Positions 1 to 64,000 of a stretch of 64,000 nucleotides of DNA are shown here, piece by piece (within the stretch, counting starts at the first letter, position 1; the number at the start of each line of letters is the position of its first letter). Both the position numbers and the translations under genes were made by a program. This stretch comes from Henricia sp. BOLD:AAB3569. Taxonomy: Eukaryota > Echinodermata > Asteroidea > Spinulosida > Echinasteridae. The stretch spans positions 1-64,000 of the forward strand of contig JBBELK010000375.1 of NCBI GenBank assembly GCA_037783545.1, read 5' to 3'. Below the pieces are notes generated by a model. That model was given only the letters and a program-made list of their open reading frames with translations, was not told where the DNA came from and did no database searches.

Positions 1-1290
1 TTTTTGGGCATCGGGCGGGCATCGAGTTATGCTACGTTTACACCATGTCCCCGGCAGTCCCGGCGCCCCGGTAGAGGAGCACCGTGGAGGCACCGGGATT
101 GGACGTCGGGGAGCGTAGGGGACCGGGGTGGCGAAACGTGAATGACCGCAGCTCACCCTTGCCACCGGCCGGTGAGCAGCTCTGTCAAAAATGTTGCCCC
201 GGCACTAATGAGAATTGTCCTGGGCCGCAGTGGGACGAGCTTCCGTCACAGGGCGTGACGGACCGCAGTGTGCCTTGACTCACCGGGGTGTGGCACCTTG
301 GGGTGCCGGGGACCTCTGATCGCAGCGGGTGCCTCGCGCTCCGCCACGTTTGGAAGCTCGGCGCCCCACGGTCTGCCAGGGCCCGACACGGTAGCGGCCA
401 CAGCATGGTGTGAATGCGGCCTGGTGAACTGCGGCGCGACAAGGTGTGTGACGGTTGTTGCTCACAGCCAGTTACGCCTCACTGCGTCGCGCCCCAGGAC
501 GAAGTAAAAATGAAGGTGTGGAGCGCACTATTTATACCCACCGGGGGCTCACCGGGAGACCACCGGGTGACCACCGGGCGTGAAACGTGACAGCTGCCGA
601 CGTTCAGTCGCAGGTCGCCGCAGCAGACCCTCGCACACCGTCGGGAACGTATTGGGCCGGGACAACAAACGTGACACGAACGGGACGGACGTGAGGCACC
701 GCATCAGAACTTAGCAGGCCGGCCTGGGACGTGGACCCATCCGTAGTGGAACGGCGCTTGAAACGTAGCGCCCCGTCCGCCTCGCGGCCCGGAACCGGCA
801 CGTCGCGCCACGCTTGCCGTACCGGGACGCAACACACCGGCCCAACTAGGGCCGAGTCGAGCCAAAGTAATAAAAAGACGACAAAAGTTCCACGGCACGC
901 TACGTTTTGGCCAAACCGGGGCGCCGGGACTGCCGGGGACATGGTGTAAACGTAGCATTACTTTTAACTCGGACTTAAAACCTGGTGCGGCGTTTCGCAT
1001 CGCAAACCGATCGCCAATAAATCGGTTGATGCCTGGCCGATGGTCCGGCAGGGCATCGCACACATCGGGCGGGCTCCAGGCCAAATTTTTGACAACCCAG
1101 ACAATCCATATATCGACCAGGCGCCGCCCAGACGCTGCTCAGACGCCGGCCGGGCCCCCGCCCGGCGTCCGGCCGACTTGGCGGCGCCCGGGCCGAAATT
1201 GGCCAGACATCGGCCGGGGTATCGCAGTGACATAGGCAGGACATCGGACGAGTGCCTGCCGGACACCGGCCGATAAACGGGTCAAGAAAT
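1..1290. repeat. GC-rich dispersed repeat, cut by window start
   Basis: Very GC-rich sequence full of GCCGGCC and CGGGC words. Positions 958-1275 match, in inverted orientation, 15430-15690, and the stretch around 1215-1275 matches 15040-15115. Both copies share the passage running from a 'gcatcgggcgggcatcgag' segment into the 'cctggtgcggcgtttcgc' segment. The copy here is interrupted by a separate transposon at 30-957. No coding potential is supported: open frames in this stretch exist on every strand, as expected from GC richness. Confidence 0.7.
30..957. mobile_element. Non-autonomous TIR transposon, 3-bp TTA target duplication
   Basis: The ends are long inverted repeats: about 43 bp at 30-73 (starts TGCTACGTTTACACCATG) is the reverse complement of 914-957. 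TTA flanks both sides (27-29 and 958-960). The related repeat at 15690-15600 has the uninterrupted target with a single TTA (15663-15665 on the other strand), so this is a demonstrable insertion of 928 bp. A 3-bp TWA-type duplication fits PIF/Harbinger-like elements. No transposase is encoded. Confidence 0.8.
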
Positions 1291-2719
1291 CGACCACATT
1301 CCGTCATGGCGCAGCGTGCGGGGCACTTTAATTGTGACTGTGACCGCCCAATCGCGCGATCTTCGCCGACCTCTACACGCCGACCGATGCCTATAAATCG
1401 CACACGCCGCCCGGCCCTCCGCTTTAATTGTGACTTAGGTATAACTACTGTTTACTGGGGGGGGGGGTGGGGGGGGGGGTGGTCCTGACACTTATAACAT
1501 TGAAAAGAAAACTTACAACCTTACAATATTGAAGGGTTAGCATATGGCTTAGATGTACATTGTGCCTCAACACTGACTTTTTTGGAGAATGTTGTTTTAG
1601 ATGTAGGATTAACATAAACCATGGAAAAGGCAGCCATTCTGAAAAGAACAGAGTGGATGTTCCTCTAGAATTTGAAGTAGATGACTCTACAACTATTCTT
1701 ATACCTATCTTGTAAATTTGATCTCAATACAGGCCACTTTGATATCATTTTAATGGGATGGGTGGCCATTTTGACAAATGGTTGCCATGGCAACTGTATT
1801 AAAATTTGATATTGGTATAATCCATATTTCTTGTGAGGCTATTGGATACCTCTGTATGAAATGTTGTCATTCTGTGACCTTTTGAACAATTCTAAAGCAT
1901 TACAGCCACACTATAACAGAGCAATTGGTGCTTTTATTAGCAAAAAAACACAATTTGGCGGCCAATTTGTTTTTGACCGATATAAAAATTGCTCAATGCT
2001 GACAGAGTAACAGTTTTCAGATTTTTCAAACAGAGGGTCTAGACTATCATAATCCGTCGAAAAAAAAACTATAGACCCCAAAACAAGGTTAGGCCCAAAA
2101 TCTGGGTTTGGCTGCCGGACTATATTAAGACATGATCAGATTCAATTTTTAATTAAACTATTCCAAATGTCGTACAACAAACAATGTTTTACCGAGACCA
2201 TAGGAGAGCATGCACAGTGTCCCTTCGCAGTTTGACCTTCATGGCCCAGACGTACACTTCCAGAGCGCTTTTACCGACTCGCTGTGTCCGTATTGGACTT
2301 ATCGTCTCGAAAAAAAAGTTCCCTGGTAAATTTTCCTGGGCAGCAGTTGGCCAGGAAAAGTAACCACTGGACTCAGGAAAAGTTACTGAGAGGAAAACGT
2401 CCTAGGCTGTCCGCATTGGACTTAAAATGGGAAAAGTACCCATCGTCTCGGTAAGTTTTCCCCAAAAAGTCCAATGCGGACAAGCTTTTAGAAGTTCTTT
2501 CGGAAACTCTAAAAAAGCTCGCGAATTCGTCTTTTGCGTGTTTCCTTTTACATGCACACTTTGTATTCACTTGATCAGACTAAATTTTTGTTGCTATGTG
2601 GTGCATGCTGCAAGTACAGAATCAATATGGTATTATCCAGGATACTACGGTAGGAGAGAATGCATAAACCACTGCAGACTGCTGGTCTTTAGGCAATGTT
2701 TAGCTATGCTGGTTGTTTA
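1291..2719. other. No gene recognised
   Basis: Contains a G-run interrupted by T (about 1459-1482) and a short hairpin whose arms are about 2408-2426 and 2465-2484 (tccgcattggactt and its complement). Otherwise A+T-rich single-copy-looking sequence with no supported exon or RNA. Confidence 0.5.
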
Positions 2720-4290
2720 GCTATGAAGTGCAGTGTTAAGCTCCCTCAGGTTTTCCTCAAGACCTCTGACACACCGGGCAGATGCTCTACCAGCTGAGCT
2801 ATGAGCCACAGTGGTATACTCCCTCAGGTTTTCCTCAAGACCTCCGACACACCAGGCAGATGCTCTACCAGCTGAGCTATAAGGCACAGTGGTATACTCC
2901 CTCAGGTTTTCCCCTAATACCTCTGACACACCGGGTAGATGCTCTACCAGCTGAGCTATGAGCCACAGTGGTATACTCCCTCAGGTTTTCCTCAAGACCT
3001 CTGACACACCGGGCAGATGCTCTACCAGCTGAGCTATGAGCTACAGTGGTATACTCCCTCAGGTTTTCCTCAAGACCTCTGACACACAAGGCTGATGCTC
3101 CACCAGCTGAGCTATAAGGCACAGTGGTATACTCCCTCAGGTTTTCCCCTAATACCTCTGACACACCGGGTAGATGCTCTACCAGCTGAGCTATGAGCCA
3201 CAGTGGTATACTCCCTCAGGTTTTCCTCAAGACCTCCGACACACCAGGCAGATGCTCTACCAGCTGAGCTATAAGGCACAGTGGTATACTCCCTCAGGTT
3301 GTCCCCTAGACCTCTGACACACCGGGCAGATGCTCTACCAGCTGAGCTATAAGGCACAGTGGTATACTCCCTCAGGTTGTCCCCTAGACCTCTGACACAC
3401 CGGGCAGATGCTCTACCAGCTGAGCTTTTAGCCACAGTGGTATACTCTCTCAGGTTTTCCCGGGCAGATGCTGTACTAGTTGATGAGGCACAGTGGTATA
3501 CTCCCTCAGCTTTTCCCCAAGACCTCTGACACACCGGGCAGATACTCTATCAGCTGAGATATGAGGCACAGTGGTATCTCCCTCAGATTTCCCCCCAAGA
3601 CCTCTGACACACCGGGCAGATGAGTGGTACTTGTACGCCCTCACGTTTTCCCCCAAGACCTCTGACACACCGGGCAGATGCTGTACTAGTTGATGAGGCA
3701 CAGTGGTATACTCCCTCAGCTTTTTCCCAAGACCTCTGACACACCGGGCAGATGCTCTGTCAGCTGAGATATGAGGCACAGTGGTATACTCCCTCAGATT
3801 TCCCCCCAAGACCTCTGTGATACACCAGGCAGATGCTCTACCAGCTGAGCTATGAGCCACAGTGGTATACTCCCTCAGGTTTTCACACCTCTGACACACC
3901 AGGCAGATATGCTCTACCAGATAAGCTATGAGGCACAGTGGTACATGTACATGTATATTCCCTCAGGTTTTCCCCTAATACCTCCGACACACCTGGCAGA
4001 TGCTCCACCAGCTGAGCTATAAGGTACAGTGGTATACTCCCTCAGGTTTTTCCCTAATACCTCCGACACACCTGGCAGATGCTCCACCAGCTTAGCTATA
4101 AGGTACAGTGGTATACTCCCTCAGGTTTTCCCCTAATACCTCTAACACACCAGGAAGATGCTCCACCAGCTGAGCTATGAGCCAAAGTGGTATACTCCCT
4201 CAGGTTTTCCCCAAGACCTCTGTGATACACCAGGCAGATGCTCTACTAGCTGAGCTATAAGGTACAGTGGTATAATCCCTCAGGCTTTCC
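2720..4290 (-). repeat. Tandem array of about 20 tRNA-like 78-bp units
   Basis: About 20 head-to-tail copies of a unit near 78 bp. Read on the minus strand each unit contains TAGCTCAGCTGGTAGAGCA, a near-perfect tRNA 5' half with D-arm and internal A-box promoter, then a CTGCCCGGTGTGTCAGAGG segment. The expected T-arm/B-box GGTTCRANTCC is missing; its place is taken by a spacer ending in GGGAGTATACCAC. Copies near 3450-3800 are degenerate, for example with the D-arm changed to a CTAGTTGATGAGG form on the plus strand. A single tRNA-like element at 16590-16665 keeps both the same 5' half and a B-box, so the array probably arose by tandem amplification of a truncated tRNA-derived repeat. Because 78 is a multiple of three the minus strand reads open across many units, which is not evidence of a protein. 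Confidence 0.85.
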
Positions 4291-4324
4291 CTATGAACTA
4301 GCAGCCCTCTCGAGGTTGCTGTTA

Positions 4325-4486
4325 GGGAAGACACACAAATCTAACCACCGGTTAGCGGTACTGCATGCACAAAGGGAGGAAGCTTGCGGTTTCTCCCTTC
4401 GTGCATGCAATACAGCTTACAAAACCTAACAAATCTAACCGCTGGTACCGACAGCGGTATAAGCGGTTAGATTTGTGTGTCTTCCC
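4325..4486. mobile_element. 162-bp MITE with TTA target duplication
   Basis: Perfect 22-bp terminal inverted repeats starting GGGAAGACACACAAATCTAA, with TTA duplicated at 4322-4324 and 4487-4489. Internal palindromic parts (tgcatgcac / gtgcatgca) let the whole element fold. Size, foldback and 3-bp TTA duplication suggest a Harbinger-type MITE. It abuts the 3' edge of the tRNA-like array. Confidence 0.85.
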
Positions 4487-4489
4487 TTA

Positions 4490-5240
4490 ATAATACAAAA
4501 TTGGTGGCTATATCACACTTTAAAAAAAAAGGGTTTGCATACCTGCTGGGCAACCGGATCCAAAATGCTATGAATAGTCTTAGTGCGGTACGACGTCGTA
4601 GGCATTTTGCCGTTTCTACTGTCTCAAACTCAAGTCCTTCAGACAGTTGTTATGATGTTAGGCTGTTAAAAGAAATGAAACGCTTGTTTAAAATTATCTA
4701 CAAATCTGAGAAAAAGGAACCGTAATCACACCAGTTTAATGAAAGATCACATTTTGTTTACCTCCCCCCATTCTTCCCATGGGTGTTAAGATTTGTATAC
4801 CATATCATTTGTCACATTCTCTCTTACCATTCTGAAATTTTGCGCTCTCAATCCATATCTTTTCAAGTATATTGTTTCGTAAACCATGTAAACTAATTTA
4901 TCCGAATATAAAGCAGTGCAGTGATTACACCAACCTTTTTGCTTCCACATCCAAATTGGAGATTGCAAATTTCCTGTTTTCTTCCTATGGATTATCTTCT
5001 CTATTTTGTATGGTTGATGGGTATAGAACAAAATCATTTGCTGGAAAAATCTTTTAGAAGGCTTCAATTTGACTTTTTACGTTGACCTATCGACATGCGT
5101 CACTTTAAGTCAATCGCAAAAAACATGGCGCCATAAAATCAGTATTGGATTATCTACTTTAGTTATTTTACATGTCATGTAATCGCATGCGACAGTCAAA
5201 ATAAAATTTCGAAAAACATTTTACACGCAGGTCGTTTTCT
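4490..5240. other. No gene recognised
   Basis: A+T-rich sequence. Short open frames occur on both strands, but none has a recognisable motif or splice context. Confidence 0.4.
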
Positions 5241-5299
5241 TCTCAATGTATTATCCAAACAGCAGAACGCGTGTCAAACGTGCATATTTTACACCATCG

Positions 5300-5640
5300 T
5301 ATGAAAAAATATGATGGTCTGATAGGGGGCCCTCTACCAGCAAACGTGTGCACGCAAGTTTGTGGTTTTGTGGCTGGTAGAGGCCAAGGAATTACCAATT
5401 GCACAGAATTCTCTATTCTGTCGGTCACACATCCTGGTACTTTTGTGACCCGGTGTCATATGCCTTTGTATACGGGCATAGCACCGTGACTGGAGTGAAA
5501 ATTCGTTCGTGCTTAGATACACGTGTGTACGTGTTGCGTAGACAACAGCTTTGTTCCTTTGCCTGTCACCACGGGCACACTGTTGTTTTCACTCCAGTGA
5601 CCGACAGAATTGAGTGATGTTTCTCAATCGAGGGGCATTG
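5300..5640. repeat. Foldback-rich segment
   Basis: Several inverted repeats sit close together: cctctaccagc against gctggtagagg (5331-5375), a gtgactggagtgaaaa block near 5486 against ttttcactccagtgac near 5585, and a cagaatt/gaccgacag pair linking about 5405-5428 to about 5598-5613. This looks like an old nested foldback element without clear ends. Confidence 0.5.
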
Positions 5641-5939
5641 CTCGATTGATGGACGCCGCTCAAACAAGGGTCTTTGGTGGACTTTCGTCGCTTGATCAAG
5701 ACCTCAAAAGACATCTTGCAATCTAACGTATTATGTCGACATAGTCGTGACTTATGTCGTCATAGTCGTGAACAATGGCTGATGAATAGGGTGGCGAGGT
5801 CACGAACATGGCGGCTATGGGGACATTTACGATACAGATATCGCTCAATCAAGCCTCAAGGGTTGGTCCCCTATTGTTAATTTGGTATTTTTTAAGTTTA
5901 TGCCACAACTCGAATTTAAGGAAAATAATGGATTTTTTT

Positions 5940-7036
5940 TCATATACATTGAACACGGATTTGGGTGAATTTATATATTGGAATTGATAGCTTATTCAAT
6001 TCTAAGATATACTTCCCACTGACACTTCCGTCGCAAATGTTGCATTTCTGAGATAAATAAATGATAAAATTACTGCATAAAGTAATGCACAAAATGACGT
6101 GGCGAGCAGTCTGTGCGTAAGCGCGACAACAGTGGGCGCTGCGCGCGCGTGAATGGTTATCTTGTCCACTAACTGAAGGCAATTTTTGAAGAAGAAAACA
6201 TGATTTTTCTACAGAAAAGCAACATTTGCGACAAAAGTGCAAGTGGGAAGTATATCTTAAAATTACATTATGTGTTGATCCCAAGAGGTAATTTCCTTAA
6301 AATCTTTATTCAATGTATACGAAAAAAATACAAAAATAATTATTGGAATCGATAGCTTGGATGATTTTGAAATACCCTTTCCATTGACATTTCCGTCTCA
6401 AATGTTGCATTTCCATGAAAATTCTGTGTTTTTGTCACGCCCGCCTCCATACAAAAGTGTGTGAAACTGCTGCCGGCCGAGGCAGTGTGTGAAGTGCACG
6501 AAGAAAGAGGGCGTGAGCGTGATGATTGGTTTCTGGCCGGCCGCTTTGCGTGCAATCATATGCAATATTCTTTCCGTGATTTTTCTCTAAAACTAAGCCT
6601 TTGCGACGGAAATGCTTGTAAGTATTCTAAAATCGGTATTTTTTTCGTATACATAGAACAGAGATTTAAAGGAAATTACCTCCTGGAATCAACAGAAAAT
6701 GTAATTTTAAGATATACTTCCCACTTGCATTTTTGTCGCAAATGTTGCTTTTCTGTAGAAAAATCATGTTTTCTTCTTCAAAAATTGCCTTCAGTTTAAT
6801 AGTGCACAAGATAACCATTCACGAGCGCAGCGCGCGGCGCCCTCTGTTGTCGCGCTTATGCACAGACCGCTTCACATCAATTTGTGCATTACTTTATGCA
6901 GTAATTTTATCATTTATTTATCTCAGAAATGCAACATTTGCGACGGAAGTGTCAGTGGGAAGTATATTTTAGAATTGAATTATAAGCTATCGATTCCAAT
7001 ATATAAATTCACCGAAATCCGTGTTCAATGTATATA
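5940..7036. repeat. 1.1-kb foldback element with about 390-bp arms
   Basis: The left arm (5941-6325) and right arm (about 6646-7036) are reverse complements with scattered differences. They share the 'tacattgaacacggattt' end, the 'atacttcccac' blocks and a GC-rich middle with gcgcgc words. The 320-bp spacer carries shorter, diverged versions of the same end motifs in opposite orientations, so the structure is nested. No open reading frame of note; non-autonomous. Confidence 0.8.
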
Positions 7037-7129
7037 AAACAAAATCCTAAAAGTCTTATTGAGCGCATGATGAGAGATGAACTGACAATGGCTGATGAGT
7101 CTGTCATGATGATGGTCATGTCACAAGCA

Positions 7130-7500
7130 ACCTTATCGACGTTCTCAATGCATCATGGATTGGATGAATGACAACATTGCCCGGCCAAATGTGCGTAAAC
7201 CTATGAGGCGGACGCCAACTCGGCAACCTTTTTACTCATTTTCACGAAAACCAAAAAGAGCTCCATGATGTGTCACAGATAAAGTGGTGGGAGGTTTATT
7301 TTTGAACTCTTTTTTGTTGGCATCCGCCCCATCCATAGGTTTACGCACATTTGGCCGGGCAATTTTGTCATTCAATCTAGCTAAGATAATCTCAGCTCTT
7401 GCTTTATCATTTTTCATTGGGATGTGGTCTTTTCTACTGGTAAAAAGACCACATCCCAATGAAAAATGATAAAGCAAGAGCTGAGATTATCTTACTTTTT
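7130..7500. repeat. Hairpin with 52-bp perfect arms and flanking repeat
   Basis: Positions 7382-7433 and 7443-7494 are exact reverse complements separated by a 9-base loop. Upstream, gcccggccaaatgtgcgtaaacc (7180-7202) recurs inverted at about 7336-7360. The ggcggacgccaactcggcaa word at 7207 recurs at 62530, so the left part belongs to a dispersed repeat. The perfect arms imply very recent origin or ongoing conversion. Confidence 0.75.
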
Positions 7501-7870
7501 TTAAGCTACATTCAATCCCATGATCATGATGCATTGAATTTGAAAACGTCTAAAAGTATAACTTAGATTTATTTGAGTCACAAATGTTCAAGTTTTTACG
7601 TCCTTTGACTCAATGAAAAAGTAGGAGTAGATACACTCACTCACCCGTCAGTGTTACAAGCTGTTTCTTTGTTAAAGATGACCGTCAACAAGGTTTTCTT
7701 TCATTATTTTCCAAGAAATTCCTAACATTCCAATACTGCAGACGACCCGTCTCATCAACGATCACTTCCGGTATGCCACTTTCTCAAACGATTGGTGGCG
7801 CCCTATCACCATAACGGTACGCCCACAAGGTACGCCCACTGTGGGTACGCCACATACACAGCTAGATTAA

Positions 7871-8439
7871 AGGGCCTGAAATGCTCAATAACTTTATGCA
7901 CAGTCTTTGCTGCGTATGAAGGATTACTTGTGTAGAAAGACAATACTACTGTTCATTTTGATGCCCCATAAATAAAAAGTGGCATTTTTCAACTTTGAAC
8001 ATTTCTTCACATAAACTCACAGAAAGAGGGCGCTGTTTGGGGCATGTCACTTTAGGAACACACAGCAGAAAAGCAAAGAAAAAACATAAGACTTCAAACT
8101 GGAATTGTAGAAAAATGCTGCTGTTTCCAGCCTTAGTTTTTTAATGGTTTGCAACAGGCAACATGTAAAACAAACCTAAACCGTCATGGGTTACAAAAGT
8201 TTCAGCAAGTTGGAGAAAATTGTGGAAACGTTTGTGCACAGTTGAATGAGATTTTCCTGTGTTTTTCTAATGTGACATCACCACTTTGCTCATGCATATG
8301 TAAATTTTCATTACCATAACAATCAAAAACCTTGATTTTAACCCCCCCAAACAACTTCCAAGTAGGGTTTTTATGATTGTAAATTAATGGACTAGTTCCA
8401 TAGCACAGATTTCATTGATAAAAACACAATTTCAGCCCT
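7871..8439. mobile_element. TTAA-flanked MITE, family of about 570 bp (copy 1)
   Basis: TTAA lies on both sides (7867-7870 and 8440-8443). The ends AGGGCCTGAAAT and ATTTCAGCCCT are nearly inverted repeats. The first 180 bp are closely similar, in reverse complement, to the last 170 bp of the element at 56766-57337, and the central cacaggaaaatctcattcaa stretch is also shared. The length of 569 bp agrees with 572 bp there. It is non-coding. The TTAAAGGG end resembles Kolobok/T2-type termini; piggyBac elements also use TTAA but usually end in CCY. Confidence 0.85.
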
Positions 8440-8446
8440 TTAAAAG

Positions 8447-8555
8447 GAGCTTTTCCAAATATCGGCTTCGTCTCCGTCTCCGGCTCCATCTCCATGTGGT
8501 TTTCATGGAGCCGGAGCCTGAGCCTGAGCCCAAGTCGAGATTTGGAAAAAGGCCC
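8447..8555. repeat. Short hairpin repeat (copy 1)
   Basis: Arms 'cttttccaaat' and 'atttggaaaaag' enclose a run of cggctcc/ggagccgg triplet-like words. A second copy lies at 25633-25741 inside the large transposon. Confidence 0.6.
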
Positions 8556-8814
8556 ATTCACCCAGTGAGCTTGAAGAGGGCATAGAGTGAAGAGTACTGG
8601 TGGATTCACACCACAGATTTCCAATTGTATTAATGCACCTATCAATTGTTTCCCCCACCCCTCCCCCTGCGCTACCCCACCCCATAGGTGGGGGTTTGGT
8701 CACATTTTTCATGCCCCAGGGTGGGACATTTGGCCCATTATCTGTGCATTTTTGTGCATTTTTGCGCATGTTTTGCACCCGAGGGTGGGGATTTTTGTCA
8801 CCTAAATGTTGCCC

Positions 8815-8862
8815 GGGGGGGGGGGGGGGGGGGGGGGAAAAGGGGGGGGGGGGGGGGGGGTG
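8815..8862. repeat. Poly-G tract
   Basis: Two G-runs separated by AAAA. Glycine- or proline-rich open frames across it are low-complexity artefacts. The exact length is likely unreliable in an assembly. Confidence 0.9.
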
Positions 8863-8984
8863 TGGGGGAAACAATTGATAGTGCATAAGTTTTTAATGGA
8901 GTTCTAACCTTTTTTTCACGCGTTAGACCTGCGTTAACACGTAGGCCTACGCGTAGACTTGATGTCAAGTCTGTAACTAGACCG

Positions 8985-9150
8985 GTTGTTTCGTAAACGG
9001 CAACAGCGTAGTCGTGAATGGACTGGGAACAAGTCTAATCGACCTCTAGACAGGTACTATTCATAACAACGACTGTTGCGTGTGGGGATTATAGGCGTCA
9101 GACGGACCAAATACGACTGTCTGGAGACTTGACCTCAAGTCTAGCCTACG
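8985..9150. repeat. Dispersed repeat, pair with 11690-12075
   Basis: Shares a cgtagtcgtgaatggactgggaac-type block, a ggtactattcataacaac block and a cagacggaccaaatacgac block, in the same order, with 11715-12065. In the other copy about 210 bp with inverted ends (CAGACTTGAGAAACC) lies between the first two blocks. Confidence 0.65.
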
Positions 9151-9154
9151 CGTA

Positions 9155-9874
9155 GATTGGTTCCCGATCCCTATAGATTGGTTCGTTTATTGCGAAAATA
9201 TAGGGATCGGTAAAGGGCAGCCATGACGGGCAGAATTCTGCCCGTCACGTGGTTATTATTATTTTTTATCTTTTTAGTAAGTGCGCAAATTTTGCATTGA
9301 CATTTGTAACTTGGCCGTGCGTGTCGAACATATCCAATTATGTAAATAAAGTACATTGCCTAAAGCAAAGGGCTTGGCCAATTTTTAAATATACAAAACA
9401 CAATGCGCACGCGCAAAGACGACCAATTACAGATCAAGATGAAGCGCCCTTTACCTGTCCTTATATTCTCCTGTGTGGAATATGTGGACGGGAACCAGTC
9501 TAGACTGTCTAGAGACTTGACCTCAAGTAGACTGGTTCCCGTCCACATATTCCACACAGGAGAATATAAGGACAGGTAAAGGGTGCTTCATCTTGATCTG
9601 TAATTGGTCGTCTTTGCGCGTGCGCATTGTGTTTTTTATATTAAAAAATTGGCCAAGCCCTTTGCTTTAGGCAATGTACTTCATTTACATAATTGGATAT
9701 GTTCGACACGCACAGCCAAGTTACAAATGTCAATGCAAAATCCGCGCACTTACTTAAAAAAAATTAATAATAATAACCACGTGACGGGCAGAATTCTGCC
9801 CGTCATGGCTGCCCTTTACCGATCCCTATATTTTCGCAATAAGCGAACCAATCTATAGGGATCGGGAACCAGTC
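9155..9874. repeat. 720-bp foldback with about 345-bp arms
   Basis: The left arm (9155-9503) and right arm (9530-9874) are near-perfect reverse complements, including the ggttcccgatccctata ends and the gacgggcagaattctgcccgtc palindromic block. Only about 25 bp separate the arms. Arm identity is high with a few substitutions and small indels. Confidence 0.85.
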
Positions 9875-9943
9875 TACCTCAAGTATAGCCTACGCGCTGC
9901 TGGATTCACACTGAGCATCTTTGCGCGTCTGAATTTAATAAAC

Positions 9944-10704
9944 CTTATCGACGTTCTTAAAGCATCATGGGATTGGATGACAAGTGAATCTGGGAATTTT
10001 CACACAAACCTATGGGGCTCTAGGGACATGACAACGTTCATCGATTTCATTCTCATTTCTGTGAATCAATTGACATGTGATCTTCCTACACGCTTTTGAT
10101 CAAGGAAAGATGCAAGTTTTAAACAAAGAAAACTCGACTTTTTGAACGGTGCCAGTTCGTAGCATTGTATAAGGGCTGTCACGATTGGTTGAGCCAGGGT
10201 TGAGCTACCAAGATAGAGCCAATCAGGTGCATTCTTTTGTAAAGTACCAAGGCTTGAAATTCGTCACTGAAAGGGCACTGCCATTTCTGTTTTTGGAGTC
10301 GTCTTTGGAGTTTTAAAAGGGCATTTCATTGGAAAATGAAAAAGTCTATGGGAGGATTGCAAAAGGGCACCAAGGCCAAGACCAAGGGCAACGGAGGCAA
10401 CGGCCTCCGTGGCCTCTGTTAATTTCAAGCCCTGAAGTACGAACTGGTGCTGTGCATTATTTTATATTTTCTCATTTTATTTCATTTTACTACAGTTCGA
10501 ATAAAAATGATATTTTTCAAAAATTGCATCTTTCCTTTATAAAGAACGTGTGGGAAGATCACATGTCAACCACAATACAGAAATGAGAATAAAATCCATG
10601 AACATTGTCATGTCCCCAGAGCCCCATAGGTTTACAAGTGTGAAAATTGCCAGCCTCGTTTGTCATCCAATCCCATGATGCCTTGAGAACGTCGATAAGG
10701 TTTA
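9944..10704. repeat. Inverted-repeat element; end sequence dispersed
   Basis: The left arm (9944-10065) starts ccttatcgacgttct and is the inverse of 10577-10704 (ends gaacgtcgataagg). The same end and its continuation (ggtttatggacacgcgtcgc) recur at about 21640-21830 and 51830-52000, next to the LINE fragments, and a diverged form lies at about 7130. No coding sequence supported. Confidence 0.65.
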
Positions 10705-11018
10705 TGGACACGCGTCGCTTTGGGAAAAAAAGCGGTATGGATGGAGGGAATTTGAAGAGAAACGACGCACTCGTCGCACTGAAAACCAAATTGCCTCCAT
10801 TCTGTTTTCGCCCCAAGTCTCACTAGTGCACTAAAGCGACAAGCGTCGGTGACATTTACACGCGAAAAAAGCTCGTGGAGTGCACACTATCGCGAAAAAA
10901 TCACACTGCCACGCTGCGCTCACCGCGTTGCATGAGGTCCTAAACGTCGATCTCTCCAAAATAGAAAAAAAAATCAACTCCGGTAACTTGGGGCCAGCGT
11001 TGGAGGTCTCGAGACCCA

Positions 11019-11256
11019 GGGCCAATTTCATAAAGCTGTTTAGCAGAAAAAATTGCTTAATCAAAAATCTTTTTGCTTTATATAAATGGGTTAATATTCA
11101 AACATTTATGTCAACTTATGTTCTTAGCAAGAATAGCAGATATTCTTGTGAAAAACACAAATTGACATGAAAATTTTACTATTGACTAATTTTTATAAAG
11201 CAAACAAATTTTTGATTAAGCAAAACTTTCTGCTAAACAGCTTTATGAAATTAGCC
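11019..11256. mobile_element. Hairpin MITE, about 238 bp
   Basis: Terminal inverted repeats of about 30 bp start GGCCAATTTCATAAAGCTG. Further inward complementary blocks (gattaagca, attgacat) make most of the element fold back. Non-coding. Confidence 0.75.
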
Positions 11257-11259
11257 TCT

Positions 11260-11262
<3 letters not shown>

Positions 11263-11290
<28 letters not shown>

Positions 11291-11520
11291 TAGTTCTAAT
11301 CTCTCGGTCTCGACAGGGCTGGTCTCGTAGTTCTAATCTCTCGGTCTCGACAGGGCTGGTCTCGTAGTTCTAATCTCTCGGTCTCGACAGGGCTGGTCTC
11401 GTAGTTCTAATCTCTCGGTCTCGACAGGGCTGGTCTCGTAGTTCTAATCTCTCGGTCTCGACAGGGCTGGTCTCGGTCTTGAAGGAAAGGTCTCGGTTTC
11501 GGTCTCGGTCTCGGCTGTTA
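11263..11520. repeat. 37-bp minisatellite rich in GGTCTC
   Basis: About five copies of a 37-bp unit containing gtagttctaatctctcggt. They are flanked on both sides by simpler (GGTCTC)n-like runs from which the unit seems to have grown. Confidence 0.85.
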
Positions 11521-11689
11521 AAGTCTCGGGAATTTTCTTCGAGACCCACCGAGACCTCATTAAAAATCAAAAGATTTAATAAAATCCAGTTGAACTCGAT
11601 TCGGTATCACAGCGCCCATACGGACAACTCGACTCGACTCGACTCAAAGACTTCGCGGGGGAGAGCGTGCAACGTATACTTGATGTAAC

Positions 11690-12075
11690 TATACACCGAT
11701 TGGTTCGTAAACTGCAGCAGCGTAGTCGCGAATGGACTGGGAACAAGTCTAATCGACCTCCAGTTACAGACTTGAGAAACCCGTTTCCGTTTTGTACACG
11801 GTCTATGGAGTTTGCTACCAGAATTGGACGTAGAGAGCTGATTGGTCGATCGAAACGCAGGACGACATTAATATTCATGTTACTCCTCCGACTTGTTCTA
11901 TGGCAACTGCGTGATTATATATTACGCGCCATGAATGCATTAATATTGGCGCGAATACAGGTTTCTCAAGTCTCTAAACAGGTACTATTCATAACAACGG
12001 CTGTTGCATGTTGGGGTTATAGACGTCAGACGGACCAAATACGACGGTCTAGAGACTTGACCTCAAGTCTACATG
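11690..12075. repeat. Dispersed repeat, second copy, with internal insertion
   Basis: Matches 8985-9150 at both ends. The middle (about 11766-11973) is extra and has inverted ends CAGACTTGAGAAACC and GGTTTCTCAAGTCTC, suggesting a small MITE inserted here but not in the first copy. Confidence 0.6.
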
Positions 12076-12082
12076 CAACGCT

Positions 12083-13560
12083 GCCCGAAAGTTGAGCCAG
12101 CTCCCCTTGCCAGCAATCCACCGTACCTTATACATTAGACGTTCAGTTACTGGTCAACGTTCTTTTTAGACTGGTTCCAGGACCACATTTTCCACATATG
12201 CACACGAATAATGAGGGCATACCGGTACCGGATCATCGTAAATTTTTTGATTGGCTTTGGCTGAACGATGGCGATGAATGTTTAGAAATAATAAAAACAA
12301 AACAGCGCGAGGCAAAATATTGTTTGTTCCCTTTCGCATACATGTTTCTAATTGTCAATTAACGTGATGTCAAACAATGTTTCTTGTTAGCAAGTGCGCC
12401 CCCAGGTGCACCCCCACGGAAAATCCCGATATATGTTTTTTTATATTGCGTTAAAAATGCAAGAAAAGGTTGAGAGAAAAATATGAAAACGATATTACCT
12501 ATACCTAAAACTGACTTGATGTCTGCTCAGTATGCCCTGATTATACATGCATATCTGCACGCTGAGCGACGTTGGCCTGGCCTGGCCGGGATTTTTTTGA
12601 ATAGGCCACTGGGCACGCCCACTAAAAAGCAGTGCACCCCCTGTGCACCCGCCCCCCTCCCCCACCCCCAGTGAAAAAAAACCTAGCTACGTCGCTGGTG
12701 CCATGTTGTGAGACATTAGGCAGATTGCATAACCAGCCATTGATATGCCGACCATTAAGTCCCACCTTTTGTTTGACCAATGACCAGGGGCGGATCCAGG
12801 ATTTTCCAAAGGGGGAATTAATACATGTTATGTTACATGTGTGACATAGCTACATGCACGGGTCGATGCCCTTCCGAAATAAACTGAACATATCCTGAAA
12901 AGAAACTACGGAATTTTGCCGTTTTTGAACTACACCAAATTCAACTCTGATTTTCCACAATATTGATAAGTAATTGACAAAAGAGAGACTATTTATACAG
13001 GTATGAAACAAAGTTGAACATAAGTATGAAAATTCGAACAGAAATGTTTGTTTTGAGAGTCCAGAGAATGGGACTCAGCGAGCGCGGCGTGCTAGTCTGG
13101 CAAACTACGGTGGATCGCCCCGCGCAGCACGGCAAATATATCCCGAGTGCACACACGGCGGGTTGGTTGGTGTAAGTGTACGTTCGTGAAGAAAAAAAAC
13201 ATGATGCTAACTTTCCCAGAGAAAACGGAAATTCATAATCGGTCGTCCAGGCTGTTCAGTAAAATCGTGATCAGAAAATTGGAGCTATCCCGAGTAGGAA
13301 AAAAGCGAATCGTTTGTGACAAAGTCGTGAAGCTCGCGCGTAGTTGCAACGGCTGGTAAAGCGTATAACCCGTCTTTTGACCGTTTTTGTTAATTTTGCA
13401 CTTCTTAAGTAAATTACGGGATATTTTGATGATTTTTTTTTTCACAACGACCATCAAACAAGTATTATCAATGCTGCTACATCACTAAATCATGTAGACA
13501 GTAGGCCGATGTGTACCTTTAAAGGCAGTATACATCATTGGTAGTCTCGAAAATCAGAAA
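12083..13560. other. No gene recognised; repeat fragments
   Basis: Holds a hAT-like end at 12785 and a fragment of the 190-bp satellite monomer at 12817-12868. The rest shows no exon, RNA or repeat structure that I can support. Confidence 0.4.
12785..12815 (+). mobile_element. hAT-type MITE end (fragment)
   Basis: CAGGGGCGGATCCAGGATTT is the common left terminus of hAT-derived short elements in many animal genomes. Only this end is present; no matching right end was found nearby. Confidence 0.5.
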
Positions 13561-13689
13561 TGTTCACAGATTTACGCCTAACTTACACAATATAAACATG
13601 ATGACCGTAGAAAACTTCCCATGTTTTGTCTGAAGTGCTATAGTCTTTGAGAAATGAGTAAAACAATTAGTTTTCGTCTCATGAGACGA

Positions 13690-13905
13690 AAATTCAATTC
13701 GCCCCAAAACCATTTCGCCCAAGTGCCATTTCGCCCCCAAACCACTTCGCCCGAGTGCCATTTTGCCTCAAATTACTTCGTCCAAACACTACATCGCCCA
13801 AATGCCACTTCGCCCCAAAACCACTTCGTGCACAGGCCGTGGTTCAGCGCGAAATGGTTCAAGGCGAAGTGGTTTTGGGGCGAAATGACTGCAAACCATT
13901 TTTTG
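13690..13905. repeat. Minisatellite of TTCGCCCCAAAACCA-like units
   Basis: Irregular direct repeats of about 15-17 bp built from 'ttcgcccaa' and 'aaaccac' words, ending in an inverted version (aagtggttttggggcgaa) near 13868. Confidence 0.7.
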
Positions 13906-13965
13906 ACTGTTTTCTCAAAAGTTAGACGAAGTACGGAGCTGGTTTTTGCTCAGGTTGGTTTTAAT

Positions 13966-14450
13966 CATGCACGGAAATAGCAGTTCAGAAGCTCGGGGAA
14001 GGAGCCATCGTCCGTCTTTAATTGTATATATGTGACATAGCTACATGCACGGGTCGAAGAAGAATACATATAGTTCGAACCTGTCAATCAAGCCGAGCCC
14101 GCAACGATCGAGTAACGACTGCAGATCTCCGCGTGTCATCTGTCCCGTACGCCATATGGTTCAATGTATACTGTTTCATTGTGCTACTCGATTACTCGCG
14201 ATTAATACATGTTATGTTACATGTGTGACATAGCTACATGCACGGGTCGATGAAGAATACATAGTTCGAACCTGTCAATCAAGCCGAACCCGCAACGATC
14301 GAGTAACGACTGCAGATCTCCGCGTGTCATCTGTCCCGTACGCCATATGGTTCAATGTATACTGTTTCATTGTGCTACTCGATTACTCGCGATTAATACA
14401 TGTTATGTTACATATGTGACCTAGCTACATGCACGGGTCGATGAAGAATT
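13966..14450 (+). repeat. Element with about 190-bp satellite core, two monomers
   Basis: Starts with gcacggaaatagcagttcag, as does the copy at 17465. Then come two tandem copies (14033-14224 and 14224-14413) of a monomer containing ctacatgcacgggtcg, a cgaacctgtcaatcaagccg block and a ctgcagatctccgcgtgtca block. Monomer number differs between loci: one at 17.5 and 20.4 kb, three at 45.4 kb, two at 50.5 kb. Confidence 0.85.
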
Positions 14451-14528
14451 TTGTTCCTCTTCAGCAAAACATGGCACGATTGATTAAATGATATCAAGAT
14501 GACTAACTTGTGCGTTCGGTACGCGTAA

Positions 14529-14837
14529 AGCCCAATTCATACTCGCTCGGCGACCTACATGCGGAACGGATATTGTATCCGCCGCAGTTGCGGCGAGTAG
14601 GGTCAAACAATTCCACAGTGCGCGGTCAGTCCGCATCTGAGCGGACGGGTCGTTTCCACCCGTTTCTATGCGCGCGCTCTGAATTAAAACGCGCATACAA
14701 AGTGCGCCGCAGAGCCCGTTTATACCTGGCGACTAATATGCGCAAAGCGGATTTTTATGATCGCGTAAAAACTCGGCGGCGACTACACTCGGCGAGTATG
14801 CGGCGAGTGAGTTCGGCGGAGAAGTATGAACCTAGCT
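14529..14837. mobile_element. 309-bp MITE with TAA target duplication
   Basis: TAA lies at 14526-14528 and 14838-14840. The ends AGCCCAATTCATACT and AGTATGAACCTAGCT are imperfect inverted repeats. At 17071-17080 the same host repeat runs through a single TAA without the insert, giving the empty site. Rich in CG and GCGGCGAG words; non-coding. Confidence 0.8.
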
Positions 14838-14989
14838 TAACACCGGGCTACTTTTACAGAATTGCGTATTTCCTCAGGGGATTGTAACGCCGCTTAGCAG
14901 AGCGGAAATTGAGATCTCAGGATGGGGCAGGGAGGAAGGGGGACCACCAGTTTAGAGGGGTAGGCCTACTTCATTTTGCCCCTTAAAAA

Positions 14990-15690
14990 AGATGACGGGG
15001 CCCGGGGTGTCGCCGGCCGGCGATCGGCCGACTTTCCTGGAAATGGGGTCGAATTCTTGGCCCGTTTATCGGCCGGTGTCCGGCAGGCACTCGTCCGATG
15101 TCCTGCCTATGTCCCTGCGATACCCCTGCGGTATCCGGCAGGGTGCCGGCCAATTCTTACAGGCCGTACGGCGGCCGGACGGGCATATGTAGTGTGCCTG
15201 TCGAGTGGCCAGCGATCAACGGCCGCGATCTGGCGGCCGTTTGTCAATTTGGGGGTGAGGTATATATAGCGGCGCTCCTCTGACCTTCTTTATTCACTTT
15301 GACCTTTCTCTAGGAGCACTCTACGAGATGAAGAAACAAGAAGACAAAGAAGAAAATGCCGTTAATACCTCCACAGCGCTTGCGGCCACATCCACAGCGA
15401 TTTTGGGCACCTGCGAGCCCCAGTGGCTGGTCGGCCAGACGCCGGCTGGGCGCCGCCAAGTCGGCCGGACACCGGGAGGGGCCCGGCCGGCGTCTGGGCG
15501 GCGCCTGGCCGATATATGGATTGTCTGGGTTGTCCAAATATTGGCCCGGCGCCCGCCCGATGTGTGCATGCCCTGCCGGACATCGGTCAGGCATCGACCG
15601 ATTTAGTGGCGATCAGTTTGCGAAGCGAAACGCCGCACCAGGTTTACAATCCGATTTAAAAGTAACTCGATGCCCGCCCGATGCCCAAAA
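14990..15690. repeat. GC-rich dispersed repeat, inverted relative to 1-1290
   Basis: 15430-15690 is the reverse complement of the start-of-window repeat with its insert removed, and it keeps the intact TTA target at 15663-15665. Between the two homologous ends is a private segment (about 15200-15420) with a tatatagcg TATA-like word near 15263. Open frames on both strands reflect GC richness. Confidence 0.65.
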
Positions 15691-16585
15691 ATGACCCGGC
15701 AGCCGCAAGGAGTCCCGTGGGGCGCCGGCCAAAAATGCCTAAAAATCCGTCGCAAACTACTCGCAAACCCACCGCAAGCTAATTGCGGCCATCTGCTTCG
15801 CGCGGCCATCTGCTAGGTCGACTGGTTTTCAGCCAACATATTACATGTGTTGTACACATATTTATCATGCCTGGGAAGACTTTCTGAGACAGAAGAAACA
15901 GAAGATAGAAGATTATACAGGCCGCCGGCCCGCAGGCCGCACTGTGCGCTGCGCGTTGCGGACCAAACACGCGAGTCAAACTTGGGCAAGTCTACGCCTA
16001 ACCGCGAGTTGAATAATTGGCGGACCGCCAATGATTCGTCTCATGACACGGACAATAATTGTTTTAGGGTCCTAATAAAGTTACGAGTAAATGTGTGAAC
16101 ATTTCTGATTGTTCGAGATTCCCAATACATAATGTAGCGATCAAGGACTTTATCAGTCTTATCAGTCGTGGCGATGCGAATAAAGATGCATAGCGAATTT
16201 TTTGAAAACGTAGTTTAAGTTTTAAAGAATGCTTTTATGTGGTGGCAAGTTAGGTCTTGGAGATGGACTGAAAATGTGTTTTTGCCGACAAATCTTTAAA
16301 TGTTTATTTGTGACCCGATCTGAGAAAAGGTAACATAAGTCGCACAGGATAGGTCGAGTTTTCGCGACCATAGTAAGAAATCTGCGGCAGATCCACGCAG
16401 ATTAAAATACCAAAACAATAAAAATTCCTGGCGGTGCCATACCGCCTGGAATGTCTGTATTTTACGCCTAGAATTTCCATTGTGTTTTGGTATTTCAATG
16501 AGCGCGGTAACTGCAGATTTCTTAGTAAACATCATTTCTTCTTTTTAAACGACCAAACTTCAAGTTGGGATGAGGGAAAAATCGT
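15691..16585. other. No gene recognised
   Basis: Around 16380-16525 there is a loose palindrome (gaaatctgcggcagat..., ...ctgcagatttctta; ccaaaaca/tgttttgg). Nothing else could be supported. Confidence 0.4.
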
Positions 16586-16589
16586 AAGG

Positions 16590-16665
16590 GCCTCATCATT
16601 CGAACCCGAAACCTCTGACTCACCGGGAAGATTCTCTACCAGCTGAGCTATAAGGCACATTGCTA
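16590..16665 (-). repeat. tRNA-derived sequence with both A and B boxes
   Basis: Minus strand: TATAGCTCAGCTGGTAGAGA, then a CCGGTGAGTCAGAGG segment, then GGGTTCGAATGATG. This has the two internal pol III boxes at tRNA spacing, but the acceptor stem does not close, so it is a tRNA-derived repeat rather than a tRNA gene. It resembles the unit amplified at 2720-4290. Confidence 0.65.
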
Positions 16666-16984
16666 TATTTCCTCAGGTTTTCTGTCTGGACCTAATTTTT
16701 CTCTCAGTGTTGCACGCTTTTAGGAGTGCAACTTGGCAAAAGTTGTTTTGGTTAGTACTTAAATTGACCAGTTGTGCACCCATGTTTTATTTTTCTTCAT
16801 ATTGAATCACATACATTGTCATAACTAAGCTGATTAAAATTAAGTTAATTCTGTTGTAAAGATTATCACGTTAAGTGAGCTGAGAACTTGCGAGAAAATC
16901 CATGTACACGTAATTCTGCAACGTTGCCGGAAATGTCGGTAGGAACGGATAGTCAATGAAGAACAAACAACAATTCAAATTTTT

Positions 16985-17235
16985 GGAAAGCATAGAATTT
17001 TGTTCCTCTTCAGCAAAACATGGCACAATTGATTAAATTATATCAAGATGACTAACTTGTGCGTTCGGTACGCGTAACACCCGCCTACTTTTACAGATTT
17101 GCGTATTTCCTCAGGGGATTGTAACGCCGCTTAGCAGAGCGGAAATTGAGATCTCAGGATGGGGCAGAGAGTGAGGGGGACCACCAGTTTAGAGGGGTAG
17201 GCCTACTTCATTTTGCCCCGTAAAGAAGATTTTTA
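16985..17235 (+). repeat. Dispersed repeat carrying the empty TAA site
   Basis: Matches 14445-14990 except that the 309-bp MITE is absent here. Shared landmarks are gttcctcttcagcaaaacat and the block ending at the ggggtaggcctacttcattt word. Confidence 0.75.
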
Positions 17236-17465
17236 GACACGTACATGTATTTTTAAAGATGATTTTGTACAGTCTGTGCGTTTTGGGTGTGGCACCTCAA
17301 ACAAAATCCAAGTGCACAAACAACGCTAAAACGTGTCTCGTAACGCCATCCACTCATGCACGTGACAGCTTGTAGCCACTCACGCTGCGGTTGTTATCAA
17401 GCAAATATGGCGCAAACCACGGTCATTAGTAACCCCCTCCCAAGGTTCTATCGCCGTAGGAAAGC

Positions 17466-18016
17466 ACGGAAATAGCAGTTCAGAGGCTCGGGGAAGGAGC
17501 CTTTAATTGTATAGATGTGACATAGCTACATGCACGGGTCGTGGAAGAAGGATACATATAGTTCGACCCTGTCAATCAAGCCGAACCAGCAACGATCGAG
17601 TAACGACTGCAGATCTCCGCGTGTCATCTGTCCCGTACGCCATATGGTTCAATGTATACTGTTTCATTGTGCTACTCGATTACTCGCGATTAATACATGT
17701 TATGTTACATATGTGACCTAGCTACATGCACGGGTCGATGAAGAATACATAGTTCGAACCTGTCAATCAAGCCGAACCCGCCGACCAATCACAACGGAGC
17801 TAGCAGACAGCGCCTACATAGGTCAAAGTGCGTTGCCTCACAACGACATCACACGATTTTCTGAACATACAGTTTGTACAGTGTTGTATGCGGTGATCCG
17901 GGTGAATTTTTGGTTTTAAGGCCAGGCGATTCGCTGTTCAAAGGTACGAAAGCACGTAATTCATGAAATATTGCGCCCTCGTGCACGCAACAGCTCGTAT
18001 GGACATTACATGTATA
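17466..18016 (+). repeat. Satellite-core element, one monomer plus tail
   Basis: One 190-bp monomer (17516-17708) is followed by the conserved tail that runs from cgaacctgtcaatcaagccg through accaatcacaacggagctag to the caacagctcgtatggacatt word near 17990. The tail also occurs inverted at 37420-37615. Confidence 0.75.
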
Positions 18017-18346
18017 GTTGAAGTAAAATGATTCTGGTGATTTCCTGACGGCAGCGGTAATAATGGCAACAGCGCCATGATCTATATGGAATGGCGCTAT
18101 ATAAAAACCTGCTATTATTATTATTATTATACATTATTATAATGTTATAGCATTGCCACTGCCGTGGCGTTTTATCAGCGGTGTTATATTAATTTCATTA
18201 AAGGCATAGGCTTTTTGACAATCACCCAATCTACAATTTTAACAAAGCGCAGCTTAGGTATTGGTCCCGATTATGGTGTCGTCATTTTTTATTATGTATA
18301 ATTTTATTATAATTTAAAGTGGGATTTAAATAAGGGGGTCACTTAA

Positions 18347-18467
18347 AGGCAGAGGCTCGTCAATGCGTGGGTGAGGCCAAATTCGTGCCACGAAATATGC
18401 AGCTCCATAGCAAAGGCATGGAACTGCGTATTTCGTAGCACGAATTTGGCCTCACGCGCGCAATGAC
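18347..18467. mobile_element. AGGC hairpin MITE copy 1
   Basis: Left TTAA at 18343-18346. The right end is truncated in an A/T run. Central stem about tggccaaattcgtgc. Confidence 0.75.
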
Positions 18468-18604
18468 GATTTTTTTAAAATCGAAATGTGACATTTTCAA
18501 TATAGGCCTAAAGCAGTTTTTGGCTCAAAAACGCAAACAGATATTAATTTATTCATAATAATTTTATTATAATTTAAAGTGGGATTTACATAAGGGGGTC
18601 ACTT

Positions 18605-18735
18605 AAAGGCACAGACTCGTCAGCAATGCGCGCGCGCCAAATTCGTGTTACGAAATACGCAGCTCCATAGCAAACGCATAGAGCTGCGTATTTCGTGGTA
18701 CGAATTTGGCGCGCGCGCATTGTTGACAAGCCTCA
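18605..18735. mobile_element. AGGC hairpin MITE copy 2
   Basis: Left end in TTAA. The GCGCGCGC-flanked variant; the right end is altered to gacaagcctcag. Confidence 0.7.
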
Positions 18736-18876
18736 GTTTTTTTGGAAATGAGTCCCATTGCGGACTCCGTATTGTTAACCCTACAGCAGTTACCTGCAGT
18801 TCGCGCTGGAGGGGTGCTGAGGGCGGCCCTGATAAGTGCAAGATATACACTGTTTTGCCTGATGGGGTGGAGGGTG

Positions 18877-18982
18877 GCCAAATTCTTGCCACGAAATACG
18901 CAGCTCCATGCCTTTGCTATGGAGCTGCGTATTTCGTGGCACGAATTTGGCGCGCACGCATTGCTGACAAGCCTTTGCCTCT
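18877..18982. mobile_element. AGGC hairpin MITE copy 3
   Basis: Stem intact, but the left end is lost: it joins ggagggtggcc directly to the stem. The right end runs into gacaagcctttgcct. Confidence 0.65.
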
Positions 18983-19438
18983 AACTTTATAATTTTGCCA
19001 ACAAAATATGAATTGCAGCATATATGGAAAGCAAAAAATGGGGGGTGGGGGAATTTACATCTTTTCCCCCCACCACACACTTTTGAAAGCAGGGGTGTGT
19101 GGGGGAGGGGGTGCATCAGCCCCCCTTGCCCAAACCCTCCCCCCCCCCCCCCACACCCCCCCCCCGTCTCCTACGCCTATGCCTGCTGAATTTAACCAGC
19201 TGTAGAACCTGCAGTATGGACTTTATCGATTTAAATTATGAGCGAAATTTGTTAGATTTTGAGCGAAAGTTTCAAAATCTCACACTTGCATTTACAAGTT
19301 CGCACCAGTATATTGGATCGTTCTCGTTATATTTGTGTAGTAGCAAAAGATAAAGATGGTGTTCGATTCATGAGGCCACATATTCCGAATATGCTGAGGG
19401 TAATCGTTCTCTAAAGTCCGGTAATTATTTTTTTTAAA

Positions 19439-19703
19439 TACATCATCTGCACCAATCCTTGCGTGGCTGGGAGCCAATGACAGGAAGGAAGAAGGAACCT
19501 TCGTCTGGTCAGACGGGTCACCTTGGGACTACGAGGCCTGGGGTACGCGTACTCGTAACGAACCAGAAGGCGGAGTCTGCGAAGCTTGTGTAGTGATGTA
19601 CGTGGATGACACGGAGCCTTGGTTCGACGCAGTTTGCGGCAGGGAATTGACCTACATTTGCAGCCTGGACGCAACTTATCAGAGGTCCGTCTATCATGCA
19701 TAG
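19439..19703 (+). pseudogene. C-type lectin 3' fragment (open)
   Basis: Corresponds to the last half of the lectin domain of the genes at 53468 and 58268, starting abruptly at the acatcatctgcacc position. It reads open through WLGAND, a GTFVW block, a Ca-loop EPE (EPD in the full genes), a WFD motif and the ending YICSLDATY. The normal stop is changed to CAG, so translation would run on to a TAG at 19701. Signal peptide and first half of the domain are missing, so it is a gene relic. It is duplicated together with its unit (compare 49444). Confidence 0.8.
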
Positions 19704-20088
19704 TCAACGAATGACGGTTCTCCTCACTCTCTGCTCTTTCACCGCCCCCATTCCCCGTCCTCGATCTCTAGCGGACAACATCATATAGGAGAGACATCTC
19801 GCTTACATTCTCTTACAGGCATGAATTTATGAACAGCCAAATGACTGGCGAACCACATTGAGTTTGCCCGGATGGTTTTATCATCAACAAACTACATTGT
19901 ACTCATGAATATGAGGACTTCAGTGTTTAACTGATTTGTCTACATTGCTCTAAGTAAATCGGGAAATTTCGAAATAAAAAAGCCCGGTCCACAAATTAAA
20001 TTAATATCTGTTTGCGTTTTTGAGCCAAAAACTGCTTTAGGCCTATATTGAAAATGTCACATTTCGATTTAAAAAAAATTGATTTTAA

Positions 20089-20221
20089 AGGCACAGGCTC
20101 GTCAATGCGCGCGTGAGGCCAAATTCGTGCTACGAAATACGCAGCTCCATGCCTTTGCTATGGAGCTGCATATTTCGTGGCACGAATTTGGCCTCACGCG
20201 CGCATTGACGAGCCTCTGCCT
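20089..20221. mobile_element. AGGC hairpin MITE copy 4 (complete)
   Basis: TTAA at 20085-20088 and 20222-20225. Ends AGGCACAGGCTCGTCA and TGACGAGCCTCTGCCT; 133 bp. Confidence 0.85.
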
Positions 20222-20344
20222 TTAAGTGACCCCCTTATTTAAATCCCACTTTAAATGATTATAATACAATTATACATAATAACAAATGACGACACCATAA
20301 TCGGGACCAAGATCTAAGCTGCGCTTTGTTAAAATTGTAGATTG

Positions 20345-20885
20345 GGTGATTGTCAAAAAGAAAAGAAAAAAAAGTGAGGTATGTTGACGTCGTCAGAAGT
20401 CACAAAAATAAGACTGTACACAGAAGAATACATAGTTCGAACCTGTCAATCAAGCCGAACCCGCAACGATCGAGTAACGACTGCAGATCTCCGCGTGTCA
20501 TCTGTCGCGTACGCCATATGGTTCAATGCATACTGTTTCATTGTGCTACTCGGTTACTCGCGATTAATACATGTTATGTTACATATGTGACCTAGCTACA
20601 TGCACGGGTCGAAGGAGAATATATAGTTCGAACCTGTCAATCAAGCCGAACCCGCCGACCAATCACAACGGAGCTAGCAGACAGCGCCTACATAGGTCAA
20701 AGTGCATTGCCTCATAACGACATCACGCGATTTTCTGTACATACAGTTTGTACAGTGTTGTATGCGGTGATCCGGGTGAATTTTTGGTTTAAAGGCCAGG
20801 CGATTCGCTGTTCAAAGGTACGAAAGCACGTAATTCGTGAAATATTGCGCCCTCGTGCACGCAACAGCTCGTATGGACATACATG
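20345..20885 (+). repeat. Satellite-core element, one monomer plus tail
   Basis: Follows the gattgggtgattgtcaaaaa leader shared with 45220 and 50340. One monomer (about 20410-20600), then the conserved tail to about 20880. Confidence 0.75.
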
Positions 20886-20959
20886 TATACATTATTAAAA
20901 TGTTATAGCATTGCCACTGCCGTGGCGTTTTATCAGCGGTGTTATATTAATTTCGTTAA

Positions 20960-21094
20960 AGGCATAGGCTCGTCAGCAATGCGCGCGCGCCAAATTCTTG
21001 CCACGAAATACGCAGCTCTATGCCTTTGCTATGGAGCTGCGTATTTCGTGGCACGAATTTGGCGCGCACGCATTGCTGACAAGCCTTTGCCTCT
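20960..21094. mobile_element. AGGC hairpin MITE copy 5
   Basis: Left TTAA at 20956-20959, ggcataggctcgtcagcaat start; the right end reads gctgacaagcctttgcct. Paired with the copy at 50950. Confidence 0.75.
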
Positions 21095-21284
21095 AACTTT
21101 ATAATTTTGCCAACAAAATATGAATTGCAGCATATATGGAAAGCAAAAAAGTGGGGGGGCGGGGGAAGTTGACATCTTTGCCCCCCAACACACACTTTTG
21201 AAAGTAGGGGTGCGTGTGTATTTGCCTCCACATTCAAACTGTGGACCTTTAACGAACGTGGACCGTCCACGGTTGTAAAACTGT

Positions 21285-21452
21285 GTTTCTCAAACCTATA
21301 TAGGTTTGAGAACCAATTAACCCTAACCCTAACCCTAACCCTAATTATTATTGGTTCTCAAACCTATATAGTTGGTTCTCAAACCTATATAGGTTTGAGA
21401 ACCAACTATAATTATTATTGGTTCTCAAACCTCTAGGTTTGAGAACCATTTA
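21285..21452. repeat. Palindrome array with CCCTAA telomere-like tract
   Basis: Several copies of the palindrome built on CAAACCTATATAGGTTTG, extended by ggttct/agaacc, are spaced by short A/T-rich linkers. Four perfect CCCTAA repeats (21321-21344) sit in one linker. The homologous array at 51286-51640 has more palindromes and no CCCTAA tract. Confidence 0.85.
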
Positions 21453-21889
21453 GGTTAAATTTTATCTCTCTAGCTTTAGGTAAACAAAGTTGGTAAAACT
21501 TAAGGCTATGCATGGTGGAAATCAACGTGTGTATGGGTTTACGGTAGCACCATGTGAATCTCATTTGTATATGTGTGGTTCTGAAAAGAACCGGTGAGTG
21601 TGAACTCAACGTTTCGAACAGCGTGCTCTGTTCGTCTTCAGCCTCGTTTGTCATCGAATTCCATGATGCCTTGAGAACGTCGATAAGGTTTATGGACACG
21701 CGTCGCTTTGGAGAAAAAAAAGCGGTATGGATGGAGGGAATTTGAAGAGAAACGACGCACTCGTCGCACTGAAAACCGAATTGCCTCCATTCTGTTTTCC
21801 CCCAAGTCTCACTAGTTTGTCAATCTGGATTACGGCCTTTGCACTGAACATAAAGTACACTAAACGATTTAACAAACGAGTGTCTTCAA

Positions 21890-22712
21890 GCTATGGATCA
21901 CGGGAAAATGACCGGAACAGTTTTCCTAGATTTCAGTAAGGCATTTGACTGCGTTGACCATAAAATTCTTTTAGAAAAACTAGAAAAGCTGAACATGTCG
22001 ATTTCAGTAATAAAATACATGTAGTTTAAGTCCTATCTTAGTGATCGCAGTCAAACCGTTAATATTAGTAAACATATATCAAAATCCTTGCCTATAAGTG
22101 TCGGTGTACCACAAGGATCAATTCTGGGTCCATTATTGTTTCTTATATATACATATGACCTGCCTCTTTATGTATCCGATAAGTTATATACGTATGCCGA
22201 TGACTCTACACTAACTTGCAGTTCCGAAAGCATTGTCAAAATTGAAACTAGCCTTAACAAGTCATTAGACCTATGTCTTCTTTGAGCTCATTCAAATCGG
22301 CACTTCGCCAAACATACACATAATATTCACATGATCAACTTCAAGTGAGAAATGCTAATTCACGGAGTCGTATGACTTGGTCGCCATAAAATCAAACTTT
22401 AATTTTGGAGCCGGAGGGGAATTTTCCCATTTGTTTTGTTTGTCTCTTAAACAGTTTTTATGCGGGTTTTTCGCCCTTCCCCTAATTAGCGTAAATTTTA
22501 GTGTCACGTGCATGTATAATAATTACTTGTGATGTTGTTCTTCTGTAACCGTTAGTTGTTTGATGTTGTAGCAGTTTGTTTGTGATTGTGAAGTTGTTCA
22601 ATTTAGTATATTGTTCTGTTTGCAGGGCCCCAATGAAAACCCGTTTTTGTAAACTGTTTGGGCACACCCTGGGTAAATAAATGGAATAAATAAATAAGTA
22701 AATAAATAAATA
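21890..22712 (+). pseudogene. Non-LTR retrotransposon relic: RT piece joined to 3' end (copy A)
   Basis: The frame encodes FLDFSKAFDCVDHKILLEKL, a GVPQGS block and a YADDSTL block, which are motifs of non-LTR (CR1/Jockey-like) reverse transcriptase. An in-frame stop lies at about 22022. Right after the YADD region the sequence jumps to a short C-terminal-like end (SSLSSFKSALRQTYT) with stop at 22321, then a 3' region ending in (TAAA)n at 22675-22712, so several hundred bp of ORF are missing. The 5' part is also absent. It cannot encode active enzyme. Confidence 0.8.
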
Positions 22713-23268
22713 CGATGTCAAGCAGTGACGCAGATCAAATTGCGTGGCATGAAGGGTACAATTATTTTCATACGTGTCATTCAACTTACATGTCATTCCT
22801 GCACACGTACCTAGTTTGCCAAGACCTTTCTGAAACGAGTTGAGCTGGGCTGTATTGAGGAATATATATGAATATTGATTAGCCAGTGACGGTGATCGCA
22901 ACTGACCAATCACGCGCCGTGTATGTTTCTCGGTCATCGCACGCAGTGCCGATATAGCGCGCGTGCACGTATCGTGTAGCGCGACATTCAAAATGCATCA
23001 TAGCTACGGACGCTGTTTCCAACAGCAAGAGCCAATCACGCGCCTCGCTCCGTTTAGTGGTAGCGTCCAGTTTTACTAGGGGGTGGGGTCTAATGTTTAA
23101 ATGAACAGTCACTGTAAGGACGTTTTTTTTAATAGGCCTAGGCCTATCTTCATTTAGATGAACTGCGTTTAGCTTTTAGCGAAATATAAAGTAAGTCTTC
23201 CTTCATTTACGAACATATATACTCAACATTATTGATCAACGCAGAACATTAGTAATCCGTTGTTCATC

Positions 23269-23777
23269 ATGGGTATTTGGCAGTTTTCATTCGTGTTCCT
23301 GATTGCTTCTGCAGTCCAAGCCAGTTGTAGTCTTGGGTGTGGGTGTGAACCGACTTGTCCACCCATGTGGACTCAGTTTAACCGCGTGTGCTACCGCTTC
23401 TTCGCAGGTCCGAAAACTTACGACGAGGCCGAGACCCACTGCCGGTCCTTCTTCGGCAGTTACCGTCAGGGTCACCTGGCGTCGGTGCACAGACAGGACG
23501 ACAACAATCTCCTGAGCACATTGGTTAGGTCCGTAACATCATCTGCACCAGCCCGTGCGTGGCTGGGAGCCAATGACAGGAAGAAAGAAGGAACCTTCGT
23601 CTGGTCAGACGGGTCACCTTGGGACTACCAGGCCTGGGTACGGGTAGTCGTAACGAACCAGACGGCGGAGTCTCCGAAGCCTGTGTAGCGATGCACGTGG
23701 GTAACACGGAGTCTTGGTCCGATGCAGTTTGCGGCAGGGAAATGACCTACATTTGCAGCCTGGACGCAACTTATTAG
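23269..23777 (+). pseudogene. C-type lectin, copy A, frameshifted
   Basis: Starts ATGGGTATTTGG with a signal peptide (MGIWQFSFVFLIASAVQA) and the first part of a C-type lectin domain: TCPPMW, CYRF, YDEAETHC, GHLASVH, then WLGAND. One G is missing near 23635-23640 relative to copy C (tgggta against tggggta). The frame then changes, loses the EPD calcium/sugar motif and last cysteines, and stops at 23686-23688. The original frame would end at 23777. Upstream sequence, including a catatatactcaac TATA-like word about 50 bp before the ATG, is as in copy B. Alternatives are a sequencing error in the G-run or expression as a truncated protein. This is the copy that received the large transposon about 1.4 kb downstream. 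Confidence 0.8.
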
Positions 23778-25160
23778 AGGTCCGTCTATCATAGTCAACG
23801 AATGACGGTTCTCCTCACTCTCTGCTCTTTCACCGCCCCCTCCTCCCGTCCTCGATCTCTAGCGGACAACATCATAGGATAGACATCTCGCTTATATTCT
23901 CTTACAGGCATGAACTTATGAACAGCCAAATGACTGGCGAACCACATTGAGTTTGCCCGGATGGTTTTTATCAACAAACTACATTGTACTCATGAGGACT
24001 TGGACTACATTGCTCTAAGTAAATCGGGAAATTACAGGTCTTCAGATGCTGGATAGCGCCTCAGTGGACTGGCTTAGGAACTATATTCTATAATTTTGAG
24101 CGATAGGTAGAAGCATACGCAAGAGGAAGAAGAACAGACTTTAAAATTGACATTATGACTAAAATCTAGTACGATCGCAGAGGCGCTCACTTAATACGTA
24201 TACGTGCACACATGGATGAAAGGAGCTCTCGGCCGCTTCAAACTCGTAAAACGTGGCAAATTTGTGTTTTTGACACAACATTATTGTTAAACAGCTAGTA
24301 TCCCCCGTCCACATTTCTTTAGTTTTCCTGTTTATTATGGAGGTGTATGTGTCTATACAACACCATCACAACTTGTTTTCCACCAAAAATCGACAGCCTT
24401 TTGTTTAAAACGCAATTCAGTTCCGACCCTTATCACCCGAAATTCTGAAACGCTCGAGGTCACTTGGTTTGTTGACAAACAGGGTTTTGACGTCATCCTG
24501 AGAAGAACGCAAAACGGCCTGTGCAGTATTAAATGGAAAATATACAAAGTATATGTTCATCATGCCTTTTTTGTCCTTGTAATTCAAAATACTAACGTGA
24601 AAAACACATGATGTAAAATGACAAATAATCTACTATTACCGTTTTTGTGAAAAAACGGTGAAATTGTGGCTCACAATGAAGCTCTTTCGAAGTAAATACT
24701 GGTACATTGCGACCTTTTGTTTTGTCACGGAACCGTCAGCACACAGCAGGCCGTGTACAGCAGTGGGAACGGTCCCTGCGGGCCGTAGTTCCACGTGTTT
24801 AAAATTTGCACAACACAGTATGCACATCGGCCGGTACAAGTTAGAACGAGCGACTAATTTTTCTCTCTCTTGGTAATAAAAAAGAAAATCTTTCTGCTCT
24901 TTTTTTTTCATGATGTCTGGTAAAGCTACTGGGCACATCTCTAGTTTTTTGCACGAGAAAAATTCTTCAAAAAACACCACTGAACAGAGACGGTTTTCGG
25001 AGTTTTTTTTCGTGTAAACGTACGGAACTGCCGACCGTGTTTACTCGTGTTTCTCAGGATTGCGTCACGGGGTCATGCGCATATCATTAATACCTGATTA
25101 GCGTTTGAGAAATCGCAAAAATTTCATTTTCGAAAACATCTTTTAGCCAGTATAGTGTCA
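23778..25160 (+). other. Lectin 3' flank, copy A
   Basis: Non-coding sequence matching 53987-55450 and 58778-60256. Relative to those copies it lacks the gaaataaaaaagctactttg segment that probably holds the polyadenylation signal. Confidence 0.6.
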
Positions 25161-25632
25161 TTAAAGGAGTGTGACCAGATCACTTTTTTTTACCCATAAC
25201 TCCCCGGGACTTACCTTATGGGTCATGAGATTTTTATATCATAACATCCGCTATATTTTTCTGATTACGAAACTGAAACTCCCGCGCTTCTAGGCCGCAT
25301 ATTTCCGAGGATATCATCGAAAATCCACCGATTATTTGTAAACTAATTTTCCAGTACAAAAGTACGGTTTCGTCCATAATGCGATTTCGATTTACATGAC
25401 TAGCGCCCTCAATCAACATCTGAATAAGGATTTATCTTATTGATAAAAAATAACGTACACATTTTCAGTTCAGTTTATCACTTTTATTGAAATAAATAAT
25501 TTATTTTGTCTATAAACTTTTTTATAAATGTAAGATTTATAAGTGTCATTTTTTTGTGGGTGAGAAAATATCAAAATTTTTAATAAATATTGAGGTTTGA
25601 CTTTTGACCCTGAGACCATGCGTGTGGACCTT

Positions 25633-25741
25633 GGCCTTTTTCCAAATCTCGCCTTGGGCTGAGGCTCAGGCTCCGGCTCCATGTTAAAACCACATGGAAC
25701 CAGAGACGGAGACGGAGACGAAGTCGAGATTTGGAAAAGGG
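25633..25741. repeat. Short hairpin repeat (copy 2)
   Basis: Arms cctttttccaaatctcg and cgagatttggaaaagg enclose ggctcc/ggagacgg words; homologous to 8447-8555. It lies between the left transposon end and the first exon. Confidence 0.65.
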
Positions 25742-25918
25742 CATAATCTTATTCACTGTTGTTTGGGTCGTGGTTTTGTTTACGTGATCTGTCTGGTGAT
25801 CGATCATCGCCAAGAGTTCTGAGTTGGAAAGAAGTAGTAATTTTTGCGGGTAACATAATTTTGGCGGCCATAAATGTTGGTAGGCTTTACCTTCGTGAGT
25901 CCGCGTTAGTCTAGTGTC

Positions 25919-28900
25919 ATGCCGCGGTTTGGACGGCGTGGTCGGCCAAGGGGCCGAAGCAGGCCAGCTCATGAGCCGGTAGAAACGACTCAACATGCTC
26001 AACAAAGGCGTTCGTGTTTGGCGCGGGAAACGTCCGGGACACATGGGACAAAACTCATTAGAGTTAGTGTATCCACTTGGAGGAAACTTCAAGTGATAAA
26101 GTCGGAGAGGAGCACCACATCAGTGGAGGAAGTCCTGCGTGTGCTCCTTGACAGGTAGGCTAGCCTAAAAACAGAAATGGCCAGAGGACAGTGGACAGAC
26201 AAAATTGTGACATTTTTGTCTGTCCACCGTCATGACCGTTACATACGTAGGCCTAGGCCTATATGGAAAATTTGTACACAAGCTTTTCAGAAATTTATGT
26301 TGTGGCAGCATTTTCTAACCTGTGGAGAAAACAAAATAAATGTAATTTTTTATTAATCATTAATTTCCGTTTTTATTCTGCCTTTGATGCAAATCTTGAC
26401 CAATCTCTCTTGTAGATGTGTTGGTCCTGAAAAGGACCGGTTGTTTTGAACTGCGACGTCTGCCCCGGGATGCGCTGGGTGCGTATGCTTGGTGTGAAGT
26501 CCAGCATGAAAAAGGTTGCCATCTTGGTGAACTGTAGGACGCAATCTTAATCCCTGGGAACTTGATACGTACATCTCTATGATGATGCCGCGCGTCGGTG
26601 ACTAACAGGAGCGGGTTTGCATGACTGGCTTAATCTCCTTTGTGCATCATAATTGACTGGGTAAGAAACGACTTGGGTACGAAACGACCAGGGTACGAAA
26701 CGACCAGGGTACGAAACGACCAGGGTACGAAACGACCTGCTTCGGTTGTAGTGGGAAAAGGCCTTTTGCCCCCATCGCCACTTTGCCCCATTGCAACTGA
26801 AAAACCCTATATTGTCTATGTATGTTTATATTACATCAGGTATTACATCCACCAAGTAGTAACTGCAGGCCCAGCTATGCAATATAGGCACAGTTCTTAT
26901 GATCCACCTAGCACATTGTCACGACACCCTGATGACCTGGCACAACCACTCATGCCATCACCACCACCACCACGTGGCCATCGCCCTGTACCGGTAACCG
27001 TACACGAGATCCCGTCAGAACCCCTTCCATTACCGGTACGGGGTGTCAGTGGCTTGCCGACCCCTCAACGCCAAAAGGCATTTGGTGACATTGCTACATG
27101 TATGATTCCACACAGTGAAGGGTAAGTAAAAAGTAGATACGGGAATAACAACATGCTTGTTTTGATTGGCATACTTACATGTACACGTATGTAAAAAATG
27201 GGTTCAACTGTTCAACTGTTGGGGTACCGTGGCCGAGTGGTTAGGGCCATTGACTCGCAATCATAGGTCAAAACTTGGGGTTGCGGGTTCGAATCCGGGT
27301 TCGAATCCGGTTGCGATACCTGTGCCCTTGGGAAAGGCACTCAACCACACTTGCTCCATCCTTCAGGAGGGATGTAAAGCCGTTGGTCCAGTGTGTTAGG
27401 TAATGGTAACGCACTCTAAAGATCCCAGAGCATTCTTTCGTGAAGAGCAAGGGGATTCCCCGGTGTCTGTGGCCATTTCTAATTCTTCATGGGTTTCCTC
27501 ACGCTTACGAGTGACAGTGCAATGAGCACTATTGAGGAATCCTTGGTATGAATACCAGAAAGAAATAATAATAATAATAAATCGAAGTACCCTAATGATG
27601 CAATCAATAATTCCCATCCAGTTTGCATCAATTATGGTATCTTCAAGAGTAGTTCACACATCCACTAATCTTACATCTCTGTGGCAAATGCATCTCCTTG
27701 ATTTGAAATTCTTGCATTTCTGAGTTTCATCAAATTTGTGTCAAATTTTGATTTTTCTAAATAACTGAAATACTGAATGCATAAAAAGTGGTTGGGAAAT
27801 GTTTCATCTTGTTTTGGAAATCAACATATTTTTCCATCTGCAATGCAAAATGTCAACAAGTTTCATTACGGGGCTTTTTTTCCATTTCTGAACTTGTGAA
27901 AATATTGTCCTCATGCTTGTATCACACATTTCTTTCCTCATCAGATCCTACGTACCCGAAACACCTAATGTTGAACGCTGGTGAGTTTGAACTGTAACAT
28001 CAACTTTCACATCATCATCAGTAGCATAAATTTTGTTTGTAGGGAATCCCTATTATAGAATGTTCAGTCTTTAATTGTATTACATTGAAAGTGTTGTAGG
28101 GTCTGTCATTCATGTTATCAGTACTGTTAGTATTACAACAATGGACAAATCAAACATTTATTCAAAATTTATGGCTTTCCATAATGAATTCTCTTACAAC
28201 TGTTTGACTGTTTAAAAAAAAACACCTGACGTTTTCATGTCTTGTACCGGTACTTGTACTTGTACAAAACACACACATACGCACACCATCTGGCACGTAA
28301 CATAACATGGATGATATGAATATGCACGAGCCCTGATGATGGATGCCATTTGGGTTGTTTGACGTAAGTGCTTACCGTGCAACATACAAATGTTTGTTTT
28401 GTTACTTGCAACACTTGCAACATACATGTATGACTTCAGTTTCTTTGCTTTCCCAGTTAATCTTATTTGCCTAACTTTGACTTACATGTAATTAACCCAC
28501 AATTAATTTGTTTTTTATATTTAGGAAAAAGGTGGTTCCTCCTGTGGATGAATCTCCAATTGCATGGTAACATAAACATGTCCTATTTATTATTATTTTT
28601 CTGCTGACTGTATAGCATAATACCTTAACTCATGTTGGTTATACATGTACATGTTATAATACGAGCTATAAAGAAATACAGTTAGTTCATTGTTGAGCTA
28701 AATTTCATTTTTGAGCTAAATTTAACAGTCGCTGATCTTCAGTGGTGGCTCACAAGAACAAGTTAGCATAAACTGTTGATAAACTAACAAATAAACAACT
28801 GCATATAAGTCATCTACATGTACAACCAATCCCGAAAAAAAGTGTAAGCCAAATCAATGTTTGTTGGGAGTTTGCTGTATGAATAGAGCTTCCTTAATCC

Positions 28901-31900
28901 GGTGGTATGTCTAGGCATAGTAAACTGTTAGGGCATTGTGTCTATTTTTTAATTTTTGTCTACTGTTATTTGTATTAAATTTAAAACTTGGAAATGGTCA
29001 ATTTTAAATTGCATTTCACCTGTCGCTTTGTAAGTGTGTATTTCATTGTATTTTTCAAAAGGGACATTAGATTGCCTGCTGAAGATGATTTTACTGATAC
29101 AACTTTGGAATATGAAGGAAGAGATGACTCTAGTGAATTGAGTGAGTCCATGGAGTCCAATGCGTCTTTTGAATCGGAGTATAGTGACTACAATGAAGAG
29201 GGCTCATTGTACGCAGTCAGTGCCCCTGATCCATCCGATACTGATGCTGAAGGCCTATTGGAGTACATGAAGCATGTAGGCTTTCATTTAAAGTAAGTTG
29301 TTTGCTATGAACACAAGCTTGGAAGAAACATCACTGAAGTAAATTTTTGTGTGGGGTACCTTGGGGTACCATGGCTGAGCGGGTTAGGCCATTGACTCGG
29401 GTTAGGCCATTGACTAGGGCGCTTTTACAGGGAGTCAAAAGGTCCCGGGTCACTATTGCTTACCTTCCAGATCGGGAGAGAACAATAGATATGATAGAGC
29501 CACGAACCACATGGGGAAACGCACGTGGCTGCTAGCAGAAAAACATGTGGCTCTATTGTTCCCTACCGTTCTGGAATACTGGAAGCAATAGTGACCCGTG
29601 AGTAGGGGTGGGAATTAACGGTTAAAAAGAAGAAATGAAAGGCTTACACCATCGTATCAGCGCAATAACATGAGTGCAGTGAATGTACTCAAAGCATCAA
29701 GTAATGGGGACAATATCAACAACATTGTGGACCCTGAGGGAGATGCTTGAAGGGGAAGGGCTGCAGTATCACCCAGTGACATTACTTCTCTGGTGTTAGA
29801 GGAACAAGAAGTAACAATTTGGATGCAGTGGCCTTTAACCACACATCGCTTTCATGAATATGTTATGCACTGATACATGTACACGCTGTTAATTATGTCA
29901 ACTGACAGCATTTCTTGCAATCAACCCTTGTGGAGTAAAGGTATACATCTTTGAGACCAAATGTATTCAAATTTTTGCCCCATCTTACAGTGTCAAAACA
30001 GATGAAGTTCGTGATTTCGAATATGGGGACGAGCTGGATCATGAACTTGATTTCCACACTGTAGCTCAGGGAACTGATTTGGAGGATACATCAGCAGAAG
30101 CAACAGATGAAGAGGTGGATGAACTTATCCGAGTAGAGGTCATTGAGGAGACACATGACATGTCTACCATCGCGTATGTGAACTGCTTGAAGAAGCTGGC
30201 TGCCATCCAAGTGCCAACAACTTGCAGAGTACGACATTGCTTATCAGAGATTGAACTGGTCGTGAAACAAGTTGGCTCTGCAGTTTACCTTGAGTGGGTG
30301 AGTAAAACGCAACAGGTTTGTGATTTGTGTTGTATTGTTGTTGCTCTGTCATACAATTACAATGCAATATGTGAAAACTTGGATGTTGTTGATTGCCATT
30401 GTGACATGCCACCTCAAAATGAAGAGGAAATTCCAGCTTTGTGTTATTTCAAACCATCGAAGGCTATATGCATGTATCAGTATATGGTAAATGTGAGACT
30501 GTAAAGAGTTGCAAAAAAGTACACAAGTGTATGTACATTGTATGTTTTCACCTGTGGGTTTTGCAACTGACCAATTATCATTGTTTGTGCTTGATTTTTC
30601 CACTTGTCATACATGTATACAGGTATGTCGGGACCAACATCACACAAATAAACGGTGGTGCTCCCAGCCTCGTTTCAAGCATGGGCAACATGTTGGCGAT
30701 TTTGCTCTCTGCTGTGGAATACTTTTCTCCGGCAGTAATTACAAAAAGGTTTCCACACTCCTGTATTCTGTGAACATGAAGCCACCTAGCCAGTCTACAT
30801 ATACACGAGTGCATGGGCATTATGCAGTGTCAGCAGTGGAAGGCCTATGGGAGAGGGTAAACCAGTCGATCCTTGATGACCTTGATTTGAAAGACATTGT
30901 CCTCCTTGGTAAGATTTGTATACATGACCACAAAACTTGTTAAAGCTGCTTGTATGTTGAACAATGGTGAATAAATTGCTTGTTGACTTACATATAAAAT
31001 ATATATATTAATTACGGTTTGTTTTGCCCTTACCTGACGTATATTAACAGTGTATACTCAGTGCTTTCTCGGGACTGGAACCCACGACCTCCTGCAAACA
31101 AGGCAGACATCTTAACCACTTGACCACCGAGCTAGCCGGTGTTAAATGGCCGGTTCAAATCATTGATCCATCATTTGACAATGGGGATCGCAATTAATCA
31201 GTACGGCTTTGACTTACATATACTGCACAAGGTCATTATCCTCCTCTCATAAAATGTTTGGTGAATGTTCAGTCACATAAGCTTTTACTGTTTGTATCAA
31301 AGTAGGAAAAATGCAGTCAGACTGTATGGAGGTACTTGGGCCTTTTATCTTACAGTATCAGCTTAGTGCATCACATATCACTAACCCAGCTTTAATTGGT
31401 GGAATTGTACAAGTCCTGAAACTCTTGTGAAAATATTGCTCCTGTTATTCAGTTAAATTTTATGTGCTGAGAGTTCATTCATGGCAGCAAAACCAAAAGG
31501 GCCATTCCCATGCTAAATGATTAAAATGCACATATTTAGCATTTGCACTAGACATGCACTCTAACTACAAGATATTTTATTCTTGTGTAATGCACTTTAC
31601 AGGTGATGGCCGGATGGACTCTCCTGGTTTTAATGCACAGTTTTGTACATACACGATGATGGAAAACGAGTCAAAAAACATTGTGCATTTGGAGGTGGTG
31701 GACAAACGACAAGTGGGAGGTAAATCAACCAACATGGAGAAATACGGCTTTGTCAAGGCTATGGAAGTTTTGAAGGAGAAGGGGGCATCCATTTCGGAGG
31801 TAGTTACAGATGCACATTGCCAAATCCTGTCAACTGTCAGTAAGTAATACACGTTTGTGCCATTCTGTACTTAATTTGCAAATTGGAATTGATTAAGAGT

Positions 31901-32718
31901 TAACACTTTGAAGATCATGGCCATAGTTCATGCCCTTGAATGTACATTTATTCTACTCATCTACATGTATGATTGCACATTATCCTCCGACATAATTTTC
32001 TGACATTGGCCTTTTTCACAACCCCAGCATTAGATCTGGTTCATAGTTCAAGCAAACATGAGATGTCATACATTTTGCAGTGAACACTTTAGCAAGTTCA
32101 AAATAGTTCAACTTCATGAATTTTATTGCAAGTTAATCACCCTGAGACATCAAATTCACATTTGTGATGTGAATTGTGAGCTTAATGTTATTTGTTATGA
32201 CTTCTGTTTACAGGGAAGTCGTATCCAGAAACAAAACACTCCCTTGATGTCTGGCATGGAGCAAAGAATTTAGGCAAGAAAGTCATCGCTGTGAGTGCTT
32301 ATGTTTTCTTCGCGACAGATGTATGTTGTTTAGCATGAACAGTACTCATGTGTTGGGTAATCTGTTGTCGTATGGGTTTAAAAGGAATTGGTTTTGATTG
32401 GTGTTGTGCACTTAGATGGGGTTCTAAGGTGATGCAAACTGCTCTGAAGGGGGTGGGGTTGCAAGAATTCAGTGTGGATTAACGGTCTATAACACAGTTT
32501 TAATATCATTTTTGTATCATGTGATACTTTAAATTGTTTTTGTATCCTGTATACATTTGGTGTGTGGGGAAAAACAGAAACAATTAAAAGTGGTTTGGTT
32601 CAGATATGTGAGTTAGCAGTAAGAGGTCACAGATGATACATGGAAAGAGCTGCAAATATTGTTTTCTGTGCACGTTTCTTGTTCATTTTCTTGTTCACAA
32701 CATAATTTATTAGCACTG

Positions 32719-32764
<46 letters not shown>

Positions 32765-35367
32765 TTAAGATCTGAACCACTAAACCACTGATCAGGCCAA
32801 GGAGTTCAGATTCTGTTTTTCAAAGAATTAACATTATTCAGTTTGTTGGGTTTTTGTTTGGTTGTTTATTTGATAAATACAATGTATATTGTTATTGTTT
32901 TATTTTTCAGGCTTCAAGTGAATATGAGTGTGGAGGTTTACTGCCGTGGACTTCACACATAACAAATCACTTCTGGTATTGTGTAAAGGTCAGCTCTACT
33001 TACGAAGAGTTCGTGGCAAGTATTAGTTGCTGATATTATGACATAATAGTGAAACCACTTTGACATCAAAATTGACGGTCAAGCGAAACAGTTGTCCCAG
33101 TGATTAAATCCCTTTTTTTCTTTTAGAATAAGTTAAATTCTTTGTTACATTTGGTCTTGTCGTTTTCTCTGAAAATCACACTATCTGTTAGTTATGTTCT
33201 AAGTCTGGAGTGGAGGTGATTTTTATTTACCCATGTTTAATCAACTTGCTTGACAATTTGTTTTTATCCCATAGGCCAAATGGCGAGGTCTCCTCCACCA
33301 TGTGTCAGGAGAGCATGAATGGCTTATGACTGATGGGTTTGACTCCGGAAAATGTGATCACAAGCCACTTGAACACCATGCCGACGACACGAAAGAGTTA
33401 ATCCCACAAGGGACTAAAGCACACCTCAAGCTGAGAACCATTGTGTTTAATACACGTTTTCTTGCCAAAATAGAGATGTACCTGAATTTCAGGTGAGTAC
33501 AGTAAACTCTCTCTTCAAGGGCACCAAAATAATTTGAGCTTTATATCCAGAGAGCGCTATAACCAATGAAGAGAATAATGGCCGAGACTTAGAAAAGGGA
33601 GCTTTATATCAGGAAGAGCTTTATATAAGCTTTATATGCATGCAGCACAGAATTGCTGGCCCATCCTTTCAGTAGTGTCTGATATTCCCGTAATCAGATG
33701 TTTTTCACATACACGTGGCTTCTGAAAGTGGATTACAGAATAATGGTTTTACAGGACAAACCATTACCTGTTGTAATACTCCATGCTTATGGAGCCACTA
33801 TGTATAATTTTTACATTGTTCATCATATTCCACACAGAACTACTTCAGAGTTGGAGTCTTTCAACAACAAGATTCTGAGCTTTGCATCGAAGCGGTTTGC
33901 ATTCCAGTTTCCAGGGTACCGTGCCAGATGCCTCCTGGCTGCACTAGACTACCAGGAGAATAAGTCAAAGGAGCCCATCATGACAAAAACTGGAGCACAC
34001 AGGTATAATGGTAACCGCATGAGAATGTGTATACAGTCGGTTCACAAAAACTCACCCTTTTTCTCAAAAATTTGTACTAGGAAAACATCATGGACTATCA
34101 AAATTACCATGGTAACTGTCTAAACATTTGCTGGTAATGCTGAAGCACAGGGTTTATTTAGTGTATACCAAGTAACTTTGGCAACACATGAAGGTTAATG
34201 TTTTAATAATAGTACTGGTGGACACTTGTATAGCGCACATGTCTACCCTACAGGGTACTTTTAGCACTGTTGCCATTATTACCGCTGCCATCAGGAAATC
34301 ACCAGAACCATTTTGATTCAACTAGGTGGCTACCTGGCCAAGGCGCACAACCCTATCAGCAGTTAGATTGTGGCATTTCCACTAACAGCTCGCCAGATAT
34401 CGCTAGGGTTAACAAGGCAATTGAGATTAAGTGTCTTTCCATCGGATACAAACACATTGGCACAAGTGGGGCTCGAACCCATAACCCTTGGATCACGAGC
34501 ACAGCTGTACACCCACTAGACCATACATTGTTTATCTATTCTGTATGTTAGTCACAGCATCACAGTTATTTGAGACGGAGCATTTCGTCGGTGACACCAC
34601 GAACTGACACGCAATGGCACTTCAGTGCTCGTCTCGGGTACAAAATGAGGTCGGCACATAAATTGTGTTTTCACGAAGTAACACCTATCGTAAATTACCG
34701 AATTTGCGGATATCATTCGTATGGAGCATTTTCGAAGCTTTTTTTGAATACCAGTTCGTGGAAACAAAATTCATGCATTTGGAGTCTGTGCGCGACACAC
34801 TTGGATGTCAGTTCGTGACAATTTGTGTGGTTTTCACAAACTGTAACAGAAGTACACTTAGGTGTCACTTTGTGATGTTAGGCAAAAAACAAACAAGACT
34901 TATGTTTAGCGTTAGTGCGTGTCACTTTCAACCCTGCGCGTCAAAGTTTTTTGTTTTACTTAGACACGCACCGTCTGTTGAGTGTTTCGATTAAAAACAT
35001 GCCTTTATTGCTTGGAATCCAACTTACGCTAAACATAGTTTGTTTGTTTTTGGCCTTGGCGACGATGGTTTCATGCCACCATGGACGCATTGATGAATTT
35101 GTTTTTAATTTCAGGCTAAGGAGGTTATATCGCAAGCGTTCAAGCACCTGGGATGTCCTTTACGAGAAGGAGAAAACCCACAACTACATCAAGGATCTCA
35201 TGGACATCGGCATAGCTGATAAAATGGAACATCCAGAGAAGTACACCAAGAGGATACCCATTGCAGCCTATGATCCCAGAAGAATTGCACCTCAATCGGC
35301 TAAAGTGCCTCCACCTGCAAGTAGAGACATTGAGATGGCAAGAGTAAGTCGCTTTGAGAAAAAGTAA
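25919..35367 (+). CDS. DDE transposase-like protein, 812 aa, 12 exons
   Basis: Exons: 25919-26154, 26840-27121, 28525-28566, 29062-29292, 29991-30297, 30623-30908, 31603-31839, 32214-32290, 32911-33015, 33275-33492, 33838-34002, 35115-35367. All phases agree and the sum is 813 codons including stop. Ten introns are GT-AG; intron 9 fits best as GC-AG. An in-frame TAG lies 12 nt before the ATG. The N-terminus is Arg-rich with an AT-hook-like RGRPRGR core; residues 60-80 resemble the VSTWRKL module of this family. A Cys/His cluster (C342, C347, C368, H372) may bind zinc. The catalytic core has D463 in GDGRMDSPG, D531 in VVTDAHC, D552-VW-H555 (the C/D(2)H motif) and E680 in ELESFNN. Residues 187-330 are acidic. 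Probable role: cut-and-paste transposition of the surrounding element. AATAAA occurs at 35672. A donor-like AGA/GTAAGT near the end allows a longer alternative C-terminus. Confidence 0.82.
26655..26740. repeat. 17-bp tandem repeat in intron 1
   Basis: About five units of ggtacgaaacgaccagg with small changes in the first and last. Confidence 0.85.
27219..27580 (+). mobile_element. tRNA-derived SINE in intron 2
   Basis: The head has A-box TGGCCGAGTGGTTAGGG and B-box GGTTCGAATCC at tRNA spacing; the B-box piece is duplicated (gggttcgaatcc twice). The body contains cccttgggaaaggcactcaa, a block common in marine invertebrate SINEs. The tail is (AAT)n at about 27566-27580. Confidence 0.85.
29349..29640 (+). 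mobile_element. SINE head with nested hairpin MITE in intron 4
   Basis: The tRNA-like head (gtaccatggctgagcggg, with a duplicated ttaggccattgact) is followed at 29446-29598 by a hairpin whose arms start cgggtcactattgctt. No SINE body follows, so the head is truncated. Confidence 0.6.
31060..31145 (-). repeat. tRNA-like sequence in intron 6
   Basis: Minus strand: GGCTAGCTCGGTGGTCAAGT (A-box), then GTGGGTTCCAGTCCC (B-box). The acceptor stem is not paired; probably a SINE head. Confidence 0.55.
32721..32760. repeat. (CT)20 microsatellite in intron 8
   Basis: Twenty uninterrupted CT units, about 150 bp before the exon 9 acceptor. Confidence 0.95.
33495..33640. mobile_element. Tigger/pogo-like MITE fragment in intron 10
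   Basis: Begins CAGTAAACTCTC, like the complete element at 37073, and contains gagagcgctataacc and repeated gagctttatat words. No right end found. Confidence 0.55.
34195..34535 (-). mobile_element. SINE in intron 11, minus strand
   Basis: The minus strand starts TGGTCTAGTGGGTGTACAGC (A-box region) with B-box GGTTCGAGCCC, followed by a body ending in gcgctatacaagtg. This matches the general tRNA-head SINE layout. Confidence 0.65.
34550..35100. other. Intron 11 remainder, weak inverted repeat
   Basis: A ttatgtttagcgttagtg block (34899) and a cttacgctaaacatagttt block (35022) are roughly inverted. No gene is seen apart from exon 12, which begins at 35115. Confidence 0.4.
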
Positions 35368-35771
35368 ATTCTCAGGAACACCGCTACCGTATTTTATACT
35401 GAAGTGTACTGGTTTTACAGTGTATTTATAAGCATTTGATCTACATGTACCAGTAAAACAAACAAAGGAAATTGATCATAGTAAATATACATTTAATTAC
35501 GAAAATAATCATTTGGTATGTACATTATGGATCTTGTAATTTAATCTACTGTACACGTAATTACATGTGCTTACAAACCAAATATCAGAAGAGTACGCTG
35601 TACTTCAAAACCAGTTTTCTTAAAACTTTACCTGCTTCATCACCTTTCTCCCAGCATATCAATTCTGTAGCAATAAAAAGGCATTAATCACACTTTATTT
35701 GTATATAACTCAAAGACATTCATCTTTGCTATGGCAGGTCACAAATTAATTAAACATGAACAAAAGTGAGT

Positions 35772-36343
35772 GTTTCATACAGGCTCACCAGAGTCGTGCC
35801 AAACTGATTGTATTGCGACGCGAGTCGTTCCGATTAAAATTGGGTTTCAGACGGGCGTTCTCAATGCAAGTCGTGTGCACACTAAAGAGAGACGTCTAAA
35901 ACCAAGTCGCTCTTACCGACTGGAACAGTAGAATTTTCGACTTCTTGCGAACCAAGTTGCACCAAATTGTTTCATACGTCAATGCGAGACGAACAAATTT
36001 TTGCCACAAAATTCACTGCACTTCTTACTAGCTGGGCAGTCAGCTGTTACGATCCCGGATGGTACATACAAACACACTGTTTGCTGTCAAGCGCACCTGT
36101 GCCCTCCGGGATCGTAAGAGCTTGGGCAAGGTATGAAGCGTGGTGAATTTCATGGCACGAACACTGAGCAACTAACATGGAAATTGGGCACACACCATTG
36201 TTAATAACAATGGTTTGTGCCCAATTTACATTGTTAGTTGCTCATAGTGGAACTAGCTCGTCGGGCATTGAGGAGCCTCCGTCTTTAATTGAAATATATG
36301 GGATGATTTACTTTGGCGCGACTCTGGTGCGCCAGTATGAAAC
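35772..36343. mobile_element. TIR element of about 570 bp between the two transposon genes
   Basis: Ends GTTTCATACAGGCTCACCAG and, inverted, GTTTCATACTGGCGCACCAG. Internal palindromes occur around 36048-36116 (cgatcccgga/tccgggatcg) and 36180-36240 (attgggcacacaccattgtt and its inverse). The target duplication is unclear. Confidence 0.65.
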
Positions 36344-36379
36344 AGGTGTTACCCACCCTGTAAAAGCTGTACTTTGTCA

Positions 36380-37070
36380 ATTCAAATTACATTGAAAACC
36401 AATCAAGCTTATTGAATCGTCCTTGTCATGTTTTAGGTATCATCAACAGAGAAAGGTGTTTAATTCACAAGATAAGTACATAGTTCAGAATGTACAATTA
36501 AACTTTCAAGTGTACTTGTACATTTTAATCTTCATGTTTGTGTAAATAAAAACTTGCATTACGAAATATATTTGTAGTTTTGATGCATTGCTTATTTTTA
36601 TGGTTGCTCCATCCATCAGCACCAAATTAACTGGTTCTACCTACATAAACAATGCATTGTTCATCATCAACCTTTAGTAAAAGAAGGGATTACTACATAA
36701 CACTACTCACATACAATAAGTACTTAGACCCTCGTTTCGATGACAAATTGAAATTTCTCAAAAGTATGCAGATATATTATTGAAGGTATGCATTTCGGTG
36801 AAATGATTACACAATTGTATCTGCATGACAGACACAGCTTGTCACAGGAATAGGTGAAAACAGTCATTTGAAAAAAAGACTTGCAGTACAAATATCCCTA
36901 ACTTATTGCGAGTAATGTACTTGTTTTTAATTCTGCTCTTATAAGGCTTTATAAACTGCTTTAAAAAAATTTAAAAAAAAAAACAACATTTTACAGCGCA
37001 CATAATTAAAGTTTTACATGGCTTTCAACCACACTCCGTCACCTCCCTTATTTTGGATGACATTTTAGTA
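36380..37070. other. No gene recognised between the convergent genes
   Basis: A/T-rich; contains A-runs near 36965-36983. No exon, RNA or transposon end supported. Confidence 0.4.
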
Positions 37071-37072
37071 TA

Positions 37073-37760
37073 CAGTAAACTCTCGTTATAACACCCCTGT
37101 TATAAAGCTTTCTCAGTCCCAGCCATTATTCTCTGCATTGTGTATGCATTGGCACTATGAGCAACTAACAATGGAAATGCATAGTTCCGAGATTGCCCAG
37201 TTAACCCCGCCCCCTTGGATATTGTTGCTATGTGCTCACAAGCCATTGCAAAAAAATTGCGAGACTACGTACAAAGCAACGGGACTCGGCATGGAAAGCA
37301 CAGATTCATTGGAGAAAACCCAAAGGTATTTATGTTTTGAGGTCGACAGTTACCGTAGCACACACTGAGCGAAGGGCTAGTAATGCAGGGATGACATATC
37401 TTTCATAAAAATGCGCTTTCCTACCTTTGAACAGCGAATCGCCCAACATTGAAACCAAAATTCACCCGGTCACTGGCGCATACAACATACAAACTGTATG
37501 GGCAGAACATCGCGGATTGTTTGTGATGATTGCATCACTTTGACCTTTGTGGGCGCCGTCTGCTAGCTCTGTTGTGATTGGTCGCGGGTTCGGCTTGATT
37601 GACAGGTCGGAACTATGCATTGGGCACAAACCGTTGTTATTAACAATGGTTTGTGCCCAATTTCCATTGTTAGTTGCTCATAGTGTGGTTATAGCACTCT
37701 CTGGATATAACGCTAAAATTATTTCGGTCCCTTGAAGAGCGCTATAATGAGAGTTTACTG
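37073..37760. mobile_element. Tigger/pogo-like MITE with TA duplication and nested repeats
   Basis: The inverted ends CAGTAAACTCTCGTTATAAC and CAGTAAACTCTCATTATAGC are flanked by TA (37071-37072 and 37761-37762). Inside, gcactatgagcaactaacaa (37151) is inverted at 37660-37686, enclosing an inverted copy of the satellite-core tail (37420-37615) and a perfect cattgttaataac-type palindrome. This makes a three-level nest just downstream of the ballast-domain gene. Confidence 0.75.
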
Positions 37761-37830
37761 TAAACACAGATAATACCTATTGGAGTCATATAATGCTAAA
37801 CCACATGCTTTAACAAAAAAAAACCTTGCC

Positions 37831-40800
37831 TCAATCCAGTCGGGCATGACGAAACCCAACATAGTAACCATGTGGGTCGGGGTATCTGCTCCTTATTTTC
37901 AGGACACAACAAGATGGTATAACTCGTCGATTTCCGATCCCTAATTGGCCATGCTGCCACAGGATATATTGCCTGTAGGCTGCATGGCGGAATCGTTTGT
38001 TTTCTTCAGATGTATTCCGCTGATGACCCCTTTGGTCTTGGTGTGCTGGAATGTGGTACACATCCGCTCGATATAGTCTTTGGAGCATCAGAACAGCTTC
38101 GTTCAGAACAAGGGCATCCATTTCCTTTTGTTTTTTTGGAGGGGTGCAGAGAGGGGGGGCAGATAGGGGGAGGAAAGTGGTACCATTAGTATCCATGGTA
38201 GTACAGTAACATGCAGTTATAAATGTTGGAAATGAACTGAAATTTTCAATATTGAACAGACAAAAATCTTGTGGAAATATTTCAAAACAAAGAAGGTATA
38301 AGCTTCATAAACAATAATATTGGGTGATATGGAAATATACCGCACTTGTCATGAAAATATCGAACTCACCTTCGGCTCATTCAGTATTGTCACGACTCTT
38401 GCGGTATATTCCCATATCACTCTCAAAGCCATCCAATATTATATAATTCCACTCGCGCTCACGGGATAATCAATAATGACCAACAACAGATAAACAAAGG
38501 GATAACAAAAGATATTTTTTATGTCCTTGAAGTTGAGCACTGAATCTCTTGTTCTAACCGGTTCTTCATCGTATGTACCCGTTATGTTCTTATAATTAGT
38601 CACATAAACCACGTGTCGACAGATTAAGATAAATGGTCATATACATGTACAGCGTAGGCTAAAACAGTTTTTGCAAACTTCGGAAAATCTTGTGGCTGAG
38701 GCCAGTTCAAAATTCAAGCGAAAGAAAATGTCAATGCAAATCTGACGTTGTATAATTTGCAATGAACATTCACACAAGTTTAAACATTTTGCAAAGTCGC
38801 AGTGACACCTTCACATTTGCATAAAGTACATGTATGAAGCAGGCTTGAGTGTGAACTGTATCTTTCAGAGACAACTGTTTACTTACTCCTGCCTCTGACA
38901 CACAATAGTCTGGGTGGTTTAGACAGCATCTATTCTCAACTGGATCAGGCATCTCAGTACATCGTGTGCAAACACACCAACTTGGAGGCGGCTCCTGTAA
39001 CACTGGGCTGGTAGGGGGTGGTGTCGTAACTCGGGGAGGGGGTGGTGTCGTAACTCGGGGAGGGGGTTCCTGGTGTTGTGTCTCCTGTGTTTCTGCAGGA
39101 CCAGGGATTTCTTGGTCCTGCTGTAGTAGATCCAGCGTGATCCCTGGATATTTTATTGCCATTTTACGCACAATCCCTTTTAGGAAAGCCAAGGAAGCCC
39201 TGTCCACTATTTCCTGAAGAAAGAGATAAATACAGTTTACATGTACATCCAGGAATGACAACTATGGAGACCTAACTCATCCAGACAAATGAAGCAAATG
39301 CCCATTCATGGTGCGTGTACCCTTGGGCAAGGTACTGTGCCACGTATTGCTTCTCTCCACCCAGGAGCAAAATGGGTACCTGAGAGGGTAGCAAATGTTC
39401 ATGTGTTTGTTTAGCCATTGAGCGCCCAAGAAAGCCTGGGCTGTACACTCCCCAGAGAGCTGAGATAGTATATGGAGCAATGTAATGGAGCCCCATCATC
39501 AGGGATACTGATAATGTATGCGCCTTGATTGGGGTTCCCCAGATTAGTGCACATTATAAATCCATATCATATTATTAGTATAATGTGTTTGTAAATTTTC
39601 GCTACATTATGAAAGTTTGGTCCGTTCACATGTATTTACAAATCATATGCTGAAAAGTACATAAAGCACAGTGGAAAAGTTCAATTACTGCCAGCATTTT
39701 ACTTAATTAATTGAACACTGGCATTATGTTCTTAATAAAAAGTAACAAAGCTGTACATTACTTTAGCATCTGAAGCTCTATACCTTTATTTTCCTCTTCC
39801 TTTCATCTTCAAATTGAACCAGTTGTTCCACCTGTTGGGGATCAAAACGAATTCCCCCTCTCTTCACCCTCATTCTTCCACCCCTTCTTCCTCTTCGGCT
39901 TCCTCTTCGGCTTCCTCTTTCTGCTCTTGGCAATGGTTGCTGAAGTGTACCCGCTCCTTCCGATACATGCTGTAATTTTGAAATACATTATGTGTAATTG
40001 ATAAAATTTGCTTATCACTGCATGTATAACAAAAAATACAAGAATGACATATCCACTGGAGAATATAAATTTGTATTTGCCAAAATATACAAGGAAACAT
40101 TTATGCATTTTCTGTGTTCGGTGGTTGTCATCAACCTACATTTAGCTTCATTTTTTTAAAACCCATTTCACGACTAACATCAAATGGCATTCTACAATCC
40201 TACATGAAATTATACATTTTAAATTTCACTGCAGTCAGAACCTTTCATGTTATGGGTCTACAATACCTGTGATTGTTCTTCTACATTGCTCCTCCTTCGC
40301 TTCACTCTGGATTTCTGCCGTCCCCTGTGTCTCCTTTCCGCCACCTGCAACTGATTAATAGGCAAGACAAATTTGACTTCCATGTCCATACACAAAGCAT
40401 TTATTTGTACATGTACATGTACATGTAGCTTGTTATGAACCCTATCGTAAACTATATAAAGTGTGAATTTGATATTAAACAGATTTGGCTTTTTTTTAGA
40501 ACGGCCGTAAATCTACTTCAAAATGTTATTTTGACATGATGACTGACACTTTTCAGTCACTTTACCTCATCACCACTTCAACCTAGCTTAAAACTTTTGC
40601 ACAAAGTAAAACATTCATGTTATTAGTTTTGTAGGAAATGAAAAATGCAACACCATGCCAAATCAATGACATTTATAAGTATAGCAAAACAATGCAGATA
40701 TGTTACTATTGTTCTTAACAACATCAAAATACATAGATATGGTCGGATTCATTACCATCACGAAGTGGTTTTGCCGATGGGGTAAAGTGACCAATATCAA

Positions 40801-41035
40801 AAGTTGCCATCAATTATCACTTAGCCTTCAGGCCTTAGGGCATTTTAGGCCAAATTTGGCTTGAGTGTTTCTGTTAGTGTTACTTACTGTTAGTGTTGCA
40901 GTTACTTACTTCGACTCCAGCCTCAAGCTCTTCAGCAGTTGTTGCACTCGACTCCGTCTCTGATTCTGTATCTCTCTCGTACTGAAGTTGCCGTTTCGTC
41001 TGCTGTTGTGGCTGTCCTTTGCGTTTCCCTTCCAT
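37831..41035 (-). CDS. P2X7 cytoplasmic (ballast, P2RX7_C)-domain protein, 336 aa
   Basis: Exons on the minus strand: 41035-40910, 40344-40267, 39969-39784, 39213-38887, 38124-37831. All introns are GT-AG and phase 0, and the frame is open to the stop. Residues 1-130 are basic with an RGSRRGSRRGRRGGR stretch. Residues 166-208 are Pro-rich with a duplicated RVTTPPP. The C-terminal part has C210-x-C212-x2-C215-x10-C226-C227-x6-C234 followed by FRHAAYRQYILW (284-295), GNRRVIPSC (303-311) and a YPDPHGYYVGF end. That is the order of conserved blocks in the Zn-binding, nucleotide-binding intracellular domain of vertebrate P2X7. There are no transmembrane segments and no P2X ectodomain. It faces the transposase gene, 2.46 kb away. 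The reading frame is open upstream, so an ATG at 41140 or an upstream exon could extend the N-terminus. Role in the element is unknown. Confidence 0.82.
38125..38886. other. Intron 4 of the ballast-domain gene
   Basis: Contains a G-rich (C-rich on the sense strand) run at 38148-38172, next to the exon 5 acceptor, as a long polypyrimidine tract. No nested gene. Confidence 0.6.
39290..39560 (+). mobile_element. SINE body without head, intron 3 of the ballast gene
   Basis: Contains gtacccttgggcaaggtact and a gcaaaatgggtacctgagag block typical of the SINE bodies seen at 27.3 kb, but lacks the tRNA-like 5' part. Confidence 0.6.
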
Positions 41036-43438
41036 TTTCTTCTTTTGAAACACAAATATAAATAATTGAGTAGGTGACCATGGCTTCACTTCAGACTTTG
41101 TTAATAAAACATTATTAGTCTGACACCATGTGTACTTCAAAACTGAAGTACTTATGTACGCACAGTCACTTGGACCATATTTGACTTTCCATGTTTTTTT
41201 TAGTTTGTTCTACATTGTAGCAAAAAGTTGGCGGAAGCTGGAACACATGTTATTTGCACATGTATAGAAAAGCATTTCTACATATGTGGAAATAGCAAAT
41301 GCCATTTTTTAGGTTGCTGGGTTCATTAACCATGCACAGACACCCAGGATTTTCCTTTTTATGATTTATAAACCGTGTAAAACAATTGCAATGGTTAAAA
41401 TGTAATGATTTTACTAAGGAAAACGTGGAAATGTTTGTCTCATACATTCAGTCCGTTGGGTTCCAGTGGGTGTCCGTGCACGGTATTCTTTTCAAATTTC
41501 AAAGTCAGGGTATCCTCACTACGATGTTTTTGCATAAAATATGCACTTTCTGGTGCTTGATGAGTCATTTTACGGAAAAATAATTATCATCAAACTCGCA
41601 ACTCTAGTACTCTGACATGACCGTGTAATACCGTTTTTCAACTTTTTAAAACGATTTAATCTGTTTCTTTCTCTTTCCACCGCATACCCTCTGACGGATG
41701 AAGGCATTGTACCTTGGAAAACGTGGCGAACGTGTACGGTGTGGTATTTATACCCTCAAAATCAACATGATCAATATGATCCTAGCAAGTTAGGGTTTAA
41801 ACAAACAAAAATAGTTAAACTTATTAAACTTCAATAAGTGCAAATCGAATTTTTAAAAACCAGAATTTACAGGGGCAAAATATGGGTGTGGGTAATTTGC
41901 GGAACTTTGCAGAACTCTGCGGAACTCTCCGAATAACATAGAACAGGTCCCATTGCCTCATAAAAATGTGTGCAAAATACACATTGGCAGGGGGCTATTG
42001 AAGGCTGCGGAACTCTGTCTTCCGCATCATGGATGGAAAGTTATATTTTCCACCCGGAAGAGTTCCGCAGCCCTGAATAGCCCTCACGCATCAAAATATG
42101 AAGCACCCGATTCTTGAGTTTTCCTTGCGATAATGTCACTTACGCCTATTCATTTTGACAAGGTGTAATTGTTTTACTATGTATTTTGTTGGTAACAATC
42201 TTTTTCTTTGCTATTTTCCCAAGGTTCTGCAAAGTTCCGCAAGTTCCACAAAATACCAATTGCCGAAAATATGATTTTAGGCCTAGGCTACTATTATACT
42301 AGTATTAACTTTGAAATTTTTTTCTGATAAGTTTAGTGCAGGACAGTTTATGTGATATCCGACTTGTACATTGTTCTTTCTTCTGGGTCTAACACGTGTT
42401 GGCATGGTCGCTGTGAGGTCCCCACCGTATTCATCAGCCATTGTTCAATATTAAAGTGGCAATTTCATGGACCTGACGACTATGCCAACATTTATGTTAG
42501 ATCAGCTGTGTCAGCCAGAAATCCATGAAAATCAATGTTGGAATCGTCCATCCATAACAAAGTGAACAGCTATAAAACAGCCTATATAAATCGGTGGTAA
42601 TTTTACTGGGGTAATGTTTGTAAAAAGTGCCTATATTGCATATTTGCAATTGTATAAATAGCATAATTTAGAACGCCTACCGATCTTTTGAGGTCGATCT
42701 GTCCGTCTCAATCACTTCGCAGGCTGTGATCAGTGTCAGCTCAGTGATCAGGTCGCAGGGGTCAGGTGGTTTGGTCAGGTGCCAGGTTGGAGGTGGTAAG
42801 CTAGTAAGTAGTATAATTATCAACACATAGCCTATATCACGGTCATTCAGATGCAGACTTGTTGAAGAGAGCCCAACGAGCGACAAAGGCAGTCCAACAT
42901 GCGAGACTACATTCTTCTACGCAACAAAATGTTCCCAAATAACCAAAAATCTTCACAAGCACCGAGCACGTAAGCTAACGCAACAACCATGCATCAGTCG
43001 TGGGCGCCATGTTTGATATCCGCGTGCGTGTGTTATCTACATAAACGCGTACATATAATTCATTTTTCTTCATTTTGTGTTGCTTAGCTAATCAAGAAAA
43101 ATATTTTCAAGCACAAGTACAATTTATACGTTACACATTTTGTTAAATAAATTATTTAATGTAAACAAATGAAATATCAAGACTAAAAGTACTACAAAGG
43201 CGAACATACATATGCATGAGTCAAGACTTCAGCCTGACTGAGCGTATTCAGACTGTAGAGGGCGGGCTTCATGCAAAGTTTCTCCGCTGACAGCTGCTCG
43301 ATAGTTTTGTTCAATTTTTTACTGGAAATCGCGAATGTTTTCGGGTTTTTTGTACATGGGAGGTGTGTATGGGAGTTACTTGATAATATTGGTAAGTTAC
43401 ATCGAAAACTATTTTCCAGAAACTCTGGTCACGCTCCT
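41036..43438. other. Right arm of the large transposon, non-coding
   Basis: Presumed promoter and subterminal region of the ballast-domain gene. Holds a foldback at about 41993-42085 (gctgcggaactct / agagttccgcagc). A gggagtta word near 43371 mirrors taactccc near 25197 at the other end. No further gene supported. Confidence 0.5.
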
Positions 43439-44544
43439 TTAAGTTTTGCACTCAAGGTCTCAAGTCACGATCGACCAGAGATCGACCACTAATTTTGTTC
43501 CTATCGTCGCGGTTTGGATGACGTAGCACGTCTGGTGACGTCACAAAATTGCTCATGAATAATTAATAAATAGTATGTTAACGCTTATATATCCATGTGC
43601 AAAAATCTAATTTACGAATAAAATGAGTGTGCGAGACCTGCCTTGTCTGCTGGAAAAATTGTATTTACGTCTGTTTACAAGAAAAAGGCGTGACCTCGTG
43701 GTCACGTGTCGTATACAATTTTGGCCAATGAAGGCGCCAACCAATTAGCCCGTCCCACGCCTTTAAGGCGCTGGGTACGAGCGAATGTAATCCCCAGCGG
43801 ACAGCGGGTGATTCCAGAGGTTGTCATTTTAAAGTTTGATTTGTGTAAAACATTGCATGGCTCAGAACAAACGGAAAATAAAAATATAAAAAAATAAAAA
43901 ATCATCAAAGATTGCACATTAACAATAGGCCTTCTGATCGGTATAATCCATTTGAGAGAAAAACAAAATAATTGTCCTTTACCATTGTTTTAAAAAAATG
44001 AAAGTTGGCATGAGTTTGCAAAATGTTGACATGATTCAGTGTTTCATTGTCACGTGCTGATTCCCGCGCTAACCTTGACTTATCTTTAACGACACTAAAA
44101 GTATACCTAACAAGGTTCTTTTCGTAATCACGTGAGTTATACCCAGCACGATATGTGGCAAGTGGACTCTCCCCCTCCCGCTAACGCCCCTATACCTCAA
44201 CACACTCTTCCCTTTTGTTAACGCACCAACAACACCCCTACAAACTGAAAGGAATTCCTTGAAAATTCCTTGGATGTTTGAGACACAAAGGGGAACAATG
44301 GTTGGGGGGATACCCTCTGCCACATATCGCGCTGCATATGACGTAAGTTATCTTGCGTCACAAACATAGATCATTTCCTACAGTAATCTGTAATCTCGCC
44401 TTGGTTGAAAGTTTGTTTGCATATTCATAGCAGAACCCAGTCCTGCTTGTAAAATATACAATCATGCTGGGCAAAACAAGCAAAGGCAGTTACGCAACTT
44501 CACTTATACATGTACTTCCCATACTTTACCTTGCAGTAGGCCTA

Positions 44545-44824
44545 GGGCGGTCGGGTTGGCGTACGGGTTCTTTCCTCGCCTTTCACCTCTGGGGTCCCGG
44601 GCTCGAATCCGGGGCGTGTATGTGGATTGGGTTTGCAGTCCCTACTTGACCGCGTGGGTTTTCCCCTGGGGCATTTCTCTGGGGCTTTTCCTCCCACTTC
44701 TAAAACTGCAACTCCTTCTTCGTAATCTCAAGTTGATAATATAGTATAGTTAAAGCTAAAACCGTATAGTTGATGGCATAAAGGGCCTTAGTTGCCGAAG
44801 ATGCTATAAAATATACAACAACAA
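44545..44824 (+). mobile_element. tRNA-derived SINE with 11-bp target duplication
   Basis: Flanked by CAGTAGGCCTA at 44534-44544 and 44825-44835. The head includes gggttggcgtacgggttc and B-box GGGCTCGAATCCGG; the tail is (AAC)n. The orthologous insertion is at 61408, showing it predates the A/C duplication. Confidence 0.9.
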
Positions 44825-44978
44825 CAGTAGGCCTATACCACCGCCACCCCATCAGGCAAAACAGTGTATATCTTGCACTTATCAAGGCCGCCCTCAGCGC
44901 CCCTCCAGCGCGAACTGTAGGTGACTGCTGTAGGGTTAACAATACGGAGTCCGCAATGGGACTCATTTCCAAAAAAAC

Positions 44979-45108
44979 TGAGGCTTGTCAACAATGCGCG
45001 CGCGCCAATTTCGTACCACGATATACGCAGCTCCATGCTTTTGCTATGGAGCTGCGTATTTCGTGGCACGAATTTGGCCTCACGCGCGCATTGACGAGCC
45101 TCTGCCTT
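44979..45108. mobile_element. AGGC hairpin MITE copy 6
   Basis: Composite: the left half is the GCGCGCGC variant starting aggcttgtcaacaatg, the right half the GCCTCACG variant ending CTGCCT before TTAA. Confidence 0.75.
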
Positions 45109-45219
45109 TAAGTGACCCCCTTATTTAAATCCCACTTTAAATGATTATAATAAAATTATACATAATAAAAAATGACGACACCATAATCGGGACCAAGATC
45201 TAAGCTGCGCTTTGTTAAA

Positions 45220-46215
45220 ATTGTAGATTGGGTGATTGTCAAAAAGAAAAGAAAACAAAGTGAGGTATGTTGACGTCGTCAGAAGTCACAAAAATAAGAC
45301 TGTACTTTGTTTAAAGTTTCTTCCAAGATTCGTTTTTAAAGAGGAGCATGACCACATCACAGAAGAATACATAGTTCGAACCTGTCAATCAAGCCGAACC
45401 CGCAACGATCGAGTAACGACTGCAGATCTCCGCGTGTCATCTGTCCCGTACGCCATATGGTTCAATGTATACTGTTTTATTGTGCTCCTCGATTACTCGC
45501 GATTAATACATGTTATGTTACATATGTGACCTAGCTACATGCACGGGTCGAAGGAGAATACATAGTTCGAACCTGTCAATCAAGCCGAACCCGCAACGAT
45601 TGAGTAACGACTGCAGATCTCCGCGTGTCATCTGTCCCGTACGCCATATGGTTCAATGTATATACTGTTTCATTGTGCTACTCGATTACTCGCGATTAAT
45701 ACATGTTATGTTACATGTGTGACATAGCTACATGCACGGGTCGAAGGAGAATATATAGTTCGAACCTGTCAATCAAGCCGAACCCACAACGATCGAGTAG
45801 ACTGCAGATCTCCGCGTGTCATCTGTCGCGTACGCCATATGGTTCAATGTATACTGTTTCATTGTGCTACTCGATTACTCGCGATTAATACATGCTATGT
45901 TACATATGTGACCTAGCTACATGCACGGGTCGTGGAAGAATACATAGTTCGAACCTGTCAATCGAGCCGAACCCGCCGACCAATCACAACGGAGCTAGCA
46001 GATAGCGCCTACATAGGTCAAAGTGCGTTGCCTCACAACGACATCACACGATTTTCTGTACATACAGTTTGTACAGTGTTGTATGCGGTGATCCGGGTGA
46101 ATTTTTGGTTTTAAGGCCAGGCGATTCGCTGTTCAAAGGTAAGAAAGCACGTAATTCATGAAATATTGCGCCCTCATGCACGCAACAGCTCGTATGGACA
46201 TTACATGTATAGTTG
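45220..46215 (+). repeat. Satellite-core element with three monomers
   Basis: Leader from 45220, monomers at about 45370-45535, 45535-45725 and 45725-45915, then the conserved tail to about 46215. The largest core in this window. Confidence 0.85.
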
Positions 46216-46458
46216 AAGTGAAATGATTCTGGTGATTTCCTGACGGCAGCGGTAATAATGGCAACAGCGCCATGATCTATATGGAATATAAAAACCTGCT
46301 ATTAGTATTATTATTATACATTATTATAATGTTATAGCATTGCCACTGCCGTGGCGTTTTATCAGCGGTGTTATATTAATTTCATTAAAGGCATAGGCTT
46401 TTTGACAATCACCCAATCTACAATTTTAACAAAGCGCAGCTTAGGTCTTGGTCCCGAT

Positions 46459-48240
46459 AAGCCTTTTTGAGGTATGGCGGATACTATACCTGTCGCTAGA
46501 GGGCGCACTGTCATTTGGGTAAACGCATCTAAAAATGGCAGACGGTTACCGTAGCGTGTACGTTGTTGTATTAAAATGCTTATCAAAACTTCATCTGTTT
46601 GATTGTTTAGAGATAACTTGACGACCAATATTGTACGTGGTTTTGGAAATAGGATAATTTTCTATTGTATAAGAACAACTTTTGGTCCGTTTGTGGCAGA
46701 TTTTGATCGTTTTCGTTATTGTTTTGCCTAGCATACGTGAAAAACGTCGTACTTCAAAAAATGCTGATTCGTTCACGCACGTTTCTAAAGTCCGATAGGG
46801 TAAGAATGGATAATTTAACCATTAATATTTTGGAAAGAATTTACGAGTCGGACGTCACATAAACCCTCCTGCACTAAACGTATAAGACATCTCGGAAGAT
46901 TTCTTAGTTTTTCCTCGTAAAATCTTCACTTTTTCCCCCTCCAAAATTTGTTCTTTTCATTTGCACTTTAGAAAATGTGACGGGCCGAGTATGGAATTCT
47001 TTCCAAGGTCTAAAACAATATGGTCAAGTTATCAATTCTTACCCGTGGTTTCTGGAAGTTCACATGTAAAGTTCTTTGACAGTTTTGACTTCTGTATTTT
47101 CAGATTTGCCACTGAATAAACTCAGTGTCGTGCGGCTTCAAGTTATCTTGTTTCACTTGGCCTTTTTATTTACACTCATTTGTCCATGGCCAAAACAAAA
47201 TTTCATGTACTATAGCTGTATTTTTTAGTGTTTCACAACTTGCATAGTCAAGCTTTATGAATAATTAGGAATGAACACGATGGAGAATAGGATATTTTCT
47301 TCATTATGAGCAGAATGTTCAATGAGCAGTTCTCTTATCAGAGTTGTTACCGTACCATAACATGGAAGCTTAAGATGGAGTGATTTTTAGAGCATCTATA
47401 CATGCATAGTTAATGGTACTATCGAGTGGTAAATTCTTAAAAACGGTGATTAATTGAGAGCCTGTGTCGAGAAAACTACATACAAATAGTCTAACACTGA
47501 TTATAAGAGCACTGTTAATACAAAGTAATGCTTATAACAAGGACAAATTTGGGTCCCAACTCTTTCTTCTTCTTTTTCAAGATTGGTAATACAAGATTTA
47601 ACTATTAATAACAAGTTAATTTGGAAAAAGCTGCAATTTCTTCCAGGAATGATGATAAGGCACATTGTTGGTTTTCAGCCAGTCATGCAGGATCTACTGC
47701 TTGTAAACTCAAACTGTCATTTGCATTATTCATCTGGACTATAATTAAAAGAGCCAAAAGAAACAAATTAAAACATAACACACTTAACTTTAGCAAGTTA
47801 AAATATGCCCTACTAAGCTAAGGCTTTAGGCAAAAACATAGCACGTTATAGAGTAGACCAAGGCTTGCATAAATTATTAAGTTTCACTAGGCCTAGCCCA
47901 ACTTTGCTCGGTTTCCTTTGCATGTGTCCATCATTTTGATATATGACCGTGCGCGCGTTGGACCGTAGGCCACGGGCTAGGCGCATCTTATGCCTTAATG
48001 CTGGGTTAAATCAGCCAGATTAACACATATCCTGTGCCGTAGATAAATGAGTATCTTTAACCCGTCCATTACCGTAATTAAGCACTAAAATGTAATTTTA
48101 AAAAGGCGGCTTTAGCCGTCAGTAAAAATGTAAACGTACACCCACCCGCACAAACGTACGTACAAGCGTCGGCCATTTTGGTTTTGTTTACCCAAATCAA
48201 AGGGCGCCCTCTATAAGGCAGCCATACTTCAAAAAGGCTT
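46459..48240. mobile_element. 1.78-kb non-autonomous TIR transposon
   Basis: Ends AAGCCTTTTTGAGGTATGGC and, inverted, AAGCCTTTTTGAAGTATGGC; complementarity continues imperfectly for about 100 bp (gggcgc, tttgggtaaac, aatggc blocks). AT duplicated at 46457-46458 and 48241-48242. The unfilled homologous sequence is at 18261-18280. No transposase frame inside; one 66-codon frame near 47621 has no recognisable motif. Confidence 0.85.
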
Positions 48241-48317
48241 ATTATGGTGTCGTCATTTTTTATTATGTATAATTTTATTATAATTTAAAGTGGGATTTAA
48301 ATAAGGGGGTCACTTAA

Positions 48318-48450
48318 AGGCAGAGGCTCGTCAATGCGCGCGTGAGGCCAAATTCGGGCCACGAAATATGCAGCTCCATAGCAAAGGCATGGAGCTGCGT
48401 ATTTCGTAGCACGAATTTGGCCTCACGCGCGCAATGACGATCCTGTGCCT
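48318..48450. mobile_element. AGGC hairpin MITE copy 7 (reference copy, 133 bp)
   Basis: TTAA at 48314-48317 and 48451-48454. Ends AGGCAGAGGCTCGTCA and, inverted, AGGCACAGGATCGTCA. The arms continue through gcgcgcgtgaggccaaattc and a stem of aatacgcagctcca to a loop of about 10 nt, so the whole element is one long hairpin. Fourteen copies occur in the window, in two arm variants (gtgaggcc and gcgcgcgcc). Non-coding; mobilisation in trans is implied. Confidence 0.88.
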
Positions 48451-48597
48451 TTAAAATCAATTTTTTTAAAATCGAAATGTGACATTTTCAATATAGGCCT
48501 AAAGCAGTTTTTGGCTCAAAAACGCAAACAGATATTAATTTATTTATAATAATTTTATTATAATTTAAAGTGGGATTTACATAAGGGGGTCACTTAA

Positions 48598-48727
48598 AGG
48601 CACAGGCTCGTCAGCAATGCGCGCGCGCCAAATTCGTGCCACGAAATACGCAGCTCCATAGCAAACGCATAGAGCTGCGTATTTCGTGGTACGAATTTGG
48701 CGCGCGCGCATTGTTGACAAGCCTCAG
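48598..48727. mobile_element. AGGC hairpin MITE copy 8
   Basis: Counterpart of 18605-18735. Confidence 0.7.
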
Positions 48728-48867
48728 TTTTTTTGGAAATGAGTCCCATTGCGGACTCCGTATTGTTAACCCTCAGCAGTTACCTGCAGTTCGCGCTGGA
48801 GGGGCGCTGAGGGCGGCCTTGATAAGTGCAAGATATACACTGTTTTGCCTGATGGGGTGGAGGGTGG

Positions 48868-48976
48868 CCAAATTCTTGCCACGAAATACGCAGCTCCATG
48901 CCTTTGCTATGGAGCTGCGTATTTCGTGGCACGAATTTGGCGCGCACGCATTGCTGACAAAGCCTTTGCCTCTAAC
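48868..48976. mobile_element. AGGC hairpin MITE copy 9
   Basis: Counterpart of 18877-18982, left end missing. Confidence 0.65.
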
Positions 48977-49443
48977 TTTATAATTTTGCCAACAAAATAT
49001 GAATTGCAGCATATATGGAAAGCAAAAAATGGGGGGTGGGGGAATTTAATCATCTTTTCCCCCCACCACACACTTTTGAAAGCAGGGGTGTGTGGGGGAG
49101 GGGGTGCATCAGCCCCCCTTGCCCAACCCCCCCCCCCCCCCCCCCCCCCCCACACCCCCAACCGCCCCCCGTCTCCTACGCCTATGCCTGCTGAATTTAA
49201 CCAGCTGTAGAACCTGCAGTATGGACTTTATCGATTTAAATTATGAGCGAAATTTGTTAGATTTTGAGCGAAAGTTGCAAAATCTCACACTTGCATTTAC
49301 AAGTTCGCACCAGTATATTGGATCGTTCTCGTTATATTTGTGTAGTAGCAAGAGATAAAGATGGTGTTCGATTCATGAGGCCACATATTCCGAATATGCT
49401 GAGGGTAATCGTTCTCTAAAGTCCGGTAATTATTTTTTTTAAA

Positions 49444-49710
49444 TACATCATCTGCACCAATCCTTGCGTGGCTGGGAGCCAATGACAGGAAGGAAGAAGG
49501 AACCTTCGTCTGGTCAGACGGGTCACCTTGGGACTATACGAGGCCTGGGGTACGCGTACTCGTAACGAACCAGAAGGCGGAGTCTGCGAAGCTTGTGTAG
49601 TGATGTACGTGGATGACACGGAGCCTTGGTTCGACGCAGTTTGAGGCAGGGAATTGACCTACATTTGCAGCCTGGACGCAACTTATCAGAGGTCCGTCTA
49701 TCATGCATAG
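49444..49710 (+). pseudogene. C-type lectin 3' fragment (broken)
   Basis: Counterpart of 19439-19703 with the same abrupt start and the same stop-to-CAG change. It also carries a 2-nt insertion near 49537 (gactatacgagg) and a TGC-to-TGA stop at about 49642, so the frame is destroyed. Confidence 0.85.
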
Positions 49711-50093
49711 TCAACGAATGACGGTTCTCCTCACTCTCTGCTCTTTCACCGCCCCCTTTTCCCGTCCTCTATCTCTAGCGGACAACATCATAGGAGAGAC
49801 ATCTCGCTTACATTCTCTTACAGGCATGAATTTATGAACAGCCAAATGACTGGCGAACCACATTGAGTTTGCCCGGATGGTTTTATCATCAACAAACTAC
49901 ATTGTACTCATGAATATGAGGACTTCAGTGTTTAACTGATTTGTCTACATTGCTCTAAGTAAATCGGGAAATTTCGAAATAAAAAAGCCCGGTCCACAAA
50001 TTAAATTAATATCTGTTTGCGTTTTTGAGCCAAAAACTGCTTTAGGCCTATATTGAAAATGTCACATTTCGATTTTAAAAAAATTGATTTTAA

Positions 50094-50226
50094 AGGCACA
50101 GGCTCGTCAATGCGCGCGTGAGGCCAAATTCGTGCTACGAAATACGCAGCTCCATGCCTTTGCTATGGAGCTGCATATTTCGTGGCACGAATTTGGCCTC
50201 ACGCGCGCATTGACGAGCCTCTGCCT
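50094..50226. mobile_element. AGGC hairpin MITE copy 10
   Basis: Counterpart of 20089-20221, TTAA on both sides. Confidence 0.8.
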
Positions 50227-50329
50227 TTAAGTGACCCCCTTATTTAAATCCCACTTTAAATGATTATAATAAAATTATACATAATGACGACACCATAATC
50301 GGGACCAAGATCTAAGCTGCGCTTTGTTA

Positions 50330-50920
50330 AAATTGTAGATTGGGTGATTGTCAAAAAGAAAAGAAAAAAAAGTGAGGTATGTTGACGTCGTCAGAAGTCA
50401 CAAAAATAAGACTGTACTTTGTTTAAAGTTTCTTCCAAGATTCGTTTTTAAAGAGGAGCGTGACCACATCACAGAAGAATACATAGTTCGAACCTGTCAA
50501 TCAAGCCGAACCCGCAACGATCGAGTAACGACTGCAGATCTCCGCGTATCATCTGTCCCGTACGCCATATGGTTCAATGTATACTGTTTCATTGTGCTCC
50601 TCGTTTACTCGCGATTAATACATGCTATGTTACATATTATGTGACATAGCTACATGCACGGGTCGTGGAAGAATACATAGTTCGAACCTGTCAATCAAGC
50701 CGAACCCGCAACGATTGAGTAACGACTGCAGATCTCCGCGTGTCATCTGTCGCGTACGCCATATGGTTCAATGTATACTGTTTCATTGTGCTACTCGATT
50801 ACTCGCGATTAATACATGCTATGTTACATATGTGACCTAGCTACATGCACGGGTCGAAGGAGAATATATAGTTCGAACCTGTCAATCAAGCCGAACCCGC
50901 CGACCAATCACAACGTTTTA
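50330..50920 (+). repeat. Satellite-core element, two monomers, tail truncated
   Basis: Monomers at about 50470-50645 and 50645-50840. The tail stops after accaatcacaacg, where copy A (20670) continues for another 240 bp, so the 3' part is deleted here. Confidence 0.75.
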
Positions 50921-50949
50921 TCAGCGGTGTTATATTAATTTCATTAAAG

Positions 50950-51085
50950 GCATATAGGCTCGTCAGCAATGCGCGCGCGCCAAATTCTTGCCACGAAATA
51001 CGCAGCTCCATGCCTTTGCTATGGAGCTGCGTATTTCGTGGCACGAATTTGGCGCGCACGCATTGCTGACAAGCCTTTGCCTCTA
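50950..51085. mobile_element. AGGC hairpin MITE copy 11
   Basis: Counterpart of 20960-21094, followed by a poly-G run (51142-51180) that is much longer than in copy A. Confidence 0.75.
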
Positions 51086-51142
51086 ACTTTATAATTTTGC
51101 CAAAAAAATATGAATTGCAGCATATATGGAAAGCAAAAAAGT

Positions 51143-51174
<32 letters not shown>

Positions 51175-51285
51175 GGGGGGAATTGACATCTTTTCCCCCC
51201 ACCACACACTTTTGAAAGTAGGGGTGCGTGTGTATTTGCCTCCACAATCAAACTGTGGACCTTTAACGAACGTGGACCGTCCACG

Positions 51286-51640
51286 GTTTCTCAAACCTAT
51301 ATATAGGTTTGAGAACCAATTATAATTATTATTGGTTCTCAAACCTATATAGGTTTGAGAACTATAGTAATTGGTTCTCAAACCTATATAGGTTTGAGAA
51401 CCAATTCTCAAACCTATATAGGTTTGAGAACCAATAGTAATTATAGTTGGTTCTCAAACCTATATAGGTTTGAGAACCAACTATAATTATTGGTTCTCAA
51501 ACCTATATAGGTTTGAGAATTGGTTCTCAAACCTATATAGGTTTGAGAACCAATTACTAGTTCTCAAACCTATATAGGTTTGAGAACCAACTATAATTAT
51601 TATTGGTTCTCAAACCTATATAGGTTTGAGAACCATTTAG
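51286..51640. repeat. Expanded palindrome array
   Basis: About nine copies of the CAAACCTATATAGGTTTG palindrome, most extended by ggttct/agaacc to about 30 bp, spaced by ataatta-type linkers or abutting directly. Expanded relative to 21285-21452. Confidence 0.9.
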
Positions 51641-52075
51641 GTTAAATTTCATCTCTCTAGCTTTAGGTAAAAAGGTTGGTAAAACTTAAGGCTGCATGGT
51701 GGAAATCAACGTGTGTATGGGTTTACGGTAGCACCATGTGAATCTCATTTGTATATGTGTGGTTCTGAAAAGAACCGGTGAGTGTGAACTCAACGTTTCG
51801 AACAGCGTGCTCTGTTCGTCTTCAGCCTCGTTTGTCATCCAATCCCATGATGCCTTGAGAACGTCGATAAGGTTTATGGACACGCGTCGCTTTGGAAAAA
51901 AAAAAAGCGGTATGGATGGAGGGAATTTGAAGAGTAACGACGCACTCGTCGCACTGAAAACCAAATTGCCTCCATTCTGTTTTCCCCCCAAGTCTCACTA
52001 GTTTGTCAATCTGGATTTCGGCCTTTGCACTAAACATAAAGTACACTAAACGATTTAACAAACGAGTGTCTTCAA

Positions 52076-52891
52076 GCTATGGATCACGGGAGAATGACCG
52101 GAACAGTTTTCCTAGATTTCAGTAAGGCATTTGACTGCGTTGACCATAAAATTCTTTTAGAAAAACTAGAAAAGCTGAACATGTCGATTTCAGTAATAAA
52201 ATGGTTTAAGTCATATCTCAGTGATCGCAGTCAAACCGTTAATATTAGTAAACATATATCAAAATCCTTGCCTATAAGTGTCGGTGTACCACAAGGATCA
52301 GTTCTGGGTGCATTATTGTTTCTTATATATACATATGACCTGCTCTTTATGTATCCGATAAGTTATATATGTATGCCGATGACTCTACACTAACTTGCAG
52401 TTCCGAAAGCATTGTCAAAATTGAAACTAGCCTTAACAAGTCATTAGACCTATATGTCTTCTTTGAGCTCATTCAAATCGGCACTTCGCCAAACATACAC
52501 ATAATATTCACATGATCAACTTCAAGTGAGAAATGCTAATTTACGGAGTCGTATGACTTGGTTGCCATAAAATCAAACTTTAATTTTGGAGCCGGAGGGG
52601 AATTTTCCCATTTGTTTTTTTTTTGTCTCTTAAACAGTTTTTATGCGGGTTTTTCGCCCTTCCCGTAATTAGCGTAAATTTTAGTGTCACGTGCATGTAT
52701 AATAATTACTTGTGATGTTGTTCTTCTGTAACCGTTAGTTGTTTGATGTTGTAGCAGTTTGTTTGTGATTGTGAAGTTGTTCAATTTAGTATATTGTTCT
52801 GTTTGCAGGGCCCCAATGAAAACCCGTTTTTGTAAACTGTTTGGGCACACCCTGGGTAAATAAATGGAATAAATAAATAAGTAAATAAATA
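52076..52891 (+). pseudogene. Non-LTR retrotransposon relic (copy B)
   Basis: Same structure as 21890-22712. Here the codon that is a stop in copy A reads through (KWFKSYLSDRSQ), but a 1-nt deletion near 52342 breaks the frame before the YADD block. It shares the jump to the C-terminal piece and the (TAAA)n tail, so the internal deletion predates the duplication. Confidence 0.8.
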
Positions 52892-53467
52892 CGATGTCAA
52901 GCAGTGACGCAGATCAAATTGCGTGGCATGAATGGTACAATTATTTTCATACGTGTCATTCAACTTACATGTCATCTTCCTTTCGCAACGGTCTTTCCTG
53001 CACACGTACCTAGTTTGCCAAGACCTTTCTGAAACGAGTTGAGCTGGGCTGTATTGATGAATATATATGAATATTGATTAGCCAGTGACAGTGATCGCAA
53101 CTGACCAATCACGCGCCGTGCATGTTTCTCGGTCATCGCACGCAGTGCCGATATATCGTGCGTGCACGTAGCACGTAGCGCGACATTCAAAATGCATCAT
53201 AGCTACGGACGCTGTTTCCAACAGCAAGAGCCAATCACGCGCCTCGCTCCGTTTAGTGGTAGCGTCCAGTTTTACTAGGGGGTGGGGTCTAATGTTTAAA
53301 TGAACAGTCACTGTAAGGACGTTTTTTTTAATAGGCCTAGGCCTATCTTCATTTAGATGAACTGCGTTTAGCTTTTAGCGAAATATATAGCAAGTCTTCC
53401 TTCATTTACGAACATATATACTCAACATTATTGATCAACGCAGAACATTAGTAATCCGTTGTTCATC

Positions 53468-53986
53468 ATGGGTATTTGGCAGTTTTCATTCGTGTTCCTG
53501 ATTGCTTCTGCAGTCCAAGCCAGTTGTAGTCTTGGGTGTGGGTGTGAACCGACTTGTCCACCCATGTGGACTCAGTTTAACCGCGTGTGCTACCGCTTCT
53601 TCGCAGGTCCGAAAACTTACGACGAAGCCGAGACCCACTGCCGGTCCTTCTTCGGCAGTTACCGTCAGGGTCACCTGGCGTCGGTGCACAGACAGGACGA
53701 CAACCATCTCCTAGGCACATTGGTTAGGTCCGTAACATCATCTGTACCAATCCGTGTGTGGCTGGGAGCCAATGACAGGAAGAAAGAAGGAACCTTCGTC
53801 TGGTCAGACAGGTCACCTTGGGACTACGAGGCCTGGGGTACGCGTACGGGTTCTCCTAACGAACCAGACGGCGGAGTCTCCGAAGCTTGTGTAGCGATGT
53901 TCGTGCATGACATGAGGGAGCGTTGGTTCGACGCAGGTTGCGGCAGCGAAATGACCTACATTTGCAGCCTGGACGCCACTTATTAG
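53468..53986 (+). CDS. Secreted C-type lectin, copy B, 172 aa
   Basis: Single-exon frame. Residues 1-18 form a signal peptide (MGIWQFSFVFLIASAVQA), then a short Cys-rich lead (CSLGCGCEP) and one C-type lectin domain: TCPPMW, CYRF, EAETHC, GHLASVH, WLGAND, GTFVWSD, the EPD triplet of the calcium/sugar loop, WFD and final YICSLDATY. EPD is unusual against EPN (mannose-type) or QPD (galactose-type), so the ligand cannot be predicted. Size and layout match echinoid echinoidin-like coelomocyte lectins; a role in humoral recognition is family knowledge. The start ATG follows a catatatactcaac TATA-like word by about 50 bp. AATAAA lies downstream at about 54261. Differs from copy C mainly in the long-loop region and a WSDRSPW substitution. 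Confidence 0.9.
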   Translation: MGIWQFSFVFLIASAVQASCSLGCGCEPTCPPMWTQFNRVCYRFFAGPKTYDEAETHCRSFFGSYRQGHLASVHRQDDNHLLGTLVRSVTSSVPIRVWLGANDRKKEGTFVWSDRSPWDYEAWGTRTGSPNEPDGGVSEACVAMFVHDMRERWFDAGCGSEMTYICSLDATY

Positions 53987-55451
53987 AGGTCCGTCTATCA
54001 TAGTCAACGAATGACGTGTTCTCCTCACTCTCTGCTCTTTCACCGCCCCCTTTTCCCGTCCTCTATCTCTAGCGGACAACATCATAAGAGAGACATCTCG
54101 CTTAAATTCTCTTACAGGCATGAATTTATGAACAGCCAAATGACTGGCGAACCACATTGAGTTTGCCCGGATGGTTTTATCATCAACAAACTATGAATAT
54201 GAGGACTTTAGTGTTTAACTGATTTGTCTACATTGCTCTAAGTAAATCGGGAAATTTCGAAATAAAAAAGCTACTTTGGTGCCCGGTCCACAAACCTCCC
54301 AATGTAATTACAGGTCTTCAGATGCTGGATAGCGCCTCAGTGGACTGGCTTAGGAACTGTATTCTTCAATTTTGAGCGATAGTTAGAAGCATACGCAAGT
54401 GGAAGAAGGACAGACTTTAAAATTGACATTATGACTGAAATCTAGTACACTCGCAGAGGCGCTCACTTAATACTTACGTGCACAAATGAATGAAAGGAGC
54501 TCTCGGCCGCTTCAAACTCGTAAAACGTGGCAAATTTGTGTTTTTGACACAACATTATTGTTAAACAGCTAGTATCCCCCGTCCACATTTGTTTAGTTTT
54601 CCTGTTTATTATGGAGGTGTATGTGTCTATGCAACACCATCACAACTTGTTTTCCACCAAAAATCGACAGCCTTTTGTTTAAAACGCAATTCAGTTCCGA
54701 CTCTTTAATATCACCCGAAATTCTGAAACGCTCGAGGTCACTTGGTTTGTTGACAAACAGGGTTTTGATGTCATCCTGAGAGGAACGCAAAACGGCCTGT
54801 GCAGTATTGAATGGAAAATATACAAAGTATATGTTCATCATGCCTTTTTTGTCCTTGTAATTCAAAATACTAACGTGAAAAACACTTGATGTAAAATGAC
54901 AAATAATCTACTATTACCGTTTTTGTGAAAAAACGGTGAAATTGTGGCTCACAATGAAGCTCTTTTGAAGTAAATACTGGTACATTGCGACCTTTTGTTT
55001 TGTCACGGAACCGTCAGCACACAGCAGGCCGTGTACAGCAGTGGGAATTACGGTCCCTGCGGGCCGTAGTTCCCACGTGTTTAAAATTGGCACAACACAG
55101 TATGCACATCGGCCGGTACAAGTTAGAACGAGCGACTAATTTGTCTCTCTCTTGGTAATAAAAAAGAAAATCTTTCTGCTCTTTTTTTTTCATGATGTCT
55201 GGTAAAGCACACAACTACTGGGCACATCTCTGGCTTTTTGCACGAGAAAAATTCTTCAAAAAACACCACTGAACAGAGACGGTTTTCGGAGTTTTTTTCG
55301 TGTAAACGTACAGAACTGCCGACCGTGTTTACTCGTGTTTCTTAGGATTGCGTCATGGGGTCATGCGACATATCATTAATACCTGATGAGCGTTTCAGAA
55401 ATCGCAAAAACTTCATTTTCGAAAACATCTTTCAGCCAGTATATATTGTCA
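53987..55451 (+). other. Lectin 3' flank, copy B
   Basis: Non-coding, closely similar to copies A and C. A 90-codon minus-strand frame (54865-54593) is shared with copy C but disrupted in A, as expected from recent duplication alone. Confidence 0.6.
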
Positions 55452-55470
55452 TTATGTTTTGCACTCAAGG
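55441..55470 (+). other. Unfilled homologue of the large transposon target (B)
   Basis: Reads attgtcattatgttttgcac; TTAT at 55452-55455 stands where copy A has TTAA plus the 18.27-kb element. Confidence 0.9.
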
Positions 55471-56639
55471 TCTCAAGTCACGATCGACCACAGATCGACC
55501 ACTAATTTTGTTCATATCGTCGCGGTTTGGATGACGTAGCACGTCTGGTGACGTCACAAAATTGCTCATGAATAATTAATAAATAGTATGTTAACGCTTA
55601 TATATCCATGTGCAAAAATCTAATTTAAGAATAAAATGAGTGTGCGAGACCTGCCTTGTCTGCTGGAAAAATTGTATTTACGTCTGTTTACAAGAAAAAG
55701 GCGTGACCTCGTGGTCACGTGTCGTATACAATTTTGGCCAATGAAGGCGCCAACAAATTAGCCCGTCCCAGCGCCTGTAAGGCGCTGGGTACGAGCGAAT
55801 GTAATCCCCAGCGGACAACGGTTGTCATTTTAAAAGTTTAATTTGTGTAAAACATTGCATGCTCAGAACAAACGGAAAATAATAATTAAAAAAAAAAATC
55901 ATCAAAGATTGCACATTAACAATATAGGCCTATACTGATCGGTATAGCCTAAGCCATTTGGGACAAAAAAACCAAAATAACCATTAATTGTCCTTTACCA
56001 AGTTGGCATGAGTTTGCAAAATGTTGACATGATTCAGTGTTTAATATAAATTTGATCACTGTCACATGCTGATTCCCGGGCTAACCTTGACTTATCTTCA
56101 ACGACACTAAAAGTATACCTAAGGTTCTTTTCGTAATCACGTAAGTTATCTTGCGTCACAAACATAGATCATTTCCTACAGTAATCTGTTCTCTCGCCTA
56201 AGTTGAAAGTTTTGCATATTCATAGCGGAACCCAGTCTTGCTTGTAAAATATACAATCATGACAAAACACGCAAAAGCAGTTACGCAACTTCCCTTATAT
56301 TCTTCCCATACTTTGCACTTATCAGGGCCGCCCTCAGGCCCCCTTCATACTAGTCTGGTACCCGGACCAACAATTATTTGACTAGACTAAAATTTAAGGT
56401 CGGCAGCCGCCAATTCCGCCATTTTGAAACAGGAGGAATTCCTCCTTTTTCCGAAGGTTCCCGAAGTTACCCGAATGCACGTCCGGTCGTCCGGACGTTA
56501 CCGTTAATCGTCGGGTACAATTCGTCATTGTTTCGAGAATTGACGTGCGTGCACGTACGCGTGCCGCTGCGTGTGGATTTATGGTGATGCAACGGATTTA
56601 AATATAGTTACGGGATTTACTATATAGTTATACGGGATT

Positions 56640-57555
56640 GCAACAGCAGATTAAAACTACATGTACAATATGGAGCTCGATCAGTGGGTGATGCAGACAA
56701 GGTTTGAATTTTCTTTTTGATGCTAGCCTACATGTATATTAAAATGGGCATATTTAATATGTTAAAGGGCCCCTTATTTAAGATTTTTATCAATGAAATC
56801 TATGCTTTAAAACCACTATACTCAGTTAAAGTCATACAAATCCTATTTGGAGCTTGCTTTGGGGTTAAAACAACGGTTTTTAGTTTTTATGCTAATGAAA
56901 ATATGCATATTCATGACCAAGGTCACTATGTCACAAGAGGCAAACACAGGAAAATTACATTCAACTGTGCACAAAAGATTCCACTTTTTTCTCAATGTTC
57001 CTAAAACTGTTGTAATCCATAGCTGTTTGAGTTTGTTTTACATATTGCCTGCTGTGAGCCATGACAAAACTTCGGGATAGAAACCGCAGCAATTTGCCAC
57101 AAGTCCAACTTGAAGTCTTATGTTTTTTCTTAACTTTTCCCTTCTGTCTTCCTTATGTGATGCACTCAAAACAGCGCCCTCTGTCTGTGATTTATTGCTG
57201 TGAAATCTTCAAAGTTGAAAAAGGCCACCTTTTATTGATTTTACATCCAAACGAACAATAGTATGTCTTGCTGAACAAGTAATCCGTCATTATGAAACAA
57301 AGCCTATAGGCACAAAGTTTAGCATGTCACAGGCCCTTTAATGTTATTATATTAAATTTGTATTGGTCAAATATGGAATAACCCCTTTCGAATTGTTGTA
57401 CACTCATGCCATATAGCGCGTAGCGCGCTTTGAAAATTAACGGTTATGTGCTCCTAAAAATAAATGCATGACGTAATGCTTAAAGTGTATTTTAAACACG
57501 ACAGTAGCCGGTCCTCATATTCAGTCGTTGTATGTGAAATATGTGGAGCGGGAAC
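56640..57555. repeat. Dispersed repeat split by a TTAA MITE
   Basis: Outer parts 56640-56761 and 57342-57555 match, inverted, the continuous repeat at 63075-63390. Landmarks are cctacatgtatattaaaatg, a tttgtattggtcaaatatgg block and the ccatatagcgcgtagcgcgc word. Confidence 0.85.
56766..57337. mobile_element. TTAA-flanked MITE of about 570 bp (copy 2)
   Basis: TTAA at 56762-56765 and 57338-57341; ends AGGGCC and GGCCCT. Removing it and one TTAA restores the sequence found at 63290-63310, where a single TTAA (63299-63302) remains. Similar along much of its length to 7871-8439 in inverse orientation, including cagcgccctct and gtaatcc blocks. Confidence 0.9.
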
Positions 57556-57576
57556 CAGTCTACCTTTATACCAGCG

Positions 57577-57686
57577 CGAACTGCCAAATTCGTGCCACGA
57601 AATACGCAGCTCTATGCCTTTGCTATGGAGCTGCGTATTTCATGGCACGAATTTGGCGCGCGCGCATTGCTGACGAGCCTGTGCCT
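57577..57686. mobile_element. AGGC hairpin MITE copy 12
   Basis: Left end lost; right end GACGAGCCTGTGCCT followed by TTAA. Confidence 0.7.
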
Positions 57687-57781
57687 TTAAATTAATATCT
57701 GTTTGCGTTTTTGAGCCAAAAACTGCTTTATATTAAAAATGTCACATTTCGATTGATTTTAAAGGCACAAATTTATTTTAA

Positions 57782-57916
57782 AGGCACAGGCTCGTCATAA
57801 TGCGCGCGTGAGGCCAAATTCGTGCTACGAAATACGCAGCTCCATACCTTTGCTATTGAGCTGCGTATTTCGTGGCACGAATTTGGCCTCACGCGCGCAT
57901 AGACGAGCCTCTGCCT
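57782..57916. mobile_element. AGGC hairpin MITE copy 13
   Basis: TTAA at 57778-57781 and 57917-57920; gtgaggcc variant. Confidence 0.8.
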
Positions 57917-58267
57917 TTAAGTGACCCCCTTATTTTTCTAAATCCCACTATAAATGATTATAATAAAATTATACATAATACAAAATTACGACACCATAAT
58001 CGGGATTATAACGGTTGGTTTAAATACAGTCCTCTGATCTTATATTTTACACAACCCGCAGTTTACCCAACTTTGAACTTTGTACACGTACAGAATGTCA
58101 TACGATGTCAAGCAGTGACGCAGATCAAATTGCGTGGCATGAGGGGTACAATGATTTTCGTACGTGTCATTCAGGCAACTTACATGTACCTGTATACTTC
58201 ATGCAACTACTACCACCCAACAGAACATTATTGATCAACGCAGAACATTATTAATCCGTTGTTCATC

Positions 58268-58777
58268 ATGGGTATTTGGCAGTTTTCATTCGTGTTCCTG
58301 ATTGCTTCTGCAGTCCAAGCCAGTTGTAGTCTTGAGTGTCGGTGTGAACCGACTTGTCCACCCCTGTGGACTCAGTTTAACCGCGGGTGCTACCGCTTCT
58401 TCGCAGGTCCGAAAACTTACGACGAAGCCGAGACCCACTGCCGGTCCTTCTTCAGTGGTTACCGTCAGGGTCACCTGGCGTCGGTGCACAGACAGGACGA
58501 CAACCATCTCCTAGGCACATTGATTAGGTCCGTAACATCATCTGCACCAGCCCGTGCGTGGCTGGGAGCCAATGACAGGAAGAAAGAAGGAACCTTCGTC
58601 TGGTCAGACGGGTCACCTTGGGACTACCAGGCCTGGGGTAAGGGTAGTCGTAACGAACCAGACGGCGGAGTCTCCGAAGCCTGTGTAGCGATGCACGTGG
58701 GTAACACGGAGTCTTGGTCCGATGCAGTTTGCGGCAGGGAAATGACCTACATTTGCAGCCTGGACGCAACTTATTAG
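58268..58777 (+). CDS. Secreted C-type lectin, copy C, 169 aa
   Basis: Single-exon frame with the same signal peptide as copy B, then CSLECRCEP and a full lectin domain: TCPPLW, CYRF, EAETHC, GHLASVH, WLGAND, GTFVWSDGSPW, EPD, WSD and YICSLDATY. Changes against copy B are the Cys-rich lead, FFSGYRQ for FFGSYRQ, and a loop three residues shorter before EPD. All six canonical domain cysteines are present. The 5' flank is homologous to A and B only for about 45 bp before the ATG, and a proximal TATA-like word is not evident, so its regulation probably differs. AATAAA at about 59063 is followed by ctactttggtg as in copy B. Confidence 0.9.
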   Translation: MGIWQFSFVFLIASAVQASCSLECRCEPTCPPLWTQFNRGCYRFFAGPKTYDEAETHCRSFFSGYRQGHLASVHRQDDNHLLGTLIRSVTSSAPARAWLGANDRKKEGTFVWSDGSPWDYQAWGKGSRNEPDGGVSEACVAMHVGNTESWSDAVCGREMTYICSLDATY

Positions 58778-60256
58778 AGGTCCGTCTATCATAGTCAACG
58801 AATGACGTGTTCTCCTCACTCTCTGCTCTTTCACCGCCCCCTCCCCCCGTCCTCGATCTCTAGCGGACAACATCATAGGAGAGACATCTCGCTTACATTC
58901 TCTTACAGGCATGAATTTATGAACAGCCAAATGACTGGCGAACCACATTGAGTTTGCCCGGATGGTTTTATCATCAACAAACTACATTGTACTCATGAAT
59001 ATGAGGACTTCGGTGTTTAACTGGTTTGTCTACATTGCTCTAAGTAAATCGGGAAATTTCGAAATAAAAAAGCTACTTTGGTGCCCGGTCCACAAACCTC
59101 CCAATGTAATTACAGGTCTTCAGATGCTGGAGAGCGCCTCAATGGACTGGCTTAGGAACTGTATTCTTCAATTTTGAGCGATAGTTAGAAGCATACGCAA
59201 GAGGAAGAAGAACAGACTGACTTTAAAATTGACATTATGACTGAAATCTAGTACACTCGCAGAGGCGCTCACTTAATACTTACGTGCACAAATGAATGAA
59301 AGGAGCTTTCGGCCGCTTCAAACTCGTAAAACGTGGCAAATTTGTGTTTTTGACACAATATTATTGTTAAACAGCTGGTATCCCCCGTCCACATTTGTTT
59401 AGTTTTCCTGTTTATTATGGAGGTGTATGTATCTATGCAACACCATCACAACTTGTTTTCCACCAAAAATCGACAGCCTTTTGTTTAAAACGCAATTCAG
59501 TTCCGACTCTTTAATATCACCCGAAATTCTGAAACGCTCGAGGTCACTTGGTTTGTTGACAAACAAGGTTTTGACGTCATCCTGAGAAGAACGCAAAACG
59601 GCCTGTGCAGTATTGAATGGAAAATATACAAAGTATATGTTCATCATGCCTTTTTTGTCCTTGTAATTCAAAATACTAACGTGAAAAACACTTGATGTAA
59701 AATGACAAATAATCTACTATTACCGTTTTTGTGAAAAAACGGTGAAATTGTGGCTCACAATGAAGCTCTTTTGAAGTAAATACTGGTACATTGCGACCTT
59801 TTGTTTTGTCACGGAACCGTCAGCACACAGCAGGCCGTGTACAGCAGTGGGAATTACGGTCCCTGCGGGCCGTAGTTCCCACGTGTTTAAAATTTGCACA
59901 ACACAGTATGCACATCGGCCGGTACAAGTTAGAACGAGCGACTAATTTTTCTCTCTCTTGGTAATAAAAAAGAAAATATTTCTGCTCTTTTTTTTCATGA
60001 TGTCTGGTAAAGCACACAACTACTGGGCACATCTCTGGCTTTTTGCACGAGAAAAATTCTTCAAAAAACACCACTGAACAGAGACGGTTTTCGGAGTTTT
60101 TTTCGTGTAAACGTACAGAACTGCCGACCGTATTTACTCGTGTTTCTCAGGATTGCGTCATGGTGTCATGCGACATATCATTAATACCTGATGAGCGTTT
60201 CAGAAATCGCAAAAACTTCATTTTCGAAAACATCTTTCAGCCAGTATATATTGTCA
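58778..60256 (+). other. Lectin 3' flank, copy C
   Basis: Non-coding, closely similar to copy B. No extra gene supported. Confidence 0.6.
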
Positions 60257-60275
60257 TTATGTTTTGCACTCAAGG
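60245..60275 (+). other. Unfilled homologue of the large transposon target (C)
   Basis: Same as the copy B site, with TTAT at 60257-60260. Confidence 0.9.
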
Positions 60276-61407
60276 TCTCAAGTCACGATCGACCAGAGAT
60301 CGACCACTAATTTTGTTCCTATCGTCGCGGTTTGGATGACGTAGCACGTCTGGTGACGTCACAAAATTGCTCATGAATAATTAATAAATAGTATATTAAC
60401 GCTTATATATCCATGTGCAAAAATCTAATTTACGAATAAAATGAGTGTGCGAGACCTGCCTTTTCTGCTGGAAAAATTGTATTTACGTCTGTTTACAAGA
60501 AAAAGACGTGACCTCGTGGTCACGTGTCGTATACAATTTTGGCCAATGAAGGCGCCGACAAATTAGCCCGTCCCAGCGCCTTTAAGGCGCTGGGTACGAG
60601 CGAATGTAATCCCAGCGGACAGCGGATGATTTTATTTTTAAACAATTCCAGAGGTTGTCATTTTAAAAGTTTGATTTGTGTAAAACATCGCATGGCTCAG
60701 AACAAACGGAAAATAATTTTAAAAAAATAAAAAAATAAAATAAGATCATCAAAGATTGCACATTAACAATAGGCCTACTGATCGGTATAATCCATTTGGG
60801 GAAAAAAAAATCAATTTAACCATTAATTGTCCTTTACCATTGTTTACCATTGAAAGTTGGCATGAGTTTGCAAAATGTTGACATGATTCAGCGTTTAATA
60901 TCAATTTCACCATTGTCACATGCTGATTCCCTTGGTAACCTTGACTTATCTTCAACGACACTAAAAGTATACCTAACAAGGTTCTCAGTTTTCGTAATCA
61001 CGTAAGTTATACCCAGCACGATATGTGGCAAAGGGACTGCCCCCTAACGCCCCTATACCTCAACACACTCTTCCCTTTTGTTAACGCACCAACAAACCCC
61101 CTACAAACTGAAAGGAATTCCTTGAAAATTCCTTGGATGTTTGAGACACAAAGGGGAACAATGGTTGGGGGTATACCCTCTGCCACATATCGCGCTGCAT
61201 ATGACGTAAGTTATCTTGCGTCACAAACATGGATCATTTCCTACAGTAATCTGTAATCTCGCCTTGGTTGAAAGTTTGTTTGCATATTCATAGCAGAACC
61301 CAGTCCTGCTTGTAAAATATACAATCATGCTGGGCAAAACAAGCAAAGGCAGTTACGCAACTTCACTTATACATGTACTTCCCATACTTTACCTTGCGGT
61401 AGGCCTA

Positions 61408-61692
61408 GGGCGGTCGGGTTGGCGTACGGGTTCTTTCCTCGCCTTTCACCTCTGGGGTCCCGGGCTCGAATCCGGGGCGTGTATGTGGATTGGGTTTGCA
61501 GTCCCTACTTGACCGCGTGGGTTTTCCCCTGGGGCATTTCTCTGGGGGTTTTCCTCCCACTTCTAAAACTGCAACTCCTTCTTCGTCATCTCAAGTTGAT
61601 AATATATAGTATAGTTAAAGCCAAAACCGTATAGTTGATGGCATAAAGGGCCTTAGTTGCCGAAGATGCTATAAAATATACAACAACAACAA
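61408..61692 (+). mobile_element. tRNA-derived SINE, copy C
   Basis: Same insertion as 44545-44824. Flanking duplication CGGTAGGCCTA / CAGTAGGCCTA, now with one mismatch; (AAC)n tail slightly longer. Confidence 0.9.
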
Positions 61693-61859
61693 CAGTAGGC
61701 CTATACCACCGCCACCCCCACCCCATCAAGCAAAACAGTGTATATCTTGCACTTATCATTATCAAGGCCGCCCTCAGCGCCCCTCCAGCGCGAACTGTAG
61801 GTGACTGCTGTAGGGTTAACAATACGGAGTCCGCAATGGGACTCATTTCCAAAAAAACT

Positions 61860-61987
61860 GAGGCTTGTCAACAATGCGCGCGCGCCAAATTCGTACCACG
61901 AAATACGCAGCTCCATGCTTTTGCTATGGAGCTGCGTATTTCGTGGCACGAATTTGGCCTCACGCGCGCATAGACGAGCATCTGCCT
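61860..61987. mobile_element. AGGC hairpin MITE copy 14
   Basis: Composite like 44979-45108, right end GACGAGCATCTGCCT before TTAA. Confidence 0.75.
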
Positions 61988-62129
61988 TTAAGTGACCCCC
62001 TTATTTTTCTAAATCCCACTTTAAATGATTATAATAACATTATACATAATAAAAAATGACGACACCATAATCGGGACCAAGATCTAAGCTGCGCTTTGTT
62101 AAAATTGTAGATTGGGTGATTGTCAAAAA

Positions 62130-62405
62130 AAAAAAAAAAAAAGTGAGGTATGTTGACGTCGTCAGAAGTCACAAAAATAAGACTGTACTTTGTTTAAAGT
62201 TTCTTCCAAGATTCGTTTTTAAAGAGGAGCGTGACCACATCACAGAATAATACATAGTTCGAACCTGTCAATCAAGCCGAACCCGCAACGATCGAGTAAC
62301 GACTGCAGATCTCCGCGTGTCATCTGTCCAGTACGCCATATGGTTCAATGTATACTGTTTCATTGTGCTACTCGATTACTCGCGATTAATACATGCTATG
62401 TTACA
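62130..62405 (+). repeat. Satellite-core leader and one partial monomer
   Basis: Leader as at 45220 and 50330, then most of one monomer, ending in atgctatgttacac where unrelated sequence begins. Confidence 0.75.
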
Positions 62406-62419
62406 CATGGCAGTACTTT

Positions 62420-63060
62420 TACCATGATTGTAATTGAGAAAACGGACCAAAAATTTTCTTTTTCGGCCATTTAAATGGCCACAACTTTGTAACGCCTTCA
62501 ACATACTATCAATAAAGTGTGTACGTATGATGAGGCGGACGCCAACTCGGCAATATTTTTACTAATTTTCACGAAAACCAAAAAGAGTTCAAAAATTAAC
62601 ATCTCACCACTTTTTCTTTGATACATATCAAACATACTGACAAACATGTCCCGAAACAGAAATGGTGCAAATGTGAGAAATCATCGGGGATTCCCTTTGT
62701 AATGGGAAAGTCCGAGTACGCGCTCCCGGTCCCGCTAGCTCGCAATGCAACACGCGCCGTATAGCCACGGCGCGGCGCGGTTGGGGGAGTGTGCTACATG
62801 GGGAGTTTACACGGACTCTCTCGCCACGAAGGGAATCCCCGATGATTTCTCCCCTTTGCAGCATTTGCCGACTTGGCGTCCGCCTCTCAGCTCTAGGTTT
62901 AGGCACATTTATACGGATATGGCAATTTTAAAAATCTCATTTCTGTCCTACCGTCAACTCGACCGTTGTACCACCTCGACCGTATTGCGTATCGATGAGG
63001 CATACTTTTTTTATTGACTTAATATTTTGAGACAATGATGACATCACCGGTAGCCAATCA
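62420..63060. repeat. Repeat with ggcggacgcca inverted ends
   Basis: ggcggacgccaactcggcaa at 62530 is mirrored by gccgacttggcgtccgcc at about 62867-62884. gggattccctttgtaatggg mirrors gaagggaatccccgatg. The first block also occurs at 7207. No gene recognised. Confidence 0.6.
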
Positions 63061-63074
63061 GCGATCATATTTTT

Positions 63075-63390
63075 TACTAGCCTGGTTCCCGTTCCACATA
63101 TTCCACATACAACGACTGAATATGAGGACCGGCTAATGTGGTGTTTTAAATAGCACTTTAAGCATACGTCATGCATTTATTTTTAGGAGCACATAACCGT
63201 TAATTTTCAAAGCGCGCTACGCGCTATATGGCATGAGTGTACAACAATTTGAAAGGGGTTATTCCATATTTGACCAATACAAATTTAATATAATAACCTT
63301 AAAATATTAAATATGCCCATTTTAATATACATGTAGGCTAACATCAAAAAGAAAATTCAAGTGAGCTCCATATTGTACATGTAGTTTCAA
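63075..63390. repeat. Dispersed repeat with the empty TTAA site
   Basis: Inverse of 56640-57555 without the MITE; single TTAA at 63299-63302. Confidence 0.85.
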
Positions 63391-64000
63391 CCTGCTGTTG
63401 CAATCCCGTAACTATAGCCATTCATACGGTTACCGTAACTATAGCCACTGATAGCCACTGCGTATAATTGTCTTAGGAATTCGAGACACGCATAGCGGGT
63501 CTATTGTTACATAGCACATGTTGGATGAAAGGAATGTCAGACATGCATAGCAGGTCAAGTGTTACGTAACACGTGTTTAGAGAAAAGGTATAAATTGATT
63601 GCTTTCCGGTGACGTCACGCCTTCCATCCACCATTTTGGGCTGCTTTCGAGCGCTCGTCCCTGGTGCTCCCATGTGGTGGAAACGTTACGTCACACACAT
63701 GCTTACACACGCTTTCGGGCGAGCACCATGGAGCACCATGGAGCACCTGGTGCCGCGCTCGAAAGCAGCCAGGGTTGGCATTTTTCATAACGCACGTGGC
63801 TCGAGTGATAACCGGCAAAAAAGAGCAAGAAAAGCGAATTGGTTGCACTTATACAGAAGGAAATTGTGCTTAATAAATGAGTTGGACACTATACTACATG
63901 AAAGTAGTCTTTTATTTTGTGTTTGAACCTTTGTGTGTGTTAATTTGGCGATGTTCGAGTCAATTTCTGACCCCCATTTCCCCGCCCCCAAAAAAAAACC
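63391..64000. other. No gene recognised; inverted repeat
   Basis: gggctgctttcgagcgc (63628) is mirrored by gcgctcgaaagcagcc (63755-63770), with repeated gagcaccatg words between. A direct repeat of cgagacacgcatagcgggtc and cagacatgcatagcaggtca lies at 63482-63557. Confidence 0.5.

Follow-up and report, generated by a model that had tools for sequence, protein, structure and literature searches.

A probable full-length Kol0-type Kolobok transposon with open transposase and KolX frames in one of three lectin copies of Henricia

In the 64,000-nucleotide stretch of Henricia DNA analysed here (the window), one copy of a triplicated lectin unit, copy A, is interrupted by a segment of 18,274 bp (25165-43438) that the paralogous copies B and C lack, which raises the question of what this segment is, when it arrived and whether it may still move. 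The segment is bounded by copies of TTAA: on the left side, TTAA (25161-25164) is followed by AGGAGTGTGACCAGA (25165-25179, + strand), and on the right side AGGAGCGTGACCAGA, which occupies 43424-43438 on the - strand, borders on TTAA at 43439-43442. The two ends are terminal inverted repeats of 15 bp that are identical at 14 positions and differ by one mismatch, so that the TTAA-flanked transposon announced by the preliminary description was borne out at 25161-43442. The exact end pattern occurs at these two places only within the window, while up to two mismatches yielded 5 matches there (0.14 expected from shuffles). The termini read AG...CT, in keeping with the 5'-RR ... YY-3' rule for Kolobok termini (PMC9587614), and the 4-bp TTAA target duplication is the one that the Kolobok superfamily requires. 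A self-comparison of the element found no terminal direct repeats.

The two paralogues provide the evidence on timing. Both the left and the right flanks of copy A are collinear at copies B and C, where an alignment of all three showed the flanks running on across the site, which reads TTAT in B (55452-55455, + strand) as well as in C (60257-60260, + strand); the continuity and the TTAT reading had been described correctly, at positions (55441 and 60245) that were about 10 bp off. The left flanks diverge by 2.8% (A-B), 3.1% (A-C) and 1.5% (B-C), and the right flanks by 4.1%, 3.8% and 5.4%, respectively. As two uninterrupted paralogues are most simply read, the element would have reached copy A after the lectin unit was duplicated, a sequence of events that the absence of the element from both B and C supports; gene conversion, or a loss of the element in both B and C, would be a less simple account. 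The insertion is thus "datable" in relative order, and not beyond that. The difference between TTAT and TTAA agrees with copy A having had TTAA as the target, since a TTAT target would leave TTAT on at least one side. We also queried the genome with 401 bp spanning site C, scoring 40 of 1,499 candidates. Among the matches listed, the right flank was found in A (split), B and C only, and the other 36 places match just the first ~172 bp of the query, which marks that part as a dispersed repeat; neither a fourth lectin copy nor an empty A allele was seen among the 40 candidates scored. The lectin itself has a sole match at E ≤ 1e-10, in Patiria miniata (42%).

On its + strand, the element carries a predicted Kolobok DDE transposase gene (25919-35367) of 12 exons and 730 aa, whose frame is open throughout. 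The modelled exons lie at 25919-26154, 27945-27980, 28525-28566 and 29062-29292 (exons 1-4), at 29991-30297, 30623-30908, 31603-31839 and 32214-32290 (exons 5-8), and at 32911-33015, 33275-33492, 33838-34002 and 35115-35367 (exons 9-12), where exons 1, 2 and 3, the latter two being the shortest, rest on phase and splice sites more than on alignment. Ten introns are GT-AG and one, after exon 9, is GC-AG: a GT donor after 32988 was dropped in favor of the GC-AG donor after 33015 because the GT donor left a 10-column gap in the alignment. Residues 300-600 found 99 homologues, 14 of which were aligned with the window model as it then stood (721 aa, whose numbering we use for residues). In these 15 rows, D381, D449 and E589 are invariant, as are D470/H473 (the DxxH motif) and H519, H524, C537 and H539, the last four of which, in our own reading, would fit the published H2CH finger between DxxH and E. 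The D381-D449 segment, read by eye, has no CCHC finger. A Pfam search at E up to 1 found no THAP domain in the modelled proteins, and among the 14 aligned homologues THAP is listed for just one, the Xenopus row P0091. In a tree of 27 rows (26 of the 99 homologues, with no reference rows of PMC9587614 among them), the branch leading to the window transposase is long and no sister group to it is well supported.

Tail-to-tail with the transposase, on the opposite strand, lies a second predicted gene (37831-41035, - strand; exons 41035-40910, 39213-38887 and 38124-37831), encoding a KolX protein of 248 aa. Its frame is open and contains the P2X7 cytoplasmic ballast domain PF20478 (E = 1.7e-27): residues 118-244 align with the ballast domain of the P2X7 receptor, cysteines included, with P2X7 chains reaching 1.8e-13 at best. 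In contrast to the receptor, KolX has no channel part and is a stand-alone transposon protein; KolX has been proposed to be ancestral to the tail of the P2X7 receptor (PMC9587614). We aligned it with 8 of 108 relatives. Pfam found no nuclease domain in either modelled protein.

These features make it very probable that 25165-43438 is a full-length Kol0-type Kolobok DNA transposon inserted at TTAA in lectin copy A. The TTAA target, the AGG-RR ends and the Kolobok-type DDE transposase uphold the original Kolobok/T2 assignment, which the KolX/P2X7-ballast gene narrows to the Kol0 type. As a kind of element it has already been described, namely as the Kol0 lineage of the Kolobok-1_XT type (Kojima and Bao 2022, PMC9587614), and what is new is an added member. 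Judged by the published description rather than by that paper's alignments or Repbase entries, it shares with Kol0 the TTAA target, the RR...YY ends, the DDE and DxxH residues and a KolX with the P2X7 ballast fold; it also shares the absence of a CCHC finger after the first D, a finger that marks KolobokP/E/D/5 (PMC9587614). It differs from the published Kol0 in its 18.3-kb length, its 12-exon transposase model and the absence of a detected THAP, a domain that we treat as a usual rather than a defining Kolobok trait. Two other candidates were rejected. PiggyBac has the same TTAA target, but RR/YY ends are not its trait (PMC9587614). KolobokP, of the same superfamily, likewise encodes its transposase and a second protein on opposite strands (PMC9587614), but the element lacks long terminal direct repeats, and its second protein is KolX rather than a His-Me nuclease.

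A further comparison is offered by the Xenopus XKol elements and T2-MITEs (Hikosaka and Konishi 2018, PMC6004289), which have in common with the present system TTAA, AGGRR ends, the DDE and H2CH motifs and the coexistence of large autonomous elements with abundant miniature ones. The ten full-length XKol elements measure 6.8-13.9 kb (PMC6004289), so that "very large", as the element had been called, holds in relative terms for its 18.3 kb. The XKol transposases were derived from ORFs that are long and unsplit, usually with THAP, and words that start with exon or intron are absent from the main text of that paper.

The interior has itself received insertions. A miniature element at 36162-36249, with GAA on both sides, is by its motif presumably CACTA-like, and another at 37073-37760, with CAGTAAACTCTC at its ends and flanked by TA, is one that we take by motif to be Tc1/pogo-like; the latter contains a TGG-flanked element of 533 bp (37153-37685). 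These nested elements, which account for ~0.8 kb of the 18.3 kb, show that the element's lineage is of some age.

The ends recur throughout the genome. A search for further copies of the 15-bp end returned 2,864 + 2,919 = 5,783 exact matches, as against 0 for a reversed-pattern control, and the objection that no second locus might carry these ends thereby falls. Among the first 100 matches listed, 60 form facing pairs 300-420 bp apart. The miniature elements compared, which are ~359 bp long with AGGAG ends, match the element's first 192 bp (25165-25356, + strand) and last 165 bp (43274-43438, + strand) joined together, and they have the terminal AGGRR of T2-MITEs as well as TTAA on both sides in 20 of the 22 examined. 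Against the majority sequence in an alignment of 20 miniature elements, the left part of the large element differs at 2 of 192 positions and the right part at 7 of 165, i.e., by 2.5% overall, with the excess mostly on the right, while the miniature elements differ from that majority by 1.25% on average and from each other by 2.3%; a left-end sequence filter, which excluded 2 of the 22 loci (L052 and L068), biases these divergence figures towards similarity. L052 looks like a member of another miniature family. To judge from these sequences, the miniature family is young and the element looks like its only full-length relative, the transposase core having matched strongly here alone. Ends that are 2.5% off, twice the miniature average, mean that this exact copy may not be the direct parent.

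The assembly yielded just one full-length copy, so that movement of the 18-kb form is attested by the lectin paralogues only. Three other facing pairs less than 25 kb apart (0.7-3.7 kb, among the 100 listed matches) proved to be neighboring miniature elements or diverged ends. A KolX match elsewhere (C195) was likewise rejected as a second element: the 40 kb around it hold just 401 bp that match at 94%, 465 bp of a nested repeat at 79% and no exact 15-bp end. The pairing of the two genes does recur. Beyond the window, a transposase relative and a KolX relative are no more than 10 kb apart at 11 or more places, 10 of them tail-to-tail, where ~0.05 would be expected at random for 39 KolX and 49 transposase loci; the count used 50 of 53 KolX and 52 of 61 transposase matches (the 3 and 9 within the window being left out), and the 61 are those scored among 292 candidates.

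Taken as a working mechanism, the DDE transposase would bind the 15-bp ends, excise the element and insert it at TTAA with duplication of the four bases, with the ballast-fold protein KolX as an assumed cofactor. The miniature elements would have arisen when this element, or one closely related to it, lost its interior, and its transposase would have moved them. We infer that the insertion is young, and the intact frames are consistent with an element that may still move.

Whether it does so divides two further readings. A serious contender, though short of an even chance, is that the same element inserted recently and, with its frames still open, is now immobile for want of expression or activity. 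The single full-length copy and the nested insertions would suit this, as would the point that a transposase serving many non-autonomous and few autonomous copies alike lowers the spread of the autonomous ones (PMC6004289). Against it, nothing in the frames, splice sites, ends or target duplication is disrupted, and both genes would have survived neutral drift of at least 1% with a chance of at most 3% under our assumptions. More tentatively, the element may be the one surviving active autonomous Kolobok of its family here, an intron-rich, THAP-less Kol0 that drives the miniature family. In this tentative reading KolX would act as a cofactor, the miniature family would number well over a thousand copies, and further families with only the 15-bp end in common may be driven as well.

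We consider it improbable that the host has domesticated the transposase and KolX as a pair whose ends persist by chance, even though a gene that is intact, rich in introns and present once, with relatives that have diverged, would look like this and a passage of PMC6004289 reports that Kolobok transposases were repeatedly domesticated in Xenopus. The ends and TTAA are intact, the catalytic residues are conserved and young miniature elements carry the same ends; moreover, two paralogous copies are without the element, which is thus no gene fixed long ago. An insertion older than the duplication, with later excision from B and C leaving TTAT as a trace, is quite improbable: TTAA is indeed read in neither copy, but loss would be needed in both or in their common ancestor with just one base altered, and the open reading frames speak for recent arrival. 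Very improbable, too, is a 359-bp miniature element hit by an unrelated 17.9-kb insertion that merely mimics a large transposon. Such an event would equally make the two joined ends equal a miniature element, and the CAA present at both inner junctions would suit either a 3-bp target duplication or microhomology at a deletion. Against it, the interior lacks terminal inverted repeats (10 of 25 positions at best), and its two genes, for a Kolobok transposase and KolX, are precisely those that TTAA/AGGRR ends would lead one to expect. An assembly chimera at 25164 and 43439 is scarcely credible, as it would not set matching ends and TTAA exactly where two paralogues run on.

Apart from the genes described, ARAGORN found no tRNA, and Rfam found just two histone 3' stem-loops, both outside the element. 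With the full-length Kol0-type Kolobok reading, a large miniature family of this genome gains a full-length partner. Together with so abundant and young a miniature family, a transposase and a KolX that are both intact would make a defined system of two proteins, a short substrate and one target, and an intact autonomous Kolobok with KolX would be useful for asking what KolX does.

The Kolobok transposon at 25165-43438 lies between two copies of its TTAA target, found by sequence inspection at 25161-25164 and 43439-43442, which enclose 18,274 bp with the ends AGGAGTGTGACCAGA (left) and AGGAGCGTGACCAGA (right). The exact end pattern occurred in the window only at these two ends, and allowing up to two mismatches gave 5 matches versus 0.14 expected. 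Near-matches of the 15-bp end, AGGAGC[G/A]TGACCACA, at 45342-45356, 50454-50468, and 62225-62239 follow TTAAAG within repeated flanking segments and are perhaps the ends of another related family. The element's flanks are collinear and unbroken in two paralogues, lectin units B and C, where the site reads TTAT; both the junctions and the continuous flanks of the preliminary description were thus borne out. When the 740.7-Mb host assembly was queried with 401 bp over site C, the right flank was found, among the best 40 of 1,499 candidates, only at unit A (where it is split), B, and C, and the 36 further places listed matched only about the first 172 bp, which is a dispersed repeat. No empty A allele and no fourth lectin copy occurred among these best 40 candidates, and the assembly likely contains neither.

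With the element present in A and absent from B and C, the claim that it arrived after the lectin duplication is essentially right. The flanks of A differ from those of B and C by 2.8-4.1%. B and C diverge from each other less on the left (1.5%) than on the right (5.4%); given this unevenness, the units may have exchanged sequence, and we give no clock for the insertion. In a simple model based on our own assumed indel-to-substitution ratios, the chance that both transposase and KolX stay intact after 1% neutral drift was ~3% at a ratio of 0.1 and 0.02% at 0.3. This result favors either purifying selection on the genes or an arrival that came well after A separated from the other two units. 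The element also harbors at least three nested miniature elements that belong to other kinds (36162-36249, 37073-37760, and 37153-37685, flanked on both sides by GAA, TA, and TGG, respectively), and these may have arrived before or after its insertion at A. When the lectin frame of copy A (23236-23685) was compared with those at 53435-53983 and 58235-58774, it differed from copy C by one base near its end, possibly a sequencing error; the resulting frameshift makes its predicted C-terminus unlike those of B and C. Elsewhere in the window, the histone 3' UTR stem-loop had two minus-strand matches of equal score (21552-21597 and 51736-51781), and a tandem protein-like repeat (unit ...LREYTTV..SAGRAS...) occupies two overlapping minus-strand frames at 3115-3962.

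The transposase gene (25919-35367, plus strand), predicted by joining open segments at splice sites, has 12 exons encoding 730 aa. Ten of its introns are GT-AG and one is GC-AG; the GC donor was chosen because a first model lacked residues present in aligned homologues. A search limited to residues 300-600 of a 721-aa model returned 99 homologues, the top ten with 44-49% identity across that region and with hemichordates and bivalves among their hosts; lancelets and fishes appeared lower in the list. In 721-aa numbering, D381, D449, and E589, the DxxH pair D470/H473, and H519, H524, C537, and H539 were invariant in 15 aligned rows, the last four residues being consistent with the published H2CH finger. 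Pfam detected PF20700 (Mutator-like, 2.5e-7) and no THAP domain in the model. The N-terminus starts with an RGRPRGR stretch resembling an AT-hook. Two related intronic stretches (27219-27257 and 29361-29399) resemble tRNA-derived repeats in their motifs; ARAGORN found no tRNA, there included.

The predicted KolX gene (41035-37831, minus strand; three exons, 248 aa) encodes a P2X7 ballast domain (PF20478, 1.7e-27), aligns over residues 118-244 with solved P2X7 receptors (best E 1.8e-13), and could be aligned with eight relatives. Searching the host genome with both proteins gave, outside the window, 39 KolX loci and at least 49 transposase loci, a lower bound from the best 61 of 292 candidates. 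Among the matches listed, 11 KolX-transposase pairs lie ≤10 kb apart, with ~0.05 expected at random, and 10 of the 11 are tail-to-tail, as in the window element. These ten places, on contigs C62, C122 (two), C142, C363, C364, C373, C556, C599, and C808 of the host assembly (G000), are probably further Kol0 elements. KolX would be a partner of the transposase and not a passenger, presumably acting as a cofactor. Among the best 61 of 292 candidates, at least 14 transposase matches span residues ~378-460 and at least 25 span ~515-594, close to model exons 7 (380-458) and 10 (520-591), pointing to the intron-rich form as a lineage within this genome rather than a peculiarity of one copy. Some relatives differ in this respect: the C599 and C62 matches run for ~450 residues in one open frame, without introns.

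The search for other TTAA-flanked loci with the same end was successful: The host genome contains 2,864 exact copies of the 15-bp end on one strand and 2,919 on the other (reversed control, 0), and TTAA stands on both sides of 20 of the 22 miniature elements examined. From 60 of the first 100 end matches listed, 30 facing pairs 300-420 bp apart were obtained, and extrapolation from three contigs gives ~1,700 exact end pairs genome-wide. Two fully read miniature elements are 359 bp long and consist of sequence that is 93-98% identical to the first 192 bp of the element joined to its last 165 bp. Twenty aligned copies differ on average by 2.3% from each other and 1.25% from their majority, from which the element's ends differ at 2/192 and 7/165 positions, making it about twice as distant as the miniature elements themselves. 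The first eight loci represent six distinct places, and at three of these (L001, L003, and L006) the sequence next to the exact end was different or only distantly similar, so several families have this end in common. The transposase core DNA (31500-33500) matched only itself and three ~50-100 bp stretches (4/4 candidates scored), and the one other close KolX match was a 401-bp piece at 94%, a pattern pointing to a single full-length copy, which may drive the miniature family. The miniature elements would arise by internal deletion of the large form, with the CAA present at both inner junctions as deletion microhomology. This CAA could also be read as the 3-bp target duplication of a foreign insert that entered a miniature element, but the interior lacks inverted-repeat ends (best 10/25 positions) and carries both genes expected of a Kolobok element.

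Kojima and Bao (PMC9587614) describe the Kol0 lineage of Kolobok as pairing a DDE transposase with KolX, from which the P2X7 tail is proposed to derive. The element shares the target, ends, catalytic residues, and partner gene, but the THAP domain usual in Xenopus Kolobok transposases is absent from its transposase model. Its earlier reading as Kolobok-like was essentially right. According to Hikosaka and Konishi (PMC6004289), T2-MITEs have TTAA plus AGGRR, and ten full-length Xenopus elements measure 6.8-13.9 kb, compared with which the present one is larger and intron-rich. In a 27-row transposase tree, it sits on a long branch with no supported sister, so that the basis for the Kol0 label is KolX and the motifs rather than the tree. 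The element is a new, large, apparently intact representative of an already published transposon type, and may, judging from its sequence, still be competent for transposition.
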